Shown here: positions 1 through 64,000 of the stretch, in pieces | Layout: each line of letters opens with the position of its first letter | How positions within the stretch are numbered: the first letter of the stretch is position 1 | Position numbers and translations under genes: made by a program | Assembly: GCA_001247695.2 (NCBI GenBank) | Contig: LGRX02035281.1 | Location: 1 to 64,000 of the forward strand | Direction: 5' to 3' | DNA length: 64,000 bases | DNA from: Cymbomonas tetramitiformis | Taxonomy: Eukaryota; Chlorophyta; Pyramimonadophyceae; Pyramimonadales; Pyramimonadaceae | The notes under the pieces: generated by a model | Database searches by the model: none | The model's input: only the letters and a program-made list of their open reading frames with translations | Told to the model about the DNA's origin: nothing

Positions 1-205
1 GCAGAGGGCCGGCATGCAAGTAGGGGGCTACCGCTTGTCCGCATAGAGCCAGCATGCAACTAAAGGGCTACCCCTCACTTGCAGAGGGCCGGCATGCAAG
101 TAGGGGGCGACCGCTTGTCCGCATAGAGCCAGCATGCGACTAAAGGGCTACCCCTCACTTGCAGAGGGCCGGCATGCAATTAGGGGGCTACCGCTTCCCT
201 GCAGC
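1..205. repeat. 80-bp tandem repeat, start of array off the window
   Basis: GCAGAGGGCC recurs at 1, 81 and 161, a period of 80. Each unit is itself two diverged 40-bp halves, one with GGCCGGCATGCAA and one with GAGCCAGCATGC. The array fades at about 205. It is already running at base 1, so its left end is outside the window. Short ORFs across it are not believable genes. Confidence 0.9.
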
Positions 206-388
206 AAGCCCACATGTGCGACACAAGAGAGATGAAGTCGAAGCAGGATTAGGGCTTACTTTGCTGATGGTTCTTATCCATGATCCGATCCCATCTGTCA
301 GTGGCGCAGTTGTACTCCTGTATCCAAGGCTGCCCTGCAGGAGAAAGCAACAGCGTGGGAAGAGGTCAGCATAGCAGGGCGCCAGCCT

Positions 389-545
389 GTACAGTGGGGG
401 GCACCTGTGTGCAGGGCGCGGAAAGGGAAGGGGCGGGGGGGCACCCGTGCGCAAGGCGGAGGAAAGGAAGGGGGGGGGCGCACCTGTGCGCAGGGTGGCG
501 GAAAGGGAGGGGGGTGGGGGGGCACCTGTACGCAGGGCCTGGAGA
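389..545. repeat. G-rich ~40-45-bp minisatellite
   Basis: About four imperfect units of the form GGGCACCTGTGCGCAGGG followed by a purine stretch such as GGAAAGGGAGGGGGG. The repeated runs of G on one strand could form G-quadruplexes (inference). ORFs on either strand here are products of the repeat and are not annotated. Confidence 0.8.
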
Positions 546-3500
546 ATGGCGCGCAGGCGGATGTTGAGCCCGTCGGCACAGAACTCCTGCGGCAGATGCA
601 AGAAATTTAGGTCAGAAGCCGCGGTGTCCAAAAGCAGTCCGAGGAGCGCACGGGGAAGAGTGAGGAAAGGAAGGCGGAAGGTGGGCAAGCGGAGTGGCAG
701 GCACGCGAGAGGTGAGGGTGTGGCGGAGGAGAGGGAGTGCAAATGTAAACGCACGGATGCTGTTTCACCTGTGCAAGCTCGAGGAGCTGGCCCTCCTCGG
801 GCATGTTATCCTTGAACCCTGCCGCCAGGACCCCGCACGCGCCCTCAAAGAGGTGCTGACATCCGTACCAAATTTACAAAAATTCAAACCATTTCCCAAC
901 AGCACGGACTGCGGCGCGAATCGCCGACTTGGTGATCAAAGGTGGACTTGTCGTGTGCTGCGCCACGAGAGCAGCGCCAATTCCAAGCCGCCATCGCATC
1001 GATCCACACCACACGATGTTCGAGGCGCACCGCAACAGCGCCCGAAATCAAGCGGCGGGTAGGAAGAGCTGGATGCTGGGAAGGTAGGGTAGGTTACCAG
1101 CGAGGATGCCCACGACTTTGATCGGCTTCTGGTAGGTGTATGGTTTGAAACGCCCCCACTTATATGTATTGGTGTGCTGGTGGGGGATCACGATAGCTTG
1201 CTTCTCGCGCCCTGTGCCCGTGCGCCCAAACGCCTGACAGTCACTGTCGCCCCCAGAACCCTAAACCCTGAAGCGTCGAGGGTCCATGTGCTCTCGGAGG
1301 TGCCCCATCACTCCCGATTAAACTGTTGTACGCACGCTCCCGAAGCCGCGTTCCCGCCCCCCCATCTTCACCGTTCCAAGCGCTCCCTGAGGCGCACCGT
1401 CGCCGTGGCTTCACCGTCGCATGAACTCCTGAGGAATCCTCCCCCCTCTGCCTCCACGATCCCATTCGGTCTTGGAGCCTCGCCGCAAACTTCGCCGTCG
1501 CACACACTCTCAGAGGCGCCCCCGTTCTCAGAGGCGCCCCCGTAGGTGCGAGGAGAGCCCCTCCCCTGAAATCACGTCGCCTCGTGATGGATCCCGGCTG
1601 GGAGCTGTCGAGCAAGCGTCGAGGAGGACGCGGCACGCGAGCGCCCGCTCATTCCAGGGGTTCACCGGTGAAGGTGTGCACTTCGGTGATATCCTTCTGG
1701 AGGTGGCGGGTCTGCACGATATAACCATCGACCTCCCTGCAGGAACGCCGCCCTGTTAATCAGAGGCTGCGCCATGCATGCATTGCAACGAGCCGCGACG
1801 GAGGACGCGTCTGACGTTCTCAGCTCACCCGCAGCTCTCGTCAAGCGTCGAACAAGCATTGATAATATATCGGCACGATGGCGCTCGCGGGAGCAGAAGA
1901 CAGGGCAGGTGAACTAAGGCGGAACAACTCTCATGCTTTCCTTCCTTTCGCTTATGGTCTTGCTGTGAAATAGTACTACAAGGGGGCGGGGGTGGGGATA
2001 GCCTCTGGGGATAGCAACTCACTTATGTGGGTTGAAGTCATCAATCCACTGTCTTCCGTACCTTCACGCTCCAAACAGTAACAGCATCAGTGCTCGAAGC
2101 TCCGAATTGAGACAAGCGTGCCCCAAGTTGATTTAGGCAGACGCACAGCCGTCCGCTTGGAAGGCCTCAGCGGCGAGGAGACATCGGGTGCCGGCTTTGG
2201 AGCACCGGCACAGCGTTCAACAGTGTCGCGGTTGACTGGCTACGTTATGACGAGTGGCGCGACGTGCATGTGCGGGGCCAAACTTTGCCCCTAGAAGTGA
2301 AGCAGCAGAACCACGCAGGTGTAATCATTGGATTTCCCGAACCCTGATCGTAACTTGTGAAGGAGGTCGGTGCTGGGAACAAGGACACTGGGCGTTTGTG
2401 TACCAGTCATATGACAAGAAGATGTCTCGAATGTTATCGATGAGATCCCAAAACACCACAGCACCGTGCTTCTGACATTCTCGCGCCACGTGGCCTTGGC
2501 AAAACTTCGCGCAGACGCACACGTGGGGCGAAAAGTCGCCCAGCTTTTCGCTCAGTTGAGCCATGTCCGGAGCCGTTGCGAAGTTCTTCTCCGGATGAGG
2601 GAAATCGTAATTCAGCGCGTTAGGCTTCATCCGGACCAGCTCGAACTGCACTTGCGAGGAGCCGCAGCTGCTGCCGCTGTAGAGCTGCGGGGAGAACGTG
2701 CAGGCTTGTCAGTCATCGGTGATACACGTGGAAGCCCCTGAGTTCCGAAGAGTGCACTTGCTCTAAGAGCTCGGGTGTACAAGAAAGTGAAACCAAACGT
2801 GCTTATGCCGAGTCCGAGGGCAGGGCCGTTGCATAACCTTCACCTTAAAATTGAACCATGTTTTCATCCATCCTTCGAAAAGCAGGCGTGTTTTGGATCA
2901 TCCGCAAGGCAAGGCGATAAGGCAGTAATCGTAATCTGCCTCTCAGAATGAGGAAGTGTGCCAGTGGAATACCTGATCAGCGACAACTTTCAACATCCAG
3001 CCTCGCAGCTGCGCTGAACCCTCAGGGCCGTGCGACATCAACAGAACCCTCAAGGCTTCGCCCTTCGAGCTCTTGCAGCAAGCAGCTTTCGCCTTTGTGG
3101 AAGGAGCAGGTGCAAGCGGCAACTGCTGGGGGGAAGCGTCGTTGTCCGGGTTGGGCTGTAGAAAAGTGTGACTTATGTCGTCAGCAGCGGCTGACAACCA
3201 CAGAGGAGCATATACCGCCGTAACAAATATCAACGCTAGACCTTCGCTTTTGATGCTGAAAGAAGTGCTCTTCATCTCGATACTTTTGAGCGTCGACTTT
3301 TCGATTGCAAAGAAACGGTTTCGTTTCTCGCAGATCCTTCTATATCTTTGGTATACCGGCTGAAGCTACAAGCTCGAGCTATCGCGGCTATGTGCAAAAC
3401 GATAAACTCCGAAACTGGTTCTACATTGATTACTCATGCGCTCGGTTGAGAGGCCTGCGCTGGGGGAACAGTCTGTGGGAGTGCAGTCAGTATGAGTATC

Positions 3501-3669
3501 ACAAGCCAGTTCAGACGAGAGTTTTACTAGCATTTACCACTCGCTTGCCAACAAGGCAAGAGCGTACACAAAGCTCACGCGACGGGGTAAACTTTTATAT
3601 ACTTATAGTACTCTTATATGTACTCTTGAATAAAGTGAGAAGAGGAGGGGATATAAGTTATATATATTA
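546..3669. other. no supported gene; GC-rich then mixed-composition DNA
   Basis: Short ORFs occur on both strands but none resembles a known protein, and no exon chain could be built. A short CCCTAAACCCT stretch at about 1258-1268 looks like a telomere-type motif, but it is under two units long and may be chance. A short TA-rich run lies at about 3650-3672. Confidence 0.5.
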
Positions 3670-3930
3670 CTAGGCGGATCGATCTCAAAAAGAGATCTCC
3701 ACTAGGCCATCTGACCGTAGGATCATGTGCGCGACAGTGCTTCGCTTTTTGCTTCCCAACATGCCATGCCATAACGCGAGGGTGGCGTCGCGATAAATGT
3801 ACGCGACTGCAGTGGCACTGTCATCGTTAGCGTCTGGCGATCGTGAGATCGGAAGTTCGTCTGTGTCGCCCGTTGGGATTCGCGCTTTGCTGATTAAGTA
3901 AGGTAGGGTAAGTAAGGTAATTTGGTCCGG
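3670..3930 (+). repeat. dispersed ~260-bp repeat, copy 1
   Basis: It begins CTAGGCGGATCGATCTC and is found again in the same orientation at 30,132-30,390 with small indels. Near the start a GGAGATCTCTTTTTGAGATC-type hairpin can form. On the minus strand TGGCCTAGTGG fits an RNA polymerase III A box and GATCGATCC fits a B box, but they are only about 14 bp apart, too close for a tRNA. A SINE is possible. No target duplication is clear. Confidence 0.7.
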
Positions 3931-4562
3931 ATATTCGGGTAGTAGCTAGTGGGTATTATATATATTCTTCATCGGGGTGATCTAACGGTCATTTTGATAC
4001 CCTAAAAATCACAATCGGACGACTTTGAATTTTCGATTGACGTCTCCTCGCCAGGTCCAGTCACGAGTCAGTCAAGGTCTTGTCCACCGAACCCCGCCCC
4101 GCGCCGGACCCGGGGGGGGGAGGCGGGACCGTCCCCGGGAACCGTCCCCACGCCATCGCCAGTCGAGTGCGCCAGACGAGTGTCAGACGAGAGAGCGCAG
4201 AGGCCAGAGCCCAGACCAGACGAGAGGTCTGTCACTGTGCTCTGTGGTCTCTCCGACGCGAGAGTCTCTCGTCTGGCCCAGACAGAGACTGTCCCCAAAT
4301 AAAATCATCAGACCTCAACATCATTCGGGTACGGGAGATTCCAGCTTCAGAAGGGAATTCGTGGACTGCATTCGCACACTGCATACTTCTCGAAGTGTCT
4401 CACACTAAGAACCGGCTTCGAATTCAGATTTGAAACGCGTATCAGTGGCAATGTAGGAACCCGACTTGAGCATTTTCACAATACGGCCATACCGGTCGCT
4501 TAAGCCGTAACTTTGACTCACTGCGTTGGAAGCGCAAAGAAGTTGTAAGTGTTTTCTCGGCC
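3931..4562. other. intergenic, no gene seen
   Basis: This contains an AT-rich stretch and then a GC-rich stretch with repeated CAGACGAGAG-type words at 4170-4290. No convincing ORF was found. It probably includes the 5' flank and leader of the gene whose first exon starts at 4563. Confidence 0.4.
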
Positions 4563-6263
4563 ATGAGCTCACTTGAGAGGATGCCCAACCTCACCGGCTT
4601 CGGGGACGAACGAATCCTGGAGGAGGAGTCGACTCTCTCGGTTCTTCCAAAGCCGGCTCAGTATGTTTCCAGCAACGCCACCCACTTTAGGTTTTTAAAG
4701 GACTGTTCATCCGTAGAACGCCGTCAGTTCGTCATGCCCTCCCCCGACTACCGCAGCTCGACGGAGTGCGGGACAGCTCAAACCCTCGAGGAGAAAAGGG
4801 TGCGTGTCTGCTTGCACTCACGAAAACCGATTCAGGGAATTTAGAATTTTCAGCCGAACTTGAAATGCATTTTCTCTTTTATCGGCTCTCCTAATACAAT
4901 CCGCCTTTGGCTTGACTGCTCGCAAACGAAACCGCGCAACGATCGTGGGGGCCGCGGCTCCCAATTCGAGTGCGTATTAACTCCCTCCCTTCAGACCAAG
5001 GCCGCTTAGATTCGGAAATTTTCACTTTTTTTGTGTAGGGTGTATCCACTGAGCTGAAGCCAGAGCCCCCCAGGTACGAGCACCCTTCAACTTCATGCAG
5101 GAACCTTTCTTTACCTGTGCTGTCTGTTGTGTATTGGACCCTACGATGATTGCTCCACCGAGATCAAGCTCCTTCGCTGCGTCACATGCTGAACTTCGAG
5201 CCACATCCGTCTTCCCATAGCCGTCTTCAGTCAAAGTGGTACTTTATGCGTTAAGTGCGTTTCACGTTCTGCGCATACACCGGCTCCTGATGACACAGAT
5301 TCTCCTCGCGCGGATTCCGCTGCCGGAGACGCAGCTCCCATCTCCTGAGCCTTCCCGCCCCATCCGTTGGCTTAATCATCTCCCACCGATGGACTTTCCA
5401 GGGACCTCGACTGAAGGACGCAGAAACCGCAGAGCGCCACCCGCAGAGTTGTCACTGATGGAAAGTTGACGGCGTCATTGTGTTACTTCCGCAGAACGAA
5501 GCGCGGCGTCCTTCGCCCCCGCGGAAGTCTGTGCCCCGAAAAGCGGCGGGGCACCCCAGATTCAGAAGACTCAGATTCTTCGGACACTGCCGCGGACACC
5601 GCGCTGGAGCGCGAAACTGCCGCGTCCGTGCGCACCACTGCGGAGTTCAAGAAGCCGGTGCTCGGCAGTGTCGGCCTGGGGCAGAAGGACTGGCGGGTGG
5701 CGTTCCCACCGTCAGAAGTTGAACTGTCGGGGAACCCCGGGACGTCCGTTCCCAACTCGCCACGGTACGTCAACTCCACCCTGGAGTGCAGCCTCGCGCT
5801 TCCGTCCGGAGTTTGTGCGCGGTGAGGCTGCGGGGAGCAGAGTTTAGACGGCCACTTTTCAGCACCTTGGGTCCGTGGAGTGCAGACTGGAACGAGCTGC
5901 AGGTTGCGGGGGAGCGCCACCAAAGGGTCTTTGCACACCACCAGGTTTGAAATGTGTGCTCACGCTGACGTGTCGAGCCACGTATCAAGCCCACGCTGTT
6001 TTAGAACCTGCGACTCCTCGACTAACAGGAAGGACATCAACCCTTATCCCCTGCGAGCGCTTCGTGAAGTGTGCCTCTGCATGCGCACCCTGAGCTCGCC
6101 ATGCATATTGTGCGGTGCAGAGTGCCTAAGCATGCGCACCCTGAGCTCGCCATGAACATCTCCCACATCGACATCGCGGGGCGCGCAGGTTCGTGTTGCC
6201 TTTGAAGCCTTCACCTGCATGGTCGACCAGCATATTGCGCCATTCATGCCAACCCCGAGGCTG
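4563..6263 (+). CDS. intron-containing gene of unknown function, five phase-compatible exons
   Basis: Exons proposed from reading frame and GT-AG sites are 4563-4799, 5039-5073, 5495-5764, 5863-5944 and 6189-6263. Phases agree throughout: exon 1 ends in phase 0, the 35-nt exon 2 ends in phase 2 (donor CAG|GTACGAG), exon 3 starts with the one missing base and ends in phase 2 (donor CG|GTACGT), exon 4 ends in phase 0 and exon 5 starts in phase 0. Exon 1 opens with ATG and reads MSSLERMPNLTGFGDERILE. Exon 3 has an acidic/Ser stretch (DSEDSDSSD) and then GQKDWRVAFPPSEVEL. Exons 4-5 read through ADWNELQVAGERHQRVFAHH into VRVAFEAFTCMVDQH. I do not recognise the family. The last donor (GTGCTA) is weak. 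The gene may continue into the exons at 7806-9321 and 10,239. Confidence 0.5.
6071..6154. repeat. 51-bp tandem duplication in a putative intron
   Basis: GTGCC followed by GCATGCGCACCCTGAGCTCG occurs at 6071 and again at 6122. It lies between proposed exons 4 and 5 of the gene starting at 4563. Confidence 0.75.
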
Positions 6264-7382
6264 GTGCTATACTGAGCTATTTTCCCAGTCGAGTGCCTGC
6301 AGTTGGACCTTGGGGCGGTCGTGTGACACAAACGCACACACATGCCGGATTTCACAGCGGCCTAGCTTAGGACGTTGCGAACTACAGTGTAAGAGGCTGA
6401 CTGGTGGAATGCTTTGTGCCTTGCATGGGTTGGCTACTCTCAGGGGCTGGTCCTGCTGGGAGCGTGAAGCTGCAGGAGGAATCCGAACTAACTGTTAGGT
6501 GAGTGTCAACGTACATCGGGCCATCGGCGATCGTGAGTCCGGCCTCGCCATGTCGTGTGGCACCGAGCATGCGGGGCTTGCTGCCTCGTGAAAGTTTTTT
6601 CTTGGATAGCACGAAGGACGTGTGACAATCGCAGCCGGCACGAGACAGGCACGGCGTGCATGTGATAACGGCTGCCGGCGTACAACCATTATTGTTTGCA
6701 CACACACGCACACACAGCACTGCTGGCACACGACGGGCGCGACACGTGCTCATGGCGTGAGTAGATTGCATGCCGTGCTCACATGCTCATGAGAAGGGCC
6801 GTTCAACGACAGCCGAGGGTGTCACGGCTTGCATTTCTTTGCACCGCAGTGATCACAGGCCTTTTTTTCACGTTGTTGAAGGCAAAGCTACGGGACAAGG
6901 CAAAATTAGTGTGACCCACACGGCACGATGGCATTTAAATGTTGTCCCAGGAGCCACTTCGTCCTGTCTCCCTCCGTGCTGCTGCTATCACAGCAACTTT
7001 CTCCGGCGACAGAGCCAAAATCATGTCCAGTGCCTTGGCCATCACGCACGAACACACCCTGTTTGCGAACCCCTGCGGCGGTCAGCCGGGCTGAGCCCTC
7101 GGGCAGGCCCCCCGTAGCCACGAGGCGCGCACCACGTTGTTTGCGAACCCCTGCGGCGGTCAGCCAGGGCTGAGCCCTCGGGCAGGCACCTCGTTGTTTG
7201 TAGCCCACCGTCACCGAGGCGGGGAGCGCCAGCGGTCGAAGGGGCTGCGAAGCTCGGCAGTGGCGGCGGCGCAACTGTTCAACGCTATCGCATCGGCGCT
7301 CACGCGCCTTCAGTTCCCGCTCTCATGCCAGCATGTTCCAGCATGCGCCTGTGTATGCTTCCCCGTCCGCTGAGCATTCGGC
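6264..7382. other. probable intronic or intergenic DNA with a local duplication
   Basis: No exon could be placed with confidence. A ~70-bp direct duplication sits at about 7060-7200, with TTTGCGAACCCCTGCGGCGG and GCTGAGCCCTCGGGCAGGC present twice. A short CA-rich run is at about 6700-6717. An in-frame stretch after the acceptor-like TTTTCCCAG near 6290 could be another exon, but its phase does not fit the preceding proposed exon. Confidence 0.4.
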
Positions 7383-7795
7383 GTGTGACACTGCACCCTC
7401 ACCCTGGTGTGTCACACTGCACCCTCACCCTGGCGTGTCACACTGCCTCACCCTGGCGGTCACACTGCCTCACCCTGGCGTGTCACACTGCACCCTCACC
7501 CTGGCGTGTCACACTGCACCTCACCCTGCACTCCTGGCGTGTCTGCCTGTCACACTGCACCACCGTGTCACACTGCCCTCACCTGGCGTGTCACACTGCA
7601 CCTCACCCTGTCACACTGCACCCCTCACCCTGGCGTGTCACACTGCACCCTTACCCTGGCGTGTCACACTGCACCTCACCCTGGCGTGTCACACTGCACT
7701 CACCCTGGCGTGTGACTCTGCACCCTCACCCTGGCGTGTCACACTGCACCCTCACCCTGGCGTGTCACACTGCACCCTCACCCTGGCGTGTGCTG
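7383..7795. repeat. ~26-bp minisatellite, about 15 imperfect units
   Basis: The unit is close to CCTGGCGTGTCACACTGCAC plus CCTCAC, with shortened units in the middle of the array. It ends just before the acceptor-like ACGCAG at 7800-7805, so it is probably in an intron. The long ORFs that cross it in two frames consist of repeat peptides and are not taken as coding. Confidence 0.9.
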
Positions 7796-7805
7796 CCGGA
7801 CGCAG

Positions 7806-9321
7806 GGAAAGTGCCCATTTTAAGGAGAAGCTATGGCCGCAGGCGGGGTGCGCGCCGGGCGCCTCCCGGCAGACCCTCCTGGACACCACCCTGCGGAACC
7901 CGCCCAAGACCCTCGCAACGCAGGGAGCCGCCTGGGGCCAGGCGTCGGGGCTCACTCTGCGCCTCATCCCATCCGCCATGTCCTCTTCTGCACCGGTGGA
8001 CGAGGACTCGGTGACGCCGCCGCTGTGCGGGATGAGCCTTCAGCAGATTCGCACAGCCCAGAGCCACGGCAGCGTCTCGTCCCAGGGCTCCATCACGGCG
8101 CGCTCCCTCTCGCAGGAGAGCCAGAGCGCGGCGCCCTCGAGGTGCGATGCGGCCCCCACTGAGGACACCGGACGCACCTCAGGGAGGCGAGGCGGTCCTC
8201 GTCGCGACTTGTGTTCACTCGTGAGCTCTCGCGGGTCTCCGATTCTGCCAGTGCAAACCCCCCCCCAGGTGGTGCCGGGCGCAGAGAAGCCGGCCGTGCT
8301 AGAGAGATTGGGGTGATGCCATTCCGGCGGCTTCTTTGGGATAGCCGGGAAGCGACGGCTGGGGGGGAAAGCCTGGGTAGCCCTTGCGATGGACTGTGCT
8401 GGCCCCTCCGATGGCGGGAGGACTACAAAAAAATTAATGTGAGGGCGCTAATGGCCGCGTTTCCTTAGATGGGTTGATAGAGGAGCTCTTCCTGGTCCTG
8501 TTCGACGGCCCGAAGCTTTGTCCTCCTTGTGCCGCCCCTCCGCAACAGCTTCATCAGCTTACAGCAGCGGCGTCAACTGTGGTTTAGGTTGGTCGGTTGT
8601 TGTGTGCAAGTTCACGGGGTCGCTCCGCTCCGCTCTCTGAGCGACGAGGTGGAGTCTGAATGGCTTTCTCCGACGCGTTTTTGGGGGCTCTTGCTATTTT
8701 TGCGGGGACGGAATAGTGGGGTAAACTCCAACTGGGAGGAGGCTCCATACTCTCTGCGCCCCAAGCTGGAGATGGAGATATCGCGCGCGCATTGCCCAGC
8801 TCGCTCCCACGTCTGCAGGGGACGGGCTGCTGGCTCTCTGTTCCGAGAGGGGAGACTGGGCTCGCGCACGTGTGTGAGCTTCCTTTGTTTCGACTTGCGT
8901 GGATCAGGGAGGGCATAGCCAGGATAGGTGTGGAGATTTGTGTGAAATGAAGGGGCTTGACTTGGAGGGCATTGCCAGGATAGGTGTGGAGATTTGTGTG
9001 AGATGAAGGGCTTTACTTGGAGGGGAGATGGGGGAAGAGATGGGGGAGGGGGCAGGGGTTGCATCACCGATCGCGGAGGGCGCAGCAGGGCCCCCTACAC
9101 TTTCCGGTCCAACGTGGACGCCGAGCGGGAGCGGCGCGGATGGTACATGAACGAGGGGAAGGCTCGCGGATACACCCGCAAGCGCAATGTCACGGACAGC
9201 GGGTCGCAAGCCGCCCCCCGCGCGCTCGAGTTTGCGCAGCGCGCCGTGCCCTACGAGCATACCCTGGCGCGCTGCCCGGAGCCCTCTGCGCCGCAGTGGC
9301 CGGACAACCACCAAGAAGTCG
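7806..9321 (+). CDS. two further exons, probably of the gene starting at 4563
   Basis: Exon 7806-8141 follows GGACGCAG and is open without stops. It contains KEKLWPQAGCAPGASRQTLL, then PVDEDSVTPPLCGMSLQQIR and a Ser-rich tail (SVSSQGSITARSLSQES), and ends in phase 2 at AG|GTGCGATG. Exon 9086-9321 follows GGGCGCAG, starts with the one base needed, and encodes a charged segment (YTFRSNVDAERERRGWYMNE) then PQWPDNHQE, ending at TCG|GTGAGAG. The matching phase supports direct splicing, though a small exon near 8277-8315 is possible. The protein is Ser-rich and charged; no domain is recognised. Whether it joins the exons at 4563-6263 is inference from strand, spacing and similar composition. Confidence 0.45.
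8893..9020. repeat. two-copy ~62-bp direct repeat
   Basis: CCAGGATAGGTGTGGAGATT occurs at about 8920 and again at about 8970, each followed by TGTGTGARATGAAGGG. It lies between the two exons described at 7806-9321. Confidence 0.7.
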
Positions 9322-9510
9322 GTGAGAGCTGGATGATGCGCGTGAACAACGGCGGCGACCTGCCTCAGATGCGGGTGACCCCCTGGCGGGCAGTCTCTCC
9401 GCCCTTTCCGCGCCTCGAGGGCGGACGAGTCCTCGGCAGCAGCGGCCAACCTGCCACTTGTCCGGCCACCGGGTGGAGGATCCCCCGAAGCGTTGCTCGA
9501 GCCGCCTCGT

Positions 9511-9932
9511 GGACCACTCCCCCTGTCCTCGTTCCGGAACCCCCTTCAGAAGATCACTTCCCCAACTGTGACAGACCACTCCCCCTGTCCTCGTTCCTGA
9601 ACCCCCTTCAGAAGATCACTTCCCCAACTGTGACAGACCACTCCCCTGTCCTCGTTCCTGAACCCCTTCAGAAGATCACTTCCCAACTGTGACAGACCAC
9701 TCCCCTGTCCTCGTTCCGGAACCCCTTCAGAAGATCACTTCAACTGTGACAGACCACTCCCTGTCTCGTTCCCCCTTTCAGAAGATCACTTTAACTGTGA
9801 CAGACCACTCCCCTGTCCTCGTTCCTGAACCCCCTTCAGAAGATCACTTCCCAACTGTGACAGACCACTCCCTGTCCTCGTTCCGGAACCCCCTTTCAGA
9901 ACATCACTTCCCCAACTGTGACAGACCACTCC
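9511..9932. repeat. ~62-bp minisatellite, about seven units
   Basis: The unit contains CCCTGTCCTCGTTCC, GAACCCCCTTCAGAAGATCA and ACTGTGACAGACCACTCC. Units vary in length by small deletions. The array follows the exon ending at 9321 and precedes the exon at 10,239, so it is likely intronic. Confidence 0.9.
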
Positions 9933-10238
9933 CGATATCTGCTTGCCGAGCCCTTTTGACGTCTACCCCTCTACCCCTGGCCGTTAGTAACCCCTGCCAT
10001 CAGACCTACCTGACGTCTGCACTTGATTCAGTGCGCTGCTTGCCCCTAGCCCTGGCCGTACCTTCTGTTTGCCTTTTGCCTCCTGCCCCAGTATGAGCCT
10101 CGAGGGCTTTCCTCCTGTGAGGTTGAGCTCGGCAATGAGATAGATCAGGAACAGGGTTGCTACCTATGCAGTCTGCCCGGGTTGGGAAGTTATGGGAGGA
10201 TCCCGTGACGGGATGCGCCCGGGAGGTTGTGAGGACAG

Positions 10239-10478
10239 GCTGCGCGGTGGAGGAAGCCGGACGCGTACCTGTCATGCAACCGGGAGCTGCCGCGCAGGGC
10301 GAAGGCGGCCCACGCGTGCAGCAGCCGAGTCAGCATCAACAAGCTCGAGCGCACCGAGCAGCTGAACCAGTTGCTCAATGCCTCCATGCTCAGTTCACAT
10401 CCGCGCCCTGCTACCCCTAACTGGCTTAAGGTCGCTCCCCCTCCCCCCTCCCCACCCGAGCTGCAGGCCATTTCATGA
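10239..10478 (+). CDS. probable terminal exon, function unknown
   Basis: After the acceptor-like GAGGACAG at 10,231-10,238 the sequence is open to TGA at 10,476-10,478. It reads AARWRKPDAYLSCNRELP, then SINKLERTEQLNQLLNASML and a Pro-rich end (APPPPSPPELQAIS). The middle looks like a short amphipathic helix. The phase does not match the donor at 9321, so another exon must lie between them or the other open frame here (ending TAA near 10,420) is used. It is placed with the upstream exons only by strand and proximity. Confidence 0.3.
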   Translation, partial: AARWRKPDAYLSCNRELPRRAKAAHACSSRVSINKLERTEQLNQLLNASMLSSHPRPATPNWLKVAPPPPSPPELQAIS

Positions 10479-13400
10479 GCTGCGTGGCGGACACTTCACG
10501 AGCTGCATATTGCACGGTGGTAGTGCCAGTATTTTATTTCCAGCTTTTCACTCTGCCAAAGGCTGCCTTAGCTGAATGACTGAAAGCCTGGAACTTCGGT
10601 CATGCCAGTTCCACAGCTGCCACTAGAGGGCTGGGCCGGCTGCTGAGGCGCATGCTCAGCCTCCGGCAGCAGCGGAGTTCCCAAGCCAGTGGCCTACAGA
10701 GGCCTGCAGAGGCTGAGGAACGTACTCGCGGCAGTCGATCTCCTGTTCAGCGGTGCCTGAAGCCCGGGAAGCTTGGTTGGGTCTGGTGCAGGGTGCCCAC
10801 TTCCCGGACTTCACGGGGAGCGTCCCTCGCGGCGGTTCCACGAGGAGAGGCCAGGAGATGGTCTACGCAACCATGCATAGCGTGGGAAGCGACGGTGCGC
10901 CTGCAAGCCCTTCCTGTGCACCGAATGCATTTCAGAATGGTGTGTGCAAATATCCGTGCTCCTGCACGAGGGACCTGCGGTGCGGCTCCTGATGTGTCAT
11001 GGCAAGTGTTTGATGACACGGAGCCCTGCCTGCGACCAGTGACCCAACAGCTATCAAAGTAGTAAGACAGAGATAGAGCCTCCTGGCGATATTTTTTGTG
11101 TGCCGCTGCCACACCTCTTGCCCCTGTGGGCTGGATAGGCGACCCGACTACCATGCACCGATCCTGCGATTCACATGCTATGCTATCGCCATTGTGACCT
11201 GAGCGGCGAGTTTTGGGTTTACACTCCACAATACGGAAATTCTTCATTCTAGATGCCTGTGCCCAGGCCACCAGTGGCCCGCGGCTTACCCATCTGCTAC
11301 CTCCCCGTCAACTCTGCGTCCTTAGCACCTGTGGGGGATATCATCCAGGGGTGGGGTACAGGCGGCCCCACGCAGGCTTAATTGGCTACAGTGTCCGCAC
11401 CCTGCTCTTGTCTGCTTAGTTCATTCACCCTTCAAGGCAATGCGCGTGACTTCAGTACTCCCTTTCCCACCTTGGTTCGATTTTGCATGAGTTGGAGCAC
11501 ATGTGGGGGAGTAATAGTGTTCAAGGGAGCGTGCAAAGGGCCCATGCGCAGGTATGTCGTGCAGTAGTGAAGGTTTGTTGTAAGCGTGGAGGGTGCATCG
11601 TGGATAGGGTTAGTGGGTTCCTATTTGGTAGGGTTTGCACACTTGTCAATGATACCCTCTGGTTTTTCCTGACGTCCATTGAGAGGAGAGATAGGGAATG
11701 AGAATATCTGCTCTCAGAAGCATCCCTTGAATTTGGCGGGCGGGGCTTTTTCACCCATAATTTGTGCCTTAATTTTTTTTGGGGGTCACCCATGCCAGCA
11801 GTACTTGCGGCGCATGTCACCTGAGTCAGCGCGCCTTACTTCTACGTGCAAAGATGCTTGGCAGTGATTATGAGCCATGTTGTCATCCATGGGTGAGTGG
11901 TTTGCGCCATGGCGCTGCCCTGCTCTTGCATTCTTCCTTCATCCGCTTGGGTGTTGCTGGGCTGGCCTCGGACGACGTTCCTCATGCCATTCGCTTTGTG
12001 GTTCTTTTGCGTGCACTGCCTCTTGAGTTGGCGCTGCGCACTCGTTCCTTTTTCGCGTGTGTTGCAACGAGAGGCGGGCAGCGGTTACATCCATGCGGTG
12101 TGCCGTCCCTCGGTTTCAGTGGGGAGAACTTCGTCTTTGAGTTCGCCCTATTTTCGTTCATTACTTGCTGTGTACATATTGACAGGCCCAACGCTCACCC
12201 TCACTGGTGCAATTTTCTGTGGATTGGCGTCTAAAACATGAGCCATCTATTCTTCCAGCGGTTGGTCACATGTGGTGGCTCAGGGCTTTTCTGTGGGTTG
12301 GTCAGGATATAACTGATGTTTCACGATCCAAATGCGGAATTAGAACATATGGGCGACGAGCACATGGGTGCTCAAGGAGAAGAAGAAGAAGAAGAAGAAG
12401 GAATATGCAGAGCCCAGTACTTGATGGGCATGACCATCTCTCTGCTCACCTCGAGTGACCTTAAGCTCTAGTGTAAATCAATGTGCACCCACAGAAATGT
12501 GATGCATCATTAAACTGTCCTAAATGTGAGTCGGTTGGCTGTGTATGCCATTTCGCAATCTGCGTGGGTTAGATTTGCCACATCGTAGGCAGATGACGAG
12601 ATTCTCTAAATTCGAGTAAACGAGTTATACATGTATGGCTAGATATTGCCGAGCTACGCGAATGCGCGTCTAAAGCTCAAACCGCACTGTGCCACGTCTG
12701 ACAAATGCCTCGCTTTACAAGGGTACAAAGTCCCCAGTCATGACAGTTTGGTGTGGTGTGGGCGGTGTAACGTGTTGCCAGTGCATGCTTGTGTGCTTAT
12801 CCTTGATGATTTGTTGAATAATCAGTCGAAATCCAAGTGCTATGAGGGACACAATTTGTTTTTGCATGTGCTCTACTCACGCCAGGAGCCAAAGGATTCA
12901 GCAAGCACACTCTGGGACGATTATTTGGATTCTCTGGAGCTTCCGTCATGGACCCAAAATAACCTTACTCGGCCACCTGTGTGGGCCATCACTTGCCCGT
13001 ATGCACGTTGAGATAATATTAACAAAGCTGATCCACATCCATCCTCGTTGAGATGATGCCCAAGGCCACCTCCAAACCACCAAGTCTCTGCTTAAAGCTG
13101 CTACCATGTACCGTATCTCCTTCACAACCCCGTGCAACATCCATCTTCCAGTCCACATCCCGACGCGACTTTCCACTGGACGACTTAAAATGATAATGAA
13201 TTCGTACCCCCATTCGTCCTCCAACTAGAGGACCCGCCATCCAACTTATTCGCCATCTTCTCCCCTATCATCGATACTTAAGTCCGTGCACTGTCGTTCT
13301 ATAGTTGAGAACTTCGGGCAGTCGCGCAAAGGGGCCCATATAGGGTCATGCCCCAATACGCGCCCGACATTTTGATGACAAATATCTTGGTACATGTCCA

Positions 13401-13541
13401 TATATGTGTGCCCATCACTGTCCCTATACGTGCCTCGATCGTTTCAAAACACGACTTGACTGTTCGACGTGTGCATATTATCTATATGCGGCATTAGTTT
13501 TTACAGATGGCGTAATAAAATCGGTATTCATACGACATATA
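10479..13541. other. about 3 kb without a supported gene
   Basis: Several ORFs of 100-170 codons overlap on both strands but none has recognisable motifs or a consistent exon chain. There is an AGA microsatellite at about 12,379-12,402. GC content falls towards the right end, where the transposon nest begins. Confidence 0.5.
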
Positions 13542-14369
13542 GTAATGCTCATAAATTAAGGGGCAACGAAAAGCGGGCGTGGTGTCGCCAAGACCGCCCG
13601 AACCTGTCGCTCGCGCATGCGCGCATGTCACCTCGGTCCCATAGAAGGTGTGGCAGTGCGCGAGGCAGCTCGGCTGCTCCCATAAGATGGTGAGTAGACC
13701 GGTTTCAATAAAGTGAGACATTCACTGGGTAGGGATTCTCAAGGGCTCAAGGTCTCAAGCAGCTCAAGTAGTCAAGTAGACTAGTGACACAATAGCGGTG
13801 CCACCTGCGACCAGACCGGCCCAGTGACCAGTTCTCCTTTTGCCTACCTCATGGACCCTGCGTTGATGAAGTGGGGCGCCCGAAAGTCGCGCGTGAAGGT
13901 GACTCCCGAATTTTTCCAAAACCGCCTTATTTTAAATTCTGAAAATCGGAATTAATTTTACCCAATATGCGTCGAAATTGGGAAAATGCCGTGGAGGTCA
14001 GAATAGGGGTGTTTCTGGGGGGTGATCGATGCCTATCGACTAACCATTATATGTCCCCAATATTCCAATTCCAAATGCTACCTGGGGACGACTTTCTGAT
14101 TTTTAAAAAAATCGGCATTCAGCCCCCTCGGCATAACCCCTTAAAAATGGGCATTTGTGCTTGACGCGTGGTCGGCGTGGCAGGCTTGGTCAGGCATGAC
14201 CCGACCCCCCCCTTGTGCGATTTGACTTTATAGTCGTCATTGGTATACATCCTGCATATTCTGATTTCGTGGCAGCCGCATGTAAGCAAGATCCGTGTGG
14301 GTAGGGGGTACATTTTCGAAAAGTGTGTTCGAAATCGCAAAAAAGTGCCCCTTAATTTATGAGCATGAC
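13542..14369. mobile_element. TA-flanked DNA element E, copy 1 (828 bp)
   Basis: It starts GTAATGCTCATAAATTAA and ends with the near-perfect inverse (TTAATTTATGAGCATGAC), giving terminal inverted repeats of about 25 bp with two mismatches. It is bordered by TA at 13,540-13,541 and 14,370-14,371. It is nearly identical to 19,761-20,591. It has no transposase and no convincing ORF, so it is a non-autonomous element. A TA target duplication suits the IS630/Tc1/mariner superfamily, as does the transposase fragment next door, but the pairing is inference. Confidence 0.85.
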
Positions 14370-14371
14370 TA

Positions 14372-15355
14372 TGGGCTTCTTGGGGAAATGGCGATATCGG
14401 TGGGCAAACTTGTGTGTTAAGGTCATTTGTGTTGTTTGAATGCTACCCATGTGAGTTGTGCACATGGCGATATGTTGTATGCCTACCTCAGATCATGTAG
14501 ATAGCCGAAATCTAGCGAGTTTTGTCCAAGGGGGTAGGGTGTAAAATTGCGCGATTTGGGGGTATGCTTTTTCAGGTGGTCCCAACGGTGTCTTCCACTC
14601 CTCTGCCTCAAGTTTCGCCGCCAACACCTCCTCCATCCACCACTCCACGACACAAGAAGCGGTGGGAGTGTGTTCTGAGGTGGGAGGCGATGAAGAAGGC
14701 TGGCGAAGCGCCCAATATATCCGCCATCGCCCGACAATTCAAGGTGAAGCGCGCCTTTGTGACCAAGTGGGTGGACTGTTACCAGAGTACTGGGGGCGTC
14801 AGTGACGGTGCTGTAGGTCGACCTAGTGGGCTTGGCACCCAGAAACTGGGGACGGTAGGCTGTAAGCGAGCTCGTGAACTTGCACAAGGCAAAGATGGTG
14901 ACGAGTTGGACACCAAACGTGTGAAGAAAGCCTTACAACATGAAGGCTATCACCATGTCAGCCGACACACCGTGAGGTAGTGGTGCAGTAGTGGTGCAGT
15001 AGTGTAGAAACCTTGCAGCACCCGTAGTCAAATCGTTCCCCAATGCGATTAAGCATTGCCATGTTGTCAAATAAGTATATCGACACAATTTTAATGCAGT
15101 GTAACCATGTTTCGATTGAAATAATGCCCTTGAACTTGCCGACGCACACACAAAATAAGCAAAAATTGCACGAAATCCCAACTTTGCAGCCCAATATCAA
15201 GAGTTACGGTGCCCATGTGATGAAACGGACAACGAAAATGGATTCCTCGACGTTGAAATACCCCTATATCAACCGACGTGGTCATTATATGCCCCAATGC
15301 TATCCTCAAATGTCTTATTTCCTTCGAAACCCTACTCCGCAGACCAGGATCCCAT
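14372..15355. mobile_element. unit U1 with transposase fragment (984 bp)
   Basis: This is the first of two tandem ~985-bp units between the two E copies. It runs from TGGGCTTCTTGGGG to GACCAGGATCCCA and joins the second unit through a TA at 15,356-15,357. That join equals the empty target site of E. U1 also keeps the empty site (CATTATATG, 15,283-15,291) of the Mutator-like element that interrupts the second unit. Confidence 0.8.
14564..14980 (+). pseudogene. Tc1/mariner-type transposase, N-terminal fragment (copy in U1)
   Basis: The first ATG at 14,564 is used. After a Pro/Thr-rich leader the protein has RWECVLRWEAMKKAGEAP and then the helix-turn-helix NISAIARQFKVKRAFVTKWV, followed by the GRPSG linker and a second winged-helix-like part (DELDTKRVKKALQHEGYHHV). 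This layout matches the paired-like DNA-binding region of IS630/Tc1/mariner transposases. The DDE catalytic domain is absent: the frame ends shortly after VSRHTV, where GTGGTGCAGTA is duplicated. It would bind DNA at most. Confidence 0.75.
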
Positions 15356-15548
15356 ATGGGCTTCTTGGGGAAATGGCGATATCGGTGGGCAAACTTGTGT
15401 GTTAAGGTCATTTGTGTTGTTTGAATGCTACCCATGTGAGTTGTGCACATGGCGATATGTTGTATGCCTACCTCAGATCATGTAGATAGCCGAAATCTAG
15501 CGAGTTTTGTCCAAGGGGGTAGGGTGTAAAATTGCGCGATTTGGGGGT

Positions 15549-15983
15549 ATGCTTTTTCAGGTGGTCCCAACGGTGTCTTCCACTCCTCTGCCTCAAGTTT
15601 CGCCGCCAACACCTCCTCCATCCACCACTCCACGACACAAGAAGCGGTGGGAGTGTGTTCTGAGGTGGGAGGCGATGAAGAAGGCTGGCGAAGCGCCCAA
15701 TATATCCGCCATCGCCCGACAATTCAAGGTGAAGCGCGCCTTTGTGACCAAGTGGGTGGACTGTTACCAGAGTACTGGGGGCGTCAGTGACGGTGCTGTA
15801 GGTCGACCTAGTGGGCTTGGCACCCAGAAACTGGGGACGGTAGGCTGTAAGCGAGCTCGTGAACTTGCACAAGGCAAAGATGGTGACGAGTTGGACACCA
15901 AACGTGTGAAGAAAGCCTTACAACATGAAGGCTATCACCATGTCAGCCGACACACCGTGAGCCGGGCGTTACCATTAGCCTAG
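15549..15983 (+). pseudogene. Tc1/mariner-type transposase, N-terminal fragment (copy in U2)
   Basis: Same reading as the copy at 14,564, with the helix-turn-helix and GRPSG linker. It extends slightly further, through VSRHTVSRALPLA, before TAG, and so represents the less damaged 3' junction. No DDE domain follows. The two copies are tandem paralogues created by duplication of the whole unit. Confidence 0.75.
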
Positions 15984-16789
15984 TGGTGCAGTAGTGTAGA
16001 AACCTTGCAGCACCCGTAGTCAAATCGTTCCCCAATGCGATTAAGCATTGCCATGTTGTCAAATAAGTATATCGACACAATTTTAATGCAGTGTAACCAT
16101 GTTTCGATTGAAATAATGCCCTTGAACTTGCCGACGCACACACAAAATAAGCAAAAATTGCACGAAATCCCAACTTTGCAGCCCAATATCAAGAGTTACG
16201 GTGCCCATGTGATGAAACGGACAACGAAAATGGATTCCTCGACGTTGAAATACCCCTATATCAACCGACGTGGTCATTATATGGGAAAAAAGGTTATCGA
16301 GGAATAGAAAAGTGCAAAATGGGGAATAGAAATTTCGATCTGTTTTTGGGGAATAGATTATATGTCACATGTAACCATGCTTAATTCAATCGAGCGCCAA
16401 AAAAACAAAATACAAGCAGTTTGACTAGCACACTCCCCAACACTTCACAGCCATGGAGGACCAGGAGGAGAAAAATGTAGCATGAAGCATAATTTTTTCC
16501 ACCATTCGATTCTAAAGCGTTTGTATTCATTAGGTGAATACCTTTCGTTTGAACTATCGATTGGCCCCATCCGCAACCGCATCAGCTTAGCCTTCGCGAC
16601 TGCAAGCTAAGTTGGTGCGGTGTGAGATGGTTTCAACCACTTGCGGCTTTGCATAATAGGGGTTTTCGTGAGAATCTTCTCACGAAACTTGGCAGTGATA
16701 TTGTTCATATCAATATCAGTGCACCCTCAAGAGCATATGGCAAGCCGTTGAGTATATTAAAGACGGCCGCGTGCTGGCATGATGCCTTT

Positions 16790-17540
16790 TGGGTTTGAAA
16801 CCCAAACCCAAGCATGCCAAACAGCGAAGGGCTTCCCGTGAGTTCCAGCGCACGTAACTTTGCAAAATATATTGATAAGATGCATATATTTCACTTTTCT
16901 GAAGTGCAAGGTTTGCGATAGCTTGTGCGCGAAGTTAACATATCATTTCTTTGACCCAGATTTATGAGTTTGTATATCACGCTAAAATCTGTGTCAAAGA
17001 AATAGTAATACCATTTTGTGCACAGACTTTCTTAGACCTTGTGCTTCGAATATATCAAAGATAAATATCTTGGCAATATTTCTACGCAGTTACGTGCGCT
17101 AGAACGCACGGGAAGCCCTTCGCTGTTTAGCATGTATTGGGTTTGGAAACATTCGAACCCAAGCCCAATAGATCTGCCAAAGAAATAAATTGATGGTTTT
17201 GCCAACAAGTTATCTCAAACCTTGTGCTTCTGAGAACTGAAAGATATGTGTCTTGTAAATATTTGTGCATAGTTTCGCGCGCTATAACGCACGGGAATTG
17301 CTTTTCAGTTTGGCATGTATTGGGTTTGGGTAAACTCGAACACAAACCCAATAAATCTCCAAAGAAATAAATTGATGGCTTCGTGCACAAGGCTTTTGAG
17401 GCCTTGGGCCTTTGGCAACTAAAAGATATATATCTTAGTAATACTTTTGCAAAGTTACGGGCGCTGGAACTCACGGGAAGCCCTTTGCTGTTTGGCATGT
17501 TTGGGTTTGGGTTTGCATGTACCCAAACCCATGATGTGTA
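16790..17540. repeat. diverged ~180-bp tandem repeats inside the Mutator-like element
   Basis: About four units share ACGTGCGCTAGAACGCACGG, then GAAGCCCTTCGCTGTTTGG, a GGGTTTGG...CCAAACCC hairpin, AAAGAAATAAATTGATGG and a TAAAAGATATATATCTTAG-type palindrome. The same block is present in copy B at about 54,310-55,060. The 123-codon minus-strand frame over it is a by-product of the repeats. Confidence 0.75.
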
Positions 17541-17881
17541 GCACGCGTTTTGCGCATAGCTGACATCAGAGGTTGTGCGTTTGAGGGTGCACCAATATTG
17601 CTGTTAGCAATATTGGTGCCAAGTATCGTGCGCTAGAACGCACGAGAACCCCTCCGCTGTTTGAGTTTTGATGCGATGTGCATGAAAGTTATAAGGGCCT
17701 CTCAGCTTAGCTCGCAGTCGCGACTGCAAACTGAGCTGATGCGGCCACGGCTCAGTCAAGAGCTAAAAAACTCCTACCTAAGAGTCTAAATGATATATCT
17801 TTGTGCATTACGAACGTTGGAAAATGTTTTCCCAATCTAATTTACTCGCAAACAGTGTGGGCAATCATACGTGCAGTGAAA

Positions 17882-17941
17882 TATTCACGGCCGTGAATTT
17901 AATATTCACGGCCGTGAATTTAATATTCACGGCCGTGAATT
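17882..17941. repeat. three tandem perfect palindromes ATTCACGGCCGTGAAT
   Basis: The 16-bp perfect palindrome occurs three times with TTA-type spacers, giving three equal sites for a dimeric DNA-binding protein or small cruciforms (inference). In copy B (about 55,384-55,443) the last one is mutated. Confidence 0.9.
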
Positions 17942-18053
17942 CCAGATTCGGGAGGGCGTAAACCGTACGTTTAGGGCTCTACAGTATGTGAGAACTGAAG
18001 TCGGCTTGGTTGCAAAGACCTGTCTGGTATTTTCTCTAAGTATTTTCAGACGT

Positions 18054-18346
18054 TCCCAAAGTGACCAAAAACCGAACGATCGACGATCGAACGGTTTTTG
18101 GTCACTTTGGGAGTGAGATCGTGAGTTTAGGCTTGGTGACAACACGCAAAACAACACTGAGTATTTTCAGACGCGTTCCCAAAGTGACCAAAACCCGAAC
18201 GATTGGCGATCGAACGGTTTTTGGTCACTTCGGGAGTAAGATCGCGAGTTTAGGCTTGGTGACAACACTGAGTATTTTCAGACGCGTTCCCAAAGTGACC
18301 AAAAACCGTTCGATCGCCGATCGAACGGTTTTGGTCACTTTGGGAG
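18054..18346. repeat. three long hairpins in tandem inside the Mutator-like element
   Basis: TCCCAAAGTGACCAAAA and its inverse flank an inner CCGAACGATCG-type stem, giving inverted repeats of about 58 bp at about 18,054, 18,178 and 18,290. They are separated by ~65-bp direct repeats containing GAGATCGTGAGTTTAGGC and GAGTATTTTCAGACG. Copy B has two hairpins (about 55,552 and 55,680), so the number varies. Confidence 0.85.
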
Positions 18347-19760
18347 TGAGATCGTGAGTTTCTAAGGCTTGGTGACAACACGCGAGACAACACTCAGTGT
18401 TTAAGTATTACCAGTGTTTAAGTATTACCGTCTGAAAATACTTGGAGAAAATACTCACTGTTTGATTTGTTAAATATGCAATTTTAACTAAAGGCGGAAG
18501 GCTTTCTCTCCGGGAGTGTGCCCCTGTCCAGCGAAATAAAGATCTCTAAGATTGTATACTAATCTGAGTAATCCTTTGCTTCAAAATATTATCACATATT
18601 CCTACTTAGTATGATGTGGGTACCCGTTTCGCAAAGAAGATGAAACCCCATAGCGCAACTATTGCGGGTTTCAAATTCCTTAAATTCCACCCGCTTCCGC
18701 CAAATGAACGCGTCATCCCACAACGAGATGTGTGGTTGACCGTTCAGTTTGTGCAATTTGTTTAGGGAAAACAACGCATACGAAATACTATTTTTGCTAA
18801 CGCTTCCCTCATCCGTTGCCCAGGCTCTCTTGCAAACGAGCGCGCGAATGAGGGAAGAAACGCCTAGCGGAAACGTGGACGCGGTTGACATCCGCGTTTC
18901 CGCTAGAGGTGAAATTGCACTGCCAAACGGCAGTATGTGTTTATTATGCTTATATGATATGCGTGATATGTTCATGCTGTGCAGGATGCGTCCCTGTTGG
19001 GCGTGAGTCGAGTTGGCTGGCTCGAATCACGCCCATTACCCCCCTCTCAAGACCCGTCCAGCATCCTAGATTCCGAACGGATCTTGCTTCCAACCCTTTC
19101 TAATTTAAGCAGAATTGCCTGCACACTCGGTATCGTGGTCAGGAACTCGCGTAGCATTACGTATCTCGTTCGATGAAAGCCACGTACGGTACCTGGTTCA
19201 ACGAAAGCCACGTATCTGGTTCAACGAAAGCCCTGTATCTAGTTCAATGAAAGCCCCGTATCTGGTTCAATGAAAGCCCCGTAATCTTGCTTGCGCAAAA
19301 AAAGTTGTTCCTAACACTTATTATATATGTAGTCAACTGTACAAGGGAACCGTGGAAAGCAAGGGCAACGCATCACCTTTCATTTTTTATGGAGAATCTT
19401 TTACCCTGTCCTTTTTCTTGAATAGAGGATAATAAAATGCATACCATCAGTGTGTTCAACAGTACATCGATACCCGCCGTTGTCGCAAGAAAGGCACACC
19501 CTGCCGTACTTTTTCGGAGGCTTCCTCATGTTTGCAATAACCAAGTGAACCGAGGTGGGGTGGGGGGGAAAATTCAAACGGTGATATTAGACGCATATGC
19601 ATGTGTCACAAACCTATTCCCCAAAAACAGATCGAAATTTCTATTCCCCATTTTGCACTTTTCTATTCCTAAATCATTATGCTACCCATTATATGCCCCA
19701 ATGCTATCCTCAAATGTCTTATTTCCTTCGAAACCCTACTCCGCAGACCAGGATCCCATA

Positions 19761-20591
19761 GTAATGCTCATAAATTAAGGGGCAACGAAAAGCGGGCGTG
19801 GTGTCGCCAAGACCGCCCGAACCTGTCGCTCGCGCATGCGCGCATGTCACCTCGGTTCCATAGAAGGTGTGGCAGTGCGCGAGGCAGCTCGGCTGCTCCC
19901 ATAAGATGGTGAGTAGACCGGTTTCAATAAAGTGAGACATTCACTGGGTAGGGATTCTCAAGGGCTCAAGGTCTCAAGCAGCTCAAGTAGTCAAGTAGAC
20001 TAGTGACACAATAGCGGTGTCACCTGCGACCAGACCGGCCCAGTGACCAGTTCTCCTTTTGCCTACCTCATGGACCCTGCGTTGATGAAGTGGGGCGCCC
20101 GAAAGTCGCGCGTGAAGGTGACTCCCGAATTTTTCCAAAACCGCCTTATTTTAAATTCTGAAAAATCGGAATTAATTTTACCCAATATGCGTCGAAATTG
20201 GGAAATGCCGTGGAGGTCAGAATAGGGGTGTTTCTGGGGGGTGATCGATGCCTATCGACTAACCATTATATGTCCCCAATATTCCAATTCCAAATGCTAC
20301 CTGGGGACGACTTTCTGATTCGAAAAAAAAAATCGGCATTCAGCCCCCTCGGCATAACCCCTTAAAAATGGGCATTTGTGCTTGACGCGTGGTCGGCGTG
20401 GCAGGCTTGGTCAGGCATGACTCGACCCCCCCTTGTGCGATTTGACTTTATAGTCGTCATTGGTATACATCCTGCACGATTCTGATTTCGTGGCAGTCGC
20501 ATGTAAGCAAGATCCGTGTGGGTAGGGGGTACATTTTCGAAAAGTGTGTTCGAAATCGCAAAAAAGTGCCCCATTAATTTATGAGCATGAC
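19761..20591. mobile_element. TA-flanked DNA element E, copy 2 (831 bp)
   Basis: Nearly identical to 13,542-14,369 and in the same orientation, with TA at 19,759-19,760 and 20,592-20,593. Its left flank (GGATCCCA) together with the right flank of copy 1 (TGGGCTTC) rebuilds the U-U junction. Confidence 0.85.
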
Positions 20592-20593
20592 TA

Positions 20594-21229
20594 TAAATAC
20601 GAATAGCGGGAAAAGACAAAGGCGACATAAACTTAGACAGCTCGGTTTTCCATATATATAGCGGCAATTTAAAATCTGTTACGGCAGGGGAAAATATTGT
20701 CAAGTCGGGAGGGAAATATATATGAACATGAACCAGACGGAGCGAGAAGGGGTCACAGATAATAATATATAATGTATATATATATATATATATATTTTGT
20801 ATACTTCCTATCGTACCACGTTCAGGAAAGTGATAAGCAAAATAGGAGCACCCACCAAAAGAAAAGCAGGCCCTGGAAGACAATCAGGACGGTAGCAACC
20901 ACCGCGGGAGGAAAGATCAATTCGACTGCGCAAGGATGCCAAAAGTGAGTGGCCTGAATATCTCAAGCTGTGATATACGTGGGCACACCTCAGAAAGCCT
21001 CTTGATGTCAAAATGCACGTACAAAAAGTACTCCTCCTTGCAATTACGTCACGTGGAATTGGCAAACTGTCCAGCACTTGGGACGCTGGATGTATGCTTA
21101 CAGAACTCCAAATGAAATGTGGATACACTGAGCGGACCTTATTAGCGTAGTAACTCTGCACGAGATGTACGATGACTGTCATACACGACATAATAACAAT
21201 CACCGTACGGGATGCAACAAACGAGTACG
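20594..21229. other. no gene seen
   Basis: Contains a (TA)n microsatellite at about 20,772-20,795. ORFs on the minus strand show no recognisable motifs. Confidence 0.5.
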
Positions 21230-21659
21230 TGTGCTAGGAAGCAAGCACAAGAGCAAGAAAAATGGCTGAGTACAAAACGCAAGAGTACTCAGTACGGAGT
21301 ACAGTAGGACCGATCAGAATGATGTTGATGTGAGGTGCCTAGTCTGTTGTACGGAGTACTCAGTACAGTTGAGTTATGGAAAGAGTTCATGAATGTATGA
21401 GAACTCGAAGTGTAACCAGTTTCGGAGATGAGATCTGAACTGAAAAGTGTAACATAAAAAGTAAGAAACTGTAACCGCTGTATATTGTGTAATGAAAGCA
21501 TACACTGAAAGCATACTAGGAAGAATAACGAAATCGTATTCCGAATAGTGGACCAACCGTATAGTATCGAAAACATACCTCGTGCGGTCGTTTAATAAGT
21601 AGAAATAGATAAGTCCGAAACCGTAAAGAAGAGGATAAGCAAGGGTGTAGACTCTCACA
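21230..21659 (+). repeat. LTR-like repeat, left copy
   Basis: Starts TGTGCTAGGAAGC and ends TCTCACA. It shares TACTCAGTACGGAGTACAGT, GATGTGAGGTGCCTAG and CATACCTCGTGCGGTCGTTT with the right copy. The TACGGAGTACT palindrome appears several times. Confidence 0.65.
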
Positions 21660-22089
21660 AAATGGTAATTAGTCCGTTTTTTCGCGTTGCTTCCTTGATG
21701 TTTTGCGCAAATTCTGATTGAATGCAACCTTACCTCGCGTGATTAGCTAGCCTAGACCGTTCTACGAAATCGAGAATGCCTGTTCTTGTGCTTGCGTTTC
21801 GCGGCGTTGGTTGTGTTTGAGGGTTCCAGGTACTCTTGGGGCCGCGTTGGCGTGAAGGAATTCAGCCCGACGACAATCTTTTAAGGTGCGCGCGTTGCCC
21901 CTTCTCTTGGCACGCATACGCACGCACGCATACGCCGTAATTTCGGCACTCCGCAGGTACTAGAATCTCAAATCGTCTCGGATTTTCAGCAATTTCGACC
22001 CTTTGCGGCGGAAGCGCTGCGCAAATTTTTTAAAATTTGCGTAGCTTTTGCTGAATTTCGGGGTCGGTTTGGGATCTTGAGTGCCTCTA

Positions 22090-22450
22090 GTTTTAGTCCT
22101 CTAGTCCCCTCTATTCCGGAAATTGTCGAGCTTCGGCCGGTGTAAGCTGCTTGTGCTCGCGCACAAGTGGTAAATTTCTGAAGGCGGGTGCTAGTTGCCG
22201 CGCGTGGCGTGAGGCGCTTCCAATTGATTAGATTACACGCATACCACGCATAATGTTTTCGGATGGAGCTTTAATTTTCTAGTCCCCTCTTCTCCGGAAA
22301 TTACCGCGCTTCGGCCGGTGTAAGCTGCTTGTGCTCACGCACGAGTAGTGAATTTCTGAATCGGCGGGTGCTGGTTACCGCGCGTGTCGTATAGCACCTC
22401 CAATTAGTTAGATCGCACACATAGCACGCATATGATGTATTCGGATGGAG
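22090..22450. repeat. diverged ~185-bp tandem duplication
   Basis: TCTAGTCCCCTCT, CTTCGGCCGGTGTAAGCTGC and GGATGGAG recur in order in two adjacent units. It lies inside the candidate LTR element. The ORF from 22,432 starts at its right end and is Gly/Arg/Ser-rich with no recognised domain. Confidence 0.65.
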
Positions 22451-23818
22451 AGGAGTTCCAGGGTCGGTCGGGTCGTCGTGGGAGAGGTCGGTCCGGCGCC
22501 GCCCCCGGCTCGGCCGGAGGGTCCGGTCAGTCAGGATCTCGCGCTGCGGGTCTGTCAGTCGGCCCGGGCTCTTCGGAGTTCTGGGGCGCGGCTGGCAGGT
22601 CGGACAGCCGGGATTGGCGCTCCTGTTCGGTTGTGAGGACTGAACCAGTCTCACAGGTATGCAAGTAACACTTACAAGTAATATGGTACTGGGACCATAG
22701 GGTGATATCGGAAGACTTTGTATACTGTCGGATATTTCGTATAATTTAGGTGAACTTTCACTGTTTGAAGTTACAAGACACCAGAGGTTAGTGCCAATGT
22801 GTAACTAATTCAAAAACTGGCATGAGAGCTTGTTCAGCTCTTTAAGTAGTAACATGTCGACTCGAATTCCCTCAGATCTCATCCGAATTCGACAGTCACA
22901 GTGCTCAGTCACTTCATGTTCACATATCCTATGACCTGCCTTGTCATTTAGCCCTTGGGCTGCAGCTGCCAGTCATACAATGATCTCTGCTCTGATTTGC
23001 TGAATAGTCATAGATCTGATGACGTGGCAAGAACTGGGGCTCTCCTGGTTTCCCTCCAGTTCTGTGTGGCTGTTTGAATATAAAATGGTTCCCCCCATTT
23101 CTGGAATGGCTTCCCACCAATTCTCTCAACCTGATCTGCTGTGGTTGCAGGTGTTCAAAAAGTCACAAGCTGTCAGTCACCCTCGTCATACCTCTCGGTC
23201 ATACTGGTGACTATCATCGGTGCTGTCACTCGTCATTCTGACACGTCTGTCTCTCGTTTGACTCGCGATACACCCTAGTACAACTCTCCCCCCCCCTTTC
23301 GGCGCGCCTACGTCCTCGCTAGGCTGTCCTGCGTGCCCTTATGTACATAGTCAGGGGGGTTAGCATGCACTTGCTAAATGCTAGTGCTTCATGAGGAGAA
23401 GCAAATGATGTAAAAATAAATAAAACATACTGTGGAGGTTACCACCAGTGTGTTGAGCTGAGGGGCTATAAACCACACACCCTCCAATCAAGGGTGTTTA
23501 TATGATTATGATTATATCCAAATAGCTGCTGGACAGGCTGCAATAATTTGCTTAACGGTATTCTAATAATCGTATCATCTTCTGTATAAATATTTTACGG
23601 TTTATTATTATAAGTGAGTACTCCACACTCACATTCTTGGTATCAAGAAAATGTATCTATTTTCAAGATGTATAATATACGTGTATCTTCAGAGACGCGC
23701 ATGTCAACGTATATACCTATGTGTACCCATTGTAATACATGTATATTGTAACAGGACAGGGCCGTGACAAGACACCACACACATCCATACTCAAGCAAAT
23801 AAAAAAGTGCGGGACCGT

Positions 23819-24995
23819 GAGTGCACCCGTCTCGACGGGACGCATCGTCACGCGCGTGCAAGGAGGTCCACCCTTGCATGCGTGTCGCCACGAGGTGAGC
23901 ACACCGAGGTGCTCACCCGCGCCCTCCCCTTAGGGCCACCGAGAGTGAAGCGTCCGGGAGCGGACCGCTTTTCTTTTTTGGGGGGAGAGAGCGCGCCGCG
24001 AGTGGCAGATGGCAGCCACCGCAAGCACGCCAGGCGCACCGCCATGAGGCAGCAGCTCTCGCTGCGCTGTCTCGGGCTGCGTGACGCGCCGCTGCCCCGC
24101 CAGGCACACCAGACGCATGGTGCCTGGGGGTAGCACGCAGCGTGTGCACCGTGCCCAGGCGCATCGGGCCTCCTTTCAGAGGTTGATGCGCGTGCCTGGG
24201 AGCAGCACACCGCGCACGCATGCCCCGCCGCCGAGCGCGGAGCGCGGCACCCGCACTCGGGGTGCTGATGAGGCCGGCGAGCCCCAAGCTCCGGGCGAGT
24301 GCACCCGTCTCGACGGGACGCATCGCCACGCGCCTGCAAGGAGGCCCACCCTTGCATGCGTGTCGCCACGAGGTGAGCACACCGAGGTGCTCACCCGCGC
24401 CCTCCCCTTAGGGCCACCGAGAGTAAAGCGTCCGGGGAGCGGACCGCTTTTCTTTTGGGGGGGAGAGAGCGCGCCGCGAGTGGCAGATGGCAGCCACCGC
24501 GAGCGCGCCGGGCGCACCGCCATGAGGCAGCAGCTCTCGCAGTGCTGTCTCGGGCTGCGTGACGCGCCGCTGCCCCGCCAGGCACACCAGACGCATGGTG
24601 CCTGGGGGTAGCGCGCAGCGTGTGCACCGCGTCCAGGCGCATCGGGCCTCCTTGCAGAGGTTGATGCGCGTGCCTGGGAGCGGCACACCGCGCACGCATG
24701 CCCCGCCGCCGAGCGCGGAGCGCGGCACCCACACTCGGGGTGCTGATGAGGCCGGCGAGCCCCAAGCTCCGGGCGAGTGCACCCGTCTCGACGGGACGCA
24801 TCGTCACGCGCGTGCAAGGAGGTCCACCCTTGCATGCGTGTCGCCACGAGGTGAGCACACCGAGGTGCTCACCCGCGCCCTCCCCTTAGGGCCACCGAGA
24901 GTAAAGCGTCCGGGAGCGGACCGCTGTTCTTTGGGGGGGGAGAGAGCGCGCCGCGAGTGGCAGATGGCAGCCACCGCGAGCGCGCCAGGCGACAG
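23819..24995. repeat. 478-bp GC-rich tandem repeat, about 2.5 units
   Basis: GCACCCGTCTCGACGGGACG occurs at 23,823, 24,301 and 24,779, exactly 478 bp apart. Units include TGAGCACACCGAGGTGCTCA (a palindrome) and GAGAGAGCGCGCCGCGAGTG. Long ORFs on both strands across this block exist because the repeat is GC-rich and are not genes. Confidence 0.95.
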
Positions 24996-25533
24996 GTGAG
25001 AACCTGGATTATCCATCCACCAGAGCATTGGCTCTAGCCTCGGCACAGCCAGGCAACATGTGGAAATCTGTATAATCCATTTCATGAGAGCATTGGCTCT
25101 AGACCTGGCACGACCGGGCGGCAGTTGGAGATCTGGATAAAAGCTCTGCGCATCCCGAGGAGGCGGTAGGGGTTTAAAACCTTTCCTCCGGGCCGGCATC
25201 CCGAGAAATGCCGGGTAATTGGCAAACCTATTGTCATCACCTGTAGTGTACCGTGTTGGAAGGTTTGAAACCTTGAGCGTAGTAATGGATGTGAGAACTC
25301 GAGCCTTGGGGGAGCCTGGTAGTGCAGATGGCAGACCGGTGAGAGGCCGACCCTTGTGCTTAAGAGGCCGAACTCCTTACTGCGGTGTGTGTCATGGGAA
25401 GTGTAATGTCATCCCAGACAACAGGCGGCTGAGACCTGTATAATCATCCTGAGCAACATTAGAAGATCTGTATAAAAACTTCACCGGTCCGACGTGGTCA
25501 GCGTGGACGTGACCTTCCCTAAGGGGGGGGAGT

Positions 25534-25995
25534 TGTGCTAGGAGGCAAGCACAAGGACCAGCGACGCAAGTAAAAGGGCTAAGAAAACGGCTAAGTGCAA
25601 AAAGCAACTACAATTTTGAAAATACTCAGTACGGAGTACAGTAGGACCAATCCGAATGATGATGATGTGAGGTGCCTAGATCGCTGTACGGAGTACTTAG
25701 TACAGTTGAGTCCCGAGTTGAGTTTCATGATGCTTAAGAACTCTATGGCAGCCAGCTTCGGAGACGAGAACTGAACTGAGAAAAGTAACATAAAAGTACG
25801 AAACCGTAACCGCTGTATAATTGTATTGAAAGCATAAATTGAAAGCATAACTTGAAGTGAATATCGAAATCATATTCCGGATAGTTGACCGCAGAAGTAT
25901 CGAAATCATACCTCGTGCGGTCGTTTGATAGTTAGTATAGAATAAACCCGAAAGTGTAAAGAAGTGAAGAAGCTGGAGTGGTAGCCTCCTACACA
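25534..25995 (+). repeat. LTR-like repeat, right copy
   Basis: Starts TGTGCTAGGAGGC and ends GCCTCCTACACA, so its ends form a short inverted repeat as typical LTRs do. It is preceded by a polypurine tract at about 25,521-25,532. Confidence 0.65.
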
Positions 25996-28900
25996 CGGTG
26001 CGCTTGAGCATGATCACAAGGATCACCAGCTCTTCCAGGGTGGTCCGGAATTTTCCGACGATTTTGCTGTCGGCGGACAGTCTGATTACGTGGATTACAA
26101 CGACGATTATGGTGGGCCATGGGGACTACGACTCTGGTGGTGCCTATGGCCACGATGATGGTGGCTCTTGTTACTATTGATTGGTTTCTTTTTGTTTATA
26201 TGCGACGTATCCGGGCGCGGCGGCATTCTATCTCTTTTTATTGGTTAATTTACTCACGACAATTGTCGGCTGCACCTTATTTTTTTTCTATCAGTTAATT
26301 TACTCACGACGCTAGCTGGCGGCGGCTCTGTTTATTTCTGGTTGGATCTGGCACAGTGTTATTCTCTGTTATTCGATGAGCACCATTGTAAGACCCCAGA
26401 GGAGGGCAATTTTTGGTGACAGCATTTATTTCGGGGATCCTACTAGTGCCACTCGCCAGCAGGAATTTGAGCCGTGGGCCAGACACGAGCGTGCTCTGGA
26501 TTGATTGAGACATCGGAGATTTGAGTTGCTAGACCGAACACGAGCGTGCTCTGAATCTATGGGGATCAGCAGATCTTTTCCCGTTCAGACGTCCACTCGA
26601 CGGGCAGATTTTAAAATTGAAACCTTAGCCACACGCATTTGTTATACCTAGTTGTCCGATCTGGCATGCACTTTATGCTTATTTGTGATCTTCTGCGTTG
26701 GAATTTCCGGACTGTGACATGTTGCTGACTAGCTAACTATTCAGGCTTGAAACCTTAACACTTAACTAGTCAGGGCGGTGTGTTTGTCACTGTCACCAGC
26801 TTGTGTGTCCCACCTCAGGTGAGGTGGTGTGCTGGAATATCGGTATCGACAGTCGAGATCGACCTCGATATCGATATCCCGGTCTGTCACCTTTGGTGCG
26901 TCACACGTGACAGTTCCTAGAGAATAACCTATATATTCTATCTAATGTTATTCTCGTGGCGTTCGGTTCATCTCTGTTCGCACGTCTCACTTCCCTGAGA
27001 CTGCTTTTCTAGCAGGATCATCCACAGCAAACCCCCAATATAAACCGGTTTTCTAGACGTTGCGTACATCAAAATTCCAAAATTTTAAGCATCAAGTTAT
27101 CAAATATCGGGATTACAGGACTCCTGGATTACGCGATAGTAAAAATTGTATTGAACAATTTAACAATGTACATTTACATGTTGAGAATTCGATGCATGTG
27201 CATCATACATGAATATGCCATACATGCGTCTACAGCGACTGTTCATATGTTCAAAACCACAATACTTGTACAAAAGAGCACAAACCGCACGTAGTCACGA
27301 GTTTGAGTGTTAATAATTATGACGAGTTGTGTATTTCTGCTAGATGACTTAATAACATTCTAAAGCAAGTGCATTGCTTTGCCATTTGCACACTAACGCT
27401 CAATTCCCCCCTTATCATAACTGTAATTGTAGTGGCAACCATGTGTGAGAGCTCGAGCTTACAATCGAAGCCTTATACCTTTTGAGAGGACACACCGACT
27501 GGTCCTCTCCCCCTAAAAACTTAGCTTTTCGTGTCCCTCAAAATCTCATACTTCAGGTGGCAACAAATCTCTACAGGTTCATAACGCACATGAAGTGAAC
27601 AACTATCTTGAGTTGGCTATTAAATAATTCAAGAAGTGCATGCACAGAGGGCACACATCTAATGTTGATCAGATTCACACAAGTAAGAAGGGAATTGTGG
27701 GAGAAAAGGTATTCTTTTCCAAAGTTTAGCTAACTATACGTTCTAATGTCTAAGTACCTCTCTAAGTTTGCGACCTTTGTTTTTCCCCGAGGGCAGTTTG
27801 CTGAAAAACACAGGCATATCTATTCAGTTGCAGAGCTTCGCACAACAGCACCGCAATGCACACTTTTCGTTGGTGTGCATCAGCAGGGTAGCGGTTTCCA
27901 GGCACGGCGTTCCCGCCGTCATCTTGCGCAGGCTAACTTTACCAGTTGCACAGCATCGTCAACAATCCAGCCGTCGGTGGTGGACCCATTCAACTGAACA
28001 GCTTCCCAAACGCATCTTCCGCACTGTGCCCCGTACTTATCGCAATCCTCTAAAGCTCCCACGAGATCCTGAGAAGATCTGGTGTGCACGAGCGCAACTA
28101 GAGAATGCTCGGAATGTGTTTCGTCCTCACTATAAGTGCTTGAAAGTGACACCTCGCTCGAGTGTCGCGGCAGAGTCCTGGAGGAGGACGGACAGCTTCC
28201 CTGCGCACACCTCACAGGCTTTCAGATGTCGGAACAACATTAAATTCGCGTGGTGCAGTCATATGCAAGGCGGGAAACGCAGAAGACCACGGCAGCCTTG
28301 GAATGGGATCTACGGGCGATAGGCGGGGCGGCACGATATCAGCGACGCGCACTGCAAATCCATGGCTTGGCTTGCATAGTATGTAATGGAAACGGTTTTG
28401 AATGAAACTCTTACTTATTGATTATCCACACTCTCCAACTCATAAAGAAACAGTTAGCAGAAGCATAGGGAAGTTCCCTGGAAGTGGTGCAGGCCAGGAT
28501 GCACGACGACTGAAATGCGGCAGTTCTACAACAGCGGCGTCCGTGGTAATATTTTACACACCGGTGGCTCATTTGTTACTGGAGGAAATCTATGAAGGCA
28601 GAGAATTCGCGCTCAGAAGCGGCTGTGAACGACTCACCAGTGCTGTTGGACCAACGTGCGTGCTATATAACGTTGGTGACGAGGGCGAGGGTTTGGAAGG
28701 AAAGGATTCGGAGGCAAGAGAAAGTAGATCTTGTTCAGACCTTCGGCTAGAGTATCGAAGGCTATACGTTTCTAAACTTTGCAAGTTACTCCAAGAACTA
28801 ACTTCCCGGGTCAACATTGTAAGAAATACGGTGATACTCGGAAGTGTATGTGAAAGTGTGTATCCAAAAAGAATATGCTGTATCTGTGCACTGCACCAAA

Positions 28901-30131
28901 CCGAAATTGTTGCTCCTTATGTGCCTATCACAAAATACTAAAACTTGCACGTTCGAGCCGAAGAGATGTGACTGAGATACTTTAATATCTTTGTTGTCTA
29001 CTTACCGATGAAAACCAACGGAATCCGATGAAAACTATTGATCTGTATGGAAAAGTATAGTGTGATACACGACAGTGTGTGTGTCATATCATAGTATTAT
29101 TCTGTGTTGATATCAATATGAATATATGAATTTATATATTATATATGAATCTTCAATCTACCAATCTTGAAAATTGCGACCTGTGTCAGATGTGAGCTGT
29201 GACGGGACGATAGAGCTGCACAACTTAAACTGGTCCGTTTATTTTTAACAGTGGCAATTTTCTGAATCCGACAGTCCATGTACGATTCCAGAGATCAAAA
29301 TACGATGCATTCCTTTGTCGCTCCCCAGGAATCTCTTCGGACCTTCCGATGTTCTCAATCTAAAAACATTGGACGGCTCGACTTTAGTTGGGCACCCCTA
29401 CGGGACGACCGCGACCCGATGCGATGAGAGTGCAGCGATGAGTGTTATGACTCAGCCCACGTGGGTCCTCGAATTTTTTAAAGTCATTGTTGACGTGACG
29501 CTGACGCTGACGGGTTCGTTTGTACGTTTCTCGTTGGACATCACAGTCAGAGTCCGTTCATTAGTTGAAACATATTATATAAATATATAATATCATTCAA
29601 TCAATATATTATCATATACAGATTTACTGATGTAGATCTTGACCCGTGCGCGTGCCCCCTCTCGGCTCTCGCCGACCCCGATGTGACAGCAACCTGTTGT
29701 GTGCCGTCAGGGGGAGTATAGTAGATACTACGTATCTACTATTCCCTCTGGTGCCGTCAAGCTGGAGGCTGCTGTATCTCGCTATCTGGAATCTGCTCGA
29801 GAGAGAGAGCTGAAAGGACCAGGCCGAGGCGAAAAGGTGAGAAGAAATTCTCCCATTGGACATTGGAGCGCGCAGCGCGGCCACAGGCCAGCGACATGTA
29901 CAGTACAGCGCCCGCAACGGGAAAAACACGCGGCTTAGGAGCTGGGACAGGCTGTTTATATCTATTATGAATTATGTGGTTATACCTTATTATCTTTAAA
30001 AAACGATACTGTAATCATGTATCAAGATTGAAGATTTCAAGATTAGATACGAAATAAAAGTAAAAAAGTTACAGTGTCACATATAATCGATAATGGACGA
30101 TATCATTGGTATATCTGTATCGTGTACAATG
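25996..30131. other. mostly AT-rich DNA with no assigned gene
   Basis: A short open stretch at 26,020-26,180 is rich in Asp, Gly and Tyr codons but needs a frameshift to stay open to TGA. Around 26,240-26,320 TTGGTTAATTTACTCACGAC is duplicated. Near 26,840-26,885 there are nested GATATCGATATC-type palindromes. ORFs at 27,746-28,322 are open in overlapping frames with no motif. An AT-rich run lies at about 29,125-29,150. Confidence 0.4.
28402..28941 (+). CDS. hypothetical 179-codon ORF
   Basis: The ORF has an ATG at 28,402 and runs to TAA. It is the longest ATG-started frame in this part of the window, but I see no domain, signal or membrane segment. It may be chance. An overlapping minus-strand frame (28,590-28,817) is Ser-rich and equally unassignable. 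Confidence 0.15.
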   Translation: MKLLLIDYPHSPTHKETVSRSIGKFPGSGAGQDARRLKCGSSTTAASVVIFYTPVAHLLLEEIYEGREFALRSGCERLTSAVGPTCVLYNVGDEGEGLEGKDSEARESRSCSDLRLEYRRLYVSKLCKLLQELTSRVNIVRNTVILGSVCESVYPKRICCICALHQTEIVAPYVPITKY

Positions 30132-30390
30132 CTAGGCGGATCGATCTCAAAAAGAGATCTCCACTAGGCCATCTGACCGCAGGATCATGTGGGCGACAGT
30201 GCTTCGCTTTTTGCATCCCAACATCGAACATGCCATACCATGACGCGTGGGTGGCGTCGCGGTAAATGTACGCGACTGCAGTGGCACTGTCATCGCTAGC
30301 GACTGGCGATCGGAAGTTCGTCTGTGTCGCCCGTTGGGATTCGCGCTTTGCTGCTGCCGATTAAGTAAGTAGTAATTTCCTAATTTGGCC
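30132..30390 (+). repeat. dispersed ~260-bp repeat, copy 2
   Basis: Matches 3670-3930 in the same orientation, from CTAGGCGGATCGATCTC to AATTTGGCC. It differs by short insertions (CGAACATG, GCTGCC) and a short deletion, so the copies are not recent. Confidence 0.7.
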
Positions 30391-32326
30391 AGGTTCCAAA
30401 TCATCAGGAGCAGAGGTTGCTATATCGTGTATGTGTATGGTCAATGGTGTACATCCCCGCAAGCCGGGGGTAAAATCCAAGCCCCCCCCCCGGATTGGAA
30501 AACCCCATTACATATGTGGCCGGGGCAAATAATTATATATTTGGGTTGGGGTCGGCGGGTTCAACCACATTGCATATAGCAACCATGGGGGCATGGCTAA
30601 GAGACTTTGCATATACTTGTGCCGGGGGTCTAGTTAGGGCTGCACATGGCGGACGACGTACTGCGTACCGCTAGAGGATTTTACGTCGATTTAGAATATT
30701 CCATAAATTCAATCAATCTTACGGTCTATCGGTAATTTTCGAGTTAGTCCGATTTACCGTGGTGTGTCTCATGCGTTGTTCCTGCAGTCGTGTCCCGTAT
30801 ACCACCAAGCTCCGATACTACTATAGTTACTCCTTGATACCACGACTGCGCCACGAGCCCATGAACGCGACGTTTTCAACGAAGGGTGACACTCAGAACC
30901 GTGTAACAAACGCTGGCTTCCCATGGTACCGCGCCGGGTTTGTCCAGCTACAGTAATACCGATATTTAAGAAACCGCGGGAATTTGGAGCCGCCCTAGCT
31001 TTCCGTATTTTTCGACCCCCCCTCAACGCTTAACACTTGGGTTCTTATTACACGTGTTTCGTTACGGCCTTAACACTAACCAAAAAGTTAGCCTAGCCTT
31101 TTCCGCATTTTTCCGACCCCCGAAAAGTCAGGCGTTCCTTAACCCAAAGATTTCCTTAAATGTGGTATTACCGTAGTGACAGACGTGACAGATATGACAA
31201 GTATGACAGGTCTCGCGCTGGATGACTGCTGGAGGGGAACAGACTTGGTAAAGGAGATATGGTCATTGTCAGATGACCGCGAAGTGATAAGAGGATATGA
31301 CAGTTACAAGTTTGCCACTGACGTGTCAGTCAGAATACGGCAAACGGTAACATTGTTAAAGCTGGCATAGAATAATGACTTTCTATTGGCTAGATGAAGA
31401 TTTCAGGGCGGAAGCCTGTTACAGATTTTGCAGATGTGACAATGACTCGAGATATAAGTAAGCTCTGACCGTAGGTCAGAACTAGAGGACTCATTATTGT
31501 TTTGCCTTCGCAAGTGCTAGGTGGCTGTTCGCGTGCCAGTGCTAGACCGCTAAGACAGTGCTGGAATCTGTATAGGCAGCCCTGACTGGGAGTCCCGGTG
31601 CAGGCCCCTATGACAGACCCCTAGGCCAACACTGGACTGCTGACTGATCTGTAGGCTCGTGCTGTGACATACGCTGTGTCACAGGTAGGCTAGACTCCGT
31701 TACCGTTGCGAGACCGTTCGGGGTATATTTAGCTTAGGGTTTATATTATTATGAGAGTTTATCCACACACAGTTCGAGACCCTCTGATATCTTGTGAACT
31801 AGGATATTCCGGTAGACAGTTCTGCTCACAGTTTTGTACAATAATTCGTACTTTTGGTTATTATGCCGATCTTTTGATGAATATATTTTACTGCTGTTTT
31901 TATCTTTTTACAAAACAATAATGTCCTGCGCGGAGCGGCTTTTTATTTCAGTACTAATTCAGAAGTAGAGACCCTTTGGCGACAAGCTCACAACAGTTGG
32001 TAACAGCAGATTCGGGAGACAGGCGACTCCAGGGACACCCACGGTGTACTGGCGGACCCTCTTTCCTTTTTATACTTGGCGGTGCTCACACGGAAAAGGG
32101 CTCCCAGTGGCGGCGGCGGCGGATCAGCACTGAATTACTACTTAACCCCTATGGAGCGGTTTGTACCGTATACGAACACTTTGACCGCTCAGATCATAGT
32201 ACATTCACAACTCGAACTGACATGACTCGTTGCAATCGCACATCCAAGCGCTTCGCACGCCCACCGCGATAGGTATCATTAATGCTCAAGAATGGATTTT
32301 GCATATATACCTATTATATATGACCA
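30391..32326. other. no gene seen
   Basis: Mixed-composition DNA. Around 31,150-31,340 TGACA words recur. Near 31,990 AACAGTTGGTAACAGCAGATT resembles the start of an LTR retrotransposon leader, but no matching LTR pair or pol gene was found. This is the left outer flank of the giant inverted repeat. Confidence 0.4.
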
Positions 32327-32398
32327 CTTCCGCGACTCAGATGGGATGGATTGACTGTTTTTTGTACTCACCCATATGGTGCACGATTCCTATAGTTT

Positions 32399-33130
32399 AG
32401 CATTTTTGAGAACCAATTTTCATGTTGAGAATCCGATATTCGATGTCCACATATGTCAGTCGCATGTTACCACAACCCTAATTTGGGTTTAAAGGTCCCA
32501 AAATGGACTCAAATTGCAGTTTTAGCCACATTTTAGCAACTTTCACCTTGATTGCGCCCATATGGGGCGCGATTCCTACGGTCTAGCATATTTGAGAACC
32601 AATTTTCATGTTGAGAATTCGATATTTGATGTCCACATATGTCAGTTGCATGTTACCACAACCCTAATGGACTCAAATTGCAGTTTTAGCCACATTTTAG
32701 CAACTTTCACCTCGATTGCGCCCATATGGGGCGCGATTCCTACGGTCTAGCATTTTTGAGAACCAATTTTCATGTTGAGAATTCGATATTTGATGTCCGC
32801 ACATGTCAGTTGCATGGTACAATAACCCGAATTTGGGGTTTAAGGTCCCAAAATGGACTCAAATTGCAGTTTTAGCCACATTTTAGCAACTTTCACCTTG
32901 ATAGCGCTCATATGGGGCGCGATTCCTACGGTCTAGCATTTTGAATAACCAATCTATATGTTGAGAATCCGATATTTGATGTCCGCATATGTCAGTTGCA
33001 TGGTACAATAACCCGAATTTGGGGTTTAAGGTCCCAAAATGGACTCAAATTGCAGTTTTAGCCACATTTTAGCAACTTTCACCTTGATAGCGCTCATATG
33101 GGGCGCGATTCCTACGGTCTAGCATTTTTG
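32399..33130. repeat. 186-bp satellite, left arm, about four units
   Basis: AGCATTTTTGAGAACCAATT-type starts occur near 32,399, 32,585, 32,749, 32,935 and 33,121. The period is 186 except for one 164-bp unit lacking TTTGGGTTTAAAGGTCCC. Each unit contains GGACTCAAATTGCAGTTTTA and CATATGGGGCGCGATTCCTA. Confidence 0.95.
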
Positions 33131-33442
33131 AGAACTAACTTTCATGTTGGTGGTGACAACTCCGAGATGGAGGATGGTGGAGATGAGACGACATGGGTTG
33201 TGTATGCTCTATACGCATGTCGCCCTCGCGGCGGCCTCGTGTTGGCATCGGATGCGGATCGGTGTCATTCCACCGGAAATTTTGTTCACTGCATGCATTG
33301 CCTGTTAATTTTGCATCGGCTGCGTCGACATGAGCATAACCGCGTTGCTCTCCCCGCAGCGGAGGTCCGAGGTGCTACAAGCGGGCATCACGCAGCTTTC
33401 GCCGTTGCAATAAGTGAACGTGCAATGGGCCCTTTATTATGA
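33098..33442 (+). CDS. conserved 114-codon ORF of the palindrome arms, left copy
   Basis: The ORF starts at ATG within the last satellite unit and ends TGA-free until TAT-TATGAG at the stop near 33,440. The part outside the satellite begins GGDNSEMEDGGDETTWVVYA and has closely spaced Cys and His residues (RCHSTGNFVHCMHC) that could bind a metal. The right arm (59,084-59,428, minus strand) encodes the same protein with two substitutions (Ala/Thr and Leu/Met). The frame is kept, but overall arm identity is high, so this is weak support. No family is recognised. It may be an exon rather than a whole gene. Confidence 0.3.
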   Translation: MGRDSYGLAFLRTNFHVGGDNSEMEDGGDETTWVVYALYACRPRGGLVLASDADRCHSTGNFVHCMHCLLILHRLRRHEHNRVALPAAEVRGATSGHHAAFAVAISERAMGPLL

Positions 33443-33940
33443 GTGTGATGAAAACCTCAGAGGATAGGGAATTGACATTCTTTGTGGTTATGACTTATGC
33501 ATGTTAAGATCTTCCCATATTCACACGATCGCGTAGACGCGTACGTAATCGGAGCAGACAGGATGAAGCGGATGGCCACTCGTTTATTATTTGTGCAGCG
33601 GTGATTATAAAAATATTCATCTCATCAAGCGATCAGAGGAATTCGTCACAATCTATCCATCAATGAAGATATCAAACTATGTATGTTGAAATGCTTACTA
33701 CTCATCATAGCATTATGTATGGCAGGATGCCATGACGTGAGTTATTGGATCGCCCATATCACATCCATGGGTTTATAACATAAACCACATTTTATGTTCT
33801 CGCTCCTCGCTAGCATAACAACATAATCGACCTCTGTGTGTTCACATTGAGTGTGTGTCTATGTCACATACTTGTTGCCACTTTTGCTCTACTCTCGATG
33901 ATATGGTCTACAAGTGCATAATATATACTCGTGCCGCGGA

Positions 33941-35362
33941 TCAAACTTTCCTCTTGTTGCCTCGGCCACGAGCAGCAACTTGCGGTGTGGCTGCAGATGA
34001 TGTAGTTTCTCCTGGCCCTTTGCCTCGTCCACGAGCAACAGGTGGCTGTGCAGCCGCAGATGATGCAACTCCCCCTCGCCCCTTGCCTCGGCCACGAGCA
34101 GCAACTTGCGGCACCGCCGTTGATGACGATGCAGCTTCGCCTCGGCCCTTGCCTCGTCCACGAGCAACAGGTGGCTGTGCAGCCGCAGATGATGCAACTC
34201 CCCCTCGCCCCTTGCCTCGGCCACGAGCAGCAACTTGCGGCACCGCCGTTGATGACGATGCAGCTTCTCCTCGGCCCTTGCCTCGTCCACGAGCGACAGG
34301 TTGTGGTGCAGCCCCAGATGATGTAGCTCCTCCTCGCCCCTTGCCTCGGCCACACGCAACAAATGGCAGTGCAGCCACTGAGTCGATGTCAGCATCCTCT
34401 CCACCCTCTTGATTCTGATATCGTGCGGCATCAACACCCGCTTGTCCGGTGCGACGCACCCTAGAGTAGATCCGAGACAGAAATATTTGGACTTTGGAAT
34501 CTAAGAGTTGCAACTCTTCGCGCCCTACAAAATGGACATCCATTCTCTCCCGGAGGGATGCGGCTGTGATCTTGTTATTGAGTTCCCACTGAGCAAGCAT
34601 GAGGACTTCTTGTTCCTCTGAGAATTGGATGCGCGCGGCTCGTGTTAGCATACGCGCCCAGCCTCGCTCTAGCATGAGCGGCTGAGGGAGAGTGAACGTG
34701 AAAGCACATGGAAATGATTGTATAGATATATGCCGCATTATGCTGAAGATGCCATCTACCTCATGTGCCGCCTTGATGGCCTGGCAAGGTTCATCATTGA
34801 TGCTACGCAGATGGCAACCGGGCACCAAATCACATGTCTTTAATCGCGATGTCTGCCATTTTATGCCATTCACAACCAAATCAGAGCTGCCATCAGATGT
34901 GCACGACACGTCTGCTTTGAATTGGGCATGTGATTCGAAGATGATGGTGCGGGTCTCCTCTATCGAAGCATGTGCCTTATGTTCATGGACTTTCTTCAAC
35001 ACGCCAATTTTGTCGTGTATCATGTTTTTCACCGAAGACAATTGTTTCCGACGACATTTGCTGATGTGTGCTTCATACGAGACTCTTTTCCGCTTGCTGT
35101 CGAATTTCTGATCACACTCCAAACATACCAGCAATTGATCACTTGCGCATGCTTCGAGAGATTGTCTCAAAAGTGCACGCTATGTTTTCCGATAAAGCTT
35201 GAATGCTGAATGTGTCCCACTGCCATCTGAAGTGTTAGCACCGCGCTGATCACGCAACTCCGCCTTCTCTCGCAGCATCTGGACTTTCTCTTGCTTGCGC
35301 AATTGATGGCTCTTGACGAGCAAAGACGCATGCTTGTCATTGCTAGTTGGGTTTGTGGGCAC
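33941..35362 (-). CDS. zinc-finger and GRGKGRG-repeat protein, left-arm copy, one in-frame TAG
   Basis: On the minus strand a frame opens near 35,362 (VPTNPTSNDKHASLLVK, non-ATG), meets TAG at 35,180-35,182, and continues in the same frame to TGA at 33,941. After the TAG it has a CX2C...HX3C finger (CLECDQKFDSKRKRVSYEAH), a Lys-rich helix, a middle region of unknown fold, a helical stretch (EEQEVLMLAQWELNNKITAA) that could be a DNA-binding helix pair, then five to six GRGKGRG modules with Ala/Ser spacers and a basic end (GRGNKRKV). The modules resemble AT-hook or RGG nucleic-acid-binding tails. Nuclear location is inferred from the basic C-terminus. The true start may be on an upstream exon. 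The antisense ORFs are shadows of the repeats. Confidence 0.5.
34025..34300. repeat. ~129-bp coding tandem repeat (GRGKGRG modules)
   Basis: CTTGCCTCGTCCACGAGCAA and CTTGCCTCGGCCACGAGCAG alternate in two nearly identical ~129-bp units. They encode paired modules ARGRGKGRGEAASSSTAVPQ and ARGRGKGRGGVASSAAAQPP. The right arm has the same structure at 58,225-58,500. Confidence 0.85.
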
Positions 35363-35509
35363 TTATGTGGCAATGATATCCTATGACACAACAACAAGTC
35401 CCAATTCAAGAACGAAAAATATGAATGAATGAGCAAAATAATCTTGATTATTATTGTTGTGAACATAACTTCATCATTATTATGCAACTTGCCCCCGGAT
35501 CATTTCATA

Positions 35510-35583
35510 CAACACACACACACACACATATATATACATATTATATCACTCTAAAAACACCATATATATAGAGTACTATATAT

Positions 35584-35614
<31 letters not shown>

Positions 35615-35615
35615 A
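35510..35615. repeat. CA and TA microsatellites in the left arm
   Basis: An (AC)n run at about 35,512-35,527 is followed by TA-rich sequence with a perfect AGTACTATATATAGTACT palindrome and a (TA)n run ending at about 35,613. The inverse is at about 37,260-37,370, directly before the non-LTR element. Confidence 0.85.
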
Positions 35616-35618
35616 CAC

Positions 35619-35927
35619 TTGAAGCGCATGCGTCGACGCGGGGGCGAAGGCTCCAATCAGCAAACCGCAAAGGAGGTCACGGACTCTTTGGACCTCCTAC
35701 CCATGAAAGGCCTTGATAATAAGGCTGTCTATGTTCCCATACACAAATTGCCCGAAAATACACAGCTTGATAGCATTCATCATCTTCAATCGAAATACAA
35801 TGTCAAGGAGCGAGAGGGTGGGCCAGAATCAAATATGCTCCGATGTTGGATTTTTGGGGGCATCGGACTTGGTACTGTCGTCAAGGTGGAGATTCCAGCG
35901 GAAGCAAACCTCAAGGTAAGCTCGTGA
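35619..35927 (+). CDS. possible exon of an unknown gene, between the arms
   Basis: The frame is open from the microsatellite edge (first ATG at 35,628) to TGA at 35,927, and a consensus donor AAG|GTAAGC occurs just before the stop. It encodes LPMKGLDNKAVYVPIHKLPE and a Gly-rich C-terminal part (IFGGIGLGTVVKVEIPAEAN). It could be a first exon. I do not recognise the family. It has no clear counterpart in the right arm, unlike everything around it. Its G+C is well above the adjoining AT-rich DNA. Confidence 0.35.
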   Translation: MKRMRRRGGEGSNQQTAKEVTDSLDLLPMKGLDNKAVYVPIHKLPENTQLDSIHHLQSKYNVKEREGGPESNMLRCWIFGGIGLGTVVKVEIPAEANLKVSS

Positions 35928-36544
35928 TCATGTGTGTGCTCATGTGTGCTCATGTGTGCTCATGTGTGCTCATGTGTGTAAGTGTACACATTAGTATTCA
36001 CTCTTGGCTTACCACAACGCATTGTGTGTAAGTGTATGCGTGTAGTTGAAGATTGCAAAATACTTAAATATGTGTGTTTGTGTGTGTGTGCGTGTGTGCG
36101 TGTCGGTGTGTGTATGGATGAATGAATATTGTTATGTGTTGCGGGCTGTGTGGCTTTAGCATGATTTCTAAATTAAGTATGCGTGTACTTGCTATGTCGT
36201 ATACTTGTGTAGACTGTGATGTAGCAACTTTTCTAAATTATGTATGCTTGGATTGAGTATGTATGCAGTACTTGTATAGGCTGTGATATATCACAATGTG
36301 TATACTTATACTTGGATTTACTAGGTATACTATCTTGCATATGCTGTAATATGTTGTGTCTTTAGTAGCAAATTTTCTAAATTATGTAGGCCTGGATTTA
36401 CTATGTATACTTGTATAGGCTGCATGGGTGATATAGCATTTTTTTTCTAAATTAAGCATGCTTGGATTTTCTCTGTATACTATCTTGTATAGGCTGTATT
36501 ATGTTGTGTGGCTTTAGCAACTTTTCTACAATAGAAGTGTGGTT

Positions 36545-36606
36545 GGATTTGCTATGTATACTACTTGTATATACAGCTTATATACAAGATAGTATACATA
36601 GCAAAT
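36545..36606. repeat. central palindrome of the giant inverted repeat
   Basis: GGATTTGCTATGTATACTA on the left pairs with TAGTATACATAGCAAATCC on the right around a short CAGCT-type loop near 36,575. Further out TGTGTGGCTTTAGCA pairs with TGCTAAARCCACACA, and the CA-rich tracts pair as well. Confidence 0.85.
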
Positions 36607-37271
36607 CCAAGCATACACAATTTAGTTTATGCAACCTACTACTATACAAATGTACATAGCAAATCCGAGCATGCCTAATTTAGACAAGTTGCTAAAGCCA
36701 CACAGCCTGCACACAAAGCCTGCACACACACACACCCACACACCCACACACAGCAATATGCATCCATTCATACACATGCCGCACAAGCATGTTCACACGC
36801 GCGTGCGCACGCGCGCACACACACACACAACACTGCACAAAAACAAAACAAGGTTGATTACTTAATTATTTTGCTGGGTTTTGATGAAGTCTAGAATCAC
36901 ATTGCCAACAAATATGGATAGAAAATTCTCCGGGGGCAAGTTGCCTAATAATGATGCAGTGATGTTCACAATGACAATTATGCCACAGCCTATACATGCA
37001 TGCATAGCAAATCCGAGCATGCGTAATATATGAAACATGCTAAAACCACACAGGCCGCACCACACATACACACATAGCAATATTTATCCATCCACGATAC
37101 AAATGCATGAGCGTGGTCACACACACACACACACGCGCACACGGCACACTTTTGGGAAAAAAAGAATTTTCATTATGGAGTTTCATTAGTCTTCCAGGGC
37201 CTGCTGTTTTAGCGGGTGCCTCTGTATTACACATTGTGATCTCTTACACACGGTGTGGCAGAGAGTATACA

Positions 37272-37305
<34 letters not shown>

Positions 37306-37383
37306 GTACTATATGTATATGGTGTTTTTAGAGTGATATAATATGTATATATATGTGTGTGTGTGTGTGTATGAAATGATCCG

Positions 37384-37848
37384 TGAAAGCCAAAAAAAAA
37401 AACGTCTCAGCGTCCGAAGGGCGCGAGCACTGGAAAAAATGTTTTTTCGCGCATATTGTTTATGATAATATTTTAGGTTTGAGTAGACGTTTTTCCTAGA
37501 ATTTTGTCGACCAGAAGGTATTTTTCGACCCCTGTTTTGCTTCTTATAGTGAAATATGGTGTCTTTTGCATCAAACCCTAAACCCTGCGGTATGATCTCG
37601 CTTTAGCTTGTATGATTTCTTGATATATGATATGAATTTTGAGTACCCAGCGACCTGAGTTTTTTACGAAGGTCCTGGGGAAAGAGTAACAAAACGCCTG
37701 GAGAAGCTGGAGAGCCTTGAGCTCTCCAGTGAGGAACCAAAACCATAAAGCACAACATTCCGCACAACTGAAGGAAAAAAGAAAAAACAACCTCAGAACT
37801 CTAACGCGCTTGGTTGTCGCGTTGTTGATAATCTCACACAGGAGAATT
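37384..37848 (+). other. 5' untranslated region of the non-LTR element
   Basis: Begins TGAAAGCC followed by an A run. A CCCTAAACCCT stretch is at about 37,575-37,585. No promoter motif is certain; non-LTR elements usually carry an internal promoter here. An open frame runs into ORF1 from 37,717 but has no ATG before 37,849. Confidence 0.5.
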
Positions 37849-40800
37849 ATGAGCGAAGAAGGAGCCACAGATATGGACGCGCACACCCAACCAGAAACCA
37901 TCCAGCAGAAATATGACTTTATGCGGAGTATGAACTCAGACGTGATTCGTGACAGTGATAAGTGGAGCGCTCAATTGGACCAGGACACAGTCTCGTCCCT
38001 CATTTATGCCACTTTCCTTGCGAAAGCAGACGCAGTCTTCGCAACTCGCAACATTCCAATAAACCATAAGCAGTTTTTCGGAAACATTCAAAGGCCATCC
38101 ACTATGTGCACCTTCCTGTGGAACATTTTCAGACACGCGATAAATATGTGTTCGGTGAAAGGAAACGAAGTTGTCATTGAGTCAGCAGCAGCAACCACAA
38201 ACGTTGAAAAGTTAATAAAGTACACCAGGAATACAGTTCAGAGGGAGAACATCAGAAACATTGTCGAAGCACTCCTGGAATTCGACTTGTATTTTCCCAC
38301 ACTGGCGTCAGTTCAGACACAAGTTGAGGAACGCATTGCGAAGCAGGCATCGGAGTTAACACAGCAGTCCCCCTCAGCCTCTGGATTAGCAGAAATCGAC
38401 CTGGGTGCACACGAGGGAGCACAAGCCGAAGGTGCTCAAAACGAGGCGGAGAAAGAGGAAGAGGACACTTGGGAAGAAAGAGAAGAAGCAGGTATAAAAT
38501 TAAACAGCCTCCCATTCTTAACCTGTTTAATCACAACTGCCGCATTGCAAAACGCAGTAACGAAAGCTCACGCACAGCATTTAGAGATAGCAAGCATTTC
38601 TTTTCTCATTCTTGCATTTCTAACAGCTGTGAACACAGGCGAGTACGACGGAATCGACGGGCTAACTGGACAACGAGAAGTGTCACTTGTCAACCACGAA
38701 GAGGAAGCTGAGTTCGACTTGGCATCTCTACAAACGGCAGTGGACTACTCTGAGACGGTGAAGAACGCCGAAACCGAAATCGAAGGCCACGAAGGTGACT
38801 TGGAGAACGAGGACTTTCTCCAGACACTGAAGATCACGAGACACAACGTCCAGAACATCGCGCGCTTCACTGGACGCGAGCTGAGTGAAGTCAGAAGGCA
38901 GTGCGAGGAGACCCTGACCAGGAAGCATCTCGACGTTGGCTCACTGGCAGTTGACGGTTTGTCGCGTAAGGTGGACGCATCGGGTGTCGCTAAGGTAAAA
39001 ACCGCCCTCTCACTTCACGTAAAAAAGCATTCTCATAACTACTGCTCTTGCATTAAGCGCCATTAGCCTTTCAAAACTTTCATTCCTATAAACATTACGA
39101 CAACGTGCATTCTAACTAGTGTAAAAACGCAGACTCCCTTCATCAAAGTTCAGCTAAAGAGCGAGGACGAAGCTGCCGCAATTCTCGAGCTGGGAATCCT
39201 TTTGGTGGACGGGCAGCGTTTCAACATCACTCCCAAATCTTCAAGACTAACTCGATTCAACCTGTTCCTGCGTGCTTCCGCTCCCAATCTCCAGGTCTCA
39301 ACGGAAAACATTGTCTCATTTCTGCTCACGACTCCATTTGCAAGCTTTGTAAAGCGGGTTGTCTTTCAACAGACATTCACAGAACAACCAGGCAAGGGCA
39401 GAGGATCACGGCTGGTCAGAAGGATCTACGCAGTACTCAGGCCCCCAGTTGCAGCAGCACCGGAACCGGCAGTACCGGACATTCAAAATCCGGAGCACGC
39501 AGTTTACTTCATTCCACTTCAGTACATCTACAACCCTGTTGGAGTTGTCCTGATTACCCAGTGCAGTGCCCACGAGTGTTTCAAGTGTGCCCCATCTCCC
39601 AAAAGGTTCGGTCATTGTTCCAAGAACTGTATGGACAGCGGGAAAGGGAAGGGAAAGGGGAAATGATCTGGTAAAGGAAAAGGATCAGGAGGAGGAGGCC
39701 CCCCAGGATTCCCACCAGGAGGCCCTCCAGGACCGCCGAGTACCCCCACAAAAAACTCAGCCAAGTGGGAAGCAGCAAAAGCTAAAGCATTAAAGAGAAA
39801 GCTCACCCCCTCATGGCTATTACCCGGAAGTACTGGTAATAGTACTTTCGACGCCGAAAGTACTGTCACAAGTACTTTCACGGCATAATTTTTTTCGGGG
39901 TCTTCCCATTATTGGGGGGGGCTGCCAATCATATCCCAGTCCCCTAAGGACCTAAACTGAGTTGTCTTATGCCCCATTGGTCGGCTTTCCACTTGTAGCC
40001 TTCTCAATGGATGCTAGAAGCCAAGGGGGTAGCATTTTTTGTTACATTCCATTGTTTTGTAGTTGCAAAGATAGTGCCCTCTCCTTTTGAATTTTTTGAA
40101 AGCACGCATTGGCCGATGAACAAGCTGGCGATCACTCAAATCATAACTATATATCGCATCTAATCATGTATGTGACAATAAATCTGATGACATGATGGCA
40201 TGTATGATAAGTTGCGGGTCAAACCCAGCCCTACAAGTGTGTTTAAACTAAGGGATCTTATGGTAGGATAGGGTACACAAGTAGCATGCCGTGGATTCTC
40301 CCAACGGGCACCCTTGTACCGAGTATCGCTCGGAGATGATTTGTAACGATGTTGTGGACTATGAGACCCATTTTTGGGACCCCGATCGATGTCTAAGGTG
40401 CATATTTGAGTTTTGAAGAGAGTTCAGAGCCTACAGACAGCGTACCAGTACGCATACACAAGTAGCATGCCGTGGATTCTCCCAACGGGAACCCTTGTAC
40501 CGAGTATCGCTCGGAGATGATTTGTAACGATGTTGTGGACTATGAGACCCATTTTTGGGACCCCGATCGATGTCTAAGGTGCATATTTGAGTTTCGAAGA
40601 GAGTTCAGAGCCTAGCAGACAACGTACCATTACGCATACACAAGTAGCATGCCGTGGATTCTCCCAACGGGCACCCTTGTACCGAGTATCGCTCGGAGAT
40701 GATTTGTAACGATGTTGTGGACTATGAGACCCATTTTTGGGACCCCGATCGATGTCTAAGGTGCATATTTGAGTTTCGAAGAGAGTTCAGAGCCTAGCAG

Positions 40801-42436
40801 ACAACGTACCAGTACGCATACACAAGTAGCATGCCGTGGATTCTCCCAACGGGAACCCTTGTACCGAGTATCGCTCGGAGATGATTTGTAACGATGTTGT
40901 GGACTATGAGACCCATTTTTGGGACCCCGATCGATGTCTAAGGTGCATATTTGAGTTTTGAAGAGAGTTCAGAGCCTAGCAGACAGCGTACCAGTACGCA
41001 TACACAAGTAGCATGCCGTGGATTCTCCCAACGGGCACCCTTGTACCGAGTATCGCTCGGAGATGATTTGTAACGATGTTGTGGACTATGAGACCCATTT
41101 TTGGGACCCCGATCGATGTCTAAGGTGCATATTTGAGTTTCGAAGAGAGTTCAGAGCCTAGCAGACAGCGTACCAGTACGCATACACAAGTAGCATGCCG
41201 TGGATTCTCCCAACGGGCACCCTTGTACCGAGTATCGCTCGGAGATGATTTGTAACGATGTTGTGGACTACGAGACCCATTTTTGGACCTTGATCGAAAC
41301 ACCATAGCAAGACCCTACTTTTATGTTATCTTACCAGAGTAACCACTGAGTGTGTAATATGTTAGGAATGTGCGCTGCTATCATTCTGAGTGGGAATATA
41401 GTGGCCTCTACGTGTTCACATTAGAGTTTAAGAAAGTCAAAATTAAAAAAAATCGTGCAGTTGGAGTAATTAGGCTCCAAAATTAATTTTCCTGAAATTA
41501 AATGTGGCAGTGTGTCTGGAAATCTATTGTTTAATAGTAGGGTTGATTCAAATCGGTTCGGCAAGCGGTGTAATACTAGTACGGTCATGCATTAATGTTA
41601 AGATCGATATATTTGATATATACATCACTTTATAACTCGCATGGATCGCAATATCGAGGCAGTTATGGCAATTTGGGTTTGGGTTTGAATGTGGCCAAAA
41701 TGGCATTATTGTGGAGTATGTGACCAGCATTCCGCTTGGGAGGAATGCCATAAATTGTGCAAGCTAAACATGGATCAAACCCCTCAACTCAAAGGACACT
41801 CATCTATGGCAGTATATCGAATTTTAGAAATGTTAACGAGCTCTATACATTCACATATGCGGTCACCATGCACCCACATATGACGTGCACCATATGGACG
41901 GTGACTATGGAAATCACGAATTTTTCTGTATTTGATGAGCGCGGCCCACATCACCACGTGTTTTGAGCCCCAACCTTTATCATAATAGCATGCAACGTAG
42001 CACACGTTCGAACAAGGTCCCAATAATGTTGGGCACCGCTTTACTCGACATCCTAGGCCCATTAACAGCACCTAACAACACATCTAGTCGAAAGTACTTG
42101 TGACAGTACTTTCAGAAATTAATTATTTTCTGGTTTTTCACACCCTAAAAGTATGCTATAAATATACCAACCTAAACTTGATAACGGCACGTGTGAGTCA
42201 TTTGGGAAATTAAAAAGGGTCGTAAATGAATTTTCAAAAATGTTAAACGACCCATATCACCAAGTATACCGGATATCACATAGTTTTAGCAAAGTACTTG
42301 TAATAGTACTTTCCCGCCGGGTAATAGCCACTCAGCTCTCAGCCCTGCTCACAAGATCCCCGCAGGAGGCAGCCAGAGACAACCCCTGACACAGGAAGGT
42401 GACGAAGGAATTAATCTTGCTGAAGGTAGATACTGA
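37849..42436 (+). CDS. retrotransposon ORF1, putatively spliced, split by a DNA transposon
   Basis: Start ATG at 37,849 (MSEEGATDMDAHTQPETIQQ). Proposed coding segments are 37,849-38,491, 38,627-38,994, 39,133-39,813 and 42,335-42,436. The first two joins are GT-AG introns, phase 1 and phase 0, each ending in a CTAAC-type branch site near the acceptor; the alternative acceptor at 38,638 also keeps frame. The third gap is an inserted transposon whose removal leaves the frame intact to TGA at 42,434. The protein is acidic in the middle. Exon 3 has a Cys/His motif (CFKCAPSPKRFGHCSKNC, CX2CX8HX4C) like an elongated zinc knuckle, then GKGKGK and a Gly/Pro-rich tail. An in-frame TGA at 39,664-39,666 interrupts the tail. 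It probably binds the element RNA. Confidence 0.6.
38492..38626 (+). other. putative intron 1 of ORF1 (135 bp)
   Basis: GTATAAAATT to TTCTAACAG. The length is a multiple of three and there is no stop in frame, so ORF1 stays open if it is retained. Its translation is hydrophobic and unlike the acidic exons around it. An alternative acceptor is ACACAG at 38,638. Confidence 0.5.
38995..39132 (+). other. putative intron 2 of ORF1 (138 bp)
   Basis: GTAAAAACC to AAAACGCAG, with CTAACTAG shortly before the end. It contains in-frame stops, and splicing joins phase 0 to phase 0 so that ORF1 continues as TPFIKVQLKSEDEAAAILEL. Confidence 0.6.
39814..42330. mobile_element. 2.5-kb DNA transposon nested in ORF1
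   Basis: The termini are TGGCTATTACCCGG and CCGGGTAATAGCCA, flanked by a 4-bp duplication CTCA (39,810-39,813 and 42,331-42,334). Subterminal AAAGTACTnnnACAAGTACTTT-type repeats occur at both ends (39,832-39,885; 42,093-42,117; 42,293-42,313). Taking it out restores the ORF1 reading frame for 33 further codons, which supports the borders. No transposase is present, so it is non-autonomous. Superfamily is uncertain; four-base duplications are known in several. Confidence 0.8.
40264..41295. repeat. ~182-bp satellite, about 5.7 units, inside the nested transposon
   Basis: ACACAAGTAGCATGCCGTGG recurs every ~182 bp from 40,275, followed in each unit by GTACCGAGTATCGCTCGGAG (with a CCGAG...CTCGG hairpin) and GACCCCGATCGATGTC. 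Units are nearly identical, so the array expanded recently. The last unit breaks off in GACCTTGATCG. Confidence 0.95.
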
Positions 42437-42507
42437 GAAATTGGTCTGCTTAATCCGTCTCTTCTCTCTGAACACTTTCTCAGACTTTGTGATCCCGGGC
42501 ATCTGAT

Positions 42508-43692
42508 ATGCAAGTGACCCACACTAGCATTCCTGCAACCAGAAGAGCCAATCTCTTCCTTGCTCTGCTCATTGTAACCCATCGGCCAGCAGTAAATTTA
42601 AGTATGCACAGCAAACATTTAAACCCCTGCTCTTGCTCTGCATTCTCTTTTATAACTGCTGTACACTCCCCACAGTTTGTCTCACCACACAATGCATATT
42701 TCTCTCAACTTCAAAAGCTCAGTCTAGAAGCAGAGCACGGACATATATATGGCCCAAAATTCACGCTCAAACTTGCATTATATAGTCACCTTCATCATAT
42801 GGACCCTTCTGTGAACGGCACACTGTCACTAAACAAATGCAAAGCACCCAACTGGCATAATAATAACCTGCCACTTGATAAACACTTATGCAGTGAATAC
42901 AGTTCCTCACATAGCTCACCTCCCGAGGCACCCGAACCAACAAACTTACAAGATAACCTGCACCGGTTACTCAACACTACAATATTAATAAATAACCACA
43001 CACGGTGCCTAGCTAACTTAAGAGGACGGGAAAACAAAGCAGGAAACACTACACAATATGCAGGTAACTTAACACGGCATACTGATAACTCAATGCATTA
43101 TACAGAAAGTTTGATAACATTTACACGGTGCTTAGAAAACAACATGCGGTCAACAAATAACACAAATAAACCCATATACTTTCCGAAGCGGTTTGTTGCT
43201 AACCTGAAGCGGGTCACGGCAAACTTAGCTTGGTGTTTAAACAACTTAGAACTGAATGCAATACACCGTAATAGTACTGATAAAATAATTTTACGAGAGG
43301 CTCGGGGGCACGAACACATGATTTTAGGGGAAAAGGCGGCTATAAGCACCAAAATAATGGGAAACCCTAACCTCTTGAGTCGATACCTAGTGAATATGGG
43401 ACGGGTAGAGGTGCGTAGGAGTAAAATTGGGCGAAAATATTTCACACAATGCTTATATATGACAATAAGGGATAGTAGGGAAAAAATAAAGGCAAACGGA
43501 CAACCTTGGACCGGAAGCGAATTGCATGAGGCACAATTCGTTAAAAATCGAAATTTTGCAAAAAAAGAGCCTAGAACCAAAAAATTTCCGGGAAGGGATC
43601 CGAGGACTTATACGAAGCCATGTGCGAAAGAGGAAGGCCCAAATAAACGATATGGTAGCCGAGGGGAGGCAACAGGTGGGTGTAACGCGTAA
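42508..43692 (+). CDS. retrotransposon ORF upstream of the protease, heptad-like repeats
   Basis: ATG at 42,508, 72 bp after the ORF1 stop. The first ~150 residues are of no known type. From about residue 170 there is a degenerate seven-residue pattern rich in Asn, Leu and aromatic or His positions (NLTRHTDNSMHYTESL, RFVANLKRVTANLAWCL), mirrored by 21-bp DNA periodicity at about 43,060-43,260, and suggesting a coiled coil. The C-terminus is basic. The next frame overlaps at 43,526 and continues the same kind of sequence, so these are probably pieces of one reading frame broken by a +1 shift between 43,526 and 43,692. Confidence 0.5.
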   Translation: MQVTHTSIPATRRANLFLALLIVTHRPAVNLSMHSKHLNPCSCSAFSFITAVHSPQFVSPHNAYFSQLQKLSLEAEHGHIYGPKFTLKLALYSHLHHMDPSVNGTLSLNKCKAPNWHNNNLPLDKHLCSEYSSSHSSPPEAPEPTNLQDNLHRLLNTTILINNHTRCLANLRGRENKAGNTTQYAGNLTRHTDNSMHYTESLITFTRCLENNMRSTNNTNKPIYFPKRFVANLKRVTANLAWCLNNLELNAIHRNSTDKIILREARGHEHMILGEKAAISTKIMGNPNLLSRYLVNMGRVEVRRSKIGRKYFTQCLYMTIRDSREKIKANGQPWTGSELHEAQFVKNRNFAKKEPRTKKFPGRDPRTYTKPCAKEEGPNKRYGSRGEATGGCNA

Positions 43693-44002
43693 CACGGAGA
43701 GCACAATAATGCTCAGAAGCCACGGAAATGGGGGAAGCAAGGTGCGCACTGGTCTTGCAAAAGACACACGGGATGCAGTCAAGCGGGCTACAGATAAACT
43801 AATACGGAGCTCGGAAATAATGCGGCGATACATTGCAAAACTAACGCGGTGGACGGAAAACTTAAAAAAGTATACTTTCAATCTGATATGGGCCGAAAAT
43901 AAATCAATACTTTCTGTCGGTAAAACTACAAATCACCCTGAGAACTTAAGACTGTACTTAGTAAACCCAGCACGGACCGAGACATATTTTAAATGGAGAT
44001 AA
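43526..44002 (+). CDS. retrotransposon ORF fragment continuing the heptad-like region
   Basis: Overlaps the previous frame and is basic at first (RSHVRKRKAQINDMVAEG), then returns to the seven-residue style (IAKLTRWTENLKKYTFNL, HPENLRLYLVNPARTETYF). It ends at TAA inside ATGGAGATAA, where the ATG is the start of the following frame. That overlap could be a real stop-restart junction or the scar of another frameshift. Confidence 0.45.
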   Translation: MRHNSLKIEILQKKSLEPKNFREGIRGLIRSHVRKRKAQINDMVAEGRQQVGVTRNTESTIMLRSHGNGGSKVRTGLAKDTRDAVKRATDKLIRSSEIMRRYIAKLTRWTENLKKYTFNLIWAENKSILSVGKTTNHPENLRLYLVNPARTETYFKWR

Positions 44003-46326
44003 TAATTGATAAAGACATAAGCGGCAGCATAATTATGACATATTACATAATGCGACACCTCTTGAGATGTGAGGAGAATATTAAGACACGAGCAGAACTG
44101 CAAAAGATCATCTACGGGCCCGCTATCATGCTTTTTCATTTAATGGCGGGACTTAGCAAAATGAAGTTGAACTCTAAACAATATTTTCCAGGGCCTAGAG
44201 TCATAATACACTTAGCTCACAAGAGACCTAAGGCATGCAAAAGGATCAGCAAGGGCGCCTTGAAATACATGATACAAAACCCCCAAATGGCATGGCTATG
44301 GGAGAGGGCACGGCCCCAAAATATAAAGAAATCTAAAATGAAATCACCCCTAAAAATAACGAAACGTAAAATCCACCGCAAGAAGGGCAATGACACCGAG
44401 CAACATAATATGCCTGAACCTGATCAGATGTTAAGCGGTGGTGCAAGCACCGAAGATAATGCAATAGATGGAAATAGGATGGCCACGGAATCACTGTACT
44501 CAGAAAAGGGGTGGTTAAATGCAACCCATGTCGGTGACGTAATGAAAATCCGGGACCCGAGTACCATTGCCCCCATGGACCTCACAGACATGATGCTAAA
44601 AATGACATTGGAGGATCAAAAATTCACACAACTCATTATTAGTAGACTCAAGAAATATGGCCACACACAAATAGGCGTGTGTGACAATATACACTGGCGC
44701 CTCATAATGATCCGCTTGTCATCACCTGGGAAAATAGAAGCTTACATATATGACCCCTTTGGAGATAGAGCCGAAAGAGAAACCATCAATACGATTGTGG
44801 TAGCACTCAGAACTTGGCTGGAAAATCTCATAGCCACCACAGAACATAAGGTATTCATAATTACCATTAGCAAAGATACATTTCAAACAGATACATACAA
44901 CTGTGGCACATGGGTAGCAAAAACTGCTTTCAGATGGGCCCAATGGAACAGAGGTTCCCACCAGACCTCATTTTTCGAGTACCTAAAGTATGATCTATGT
45001 AGCGGGGAGTATGGCGACAAAACAATGCAAAAAGAAATACATAAATACCGATTAGAAATCAGGAAAGAAATAGAGCAGCTGGACAAGAATATCCGCAACA
45101 CACTGGAGCTCAAAAACCTGGAGCCCAAAGGAAATGACGCGGTAACCAGCGGCCCAAATATGACTTCCCCCTCCCACCATATCCTCACACGGAGAGGTGC
45201 CACACCTAAAAAGCAGATAGAAACTCTGATAGAAACTTTCAGACTGGAATGGAAGACACACACCACTAATGAAACAATTGTTTCAGAAGCCATTGAATCA
45301 CATAGGAAATATCATCACACCTCGAATACGAATAACACCAACATTCAAATTCATCTCCTTGTGATAAATGAAATATGGTCAACTGCGGTCCACATAATTC
45401 CAGAAAGAAAGATTATTTATTGTGATTTTGATATTTCTACCAATAATCACCAGAAAGACATTTTCACACCTCTCCCAAAAGACCTAAGTGTGCACCGCAT
45501 AACCTTGAAACTGGGAGTACACCCGAACAACATGGGGGTTTTCAATTTTACACTAGCCCACAAAGCCTCCCACATCCTGCACAACACTAAATTCTTCTCG
45601 GCAGCACAACTAAACAGAGATCTACGATACGAACTTGAAAACCTAAACATTAGAATTCTTCCGCAAACGGGCAGAGAAGCTAGAATAACCAAACGCGAAA
45701 ACAACAAAGCCATCTCAACCATACGACAATCATTAAGATCTCACCTCCCGAAAATTGATGCACATCCTACAAAGCCAAATCCTGAAAACAAAGAGTGTAA
45801 ACCTAACTACACTGCTTATAATCACCTCATCTCAGGCAAAAGAAAACTTTCTAGCGCACACCACACACATGGATACCGCAGGAAACACTCTCATAAACAA
45901 AAGAGAATAATCCAAAAGACCAAATGCACAAACAAAATCTTTGATTGTGAAAACATTTATGACGCAGATGGCAGATGCATCTTACAAAAAGCAAAACACA
46001 AAAGCGTTAGTAAACAATCTGAAGAATTAGACCGACTTACAAAACTACAACTAGCACAACACTCTGGCAGTCTGATCATAATGGGTATGAATATGAGAGG
46101 CCTCCGACACCACAAAGAAGATAAAGACAGTTTGGTTAAATTAGAAACAATTTGCAATCTTTTAATTGACAAACGGGCCGATATAATTTGTATATCAGAA
46201 ACCAAAGTGAATACTGAAAACCTTGCATTAATTAAAACCCTAATGACACAAAAAGGAATCCAATTCCCCTATGATCTTATGGAACCCGAAAAGTTTACCA
46301 CTTTCCATCTTGGTTACCACAATTGA
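43993..46326 (+). CDS. Ulp1-type cysteine protease, degenerate second copy, and N-terminal AP endonuclease
   Basis: 777 codons. A basic region (to ~residue 140) is followed by a C48/Ulp1-type domain: GWLNATHVGDVM at ~172, His234 (NIHWRLIMI), Asp254 (YIYDPFGD), Gln298 and Cys304 (QTDTYNCGTWVAKTAFRW). A second segment at ~430-530 repeats the pattern (NEIWSTAVHIIPERKIIYCD, NNMGVFNFTLAHKA) but has Met514 where the Cys should be and no His, so it looks like a pseudoprotease. After a basic linker the AP endonuclease begins with Asn700 (MNMRGL) and Glu736 (ICISETKV). The frame then stops; the rest of the nuclease is in the +1 frame from about 46,271-46,326. In other mobile elements Ulp1-like proteases are thought to act on SUMO-like proteins or the element's own polyprotein. 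Confidence 0.75.
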   Translation: MEIIIDKDISGSIIMTYYIMRHLLRCEENIKTRAELQKIIYGPAIMLFHLMAGLSKMKLNSKQYFPGPRVIIHLAHKRPKACKRISKGALKYMIQNPQMAWLWERARPQNIKKSKMKSPLKITKRKIHRKKGNDTEQHNMPEPDQMLSGGASTEDNAIDGNRMATESLYSEKGWLNATHVGDVMKIRDPSTIAPMDLTDMMLKMTLEDQKFTQLIISRLKKYGHTQIGVCDNIHWRLIMIRLSSPGKIEAYIYDPFGDRAERETINTIVVALRTWLENLIATTEHKVFIITISKDTFQTDTYNCGTWVAKTAFRWAQWNRGSHQTSFFEYLKYDLCSGEYGDKTMQKEIHKYRLEIRKEIEQLDKNIRNTLELKNLEPKGNDAVTSGPNMTSPSHHILTRRGATPKKQIETLIETFRLEWKTHTTNETIVSEAIESHRKYHHTSNTNNTNIQIHLLVINEIWSTAVHIIPERKIIYCDFDISTNNHQKDIFTPLPKDLSVHRITLKLGVHPNNMGVFNFTLAHKASHILHNTKFFSAAQLNRDLRYELENLNIRILPQTGREARITKRENNKAISTIRQSLRSHLPKIDAHPTKPNPENKECKPNYTAYNHLISGKRKLSSAHHTHGYRRKHSHKQKRIIQKTKCTNKIFDCENIYDADGRCILQKAKHKSVSKQSEELDRLTKLQLAQHSGSLIIMGMNMRGLRHHKEDKDSLVKLETICNLLIDKRADIICISETKVNTENLALIKTLMTQKGIQFPYDLMEPEKFTTFHLGYHN

Positions 46327-48040
46327 TGGTGATGCAAAAAGGGCAGTAATGACAAAATTTTCAGGAAATAACGGTCTGGAGCTCTACATAGCCAGCGGTT
46401 ACATGAATGATACCACACTAGTAGATGAACAAAAGGAATTATATGACACACTCACTGACTGGGCAGGAAAGGCAGGAAATAATCCTAAAAAGGCCTACAT
46501 AGAGATAGGTGACAAAAACTGTACTATTACCCCAAATCAGCGGGTGGGTGGAAATTACATGTCATATCAAGAGCATGTCGAGAAGAATAAGCATCTTCTA
46601 ACTTATTTCAACAATGACAAATGTTCCCTCAATGAACTGATCATGGACCGAAACCCAAACACAGAAATTTTCACACATGTTATATCCAAAAACTCAAAAG
46701 CAAAGCTCACTCATATCATGGCAAACTCTACTATGGCAGAAATGACAGTTAAATCTGGATGGACGGAGGAAAACCCTTATATCATCTCCGACCACGGGAT
46801 AGTATGGGCTGAATTTAAGCTCCCTCAAAACGACACTAAACCTGAGATAACTTCATATGCAACTTTGCCAACACCTAGATTTAATGGTGCCAAGGAAACC
46901 ACACATGATGAGTACCCAGGTTACCCAATCAGAATGACAAACAAAAACACGGATACAAAAAGGAAAATAAACAAGAAAGATATTGTAGGTCTCCTTGAAG
47001 CAAACGGATACAGCACAAATGAACTTGTGCACGCGTGCATCAATAAAAACAAAGCAAGAGACGCTATCAGCACCATCAAGGGTGACACCACTGATCTTGA
47101 TCTTAAACGGGATAATACTGACGGCAGCCCCATAACAGTGAGCAAGCTCATAGCTAAAAATAAAGAGACAGACAACATAGAACAATGTTTAAAATGGCAC
47201 AACAAACCCAAGGAATGGTGGATTCACCTTAATAGCCCATGGCATGCAGCTCATTTACTCTCTAGAGGAAAGGGGATGCCAGAAGGTGGTCTCAACTTAG
47301 GCCATAACGACAAAGATAACATCTGGCATATAGGTTCGCCACACCTACTAAATAAGAAAGATGTAAATGCCTATCTCAAACGTCACCTTTCATTCAGCTC
47401 ACTGGAAGTTAAGAAAATCACGAAATCCAGCACAGATGATCACATGACCAGCTGGGATATTCTTCTACAACCCCATATGCCTGCTAAATTCTGGAACCTG
47501 TACGGATCTGAGATGCATTCGGAAAAAATAGACTGCACCACTCATTTATTCCAATACGCTACAGGCTGGGTGTCCTACACTGAGAGACTACATAGCACAC
47601 TTGAAATGGATAATGGATCGGAAGCAGCTAGAAACGGCGGCACTGGCCTCAAGGAAATGCACCCTGACGCGACATGGGATACCCTGCACAAATTGGCACA
47701 TCAGGCGGCAAGTGACGCCTTTGGCACCAAGAATCTTAACAAAACTGGGAGGTCAGAAAAACCATCAGCAGTATCTAACTATATATACAAATGGCTAAAC
47801 ACAGTACGCCGCACCATCAAATATTTGGATACAAGAACCCATGTTAGCAACATTCCGAAGCAAGCCAAAAAGGCTGCCCGCACACTACCGTTTGCCGCGC
47901 TCCAACCCAAACTCAATGAAGAAGCAGCCACATGGAGATTACGATTGCATGAAAATTATGTAATAATCAGAAATGCTTTTCAAAAAAGCAGAGACACCGA
48001 CATTGAACGACGCAAACTTCGAGAAAAAGAAGCCTTGTAG
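46271..48040 (+). CDS. AP endonuclease C-terminal half and RT-linker region
   Basis: This continues the nuclease after a +1 shift. It shows the metal-site IEIGDKNCT near 46,505-46,520, the late motif region with KLTHIMANSTM, and the terminal SDH motif (ISDHGIVWAEF, 46,781-46,810), the expected order of the exonuclease/endonuclease/phosphatase fold. The rest (to 48,040) is the poorly conserved linker before reverse transcriptase. The frame is closed by TAG at 48,038-48,040, but the next ORF is in the same frame, so only this codon separates them. Confidence 0.7.
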   Translation: MILWNPKSLPLSILVTTIDGDAKRAVMTKFSGNNGLELYIASGYMNDTTLVDEQKELYDTLTDWAGKAGNNPKKAYIEIGDKNCTITPNQRVGGNYMSYQEHVEKNKHLLTYFNNDKCSLNELIMDRNPNTEIFTHVISKNSKAKLTHIMANSTMAEMTVKSGWTEENPYIISDHGIVWAEFKLPQNDTKPEITSYATLPTPRFNGAKETTHDEYPGYPIRMTNKNTDTKRKINKKDIVGLLEANGYSTNELVHACINKNKARDAISTIKGDTTDLDLKRDNTDGSPITVSKLIAKNKETDNIEQCLKWHNKPKEWWIHLNSPWHAAHLLSRGKGMPEGGLNLGHNDKDNIWHIGSPHLLNKKDVNAYLKRHLSFSSLEVKKITKSSTDDHMTSWDILLQPHMPAKFWNLYGSEMHSEKIDCTTHLFQYATGWVSYTERLHSTLEMDNGSEAARNGGTGLKEMHPDATWDTLHKLAHQAASDAFGTKNLNKTGRSEKPSAVSNYIYKWLNTVRRTIKYLDTRTHVSNIPKQAKKAARTLPFAALQPKLNEEAATWRLRLHENYVIIRNAFQKSRDTDIERRKLREKEAL

Positions 48041-48082
48041 CATCTTTTCTCAACTAACCTTTCGAGGTTTCTAGACACAGTC

Positions 48083-51000
48083 ATGGGAAAGATGAAACCT
48101 ACTGAAAAAGGTGCAGCCGCTACCCCAGGTAGTGATGGAAAGATACCTGAGACAAAGACAGAAAGACTAAACACAACACTAGATGAATACAAAAATAAAA
48201 AATTATTTTCTACTAACCCGAATGAGCCAGATGAACTCCCACAGTGGCTCACTGACATTCTCAAGGATAGCCCTAAAATCCCCGATACGGCCGCCGCGAG
48301 ACTACTGACAGAAATCACGCACAAAGAACTTCAACAAGCATACTCGGACTGTGGTATCTCCACAGCACCAGGACCCTCAGGAATGAGATACTCGCAGTGG
48401 ATCAAGGGCCCAGAGAATTTTCAAGAAGTTACTGTCTCACTTTTTAACCACATTCTTATAACTGGGAGATTTCCTAAGAGTGCAAAATCTGCAGTCATCC
48501 TTCCAATCCCTAAAAACCCCTCTGCACCATGTACAATAGATAATTCCAGACCTCTCACAATGTTGGAAACGGGTCTTAAACTATTTAACACAATAATTGC
48601 TAACCGTCTCAAAACAATACTTAACACCCACCCCATTCTCTTTCCCATTCAAGATGCCTTTCTTCCGAATAAAAACATAGATGACTCACTCCAAATTTTG
48701 AATGAAGTAATATCGGATGCCAATAGATACGACAAAGACCTCCACGTAGTTTACCTGGACCTCAAACAAGCTTTTGACAGAGCTGAATTCTGGATGAGCA
48801 ATTTAGCGCTCAGAAAGTTAGGACTCCCATCACAAATAATTAACATCACCTCAGACATCACCGATGATGCCTCTAGAATGGTACTCACTGAAGAAGGCCT
48901 CACAGATGAATGGTCCCTCGAATGTGGAGTTCCTCAGGGAGAAGTTTTGAGCCCACTAAGGTTTGTAGCCATTATGGACATTCTGGCAATTTGGTTAGCA
49001 AAAAGAGCAAACGGTGTAAACCCGACAGGAACCACATATGGATATGAACTGAACTCTGAACGCCATAGACCAGACAAACCAGGAAATAATGTTATTCCTC
49101 CCTCCCAAAACCTATTAGAAAAGGACACCACTTTAAATATCTTTGCACGGTTCTTCTGTGATGACATCATTCTCGTGGGGAAAACTAAAGACGAAGTTCA
49201 AGACATGCTAGGTATAGTTAATGAATTTATGAGCTTCATCGGTATTCCCATCAATGTTAAGAAATCCAAATACTCTTACAGAAAGCGCATCAAACCTCAG
49301 GGCAAAACGGTAACGCGATATGACCTGTCCGATGATTTACTCATCTCAGGGGGTCATCTGGAGCCCAATACAAATGACTCAAGTCCTTCCATTGATTCGA
49401 AATGGATACCCCCTGAGTCACCAGAATTCCTCGATTTCTCCAACAGCAAAGAGGTAAACAGATATCTCGGAGTATGGTTTGCACTAAATGGGGAATGGGA
49501 CAAACAGGCGGAAATCCTTATCGACAGACTTAAATCTACCCTAATATCCATCCAACTGCAACACATGACTCTACACCAGCTAAGATATGTTATAAATGCG
49601 GTTGTAGTACCGAGGATGGCATACCCCCTTAAAGTTACCTCAGCAATTGCCAACTCCTCAAAGAATGTCGCAATTGAATTAGACAAAATGATAGCTTCGT
49701 TTATAATTAAATATTTGGGCTGCCCAGTTGACACCAATCACCAAATAATCTGGACAGCAGTATGCCAAGGCGGGTACGGTATTGATAGTGTCTTTGATAT
49801 TGTAACCGCGACGTGTATTACTGAAACTATGAACACCCTGTGTTCTGCAGATGAACACGAATATTGGCAACACAACCACACGGACCGTATCACTGATCCC
49901 CACCTCATCTCACTATATCGTAGAAACAGCAATTTATGGCTTAAAATAATAATTCAAAACATGAACAACGAAATGGGTAAAAATGCCATCTCGGGCTTCC
50001 CCTTATCACACTATGTAACCTACAGTCACACAAAAGACAAACGCTTTAACTGGTTTAGGCGTACAGGTCACATTATGGCAAAACTTGGATACGCTATCGA
50101 CTCTAAAAATTACCCTGAAAATGAAGCGGGTGAAACCACATTAATCACCACCCTTCCCAGACAACTCTACATGTCGAGGAATGTTACCTCCGCAATACAA
50201 AAATATAACCTCAAGCACACAGGTTCCTTTCTGACTCCCTGCGGTGGAATGTTAAAAAACTGGCAAGAAAGTAAAGGCTTTTTCAGGCTGAACGGTAATA
50301 GACCTCCTGGATGGCTAACCGAAATCGAAAAGGAAATGCTTCAAAACCCTGTAGATTTGGACCCACAGGCCAGATATGTCAAGAAACAATATAGAGACAA
50401 CACAGTACCCCCCGACACGGGTGAATTTCATTGGAAAGGAAATGGTGACCGAAATTCCATCTCTCTTATTCACATTACGAATATTGACTCAGAGGCCATG
50501 TCAATACAATATACAGAATACAGTAACAATGCCATAAACCCTAATGTCTTTGTCAGAATCGAAGGTACCAACAGTTTTAAATACGACTTTGAATATAGCA
50601 TCACCAATGACGGTTGCATCCTAATTCCAGCAGGTTCTATTTTCGAATATAATGACCATATGGACCCGCCCTCTTCTGTCCTTGCTACAGTCAGTGATAT
50701 TAACTCACACTATGATTACATCTCAGACAGACAGTATGAGACCATTATTGCCAGAATGAAAAACAAAACTGCGGAGGAAGAAAGTGAATACAGCTGCCCT
50801 AGCGACTCGGAAGAAGAATCCACCCCCAACGCCGAAAAGAGCAAACAAATGGAAGATTATGATATGGCAAGCGATGGTTCTCTATTTGCTGGAAAGAAAA
50901 CAGCATGCAGTGGTGCAGCATATGCCATAAAAAACTTTGACAACGGGATGCCACTTGTTCGGAAGATGAATATCCCCCCCTCAAGAACTTTCTCCGCATC

Positions 51001-53338
51001 GGGGCTTCTTATCAAGGAAGATATCCAAAACCCGAGTAGCACATCTGCTGAAATTGCGGGACTGCGATTTCTACTCACAGAACAAAAAGAGAAACTCCTC
51101 AAATCTATTACTCCAATGGTACATGCCATTGACTCCATGGCAGCAATATCTGCTGTAACAAAGGATGGCAGGTCCATGAGTGCTCGGGACAAATTACGTG
51201 AAGCTAATCGCAGAGATGTGCAGGCTGTTCGCCTACTGTTAGAAGAACTTGGTTTTTACAGTGAAGGAGACCACAGCAAAATCATCCTCAAATGGATTAG
51301 GGGTCACAATAATGACAAAGTCCATGACAGAGTGGACCGTACTGCTAAAAGAGCCTCATTCAGAGGGGGCTGTCTAGACATCTCCCGCTACGACCCTGCC
51401 GAGGAACTACCCTTCTCGTTATTCTTTTTTGAGGTCCCTATCTTAGGCGATATCCGTAGTCACATTAGAAGAATTCAACGTCTCTCACACTATCATAATT
51501 GGAGAACTCTACAGTCTCAAGGGAAGTACTTGAGAATGCTCAACGAGAATAACACCGCCCCCACTAAAGATATTTCCAAAATAACACCTAAAGCTTTCAC
51601 CGCTTCTAGAAGCAGAGAACTCCTGGGTCTCCAAGCCTCTCCAGCACGTTTATTTAAACTGGGGGAAATCGGGACTGAAAACTGCCCCTACTGCCAACAG
51701 AATACAAAATGCACCTTCGAACACATCCAACTTGAATGCTCAGGACATAATAATAGCTTGCATAGTCTTAGAACAACCCAAGATGGCGAACTAAGGAAAA
51801 TCATTGCTGAAGAAATCTCAGAAAAGCCCAAACTACTAAACCCTGGAAAAGGTACCACATACATCAAAACAGAGCCATCGAAACTTTTTCCACTTGCTGA
51901 CCTTAGACAGGAAATGAAGGAGGAATTACACTTACACGCTCTCCCGGAAGCTAGCATGTACCGACCATCAAGTTCAAAAAAGAATACCATTGCTGTGGCC
52001 GCTAAACCTGAAGTGGACCATGTCACGGGGACAATTAAATATCCCGAACTCCAATATGTCCAGAAGAAAGAGTTTTGGAAACTTTTGGCCTGGCACCGCC
52101 TTTCCAACAAAGCAGTTCCATGCTCACTTGCGGAGTACTCGAATAGGGCACACGATATTCACGAAGCACTCAATGCATGTAAGTTTGAATCGGGGGATCC
52201 TAAAAACTGCTACGCAATCAGAAGAAGCCTCTTAGATATTTTGGTGGATGACAGGAACCTTGACAAAAACGGCTGTGAACTTTTCTCCAACCCACTAAAT
52301 GCCCACCCTAGAATTCACTCGAGAAGATGCATACCCACCACAAGAATTAAGAAAGCTCTCAGGCCCTTCTGCCATCATGGGAAAATTGGCTTTGATGGTC
52401 TCGCTTGGGATGCCTACGTGGATCCGATAACAGGCATCGGCAGAATCGTTTATGGAAATCCCCCCTTTGATGGGAAAGAAAAGGGCAAATCATCGGCGGT
52501 TATGACTACCTTGGAAATGGGACATAAAGCGGCCAACACCGTCCCCGGATTTTCAGGAACATGGATTCTTCCGCTGTCTCCCAAAAACCAAAAGAGATGG
52601 TTCGACAAAGGTTTTAAACTTGTTTTCAGATTCCCGCATAACACTATTCCATTTATCCCACATGTATATTGGACGGGTGATGACCCCTACGTTCTCCCAG
52701 GTGGTGGATGCTATAAGGATGACTTTTCGGATGTTGTTATCATAGCTATAGACAGTGCACCCAGTGATACTCAACCAGTCTTTGACTGGAGGCCTACACA
52801 GAAAAAGATTGCCAGATGGTTCCTCAACGTTCTTCCTAAGTCCAGAGTCACGAAGAAGAGGCTAGAATACACAGGAGTCAGCTCTGATATTTGGGATGAA
52901 GTTCTGAACGAAAGAGACGAAGTACTTCCTTCTTCGCTTTGCCCATGGCCCACTCAAGACCCTCCTTATCATCAGAGTGATATTGAGCCTTATTATGGTG
53001 GTCACCACGACACGACAATCACCAACGCAAATTCCAAGCCCTTCATAAACACCGTTAAATGGCCCAAAGTTCTCACACTCATGGGATACCTCCCTCCTCT
53101 TTTTGGTACTGTCCTCAACACGATAGGTGTTCCCCGTGGCAAGATTAAACCTCTTCTCAAAAAACTATTAAGACTTTGCAGGCAACACACCAAAAATAGG
53201 CGAGACGTGTTTCTGTTAAACACCACCACCACCTTAAACACTGACCCGCATACAGTTGACATCTCGAGAAGTGAAGCCATGACAGAAACAGAAGCTGTGC
53301 AACAATCAAACGACTTTCTTCAAACCCTCCTGCAATAA
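48083..53338 (+). CDS. reverse transcriptase-RNase H-CCHC-methyltransferase-like polyprotein
   Basis: 1751 codons from ATG at 48,083. The RT has APGPSGMRYSQW (~95-106), motif A YLDLKQAFD (224-232), motif B GVPQGEVLSPL (282-292) and motif C FFCDDIIL (357-364; Cys where Ala is usual), then a LINE-type thumb. RNase H has Asp931 (ASDGSLF), Glu990 (AEIAGL), Asp1017 (IDSMAAI) and Asp1085 (VDRTAKRA), a complete set. A CX2CX9HX4C finger is at 1201-1219. The last ~450 residues include FSNPLNAHPRIHSRRC, then VYGNPPFDGK with NPPF at 1459-1462, followed by WILPLSPKNQKRWFDKGF and FDWRP. NPPF plus this context resembles amino-methyltransferases, including PCIF1-type RNA adenine methylases. The N-terminus probably continues from the preceding ORF. 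Confidence 0.85.
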   Translation: MGKMKPTEKGAAATPGSDGKIPETKTERLNTTLDEYKNKKLFSTNPNEPDELPQWLTDILKDSPKIPDTAAARLLTEITHKELQQAYSDCGISTAPGPSGMRYSQWIKGPENFQEVTVSLFNHILITGRFPKSAKSAVILPIPKNPSAPCTIDNSRPLTMLETGLKLFNTIIANRLKTILNTHPILFPIQDAFLPNKNIDDSLQILNEVISDANRYDKDLHVVYLDLKQAFDRAEFWMSNLALRKLGLPSQIINITSDITDDASRMVLTEEGLTDEWSLECGVPQGEVLSPLRFVAIMDILAIWLAKRANGVNPTGTTYGYELNSERHRPDKPGNNVIPPSQNLLEKDTTLNIFARFFCDDIILVGKTKDEVQDMLGIVNEFMSFIGIPINVKKSKYSYRKRIKPQGKTVTRYDLSDDLLISGGHLEPNTNDSSPSIDSKWIPPESPEFLDFSNSKEVNRYLGVWFALNGEWDKQAEILIDRLKSTLISIQLQHMTLHQLRYVINAVVVPRMAYPLKVTSAIANSSKNVAIELDKMIASFIIKYLGCPVDTNHQIIWTAVCQGGYGIDSVFDIVTATCITETMNTLCSADEHEYWQHNHTDRITDPHLISLYRRNSNLWLKIIIQNMNNEMGKNAISGFPLSHYVTYSHTKDKRFNWFRRTGHIMAKLGYAIDSKNYPENEAGETTLITTLPRQLYMSRNVTSAIQKYNLKHTGSFLTPCGGMLKNWQESKGFFRLNGNRPPGWLTEIEKEMLQNPVDLDPQARYVKKQYRDNTVPPDTGEFHWKGNGDRNSISLIHITNIDSEAMSIQYTEYSNNAINPNVFVRIEGTNSFKYDFEYSITNDGCILIPAGSIFEYNDHMDPPSSVLATVSDINSHYDYISDRQYETIIARMKNKTAEEESEYSCPSDSEEESTPNAEKSKQMEDYDMASDGSLFAGKKTACSGAAYAIKNFDNGMPLVRKMNIPPSRTFSASGLLIKEDIQNPSSTSAEIAGLRFLLTEQKEKLLKSITPMVHAIDSMAAISAVTKDGRSMSARDKLREANRRDVQAVRLLLEELGFYSEGDHSKIILKWIRGHNNDKVHDRVDRTAKRASFRGGCLDISRYDPAEELPFSLFFFEVPILGDIRSHIRRIQRLSHYHNWRTLQSQGKYLRMLNENNTAPTKDISKITPKAFTASRSRELLGLQASPARLFKLGEIGTENCPYCQQNTKCTFEHIQLECSGHNNSLHSLRTTQDGELRKIIAEEISEKPKLLNPGKGTTYIKTEPSKLFPLADLRQEMKEELHLHALPEASMYRPSSSKKNTIAVAAKPEVDHVTGTIKYPELQYVQKKEFWKLLAWHRLSNKAVPCSLAEYSNRAHDIHEALNACKFESGDPKNCYAIRRSLLDILVDDRNLDKNGCELFSNPLNAHPRIHSRRCIPTTRIKKALRPFCHHGKIGFDGLAWDAYVDPITGIGRIVYGNPPFDGKEKGKSSAVMTTLEMGHKAANTVPGFSGTWILPLSPKNQKRWFDKGFKLVFRFPHNTIPFIPHVYWTGDDPYVLPGGGCYKDDFSDVVIIAIDSAPSDTQPVFDWRPTQKKIARWFLNVLPKSRVTKKRLEYTGVSSDIWDEVLNERDEVLPSSLCPWPTQDPPYHQSDIEPYYGGHHDTTITNANSKPFINTVKWPKVLTLMGYLPPLFGTVLNTIGVPRGKIKPLLKKLLRLCRQHTKNRRDVFLLNTTTTLNTDPHTVDISRSEAMTETEAVQQSNDFLQTLLQ

Positions 53339-53745
53339 TTCTCAAAAAATTTGCAATAAAAGATGGTCCCGTGTCCCCAAGGGGAGGGTAGCCCCCCTCC
53401 CCTCCCCACCACCTCCCCCTCTCCCCCGCCCACCCTGACCCCTTCCTCAACGTCTCCAAAAACCCCCTTAATTCTCCGACTTCTCTCCCCACCGCCCAGA
53501 TTCAGCCACCCCTCCACTCACCCGGCCATGGCTGCTTCTCCATCTTCTAGAGTTTTTTGCCTAGCACTTAGCTTTTTCTCTAGATGTCACCCTGCTGAAA
53601 AGTGGGTTGAGCCCCTTTGTGGGCGCGCTATAGCAGAGGGAGTAGCCCCTGGTGTTTTCACTAGCCTGCTTTGCAGGGATACCGCACTCTCAGGACTTTG
53701 TCCCCTTTGCTAGCGTAAATGTTTTTTATTATTATTATTATTATT
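53339..53745 (+). other. 3' untranslated region and (ATT)n tail of the non-LTR element
   Basis: A C-rich stretch (53,375-53,460) is followed by ordinary sequence and then ATTATTATT repeats from about 53,728 to 53,745. Many AP-endonuclease LINEs end in short microsatellite tails rather than poly(A). The tail abuts the ATGATCCG duplication directly. Confidence 0.8.
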
Positions 53746-53800
53746 ATGATCCGGGGGCAAGTTGCATAATAATGATGAAGTTATGTTCACAACAATAATA

Positions 53801-56800
53801 GGAAAAAAGGTTATCGAGGAATAGATAAGTGCATAATGGGGAATATAAATTCCGTCCTGTTTTTGGGGAATAGAGTATATATGTCACATGACATCGAGCC
53901 ATGCCATTTATCGTTTCGGAGGTACAAGCGCAAGCGGTTCAGCGTGTGCAATATTTTGCGTCTGGCACACCCCCTTCTTCTAAACAATTTTTTGCATGTA
54001 GCATGAAGCATAATTTTTTCCACCATTCGATTCTAAAGCGTTTGTATTCATTAGGTGAATACCTTTCGTTTGAGCTATCGATTGGCCCCATCCGCAACCG
54101 CATCAGCTTAGCCTTCGCGACTGCAAGCTAAGTTGGTGCGGTGTGAGATGGTTTCAACCACTTGCGGCTTTGCATAATAGGGGTTTTCGTGAGAATCTTC
54201 TCACGAAACTTGGCAGTGATATTATTCATATCAATATCAGTGCACCCTCAAGAGCATATGGCAAGCCGTTGAGTATATTAAAGACGGCCGCGTGCTGGCA
54301 TGATGCCTTTTGGGTTTGAAACCCAAACCCAAACATGCCAAACAGCGAAGGGCTTCCCGTGAGTTCCAGCGCACGTAACTTTGCAAAATATATTGATAAG
54401 ATGCATATATTTTACTTTCCTGAAGTGCAAGTTTTGCGATAGCTTGTGCGCGAAGTTAACATATTATTTCTTTGACCCAGATTTATGAGTTTGTATATCA
54501 CGCTAAAATCTGTGTCAAAGAAATAGTAATACCATTTTGCGCACAGACTTTCTTAGACCTTGTGCTTCGAATATATCAAAGATAAATATCTTGGCAATAT
54601 TTCTACGCAGTTACGTGCGCTAGAACGCACGGGAAGCCCTTCGCTGTTTAGCATGTATTGGGTTTGGAAACATTCGAACCCAAGCCCAATAGATCTGCCA
54701 AAGAAATAAATTGATGGTTTTGCCAACAAGTTATCTCAAACCTTGAGCTTCTGAGAACTGAAAGATATGTGTCTTCTAAATATGTGTGCATAGTTTCGCG
54801 CGCTATAACGCACGGGAATTGCTTTTCAGTTTGGCATGTATTGGGTTTGGGTAAACTCGAACACAAACCCAATAAATCTCCAAAGAAATAAATTGATGGC
54901 TTCGTGCACAAGGCTTTTGAGGCCTTAGGCCTTTGGCAACTAAAAGATATATATCTTAGTGATACTTTTGCAAAGTAACGTGCGCTGGAACTCACGGGAA
55001 GCCCTTTGCTGTTTGGCATGTTTGGGTTTGGGTTTGCATGTACCCAAACCCATTATGTGTAGCACGCGTTTTGCGCATAGCTCACATCAGAGGTTGTGCG
55101 TTTGAGGGTGCACCAATATTGCTGTTAGCAATATTGGTGCCAAGTATCGTGCGCTAGAACGCACGAGAACCCCTCCGCTGTTTGAGTTTTGATGCGATGT
55201 GCATGAAAGTTATAAGGGCCTCTCAGCTGAGCTGATGCGGCCACGGATCGGCTCAGTCAAGAGCTCAAAAAACTCCTACCTAAGAGTCTAAATGATATAT
55301 CTATGTGCATTACGAACGTTGGAAAATGTTTTCCCAATCTAATTTACTCGCAAACAGTGTGGGGTATACATACGTGCAGTGAAATATTCACGGCCGTGAA
55401 TTTAATATTCACGGCCGTGAAATTAATATTAACGGCCGTGAATTCCAGATTCGGGAGGGCGTAAACCGTACAGTACGTTTATGTGAGAACTGAAGTCGGC
55501 TTGGTTGCAAAGACCTGTATGGTATTTTCTCCAGGTATTTTCAGACGTGTTCCCAAAGTGACCAAAAACCGAACGATCGGCGATCGAACGGTTTTTGGTC
55601 ACTTTGGGAGTGAGATCGTGAGTTTAGGCTTGGTGACAACACGCGAGACAACAGCAGCACTGAGTATTTTCAGACGTGTTCCCAAAGTGACCAAAAACCG
55701 AACGATCGCCGATCGAACGGTTTTTGGTCACTTTGGGAGTGAGATCGTGAGTTTCTAAGGCTTGGTGACAACACGCGAGACAACACTAAGTATTACAGTC
55801 TGAAAATACTTGGAGAAAATACTCACTGTCTGATTTGTTAAATATGCAATTTTAACTAAAGGCGGAAGGCTTTCTCTCCGGGAGTGTGCCCTGTCCAGCG
55901 AAATAAAGATCTCTAAGATTGTATTAATCTGAGTAATCTTTTGCTTCAAAATATTATCACATATTCCTACTTAGTATGATGTGGGTACCCGTTTCGCAAA
56001 GAAGATGAAAACCCATAGCGCAACTATTGCGGGTTTCAAATTCCTTAAATTCCACCCGCTTCCGCCAAATGAACGCGTCATCCCACAACGAGATGTGTGG
56101 TTGACCGTTCAGTTTGTGCAATTTGTTTAGGGAAAACAACGCATACGAAATACTATTTTTGCTAACGCTTCCCTCATCCGTTGCCCAGGCTCTCTTGCAA
56201 ACGAGCGCGCGAATGAGGGAAGAAACGCCTAGCGGAAACGTGGACGCGGTTGACATCCGCGTTTCCGCTAGAGGTGAAATTGCATTGCCAAACGGCCAAT
56301 ATGTGTTTATTATGCTTATATGATATGCGTGATATGTTCATGCTGTGCAAGATGCGTCCCTGTTGGGCGTGAGTCGAGTTGGCTGGCTCGAATCACGCCC
56401 ATGATTACCCCCCTCACAAGAACCGTCAAGCATCCTAGATTCCGAACGGATCTTGCTTCCAACCCTTTCTAATTTGAGCAGAATTGCCTGCACACTCGGT
56501 ATCGTGGTCAGGAACTCGCGTAGAATTACGTATCTGGTTCACTGAAAGCCCCGTATCTGGTTCAACGAAAGCCACGTATCTGGTTCAACGAAAGCCCTGT
56601 ATCTAGTTCAATGAAAGCCCCGTACCTGGTTCAACGAAAGCCCCGTATCTGGTTCAATGAAAGCCCCGTAATCTTGCTTGCGCAAACAAAGTTGTTCCTA
56701 ACACTTATTATGTAGTCAACTGTACAAGGGAACCGTGGAAAGCAAGGGCAACACACCTTTCATTTTTGATGGAGAATCTTTTACCCTGTCCTCTTTCTTG

Positions 56801-57064
56801 AATAGAGGACAATAAAATGCATACCATCCGTGTGTTCAACAGTACAACGATACCCGCCGTTGTCGCAAGAAAGGCACACCCTAGTGTACTTTTTCGGAGG
56901 CTTCCTCATGTTTGCAATACCCAAGTGAACAGATGGGTGGGGGGGGATAATTCAAACGGTGATATTAGACGCATGTTCATGTGTCACAAACTTATTCCCC
57001 AAAAACAGGTCGGAATTTCTATTCCCCATTATGCACTTTTCTATTCCTAAATCATTATGCTACC
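53801..57064. mobile_element. Mutator-like non-autonomous element, copy B (3264 bp)
   Basis: It is flanked by a perfect 9-bp duplication ACAATAATA (53,792-53,800 and 57,065-57,073); the left arm has the empty site at 35,450-35,458. It is colinear with 16,284-19,686, with an extra ~70 bp near the left end (AGCCATGCCATTTATCG) and one hairpin fewer at 55,552-55,740. Terminal repeats are as in copy A but more diverged (ATAGATAAGTGCATAATGGG). It is inserted in the right arm only 47 bp from the end of the non-LTR element. Confidence 0.9.
56536..56670. repeat. ~23-bp minisatellite inside Mutator-like copy B
   Basis: CGTATCTGGTTCAACGAAAG repeats about six times with small changes. Copy A has about four units at 19,160-19,280, so the number varies between copies. 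Confidence 0.85.
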
Positions 57065-57159
57065 ACAATAATAATCAAGATCATTTTGCTCATTCATTCA
57101 TATTTTTCGTTCTTGAATTGGGACTTGTTGTTGTGTCATAGGATATCATTGCCACATAA

Positions 57160-58585
57160 GTGCCCACAAACCCAACTAGCAATGACAAGCATGAGTCTTT
57201 GCTCGTCAAGAGCCATCAATTGCGCAAGCAAGAGAAAGCCCAGATGCTGCGAGAGAAGGCGGAGTTGCGTGATCAGCGCGGTGCTAACACTTCAGATGGC
57301 AGTGGGACACATTCAGCAATCAAGCTTCATCGGAAAACATAGCGTGCACTTTTGAGACAATCTCTCGAAGCATGCGCAAGTGATCAATTGCTGGTATGTT
57401 TGGAGTGTGATCAGAAATTCGACAGCAAGCGGAAAAGAGTCTCGTATGAAGCACACATCAGCAAATGTCGTCGGAAACAATTGTCTTCGGTGAAAAACAT
57501 GATACACGACAAAATTGGCGTGTTGAAGAAAGTCCATGAACATAAGGCACATGCTTCGATAGAGGAGACCCGCACCATCATCTTCGAATCACATGCCCAA
57601 TTCAAAGCAGACGTGTCGTGCACATCTGATGGCAGCTCTGATTTGGTTGTGAATGGCATAAAATGGCAGACATCGCGATTAAAGACATGTGATTTGGTGC
57701 CCGGTTGCCATCTGCGTAGCATCAATGATGAACCTTGCCAGGCCATCAAGGCGGCACATGAGGTAGATGGCATCTTCAGCATAATGCGGCATATATCTAT
57801 ACAATCATTTCCATGTGCTTTCACGTTCACTCTCCCTCAGCCGCTCATGCTAAAGCGAGGCTGGGCGCGTATGCTAACACGAGCCGCGCGCATCCAATTC
57901 TCAGAGGGACAAGAAGTCCTCATGCTTGCTCAGTGGGAACTCAATAACAAGATCACAGCCGCATCCCTCCGGGAGAGAATGGATGTCCATTTTGTAGGGC
58001 GCGAAGAGTTGCAACTCTTAGATTCCAAAGTCCAATTATTTCTGTCTCGGATCTACTCTAGGGTGCGTCGCACCGGACAAGCGGGTGTTGATGCCGCAAG
58101 ATATCAGAATCAAGAGGGTGCGTGGAGAGGATGCTGACATCGACTCAGTGGCTGCACTGCCATTTGTTACGTGTGGCCGAGGCAAGGGGCGAGGAGGAGC
58201 TACATCATCTGGGGCTGCACCACAACCTGTCGCTCGTGGACGAGGCAAGGGCCGAGGAGAAGCTGCATCGTCATCAACGGCGGTGCCGCAAGTTGCTGCT
58301 CGTGGCCGAAGCAAGGGGCGAGGGGGAGTTGCATCATTTGCGGCTGCACAGCCACCTGTTGCTCGTGGACGAGGCAAGGGCCGAGGCGAAGCTGCATCGT
58401 CATCAACGGCGGTGCCGCAAGTTGCTGCTCGTGGCCGAGGCAAGGGGCGAGGGAGAGTTGCATCATCTGCGGCTGCACAGCCACCTGTTGCTCGTGGGCG
58501 AGGCAAAGGGCCAGGAGAAACTACATCATCTGCGGCCACACCGCAAGTTGTTGCTCGTGGCCGAGGCAACAAGAGGAAAGTTTGA
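57160..58585 (+). pseudogene. zinc-finger and GRGKGRG-repeat protein, right-arm copy, frameshifted
   Basis: Inverse copy of the gene at 33,941-35,362. It has the same TAG at 57,340-57,342, the same finger and the same repeat tail ending GRGNKRKV-TGA at 58,585. Compared with the left arm there is a 4-base insertion (about 58,121-58,124) that shifts the frame after YQNQEG and gives an early stop at 58,137; the repeat tail is then open in another frame from about 58,085. Other differences are a few substitutions. The shared TAG predates the arm duplication, or both copies are read through. Confidence 0.6.
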
Positions 58586-59083
58586 TCCGCGGCACGAGTA
58601 TATATTATGCACTTGTAGACCATATCATCGAGAGTAGAGCAAAAGTGGCAACAAGTATGTGACATAGACGCACACTCAATGTGAACACACAGAGGTCGAT
58701 TATGTTGTTATGCTAGCGAGGAGCGAGAACATAAAATGTGTTTTATGTTATAAACCCATGGATGTGATATGGGCGATCCAATAACTCACGTCATGGCATC
58801 CTGCCATACATAATGCTATGATGAGTAGTAAGCATTTCAACATACATAGTTTGATATCTTCATTGATGGATAGATTGTGACGAATTCCTCTGATCGCTTG
58901 ATGAGATGAATATTTCTATAATCACCGCTGCATTAATAATAAACGAGTGGCCATCCGCTTCATCCTGTCTGCTCCGATTACGTACGCGTCTACGCGATCG
59001 TGTGAATATGGGAAGATCTTAACATGCATAAGTCATAACCACAAAGAACGTCAATTCCCTATCCTCTGAGGTTTTCATCACAC
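58586..59083. other. right-arm DNA without a gene
   Basis: Inverse of about 33,443-33,940. It contains a palindrome-like AACATAAAATGTGTTTTATGTT. Nothing else supported. Confidence 0.6.
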
Positions 59084-59428
59084 TCATAATAAAGGGCCCA
59101 TTGCACGTTCACTTATTGCAACGGCGAAAGCTGCGTGATGCCCGCTTGTAGCACCTCGGACCTCCGCTGCGGGGAGAGCAACGCGGTTATGCTCATGTCG
59201 ACGCATCCGATGCAAAATTAACAGGCAATGCATGCAGTGAACAAAATTTCCGGTGGAATGACACCGATCCGTATCCGATGCCAACACGAGGCCGCCGCGA
59301 GGGCGACATGCGTATAGAGCATACACAACCCATGTCGTCTCATCTCCACCATCCTCCATCTCGGAGTTGTCACCACCAACATGAAAGTTAGTTCTCAAAA
59401 ATGCTAGACCGTAGGAATCGCGCCCCAT
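59084..59428 (-). CDS. conserved 114-codon ORF of the palindrome arms, right copy
   Basis: Inverse copy of 33,098-33,442 with intact frame and the Cys/His cluster (RCHSTGNFVHCMHC). Two substitutions distinguish the copies. Function unknown. Confidence 0.3.
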   Translation of the reverse strand: MGRDSYGLAFLRTNFHVGGDNSEMEDGGDETTWVVYALYACRPRGGLVLASDTDRCHSTGNFVHCMHCLLILHRMRRHEHNRVALPAAEVRGATSGHHAAFAVAISERAMGPLL

Positions 59429-60545
59429 ATGAGCGCTATCAAGGTGAAAGTTGCTAAAATGTGGCTAAAACTGCAATTTGAGTCCATTTTGGGACCTTAA
59501 ACCCCAAATTCGGGTTATTGTACCATGCAACTGACATATGCGGACACCAAATATCGGATTCTCAACATATAGATTGGTTATTCAAAATGCTAGACCGTAG
59601 GAATCGCGCCCCATATGGGCGCTATCAAGGTGAAAGTTGCTAAAATGTGGCTAAAACTGCAATTTGAGTCCATTTTGGGACCTTAAACCCCAAATTCGGG
59701 TTATTGTACCATGCAACTGACATGTGCGGACATCAAATATCGAATTCTCAACATGAAAATTGGTTCTCAAAAATGCTAGACCGTAGGAATCGCGCCCCAT
59801 ATGGGCGCAATCAAGGTGAAAGTTGCTAAAATGTGGCTAAAACTGCAATTTGAGTCCATTTTGGGACCTTTAAACCCAAATTAGGGTTGTGGTAACATGC
59901 AACTGACATACGTGGACATCAAATATCGGATTCTCAACATGAAAATTGGTTCTCAAAATGCTAGACCGTAGGAATCGCGCCCCATATGGGCGCTATCAAG
60001 GTGAAAGTTGCTAAAATGTGGCTAAAACTGCAATTTGAGTCCATTTTGGGACCTTAAACCCCAAATTAGGGTTGTGGTACCATGCAACTGACATATGCGG
60101 ACATCAAATATCGGATTCTCAACATGAAAATTGGTTCTCAAAAATGCTAGACCGTAGGAATCGCGCCCCATATGGGCGCAATCAAGGTGAAAGTTGCTAA
60201 AATGTGGCTAAAACTGCAATTTGAGTCCATTTTGGGACCTTTAAACCCAAATTAGGGTTGTGGTAACATGCAACTGACATATGTGGACATCAAATATCGG
60301 ATTCTCAACATGAAAATTGGGTCTCGAAAATGCTAGACCGTAGGAATCGCGCCCCATATGGGCGCAATCAAGGTGAAAGTTGCTAAAATGTGGCTAAAAC
60401 TGCAATTTGAGTCCATTTTGGGACCTTTAAACCCAAATTAGGGTTGTGGTAACATGCGACTGACATATGTGGACATCGAATATCGGATTCTCAACATGAA
60501 AATTGGTTCTCAAAAATGCTAAACTATAGGAATCGTGCACCATAT
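59395..60545. repeat. 186-bp satellite, right arm, about six units
   Basis: TGCTAGACCGTAGGAATCGC recurs near 59,402, 59,589, 59,775, 59,960, 60,147 and 60,333, with a diverged last unit near 60,518. Same unit as at 32,399-33,130, inverted, with about two units more. Confidence 0.95.
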
Positions 60546-60600
60546 GGGTGAGTACAAAAAACAGTCAATCCATCCCATCTGAGTCGCGGAAGTGGTCATA

Positions 60601-61147
60601 CAGTAATCACTCACATTTAAGGAAACTCGACGTTAAGGAAATAGCCAGCGTTTGGGGGGGGGGTACCCAACTCGATGAGAAAAGCTTGGATTTTCCGACT
60701 TATGAGATGGCCTGAAATAAGGAAAATGACCGCTGGCTGCCTAGCTGGAGAGGCATTTCTTAAACTAAGAAAACTTTGCCGGGAAATTGACAAATATGGT
60801 ATATTTGATGGGTTTTCATGATTTTTGCACAAAACTTGTCTTAAAGGTTTAAGTTCCTGATAGTCTGTTTCAGATATAATATCGTCATCAAAATCTTGCT
60901 TTAATTCTTTAAGCTGCGCACGGCTCTCAGGCTCCATTTTCTCGGAAAATGAACACCTTAAGAGAACGGGCTGGCTAGGGAAGGTGTCCACGTGGATGGT
61001 TATGGAATTCGCTGGCTGGCTCACGAGATCGCGGTCCACTATCCATAGCGTTCTCTTATGACGCCGACGCGGCGGGGGCTACCCAACTCGATGAGAAAAG
61101 CTGACTGACCTGGATTTCTCTGTTTTCTTACAGGTGGGTGATTACTG
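60601..61147. mobile_element. 547-bp Tc1/mariner-type MITE
   Basis: The ends are CAGTAATCACTCAC and GTGGGTGATTACTG (one mismatch), flanked by TA on both sides (60,599-60,600 and 61,148-61,149). CAGT termini with a TA duplication are typical of Tc1/mariner. A 25-bp direct repeat TACCCAACTCGATGAGAAAA is subterminal at 60,663 and 61,080. No transposase. It sits exactly at the border between the palindrome arm and the helicase gene. Confidence 0.85.
60617..61039 (-). other. ORF inside the MITE with a SHOCT-like segment
   Basis: A 140-codon open frame on the minus strand includes MEPESRAQLKELKQDFDDDI followed by ISETDYQELK, which has the spacing of the short SHOCT oligomerisation helix pair (L..L......I..EY...K). 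The rest is of no known type. It may be captured host sequence or coincidence; expression is doubtful. Confidence 0.2.
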
Positions 61148-61189
61148 TATTATGACTTAAGCGATAAAGACATTGATAACATATTGAGC

Positions 61190-62737
61190 ATGTTACCTCA
61201 TGATATCATTGATACATACCAAGATTTTCGGCTCTTTACCAATGCCATGAAGGGATTGAATCAACTCACAAAATGGAATGAATTTTCAAAGACCAAACCG
61301 AAGTATGATCATGAAAACAACATCAAGATATGGAATGCATGCAAACCCAATGAGTTTGATTCAATCTCATGGCTACTCTCCAAAGCAAAAAAGAAGATAG
61401 CCGTCAATCATCATAAAATGAAAAGACTTCCAAGGAATAAGATTAAACCTCATAGTGTCATAAGGCGTCCTAAATTACAAAATAAACAAGGATCGGACGT
61501 TCTAAAATTTGGAGAGTCATACATCATCAAATCGGGTTGTGCCACCGGAAAAACAACAACATTCATGGACCACACTAAAGCCAATCTTGAAAAGAGAAAC
61601 GGAATGAAGTTTATAAGCATTGTGTCAAGAGTGAGTTTGGCCGAAGATCACTATACAAAGTTCAATGAGGCGGGGATCAATTGTAAAATTTATAACGATG
61701 AGGACGACTCGTTGAAGCAAGGAGATAACATTGTCATTCAATTAGATAGCTTGTGCATGTTGAGTAGATTTGATTTGAAAGAGTATACCATTTTCATGGA
61801 TGAGTGGAATTCTATATACGACCATCTTATAGGGTCTACAACCTTGAATACAATTAGGAGTCACATCTACCCATATCTCAAACACGTACTAAATACAAGT
61901 AGGAATTACATTGCAACCGATCAAGACATATGTGACGATTCTATTGAATTTTTGAATACGATTAACAAGGAGTATATGTTCATATATAACAAGCACAAAC
62001 ATTTTTCGGGTGTTCCGATCTATGAGATTAAAAAAGAGAAAGACCTTAGAAAGATGATATTAAAACAAGACAAGTACTTGATCCCAATGGACTCCGCTAC
62101 CTTGGCCGAAGAATTGTATGCATATTTAAAACCACACCATGACGATTTAGTATTGATCACCAAAAAGACCGACAAACTACCTAATTTCAACACTACCAAA
62201 AAGATAATATATAGTCCCAAAGTAGTGTATGGGATAGATTGCAACAATAAAGAGATGAAACGTCCCGTGTTTGCACTATACAAAGAACATACCATCAACC
62301 CATTAGGCATGGCCCAACAAGTGATGAGAGAAAGAAACCCGACATGTGTATATGTCTTCTTTTACAAGCAAAAATACAAACCAAACCCGAAGACACTTGA
62401 AGATGTGAGAAACGATTTGGAGAGCACCCACACAATGGGATTAGAACTATTTAAGTTGCCGTCAATCCCAAAAGAATTGGCCGAGGAATACTTAGAATCT
62501 CGGGCACGATTTGAGTACAAGCAACTTTGTTACAACACCAATAAACGAGCTCACTTCATCAATATAATGAGAAATCAAGGGTTTGTGTTTGAGAATCAAT
62601 ATCTTAAAGCACAAAGGTTGATCGGGCCTATCGCGGACCTACGAGCAATTCTCCTCCGGACCTATGGGCCTAACAGTTCTAGTATGGCCACACCACCGCT
62701 GGAAAGCCCCGGACCTACGGTGGGCCTATGGATTTAG
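61190..62737 (+). pseudogene. PriCT-2 + SF2 origin-binding-type helicase, truncated at both ends (giant-virus type)
   Basis: The first ATG in frame is at 61,190, but the frame is open back to the MITE and reads YYDLSDKDIDNILSMLPHD, the start of a PriCT-2 domain (through WNEFSKTKPKYD and KPNEFDSISWLLSKAKK). It is followed by a helicase with Walker A SGCATGKTTT, SIVSRVSLAEDHYTKF, and Walker B/DExx FMDEWNS (61,796-61,814). In large DNA viruses and related elements a primase domain normally precedes PriCT-2; it is missing here, cut off at the palindrome/MITE border. The C-terminus runs into GGACCTA-type repeat DNA at about 62,620 and stops at TAG. Codon use is AT-rich, unlike the GC-rich genes on the left, which suits a viral origin. 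Confidence 0.7.
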
Positions 62738-64000
62738 GAGTGGTTTGTTGTCCAGATGTATTTATCGGGGACAGGTCGAGCTTACAATGTGTGATGTGAT
62801 CGGGGCCTACGGCGGACTTATTGAAAATTGTATCGAATAGGAAAGTTGAGATGTTGGCATGCATTTTACTATTCCCACGTTATGCTGATTTATAAGCAAT
62901 CTTTAGATTTGGCAAATTACGGTGTGGATAAGGTCTGGATCCCTAGTAGAAAATAATGCCTAAAACCGTCGGCAATGCTGGAGGCAAAAACTCCGCGCAT
63001 GGCGAGCAGGGAAGATATCTTCCTGGGATTGGCCGGCCCGGGGCCGTGTCACGGAGGCCCGGGCCGAAGGCGGGCCGAAGGAAAAGTTGCGGATGGGCCG
63101 AGTCGCATTGAGGGGAAAATCGATAAATTTCCAAAATTTTATCGATTTTTGACAAATTGTCATACTTAAAATTAAAATTTTGCGCCTGCGGCGGGCAATT
63201 TTGGGTTCGGGCCGAGACGGGCTGAAATGTGGCCGAAGTAAATTCCCAATGCGGGCCGAGTCACCTCAGCGGAAGATATCTACCCTGATGGCGAGTAATC
63301 TGGCTGGAACGTAGACCCGACGATGCATAGGGGAAATGCTCCACCGACCCGGATATGGGTGAAAATATGCAAAAATCTGGCGAAAGTCGGTTAAGATCGA
63401 GTGAAAATTATTCGCCTGCGGCGCACAAAAAATGGGAGAAAGTCAACGCATTGGGTCCGAGTAATTAATTGGAGGTGCGCTGACACCAAAAACAATCGTC
63501 ATTTTCTACTTGACCTGGGTCTTTATTGTCCGGAAAGAGAAGCCTTAGACGAATAAATAAGTCAGGCATATGTGCATCGTGGTTTTTGAATAGGTTGAAT
63601 TTGGTTTTATAAAGATTTTGGAACATTTCGGTATTTATTTTCTTGTAAACTTTTAGATTTATTAAAAATTGTCTTGATATATGTCTAGTACTGTAACGCT
63701 ATATAATCGACTCGTGGGATTCAAATATCAAGTCATGCATAATATAAGTGCATTGATATGCCTTTGATGATGATAAGAGTGATTCGAACTCGAAGGGATG
63801 TACTAGATGAAACACTTGATTAGGCGAAATCTTATGTGTATTTGTTAACCTAGATAACCCACATATAATATGTCAAATTGGACGGGCCGCAAGGACCTAT
63901 GGCGGACCTATGACTATTTGAGTGAGGACCGCCCGGACCTATACGGGACCTACGAAATCCAGAAAACGGGGGCTACGGTGATTTCTTGAAGACAGCAGCA
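62620..64000. other. low-complexity DNA with GGACCTA and GGGCCGA motifs, no gene
   Basis: CGGACCTATGGGCC-like words occur at 62,635-62,735, 62,795-62,820 and 63,885-63,955. GGGCCGA words cluster at 63,050-63,110 and 63,205-63,260. CGCCTGCGGCG occurs at 63,183 and 63,411. No ORF of note. The repeated words suggest a degraded satellite that has replaced the 3' end of the helicase gene. Confidence 0.6.

Follow-up and report, generated by a model that had tools for sequence, protein, structure and literature searches.

Dualen elements carry a cysteine protease besides an AP-type endonuclease (APE), a restriction-like endonuclease (RLE), a reverse transcriptase (RT) and an RNase H. The pairing of APE with RLE, and the RNase H, are described in the accessible part of one account of Dualen (PMC4640811). 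According to partly available sources, the nematode LINEs NeSL and Utopia-1_TSP have an N-terminal Ulp1-like protease; their sole endonuclease is an RLE. Retroelements with DNA methyltransferases are also known: the available excerpts describe SymbioLINE-Dnmt of Symbiodinium, whose C5 enzyme is encoded by an ORF that precedes the RT, and Dam-like adenine enzymes in DIRS elements. The accessible text of one survey places PCIF1/CAPAM, the cap-adjacent m6Am methyltransferase, already in the last common eukaryotic ancestor and gives it no prokaryotic homologues.

Here, we describe a non-LTR retrotransposon copy from Cymbomonas tetramitiformis that resembles Dualen/RandI in uniting an APE-type endonuclease, RT, RNase H and cysteine protease in a single element, but has no recognised RLE and ends in a PCIF1-like methyltransferase domain. 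It shares the N-terminal Ulp1-like protease with NeSL and Utopia-1_TSP, but its endonuclease is APE-like and lies upstream of the RT, an RNase H follows the RT, and the methyltransferase is present. A captured methyltransferase is common to this element, SymbioLINE-Dnmt and DIRS; unlike the C5 and Dam-like enzymes, as far as those are described in the same excerpts, the domain reported here has a predicted PCIF1-like, NPPF N6-type fold inside the RT polyprotein. It differs from PCIF1/CAPAM in being part of a retrotransposon polyprotein and in that no WW domain was found in Pfam scans of the window ORFs. We consider it likely that the locus is a broken copy of a large, recently amplified LINE family with a gag-like ORF1 and an ORF2 polyprotein of ~3,100 aa that includes a PCIF1/CAPAM-like methyltransferase of predicted activity.

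Ends and target site of the element

The window is the whole stretch analysed, the first 64,000 nucleotides of contig LGRX02035281.1. Its features are as follows.

35449-35611, minus strand: empty (pre-integration) site, located in an inverted paralogue by alignment to the joined flanks
37376-37383: 5′ copy of the 8-bp target-site duplication, ATGATCCG
37384-53745, plus strand: the element
37384-37848, plus strand: 5′ end and 5′ UTR; in 37 of 39 other scored copies, matches start within the A-run 37392-37402
37849-39666, plus strand: gag-like ORF1; zinc knuckle CFKCAPSPKRFGHCSKNC 39577-39630; stops interrupt the frame in the window copy
39814-42330: nested transposon in the end of ORF1, terminal inverted repeat (TIR) TGGCTATTACCCGG, 182-bp tandem repeats inside
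42493-44002, plus strand: ORF1-ORF2 interval, in which overlapping frames contain Asn-rich repeats
43993-53338, plus strand: ORF2 polyprotein, a single frame in another copy
44494-45160, plus strand: Ulp1-like (C48) protease; HWRL 44692-44703, QTDTYNCG 44884-44907
46072-46849, plus strand: divergent AP-endonuclease-like domain; MGMNMRG, ISETK, GDKN, SDHG
48041-49780, plus strand: non-LTR reverse transcriptase; FCDD 49154-49165
50840-51400, plus strand: RNase H; SDGS 50870-50881
51683-51739, plus strand: CCHC zinc finger, CPYCQQNTKCTFEHIQLEC
51902-52861, plus strand: predicted PCIF1/CAPAM-like N6-adenosine methyltransferase domain; ELFSNPLN 52277-52300, NPPF 52457-52468
52862-53335, plus strand: ORF2 C-terminal tail, part of which is helical in a model of low confidence
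53339-53727, plus strand: 3′ UTR
53728-53745, plus strand: (ATT)n tail; 3′ end identical in 30 of 30 loci read, window copy counted
53746-53753: 3′ copy of the target-site duplication, ATGATCCG

The 8-bp duplication and the (ATT)n tail that a preliminary description of this DNA had claimed were both found at these positions. When joined, the flanks aligned across the junction to the empty site with 95% identity over 163 bp and a single ATGATCCG. The same description had placed this site in the opposite palindrome arm; the site with a single ATGATCCG exists, but it belongs to a short inverted repeat (arms 35512-35614 and 37268-37370), 1.8 kb upstream of the element, rather than to the far arm of the large inverted repeat 32371-35468 / 57055-60176. 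The arms of that large repeat are 97.7% identical and lie on either side of the element; they may represent a genuine palindrome or two transposons forming a pair. When the element was compared with the window, no long terminal repeats emerged, only the internal 182-bp tandem repeats.

Domain order and collinearity of the polyprotein

The order in ORF2 is Ulp1-like protease, AP-type endonuclease, RT, RNase H, CCHC finger, PCIF1/CAPAM-like methyltransferase (as named from its modelled fold) and C-terminal tail. In the window copy the frame is broken twice, by a disruption in the endonuclease (near 46.25 kb) and by a stop before the RT (48038-48040). In contig C10169 (locus L052), a single frame of 3,095 aa or more covers everything from a point ahead of the Ulp1 motif down to the C-terminal tail; the open frame there measures 3,133 aa. 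A second contig, C25475, has the 5′ end at 44,785, then ORF1 with its zinc knuckle, then the protease with a frame break inside; 14 kb on lies a stretch 98.9% identical to window positions 50226-51325, which extend from the thumb region into RNase H. Among the pieces taken to link the ends, L054 matched and L053 fell in an insertion of C25475's own; L055, a piece of contig C20108 where the 3′ part was expected, gave no match. The C25475 copy (L056) contains two insertions, of ~1.2 and ~1.3 kb, that are not in the window copy.

Individual domains were identified by profile searches and motifs. On a chosen fragment of 107 aa, Peptidase_C48 scored 21.1 bits, above its cut-off of 20.7, with no match for the whole ORF or a 269-aa piece; the His..Gln..Cys order of the Ulp1 (C48) family is present. 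The AP endonuclease gave E 0.22 in the window's own fragment, and 1.6e-4 and 2.5e-4, just below cut-off, in the database relatives P0002 and P0003, which are collinear with the window over 46072-53128 and 46259-52519, respectively. At 46703-46717 the window copy and L052 read KLTHI and P0002-P0004 read KLDHI, placing Thr for the acidic Asp. RNase_H matched with E 0.0012, below cut-off, and its motifs were repeated in the relatives. A Cymbomonas protein of the family, P0023, is 63% identical to the window copy. Domain searches, motifs and collinear copies thus support the assignment, already made in the preliminary description, of protease, AP endonuclease, RT, RNase H, CCHC finger and NPPF domain to one non-LTR retrotransposon. 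An assembly or nesting artefact joining unrelated elements might be suspected of a copy that holds a nested transposon and adjoins an inverted repeat, but we regard it as extremely improbable: it is refuted by the single open frame in C10169, the order kept in C25475 and the same order in database proteins.

The RT matched RVT_1 with E 1.8e-21, and its PDB matches ranged from 6.5e-23 for R2 proteins to 9.9e-16, with L1 ORF2p at ~1e-16 (1.4e-16). P0002-P0005 are 36-38% identical to the window over the RT region. In a tree of 18 RT sequences, built without Repbase references, they formed a clade with the window (support 0.999) to which P0006, a LINE protein of a JGI contig, was sister (support 0.981); P0006 differs from the element in that no NPPF was seen when its sequence was read by eye. 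We asked whether the element is a derived member of a known LINE clade such as Dualen/RandI, in which APE, RT, RNase H and cysteine protease were kept and the RLE was replaced by the methyltransferase. The shared domain set and an RT closer to R2 than to L1 in the PDB speak for such a derivation; against it, the window ORFs gave no RLE match in scans of general Pfam families, and there is little room between the CCHC finger and the methyltransferase. We consider this derivation less likely.

Copies in the genome and selection

The accessible part of a genome report (PMC10675990) gives C. tetramitiformis 914.3 Mb in 35,945 scaffolds, 51.4% GC and 4.2% LINEs; our searches covered 851.7 Mb in 25,745 contigs. 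A 375-residue C-terminal query returned 5,011 first-look candidates, of which only the 109 scored, window included, are proven copies. These matched residues 1-375 (1-374 in one) at 96-100% identity, and 106 of 109 had no internal stop. We then read 30 loci, the window and 29 others, the best-scoring of the 109, so their intactness is biased upward, the pN/pS ratio less so.

All 30 loci end in AAATGTTT followed by a variable ATT tail, slightly altered in L023. Their flanks differ, save those of L024 and L036, which have a common 3′ flank on different contigs and may be one insertion assembled twice, as alleles or through duplication. Four loci (L025, L032, L040 and L046) are 5′-truncated between element bases 14575 and 14807, and a fifth truncated copy, in contig C2521, starts at 11628 and has an 8-bp duplication, TGGATTCT. 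Target duplications were also seen at L046 (8 bp) and L040 (~10 bp, TGACGATTCA, read by eye from the flanks), and a script found none at L025 and L032. Insertions, gaps or further pieces mark L031, L045, L048 and L051; L031, a candidate truncated copy, has an insertion instead. At the 5′ end, a query with the first 800 element bases gave 183 candidates, 40 of them scored; all 39 besides the window start at query base 9-21, 37 within the A-run and two just after. The element therefore displays the LINE traits of a constant 3′ end, 5′ truncation and target duplications without terminal repeats.

Had other copies ended at different points, protease and RT might have belonged to separate elements, as the preliminary description allowed. 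Both ends are instead common to the family, so the protease and RT parts lie inside the element; the single frame from protease to methyltransferase in C10169 and the same order in C25475 rule out separate elements.

Coding parts of the family are under purifying selection. Between the window and C10169, uncorrected pN/pS was 0.26 in the protease, 0.21 in the following linker, 0.13 and 0.06 in the endonuclease parts, 0.08 in both RT and RNase H, and 0.17 in the methyltransferase. Against C2521 it was 0.13 overall, 0.14 in the methyltransferase and 0.46 in the C-terminal tail (10 changes). The comparison with C25475, which involves few changes, gave 0.46 in ORF1 (13 changes), 0.10 in its second part and 0.38 in the N-terminus with the protease (10 changes).

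RT matches in the genome amounted to 15,831 first-look candidates; most of the 150 scored were ~480 bases long and unlike the element (L001-L008).

A PCIF1-like methyltransferase domain

The domain that the preliminary description had left as NPPF is, by its modelled fold, PCIF1/CAPAM-like. A first model was poor (pLDDT 62, pTM 0.53). Models matched the fold of the PCIF1 catalytic region, over 216-239 residues in the better model and at 10-17% identity in structural alignments, and ranked PCIF1 ahead of DNA enzymes. An NPPF loop and an E-x-F-[AS]-x-P-L-N motif are shared with PCIF1.

Profile and sequence searches gave no significant match to PCIF1. A PDB profile search had no PCIF1 among its matches, and a PDB search with the window C-terminus yielded nothing at E 1. 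hhalign against an 80-residue PCIF1 core gave 0.38%, below the best shuffles. Pfam PCIF1_WW appeared at E 0.061 in one of six and at E 0.025 in one of five fragments, and in none of seven full proteins; the best hit, of 14.6 bits, fell under the cut-off of 31.1.

An alternative is that the domain acts on DNA, as an N6-adenine enzyme with a Dam-like role, marking new cDNA or target DNA, as suggested for DIRS. The DNA methyltransferases of DIRS and of Symbiodinium LINE-like elements, as excerpted above, lend this some weight. According to partly available sources, PCIF1 is not the only RNA adenine enzyme with an NPPF/Y motif, and the substrate therefore cannot be told from this motif by itself. 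The models rank DNA enzymes behind PCIF1, and we judge a DNA N6-adenine enzyme unlikely. As for the C5 type of SymbioLINE-Dnmt, Pfam scans of the window ORFs found no such family. A phage-type Dam origin was rejected on the same fold ranking and on a tblastn search without a match in phages, and six peptide patterns found no relative in viral and prokaryotic collections.

Could the PCIF1-like domain be catalytically dead, or merely an RNA-binding module? Its activity is predicted and its sequence similarity to PCIF1 is low, but ELFSNPLN and NPPF were present in 30 of 30 loci, the best-scoring copies, where pN/pS over all pairs was 0.18 in the domain core and one of 30 carried a frame-disrupting indel. 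NPPF or NPPY is also retained in five aligned relatives, though the motif is spoiled (GKPPF) in the database relative P0018. Loss of catalysis is thus quite improbable, and we favor a PCIF1-like domain with putative activity.

Proposed mechanism

In the model that we propose, the endonuclease would nick the target and the RT would prime there on RNA ending in (ATT)n; such target-primed reverse transcription, to which the anatomy of the copies points, would leave short duplications and 5′ truncations. The protease may trim the polyprotein or strip SUMO-like tags. The methyltransferase would methylate adenosine at N6; its likeliest substrate is the cap-adjacent A of the element's own mRNA, and the mark could protect or favor the element RNA. 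We infer this cap self-marking from the fold, from selection acting on the active-site motifs and from the A-run that the copies share at their 5′ end; an A at +1 would be consistent with this end, where the A-run precedes CGTCTCAG. According to the accessible part of PMC8324889, RNA m6A reportedly favors LINE-1 retrotransposition in human cells, which makes a benefit of the cap mark plausible, though the mark is a different one.

We tentatively suggest that a whole LINE clade encodes, within the RT polyprotein, a cap-adjacent N6-adenosine methyltransferase of its own. Each particle might then mark its mRNA at the 5′ A ahead of copying, and this may be the first retrotransposon to contain an epitranscriptomic cap writer. 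Among the titles and abstract openings listed by searches of open-access literature, none described the fusion of RT, RNase H, APE and an Ulp1-like protease with a PCIF1-like enzyme of the RNA-cap type. If active, the enzyme would tie cap methylation directly to retrotransposition, offer a natural system for testing what m6Am does for RNA and provide an outgroup for the origin of PCIF1.

Nested transposon and surrounding sequence

The nested transposon is bounded by the TIRs TGGCTATTACCCGG and CCGGGTAATAGCCA, with CTCA on either side. Its empty site is preserved in the 98% identical copy in C25475 (L056), where element base 2430 joins 4945. Since this copy lacks the nested transposon at exactly that place, the basic length of the element is ~13.85 kb, in agreement with the ~13.8 kb claimed earlier. 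The region between ORF1 and ORF2 (42493-44002) is retained in C25475 and only ~30% alike in C10169. Rfam had no family at gathering score in 37000-54000. Elsewhere in the window, positions 16475-17712 repeat, at 98.5% identity, sequence within 53754-55253, immediately downstream of the element.
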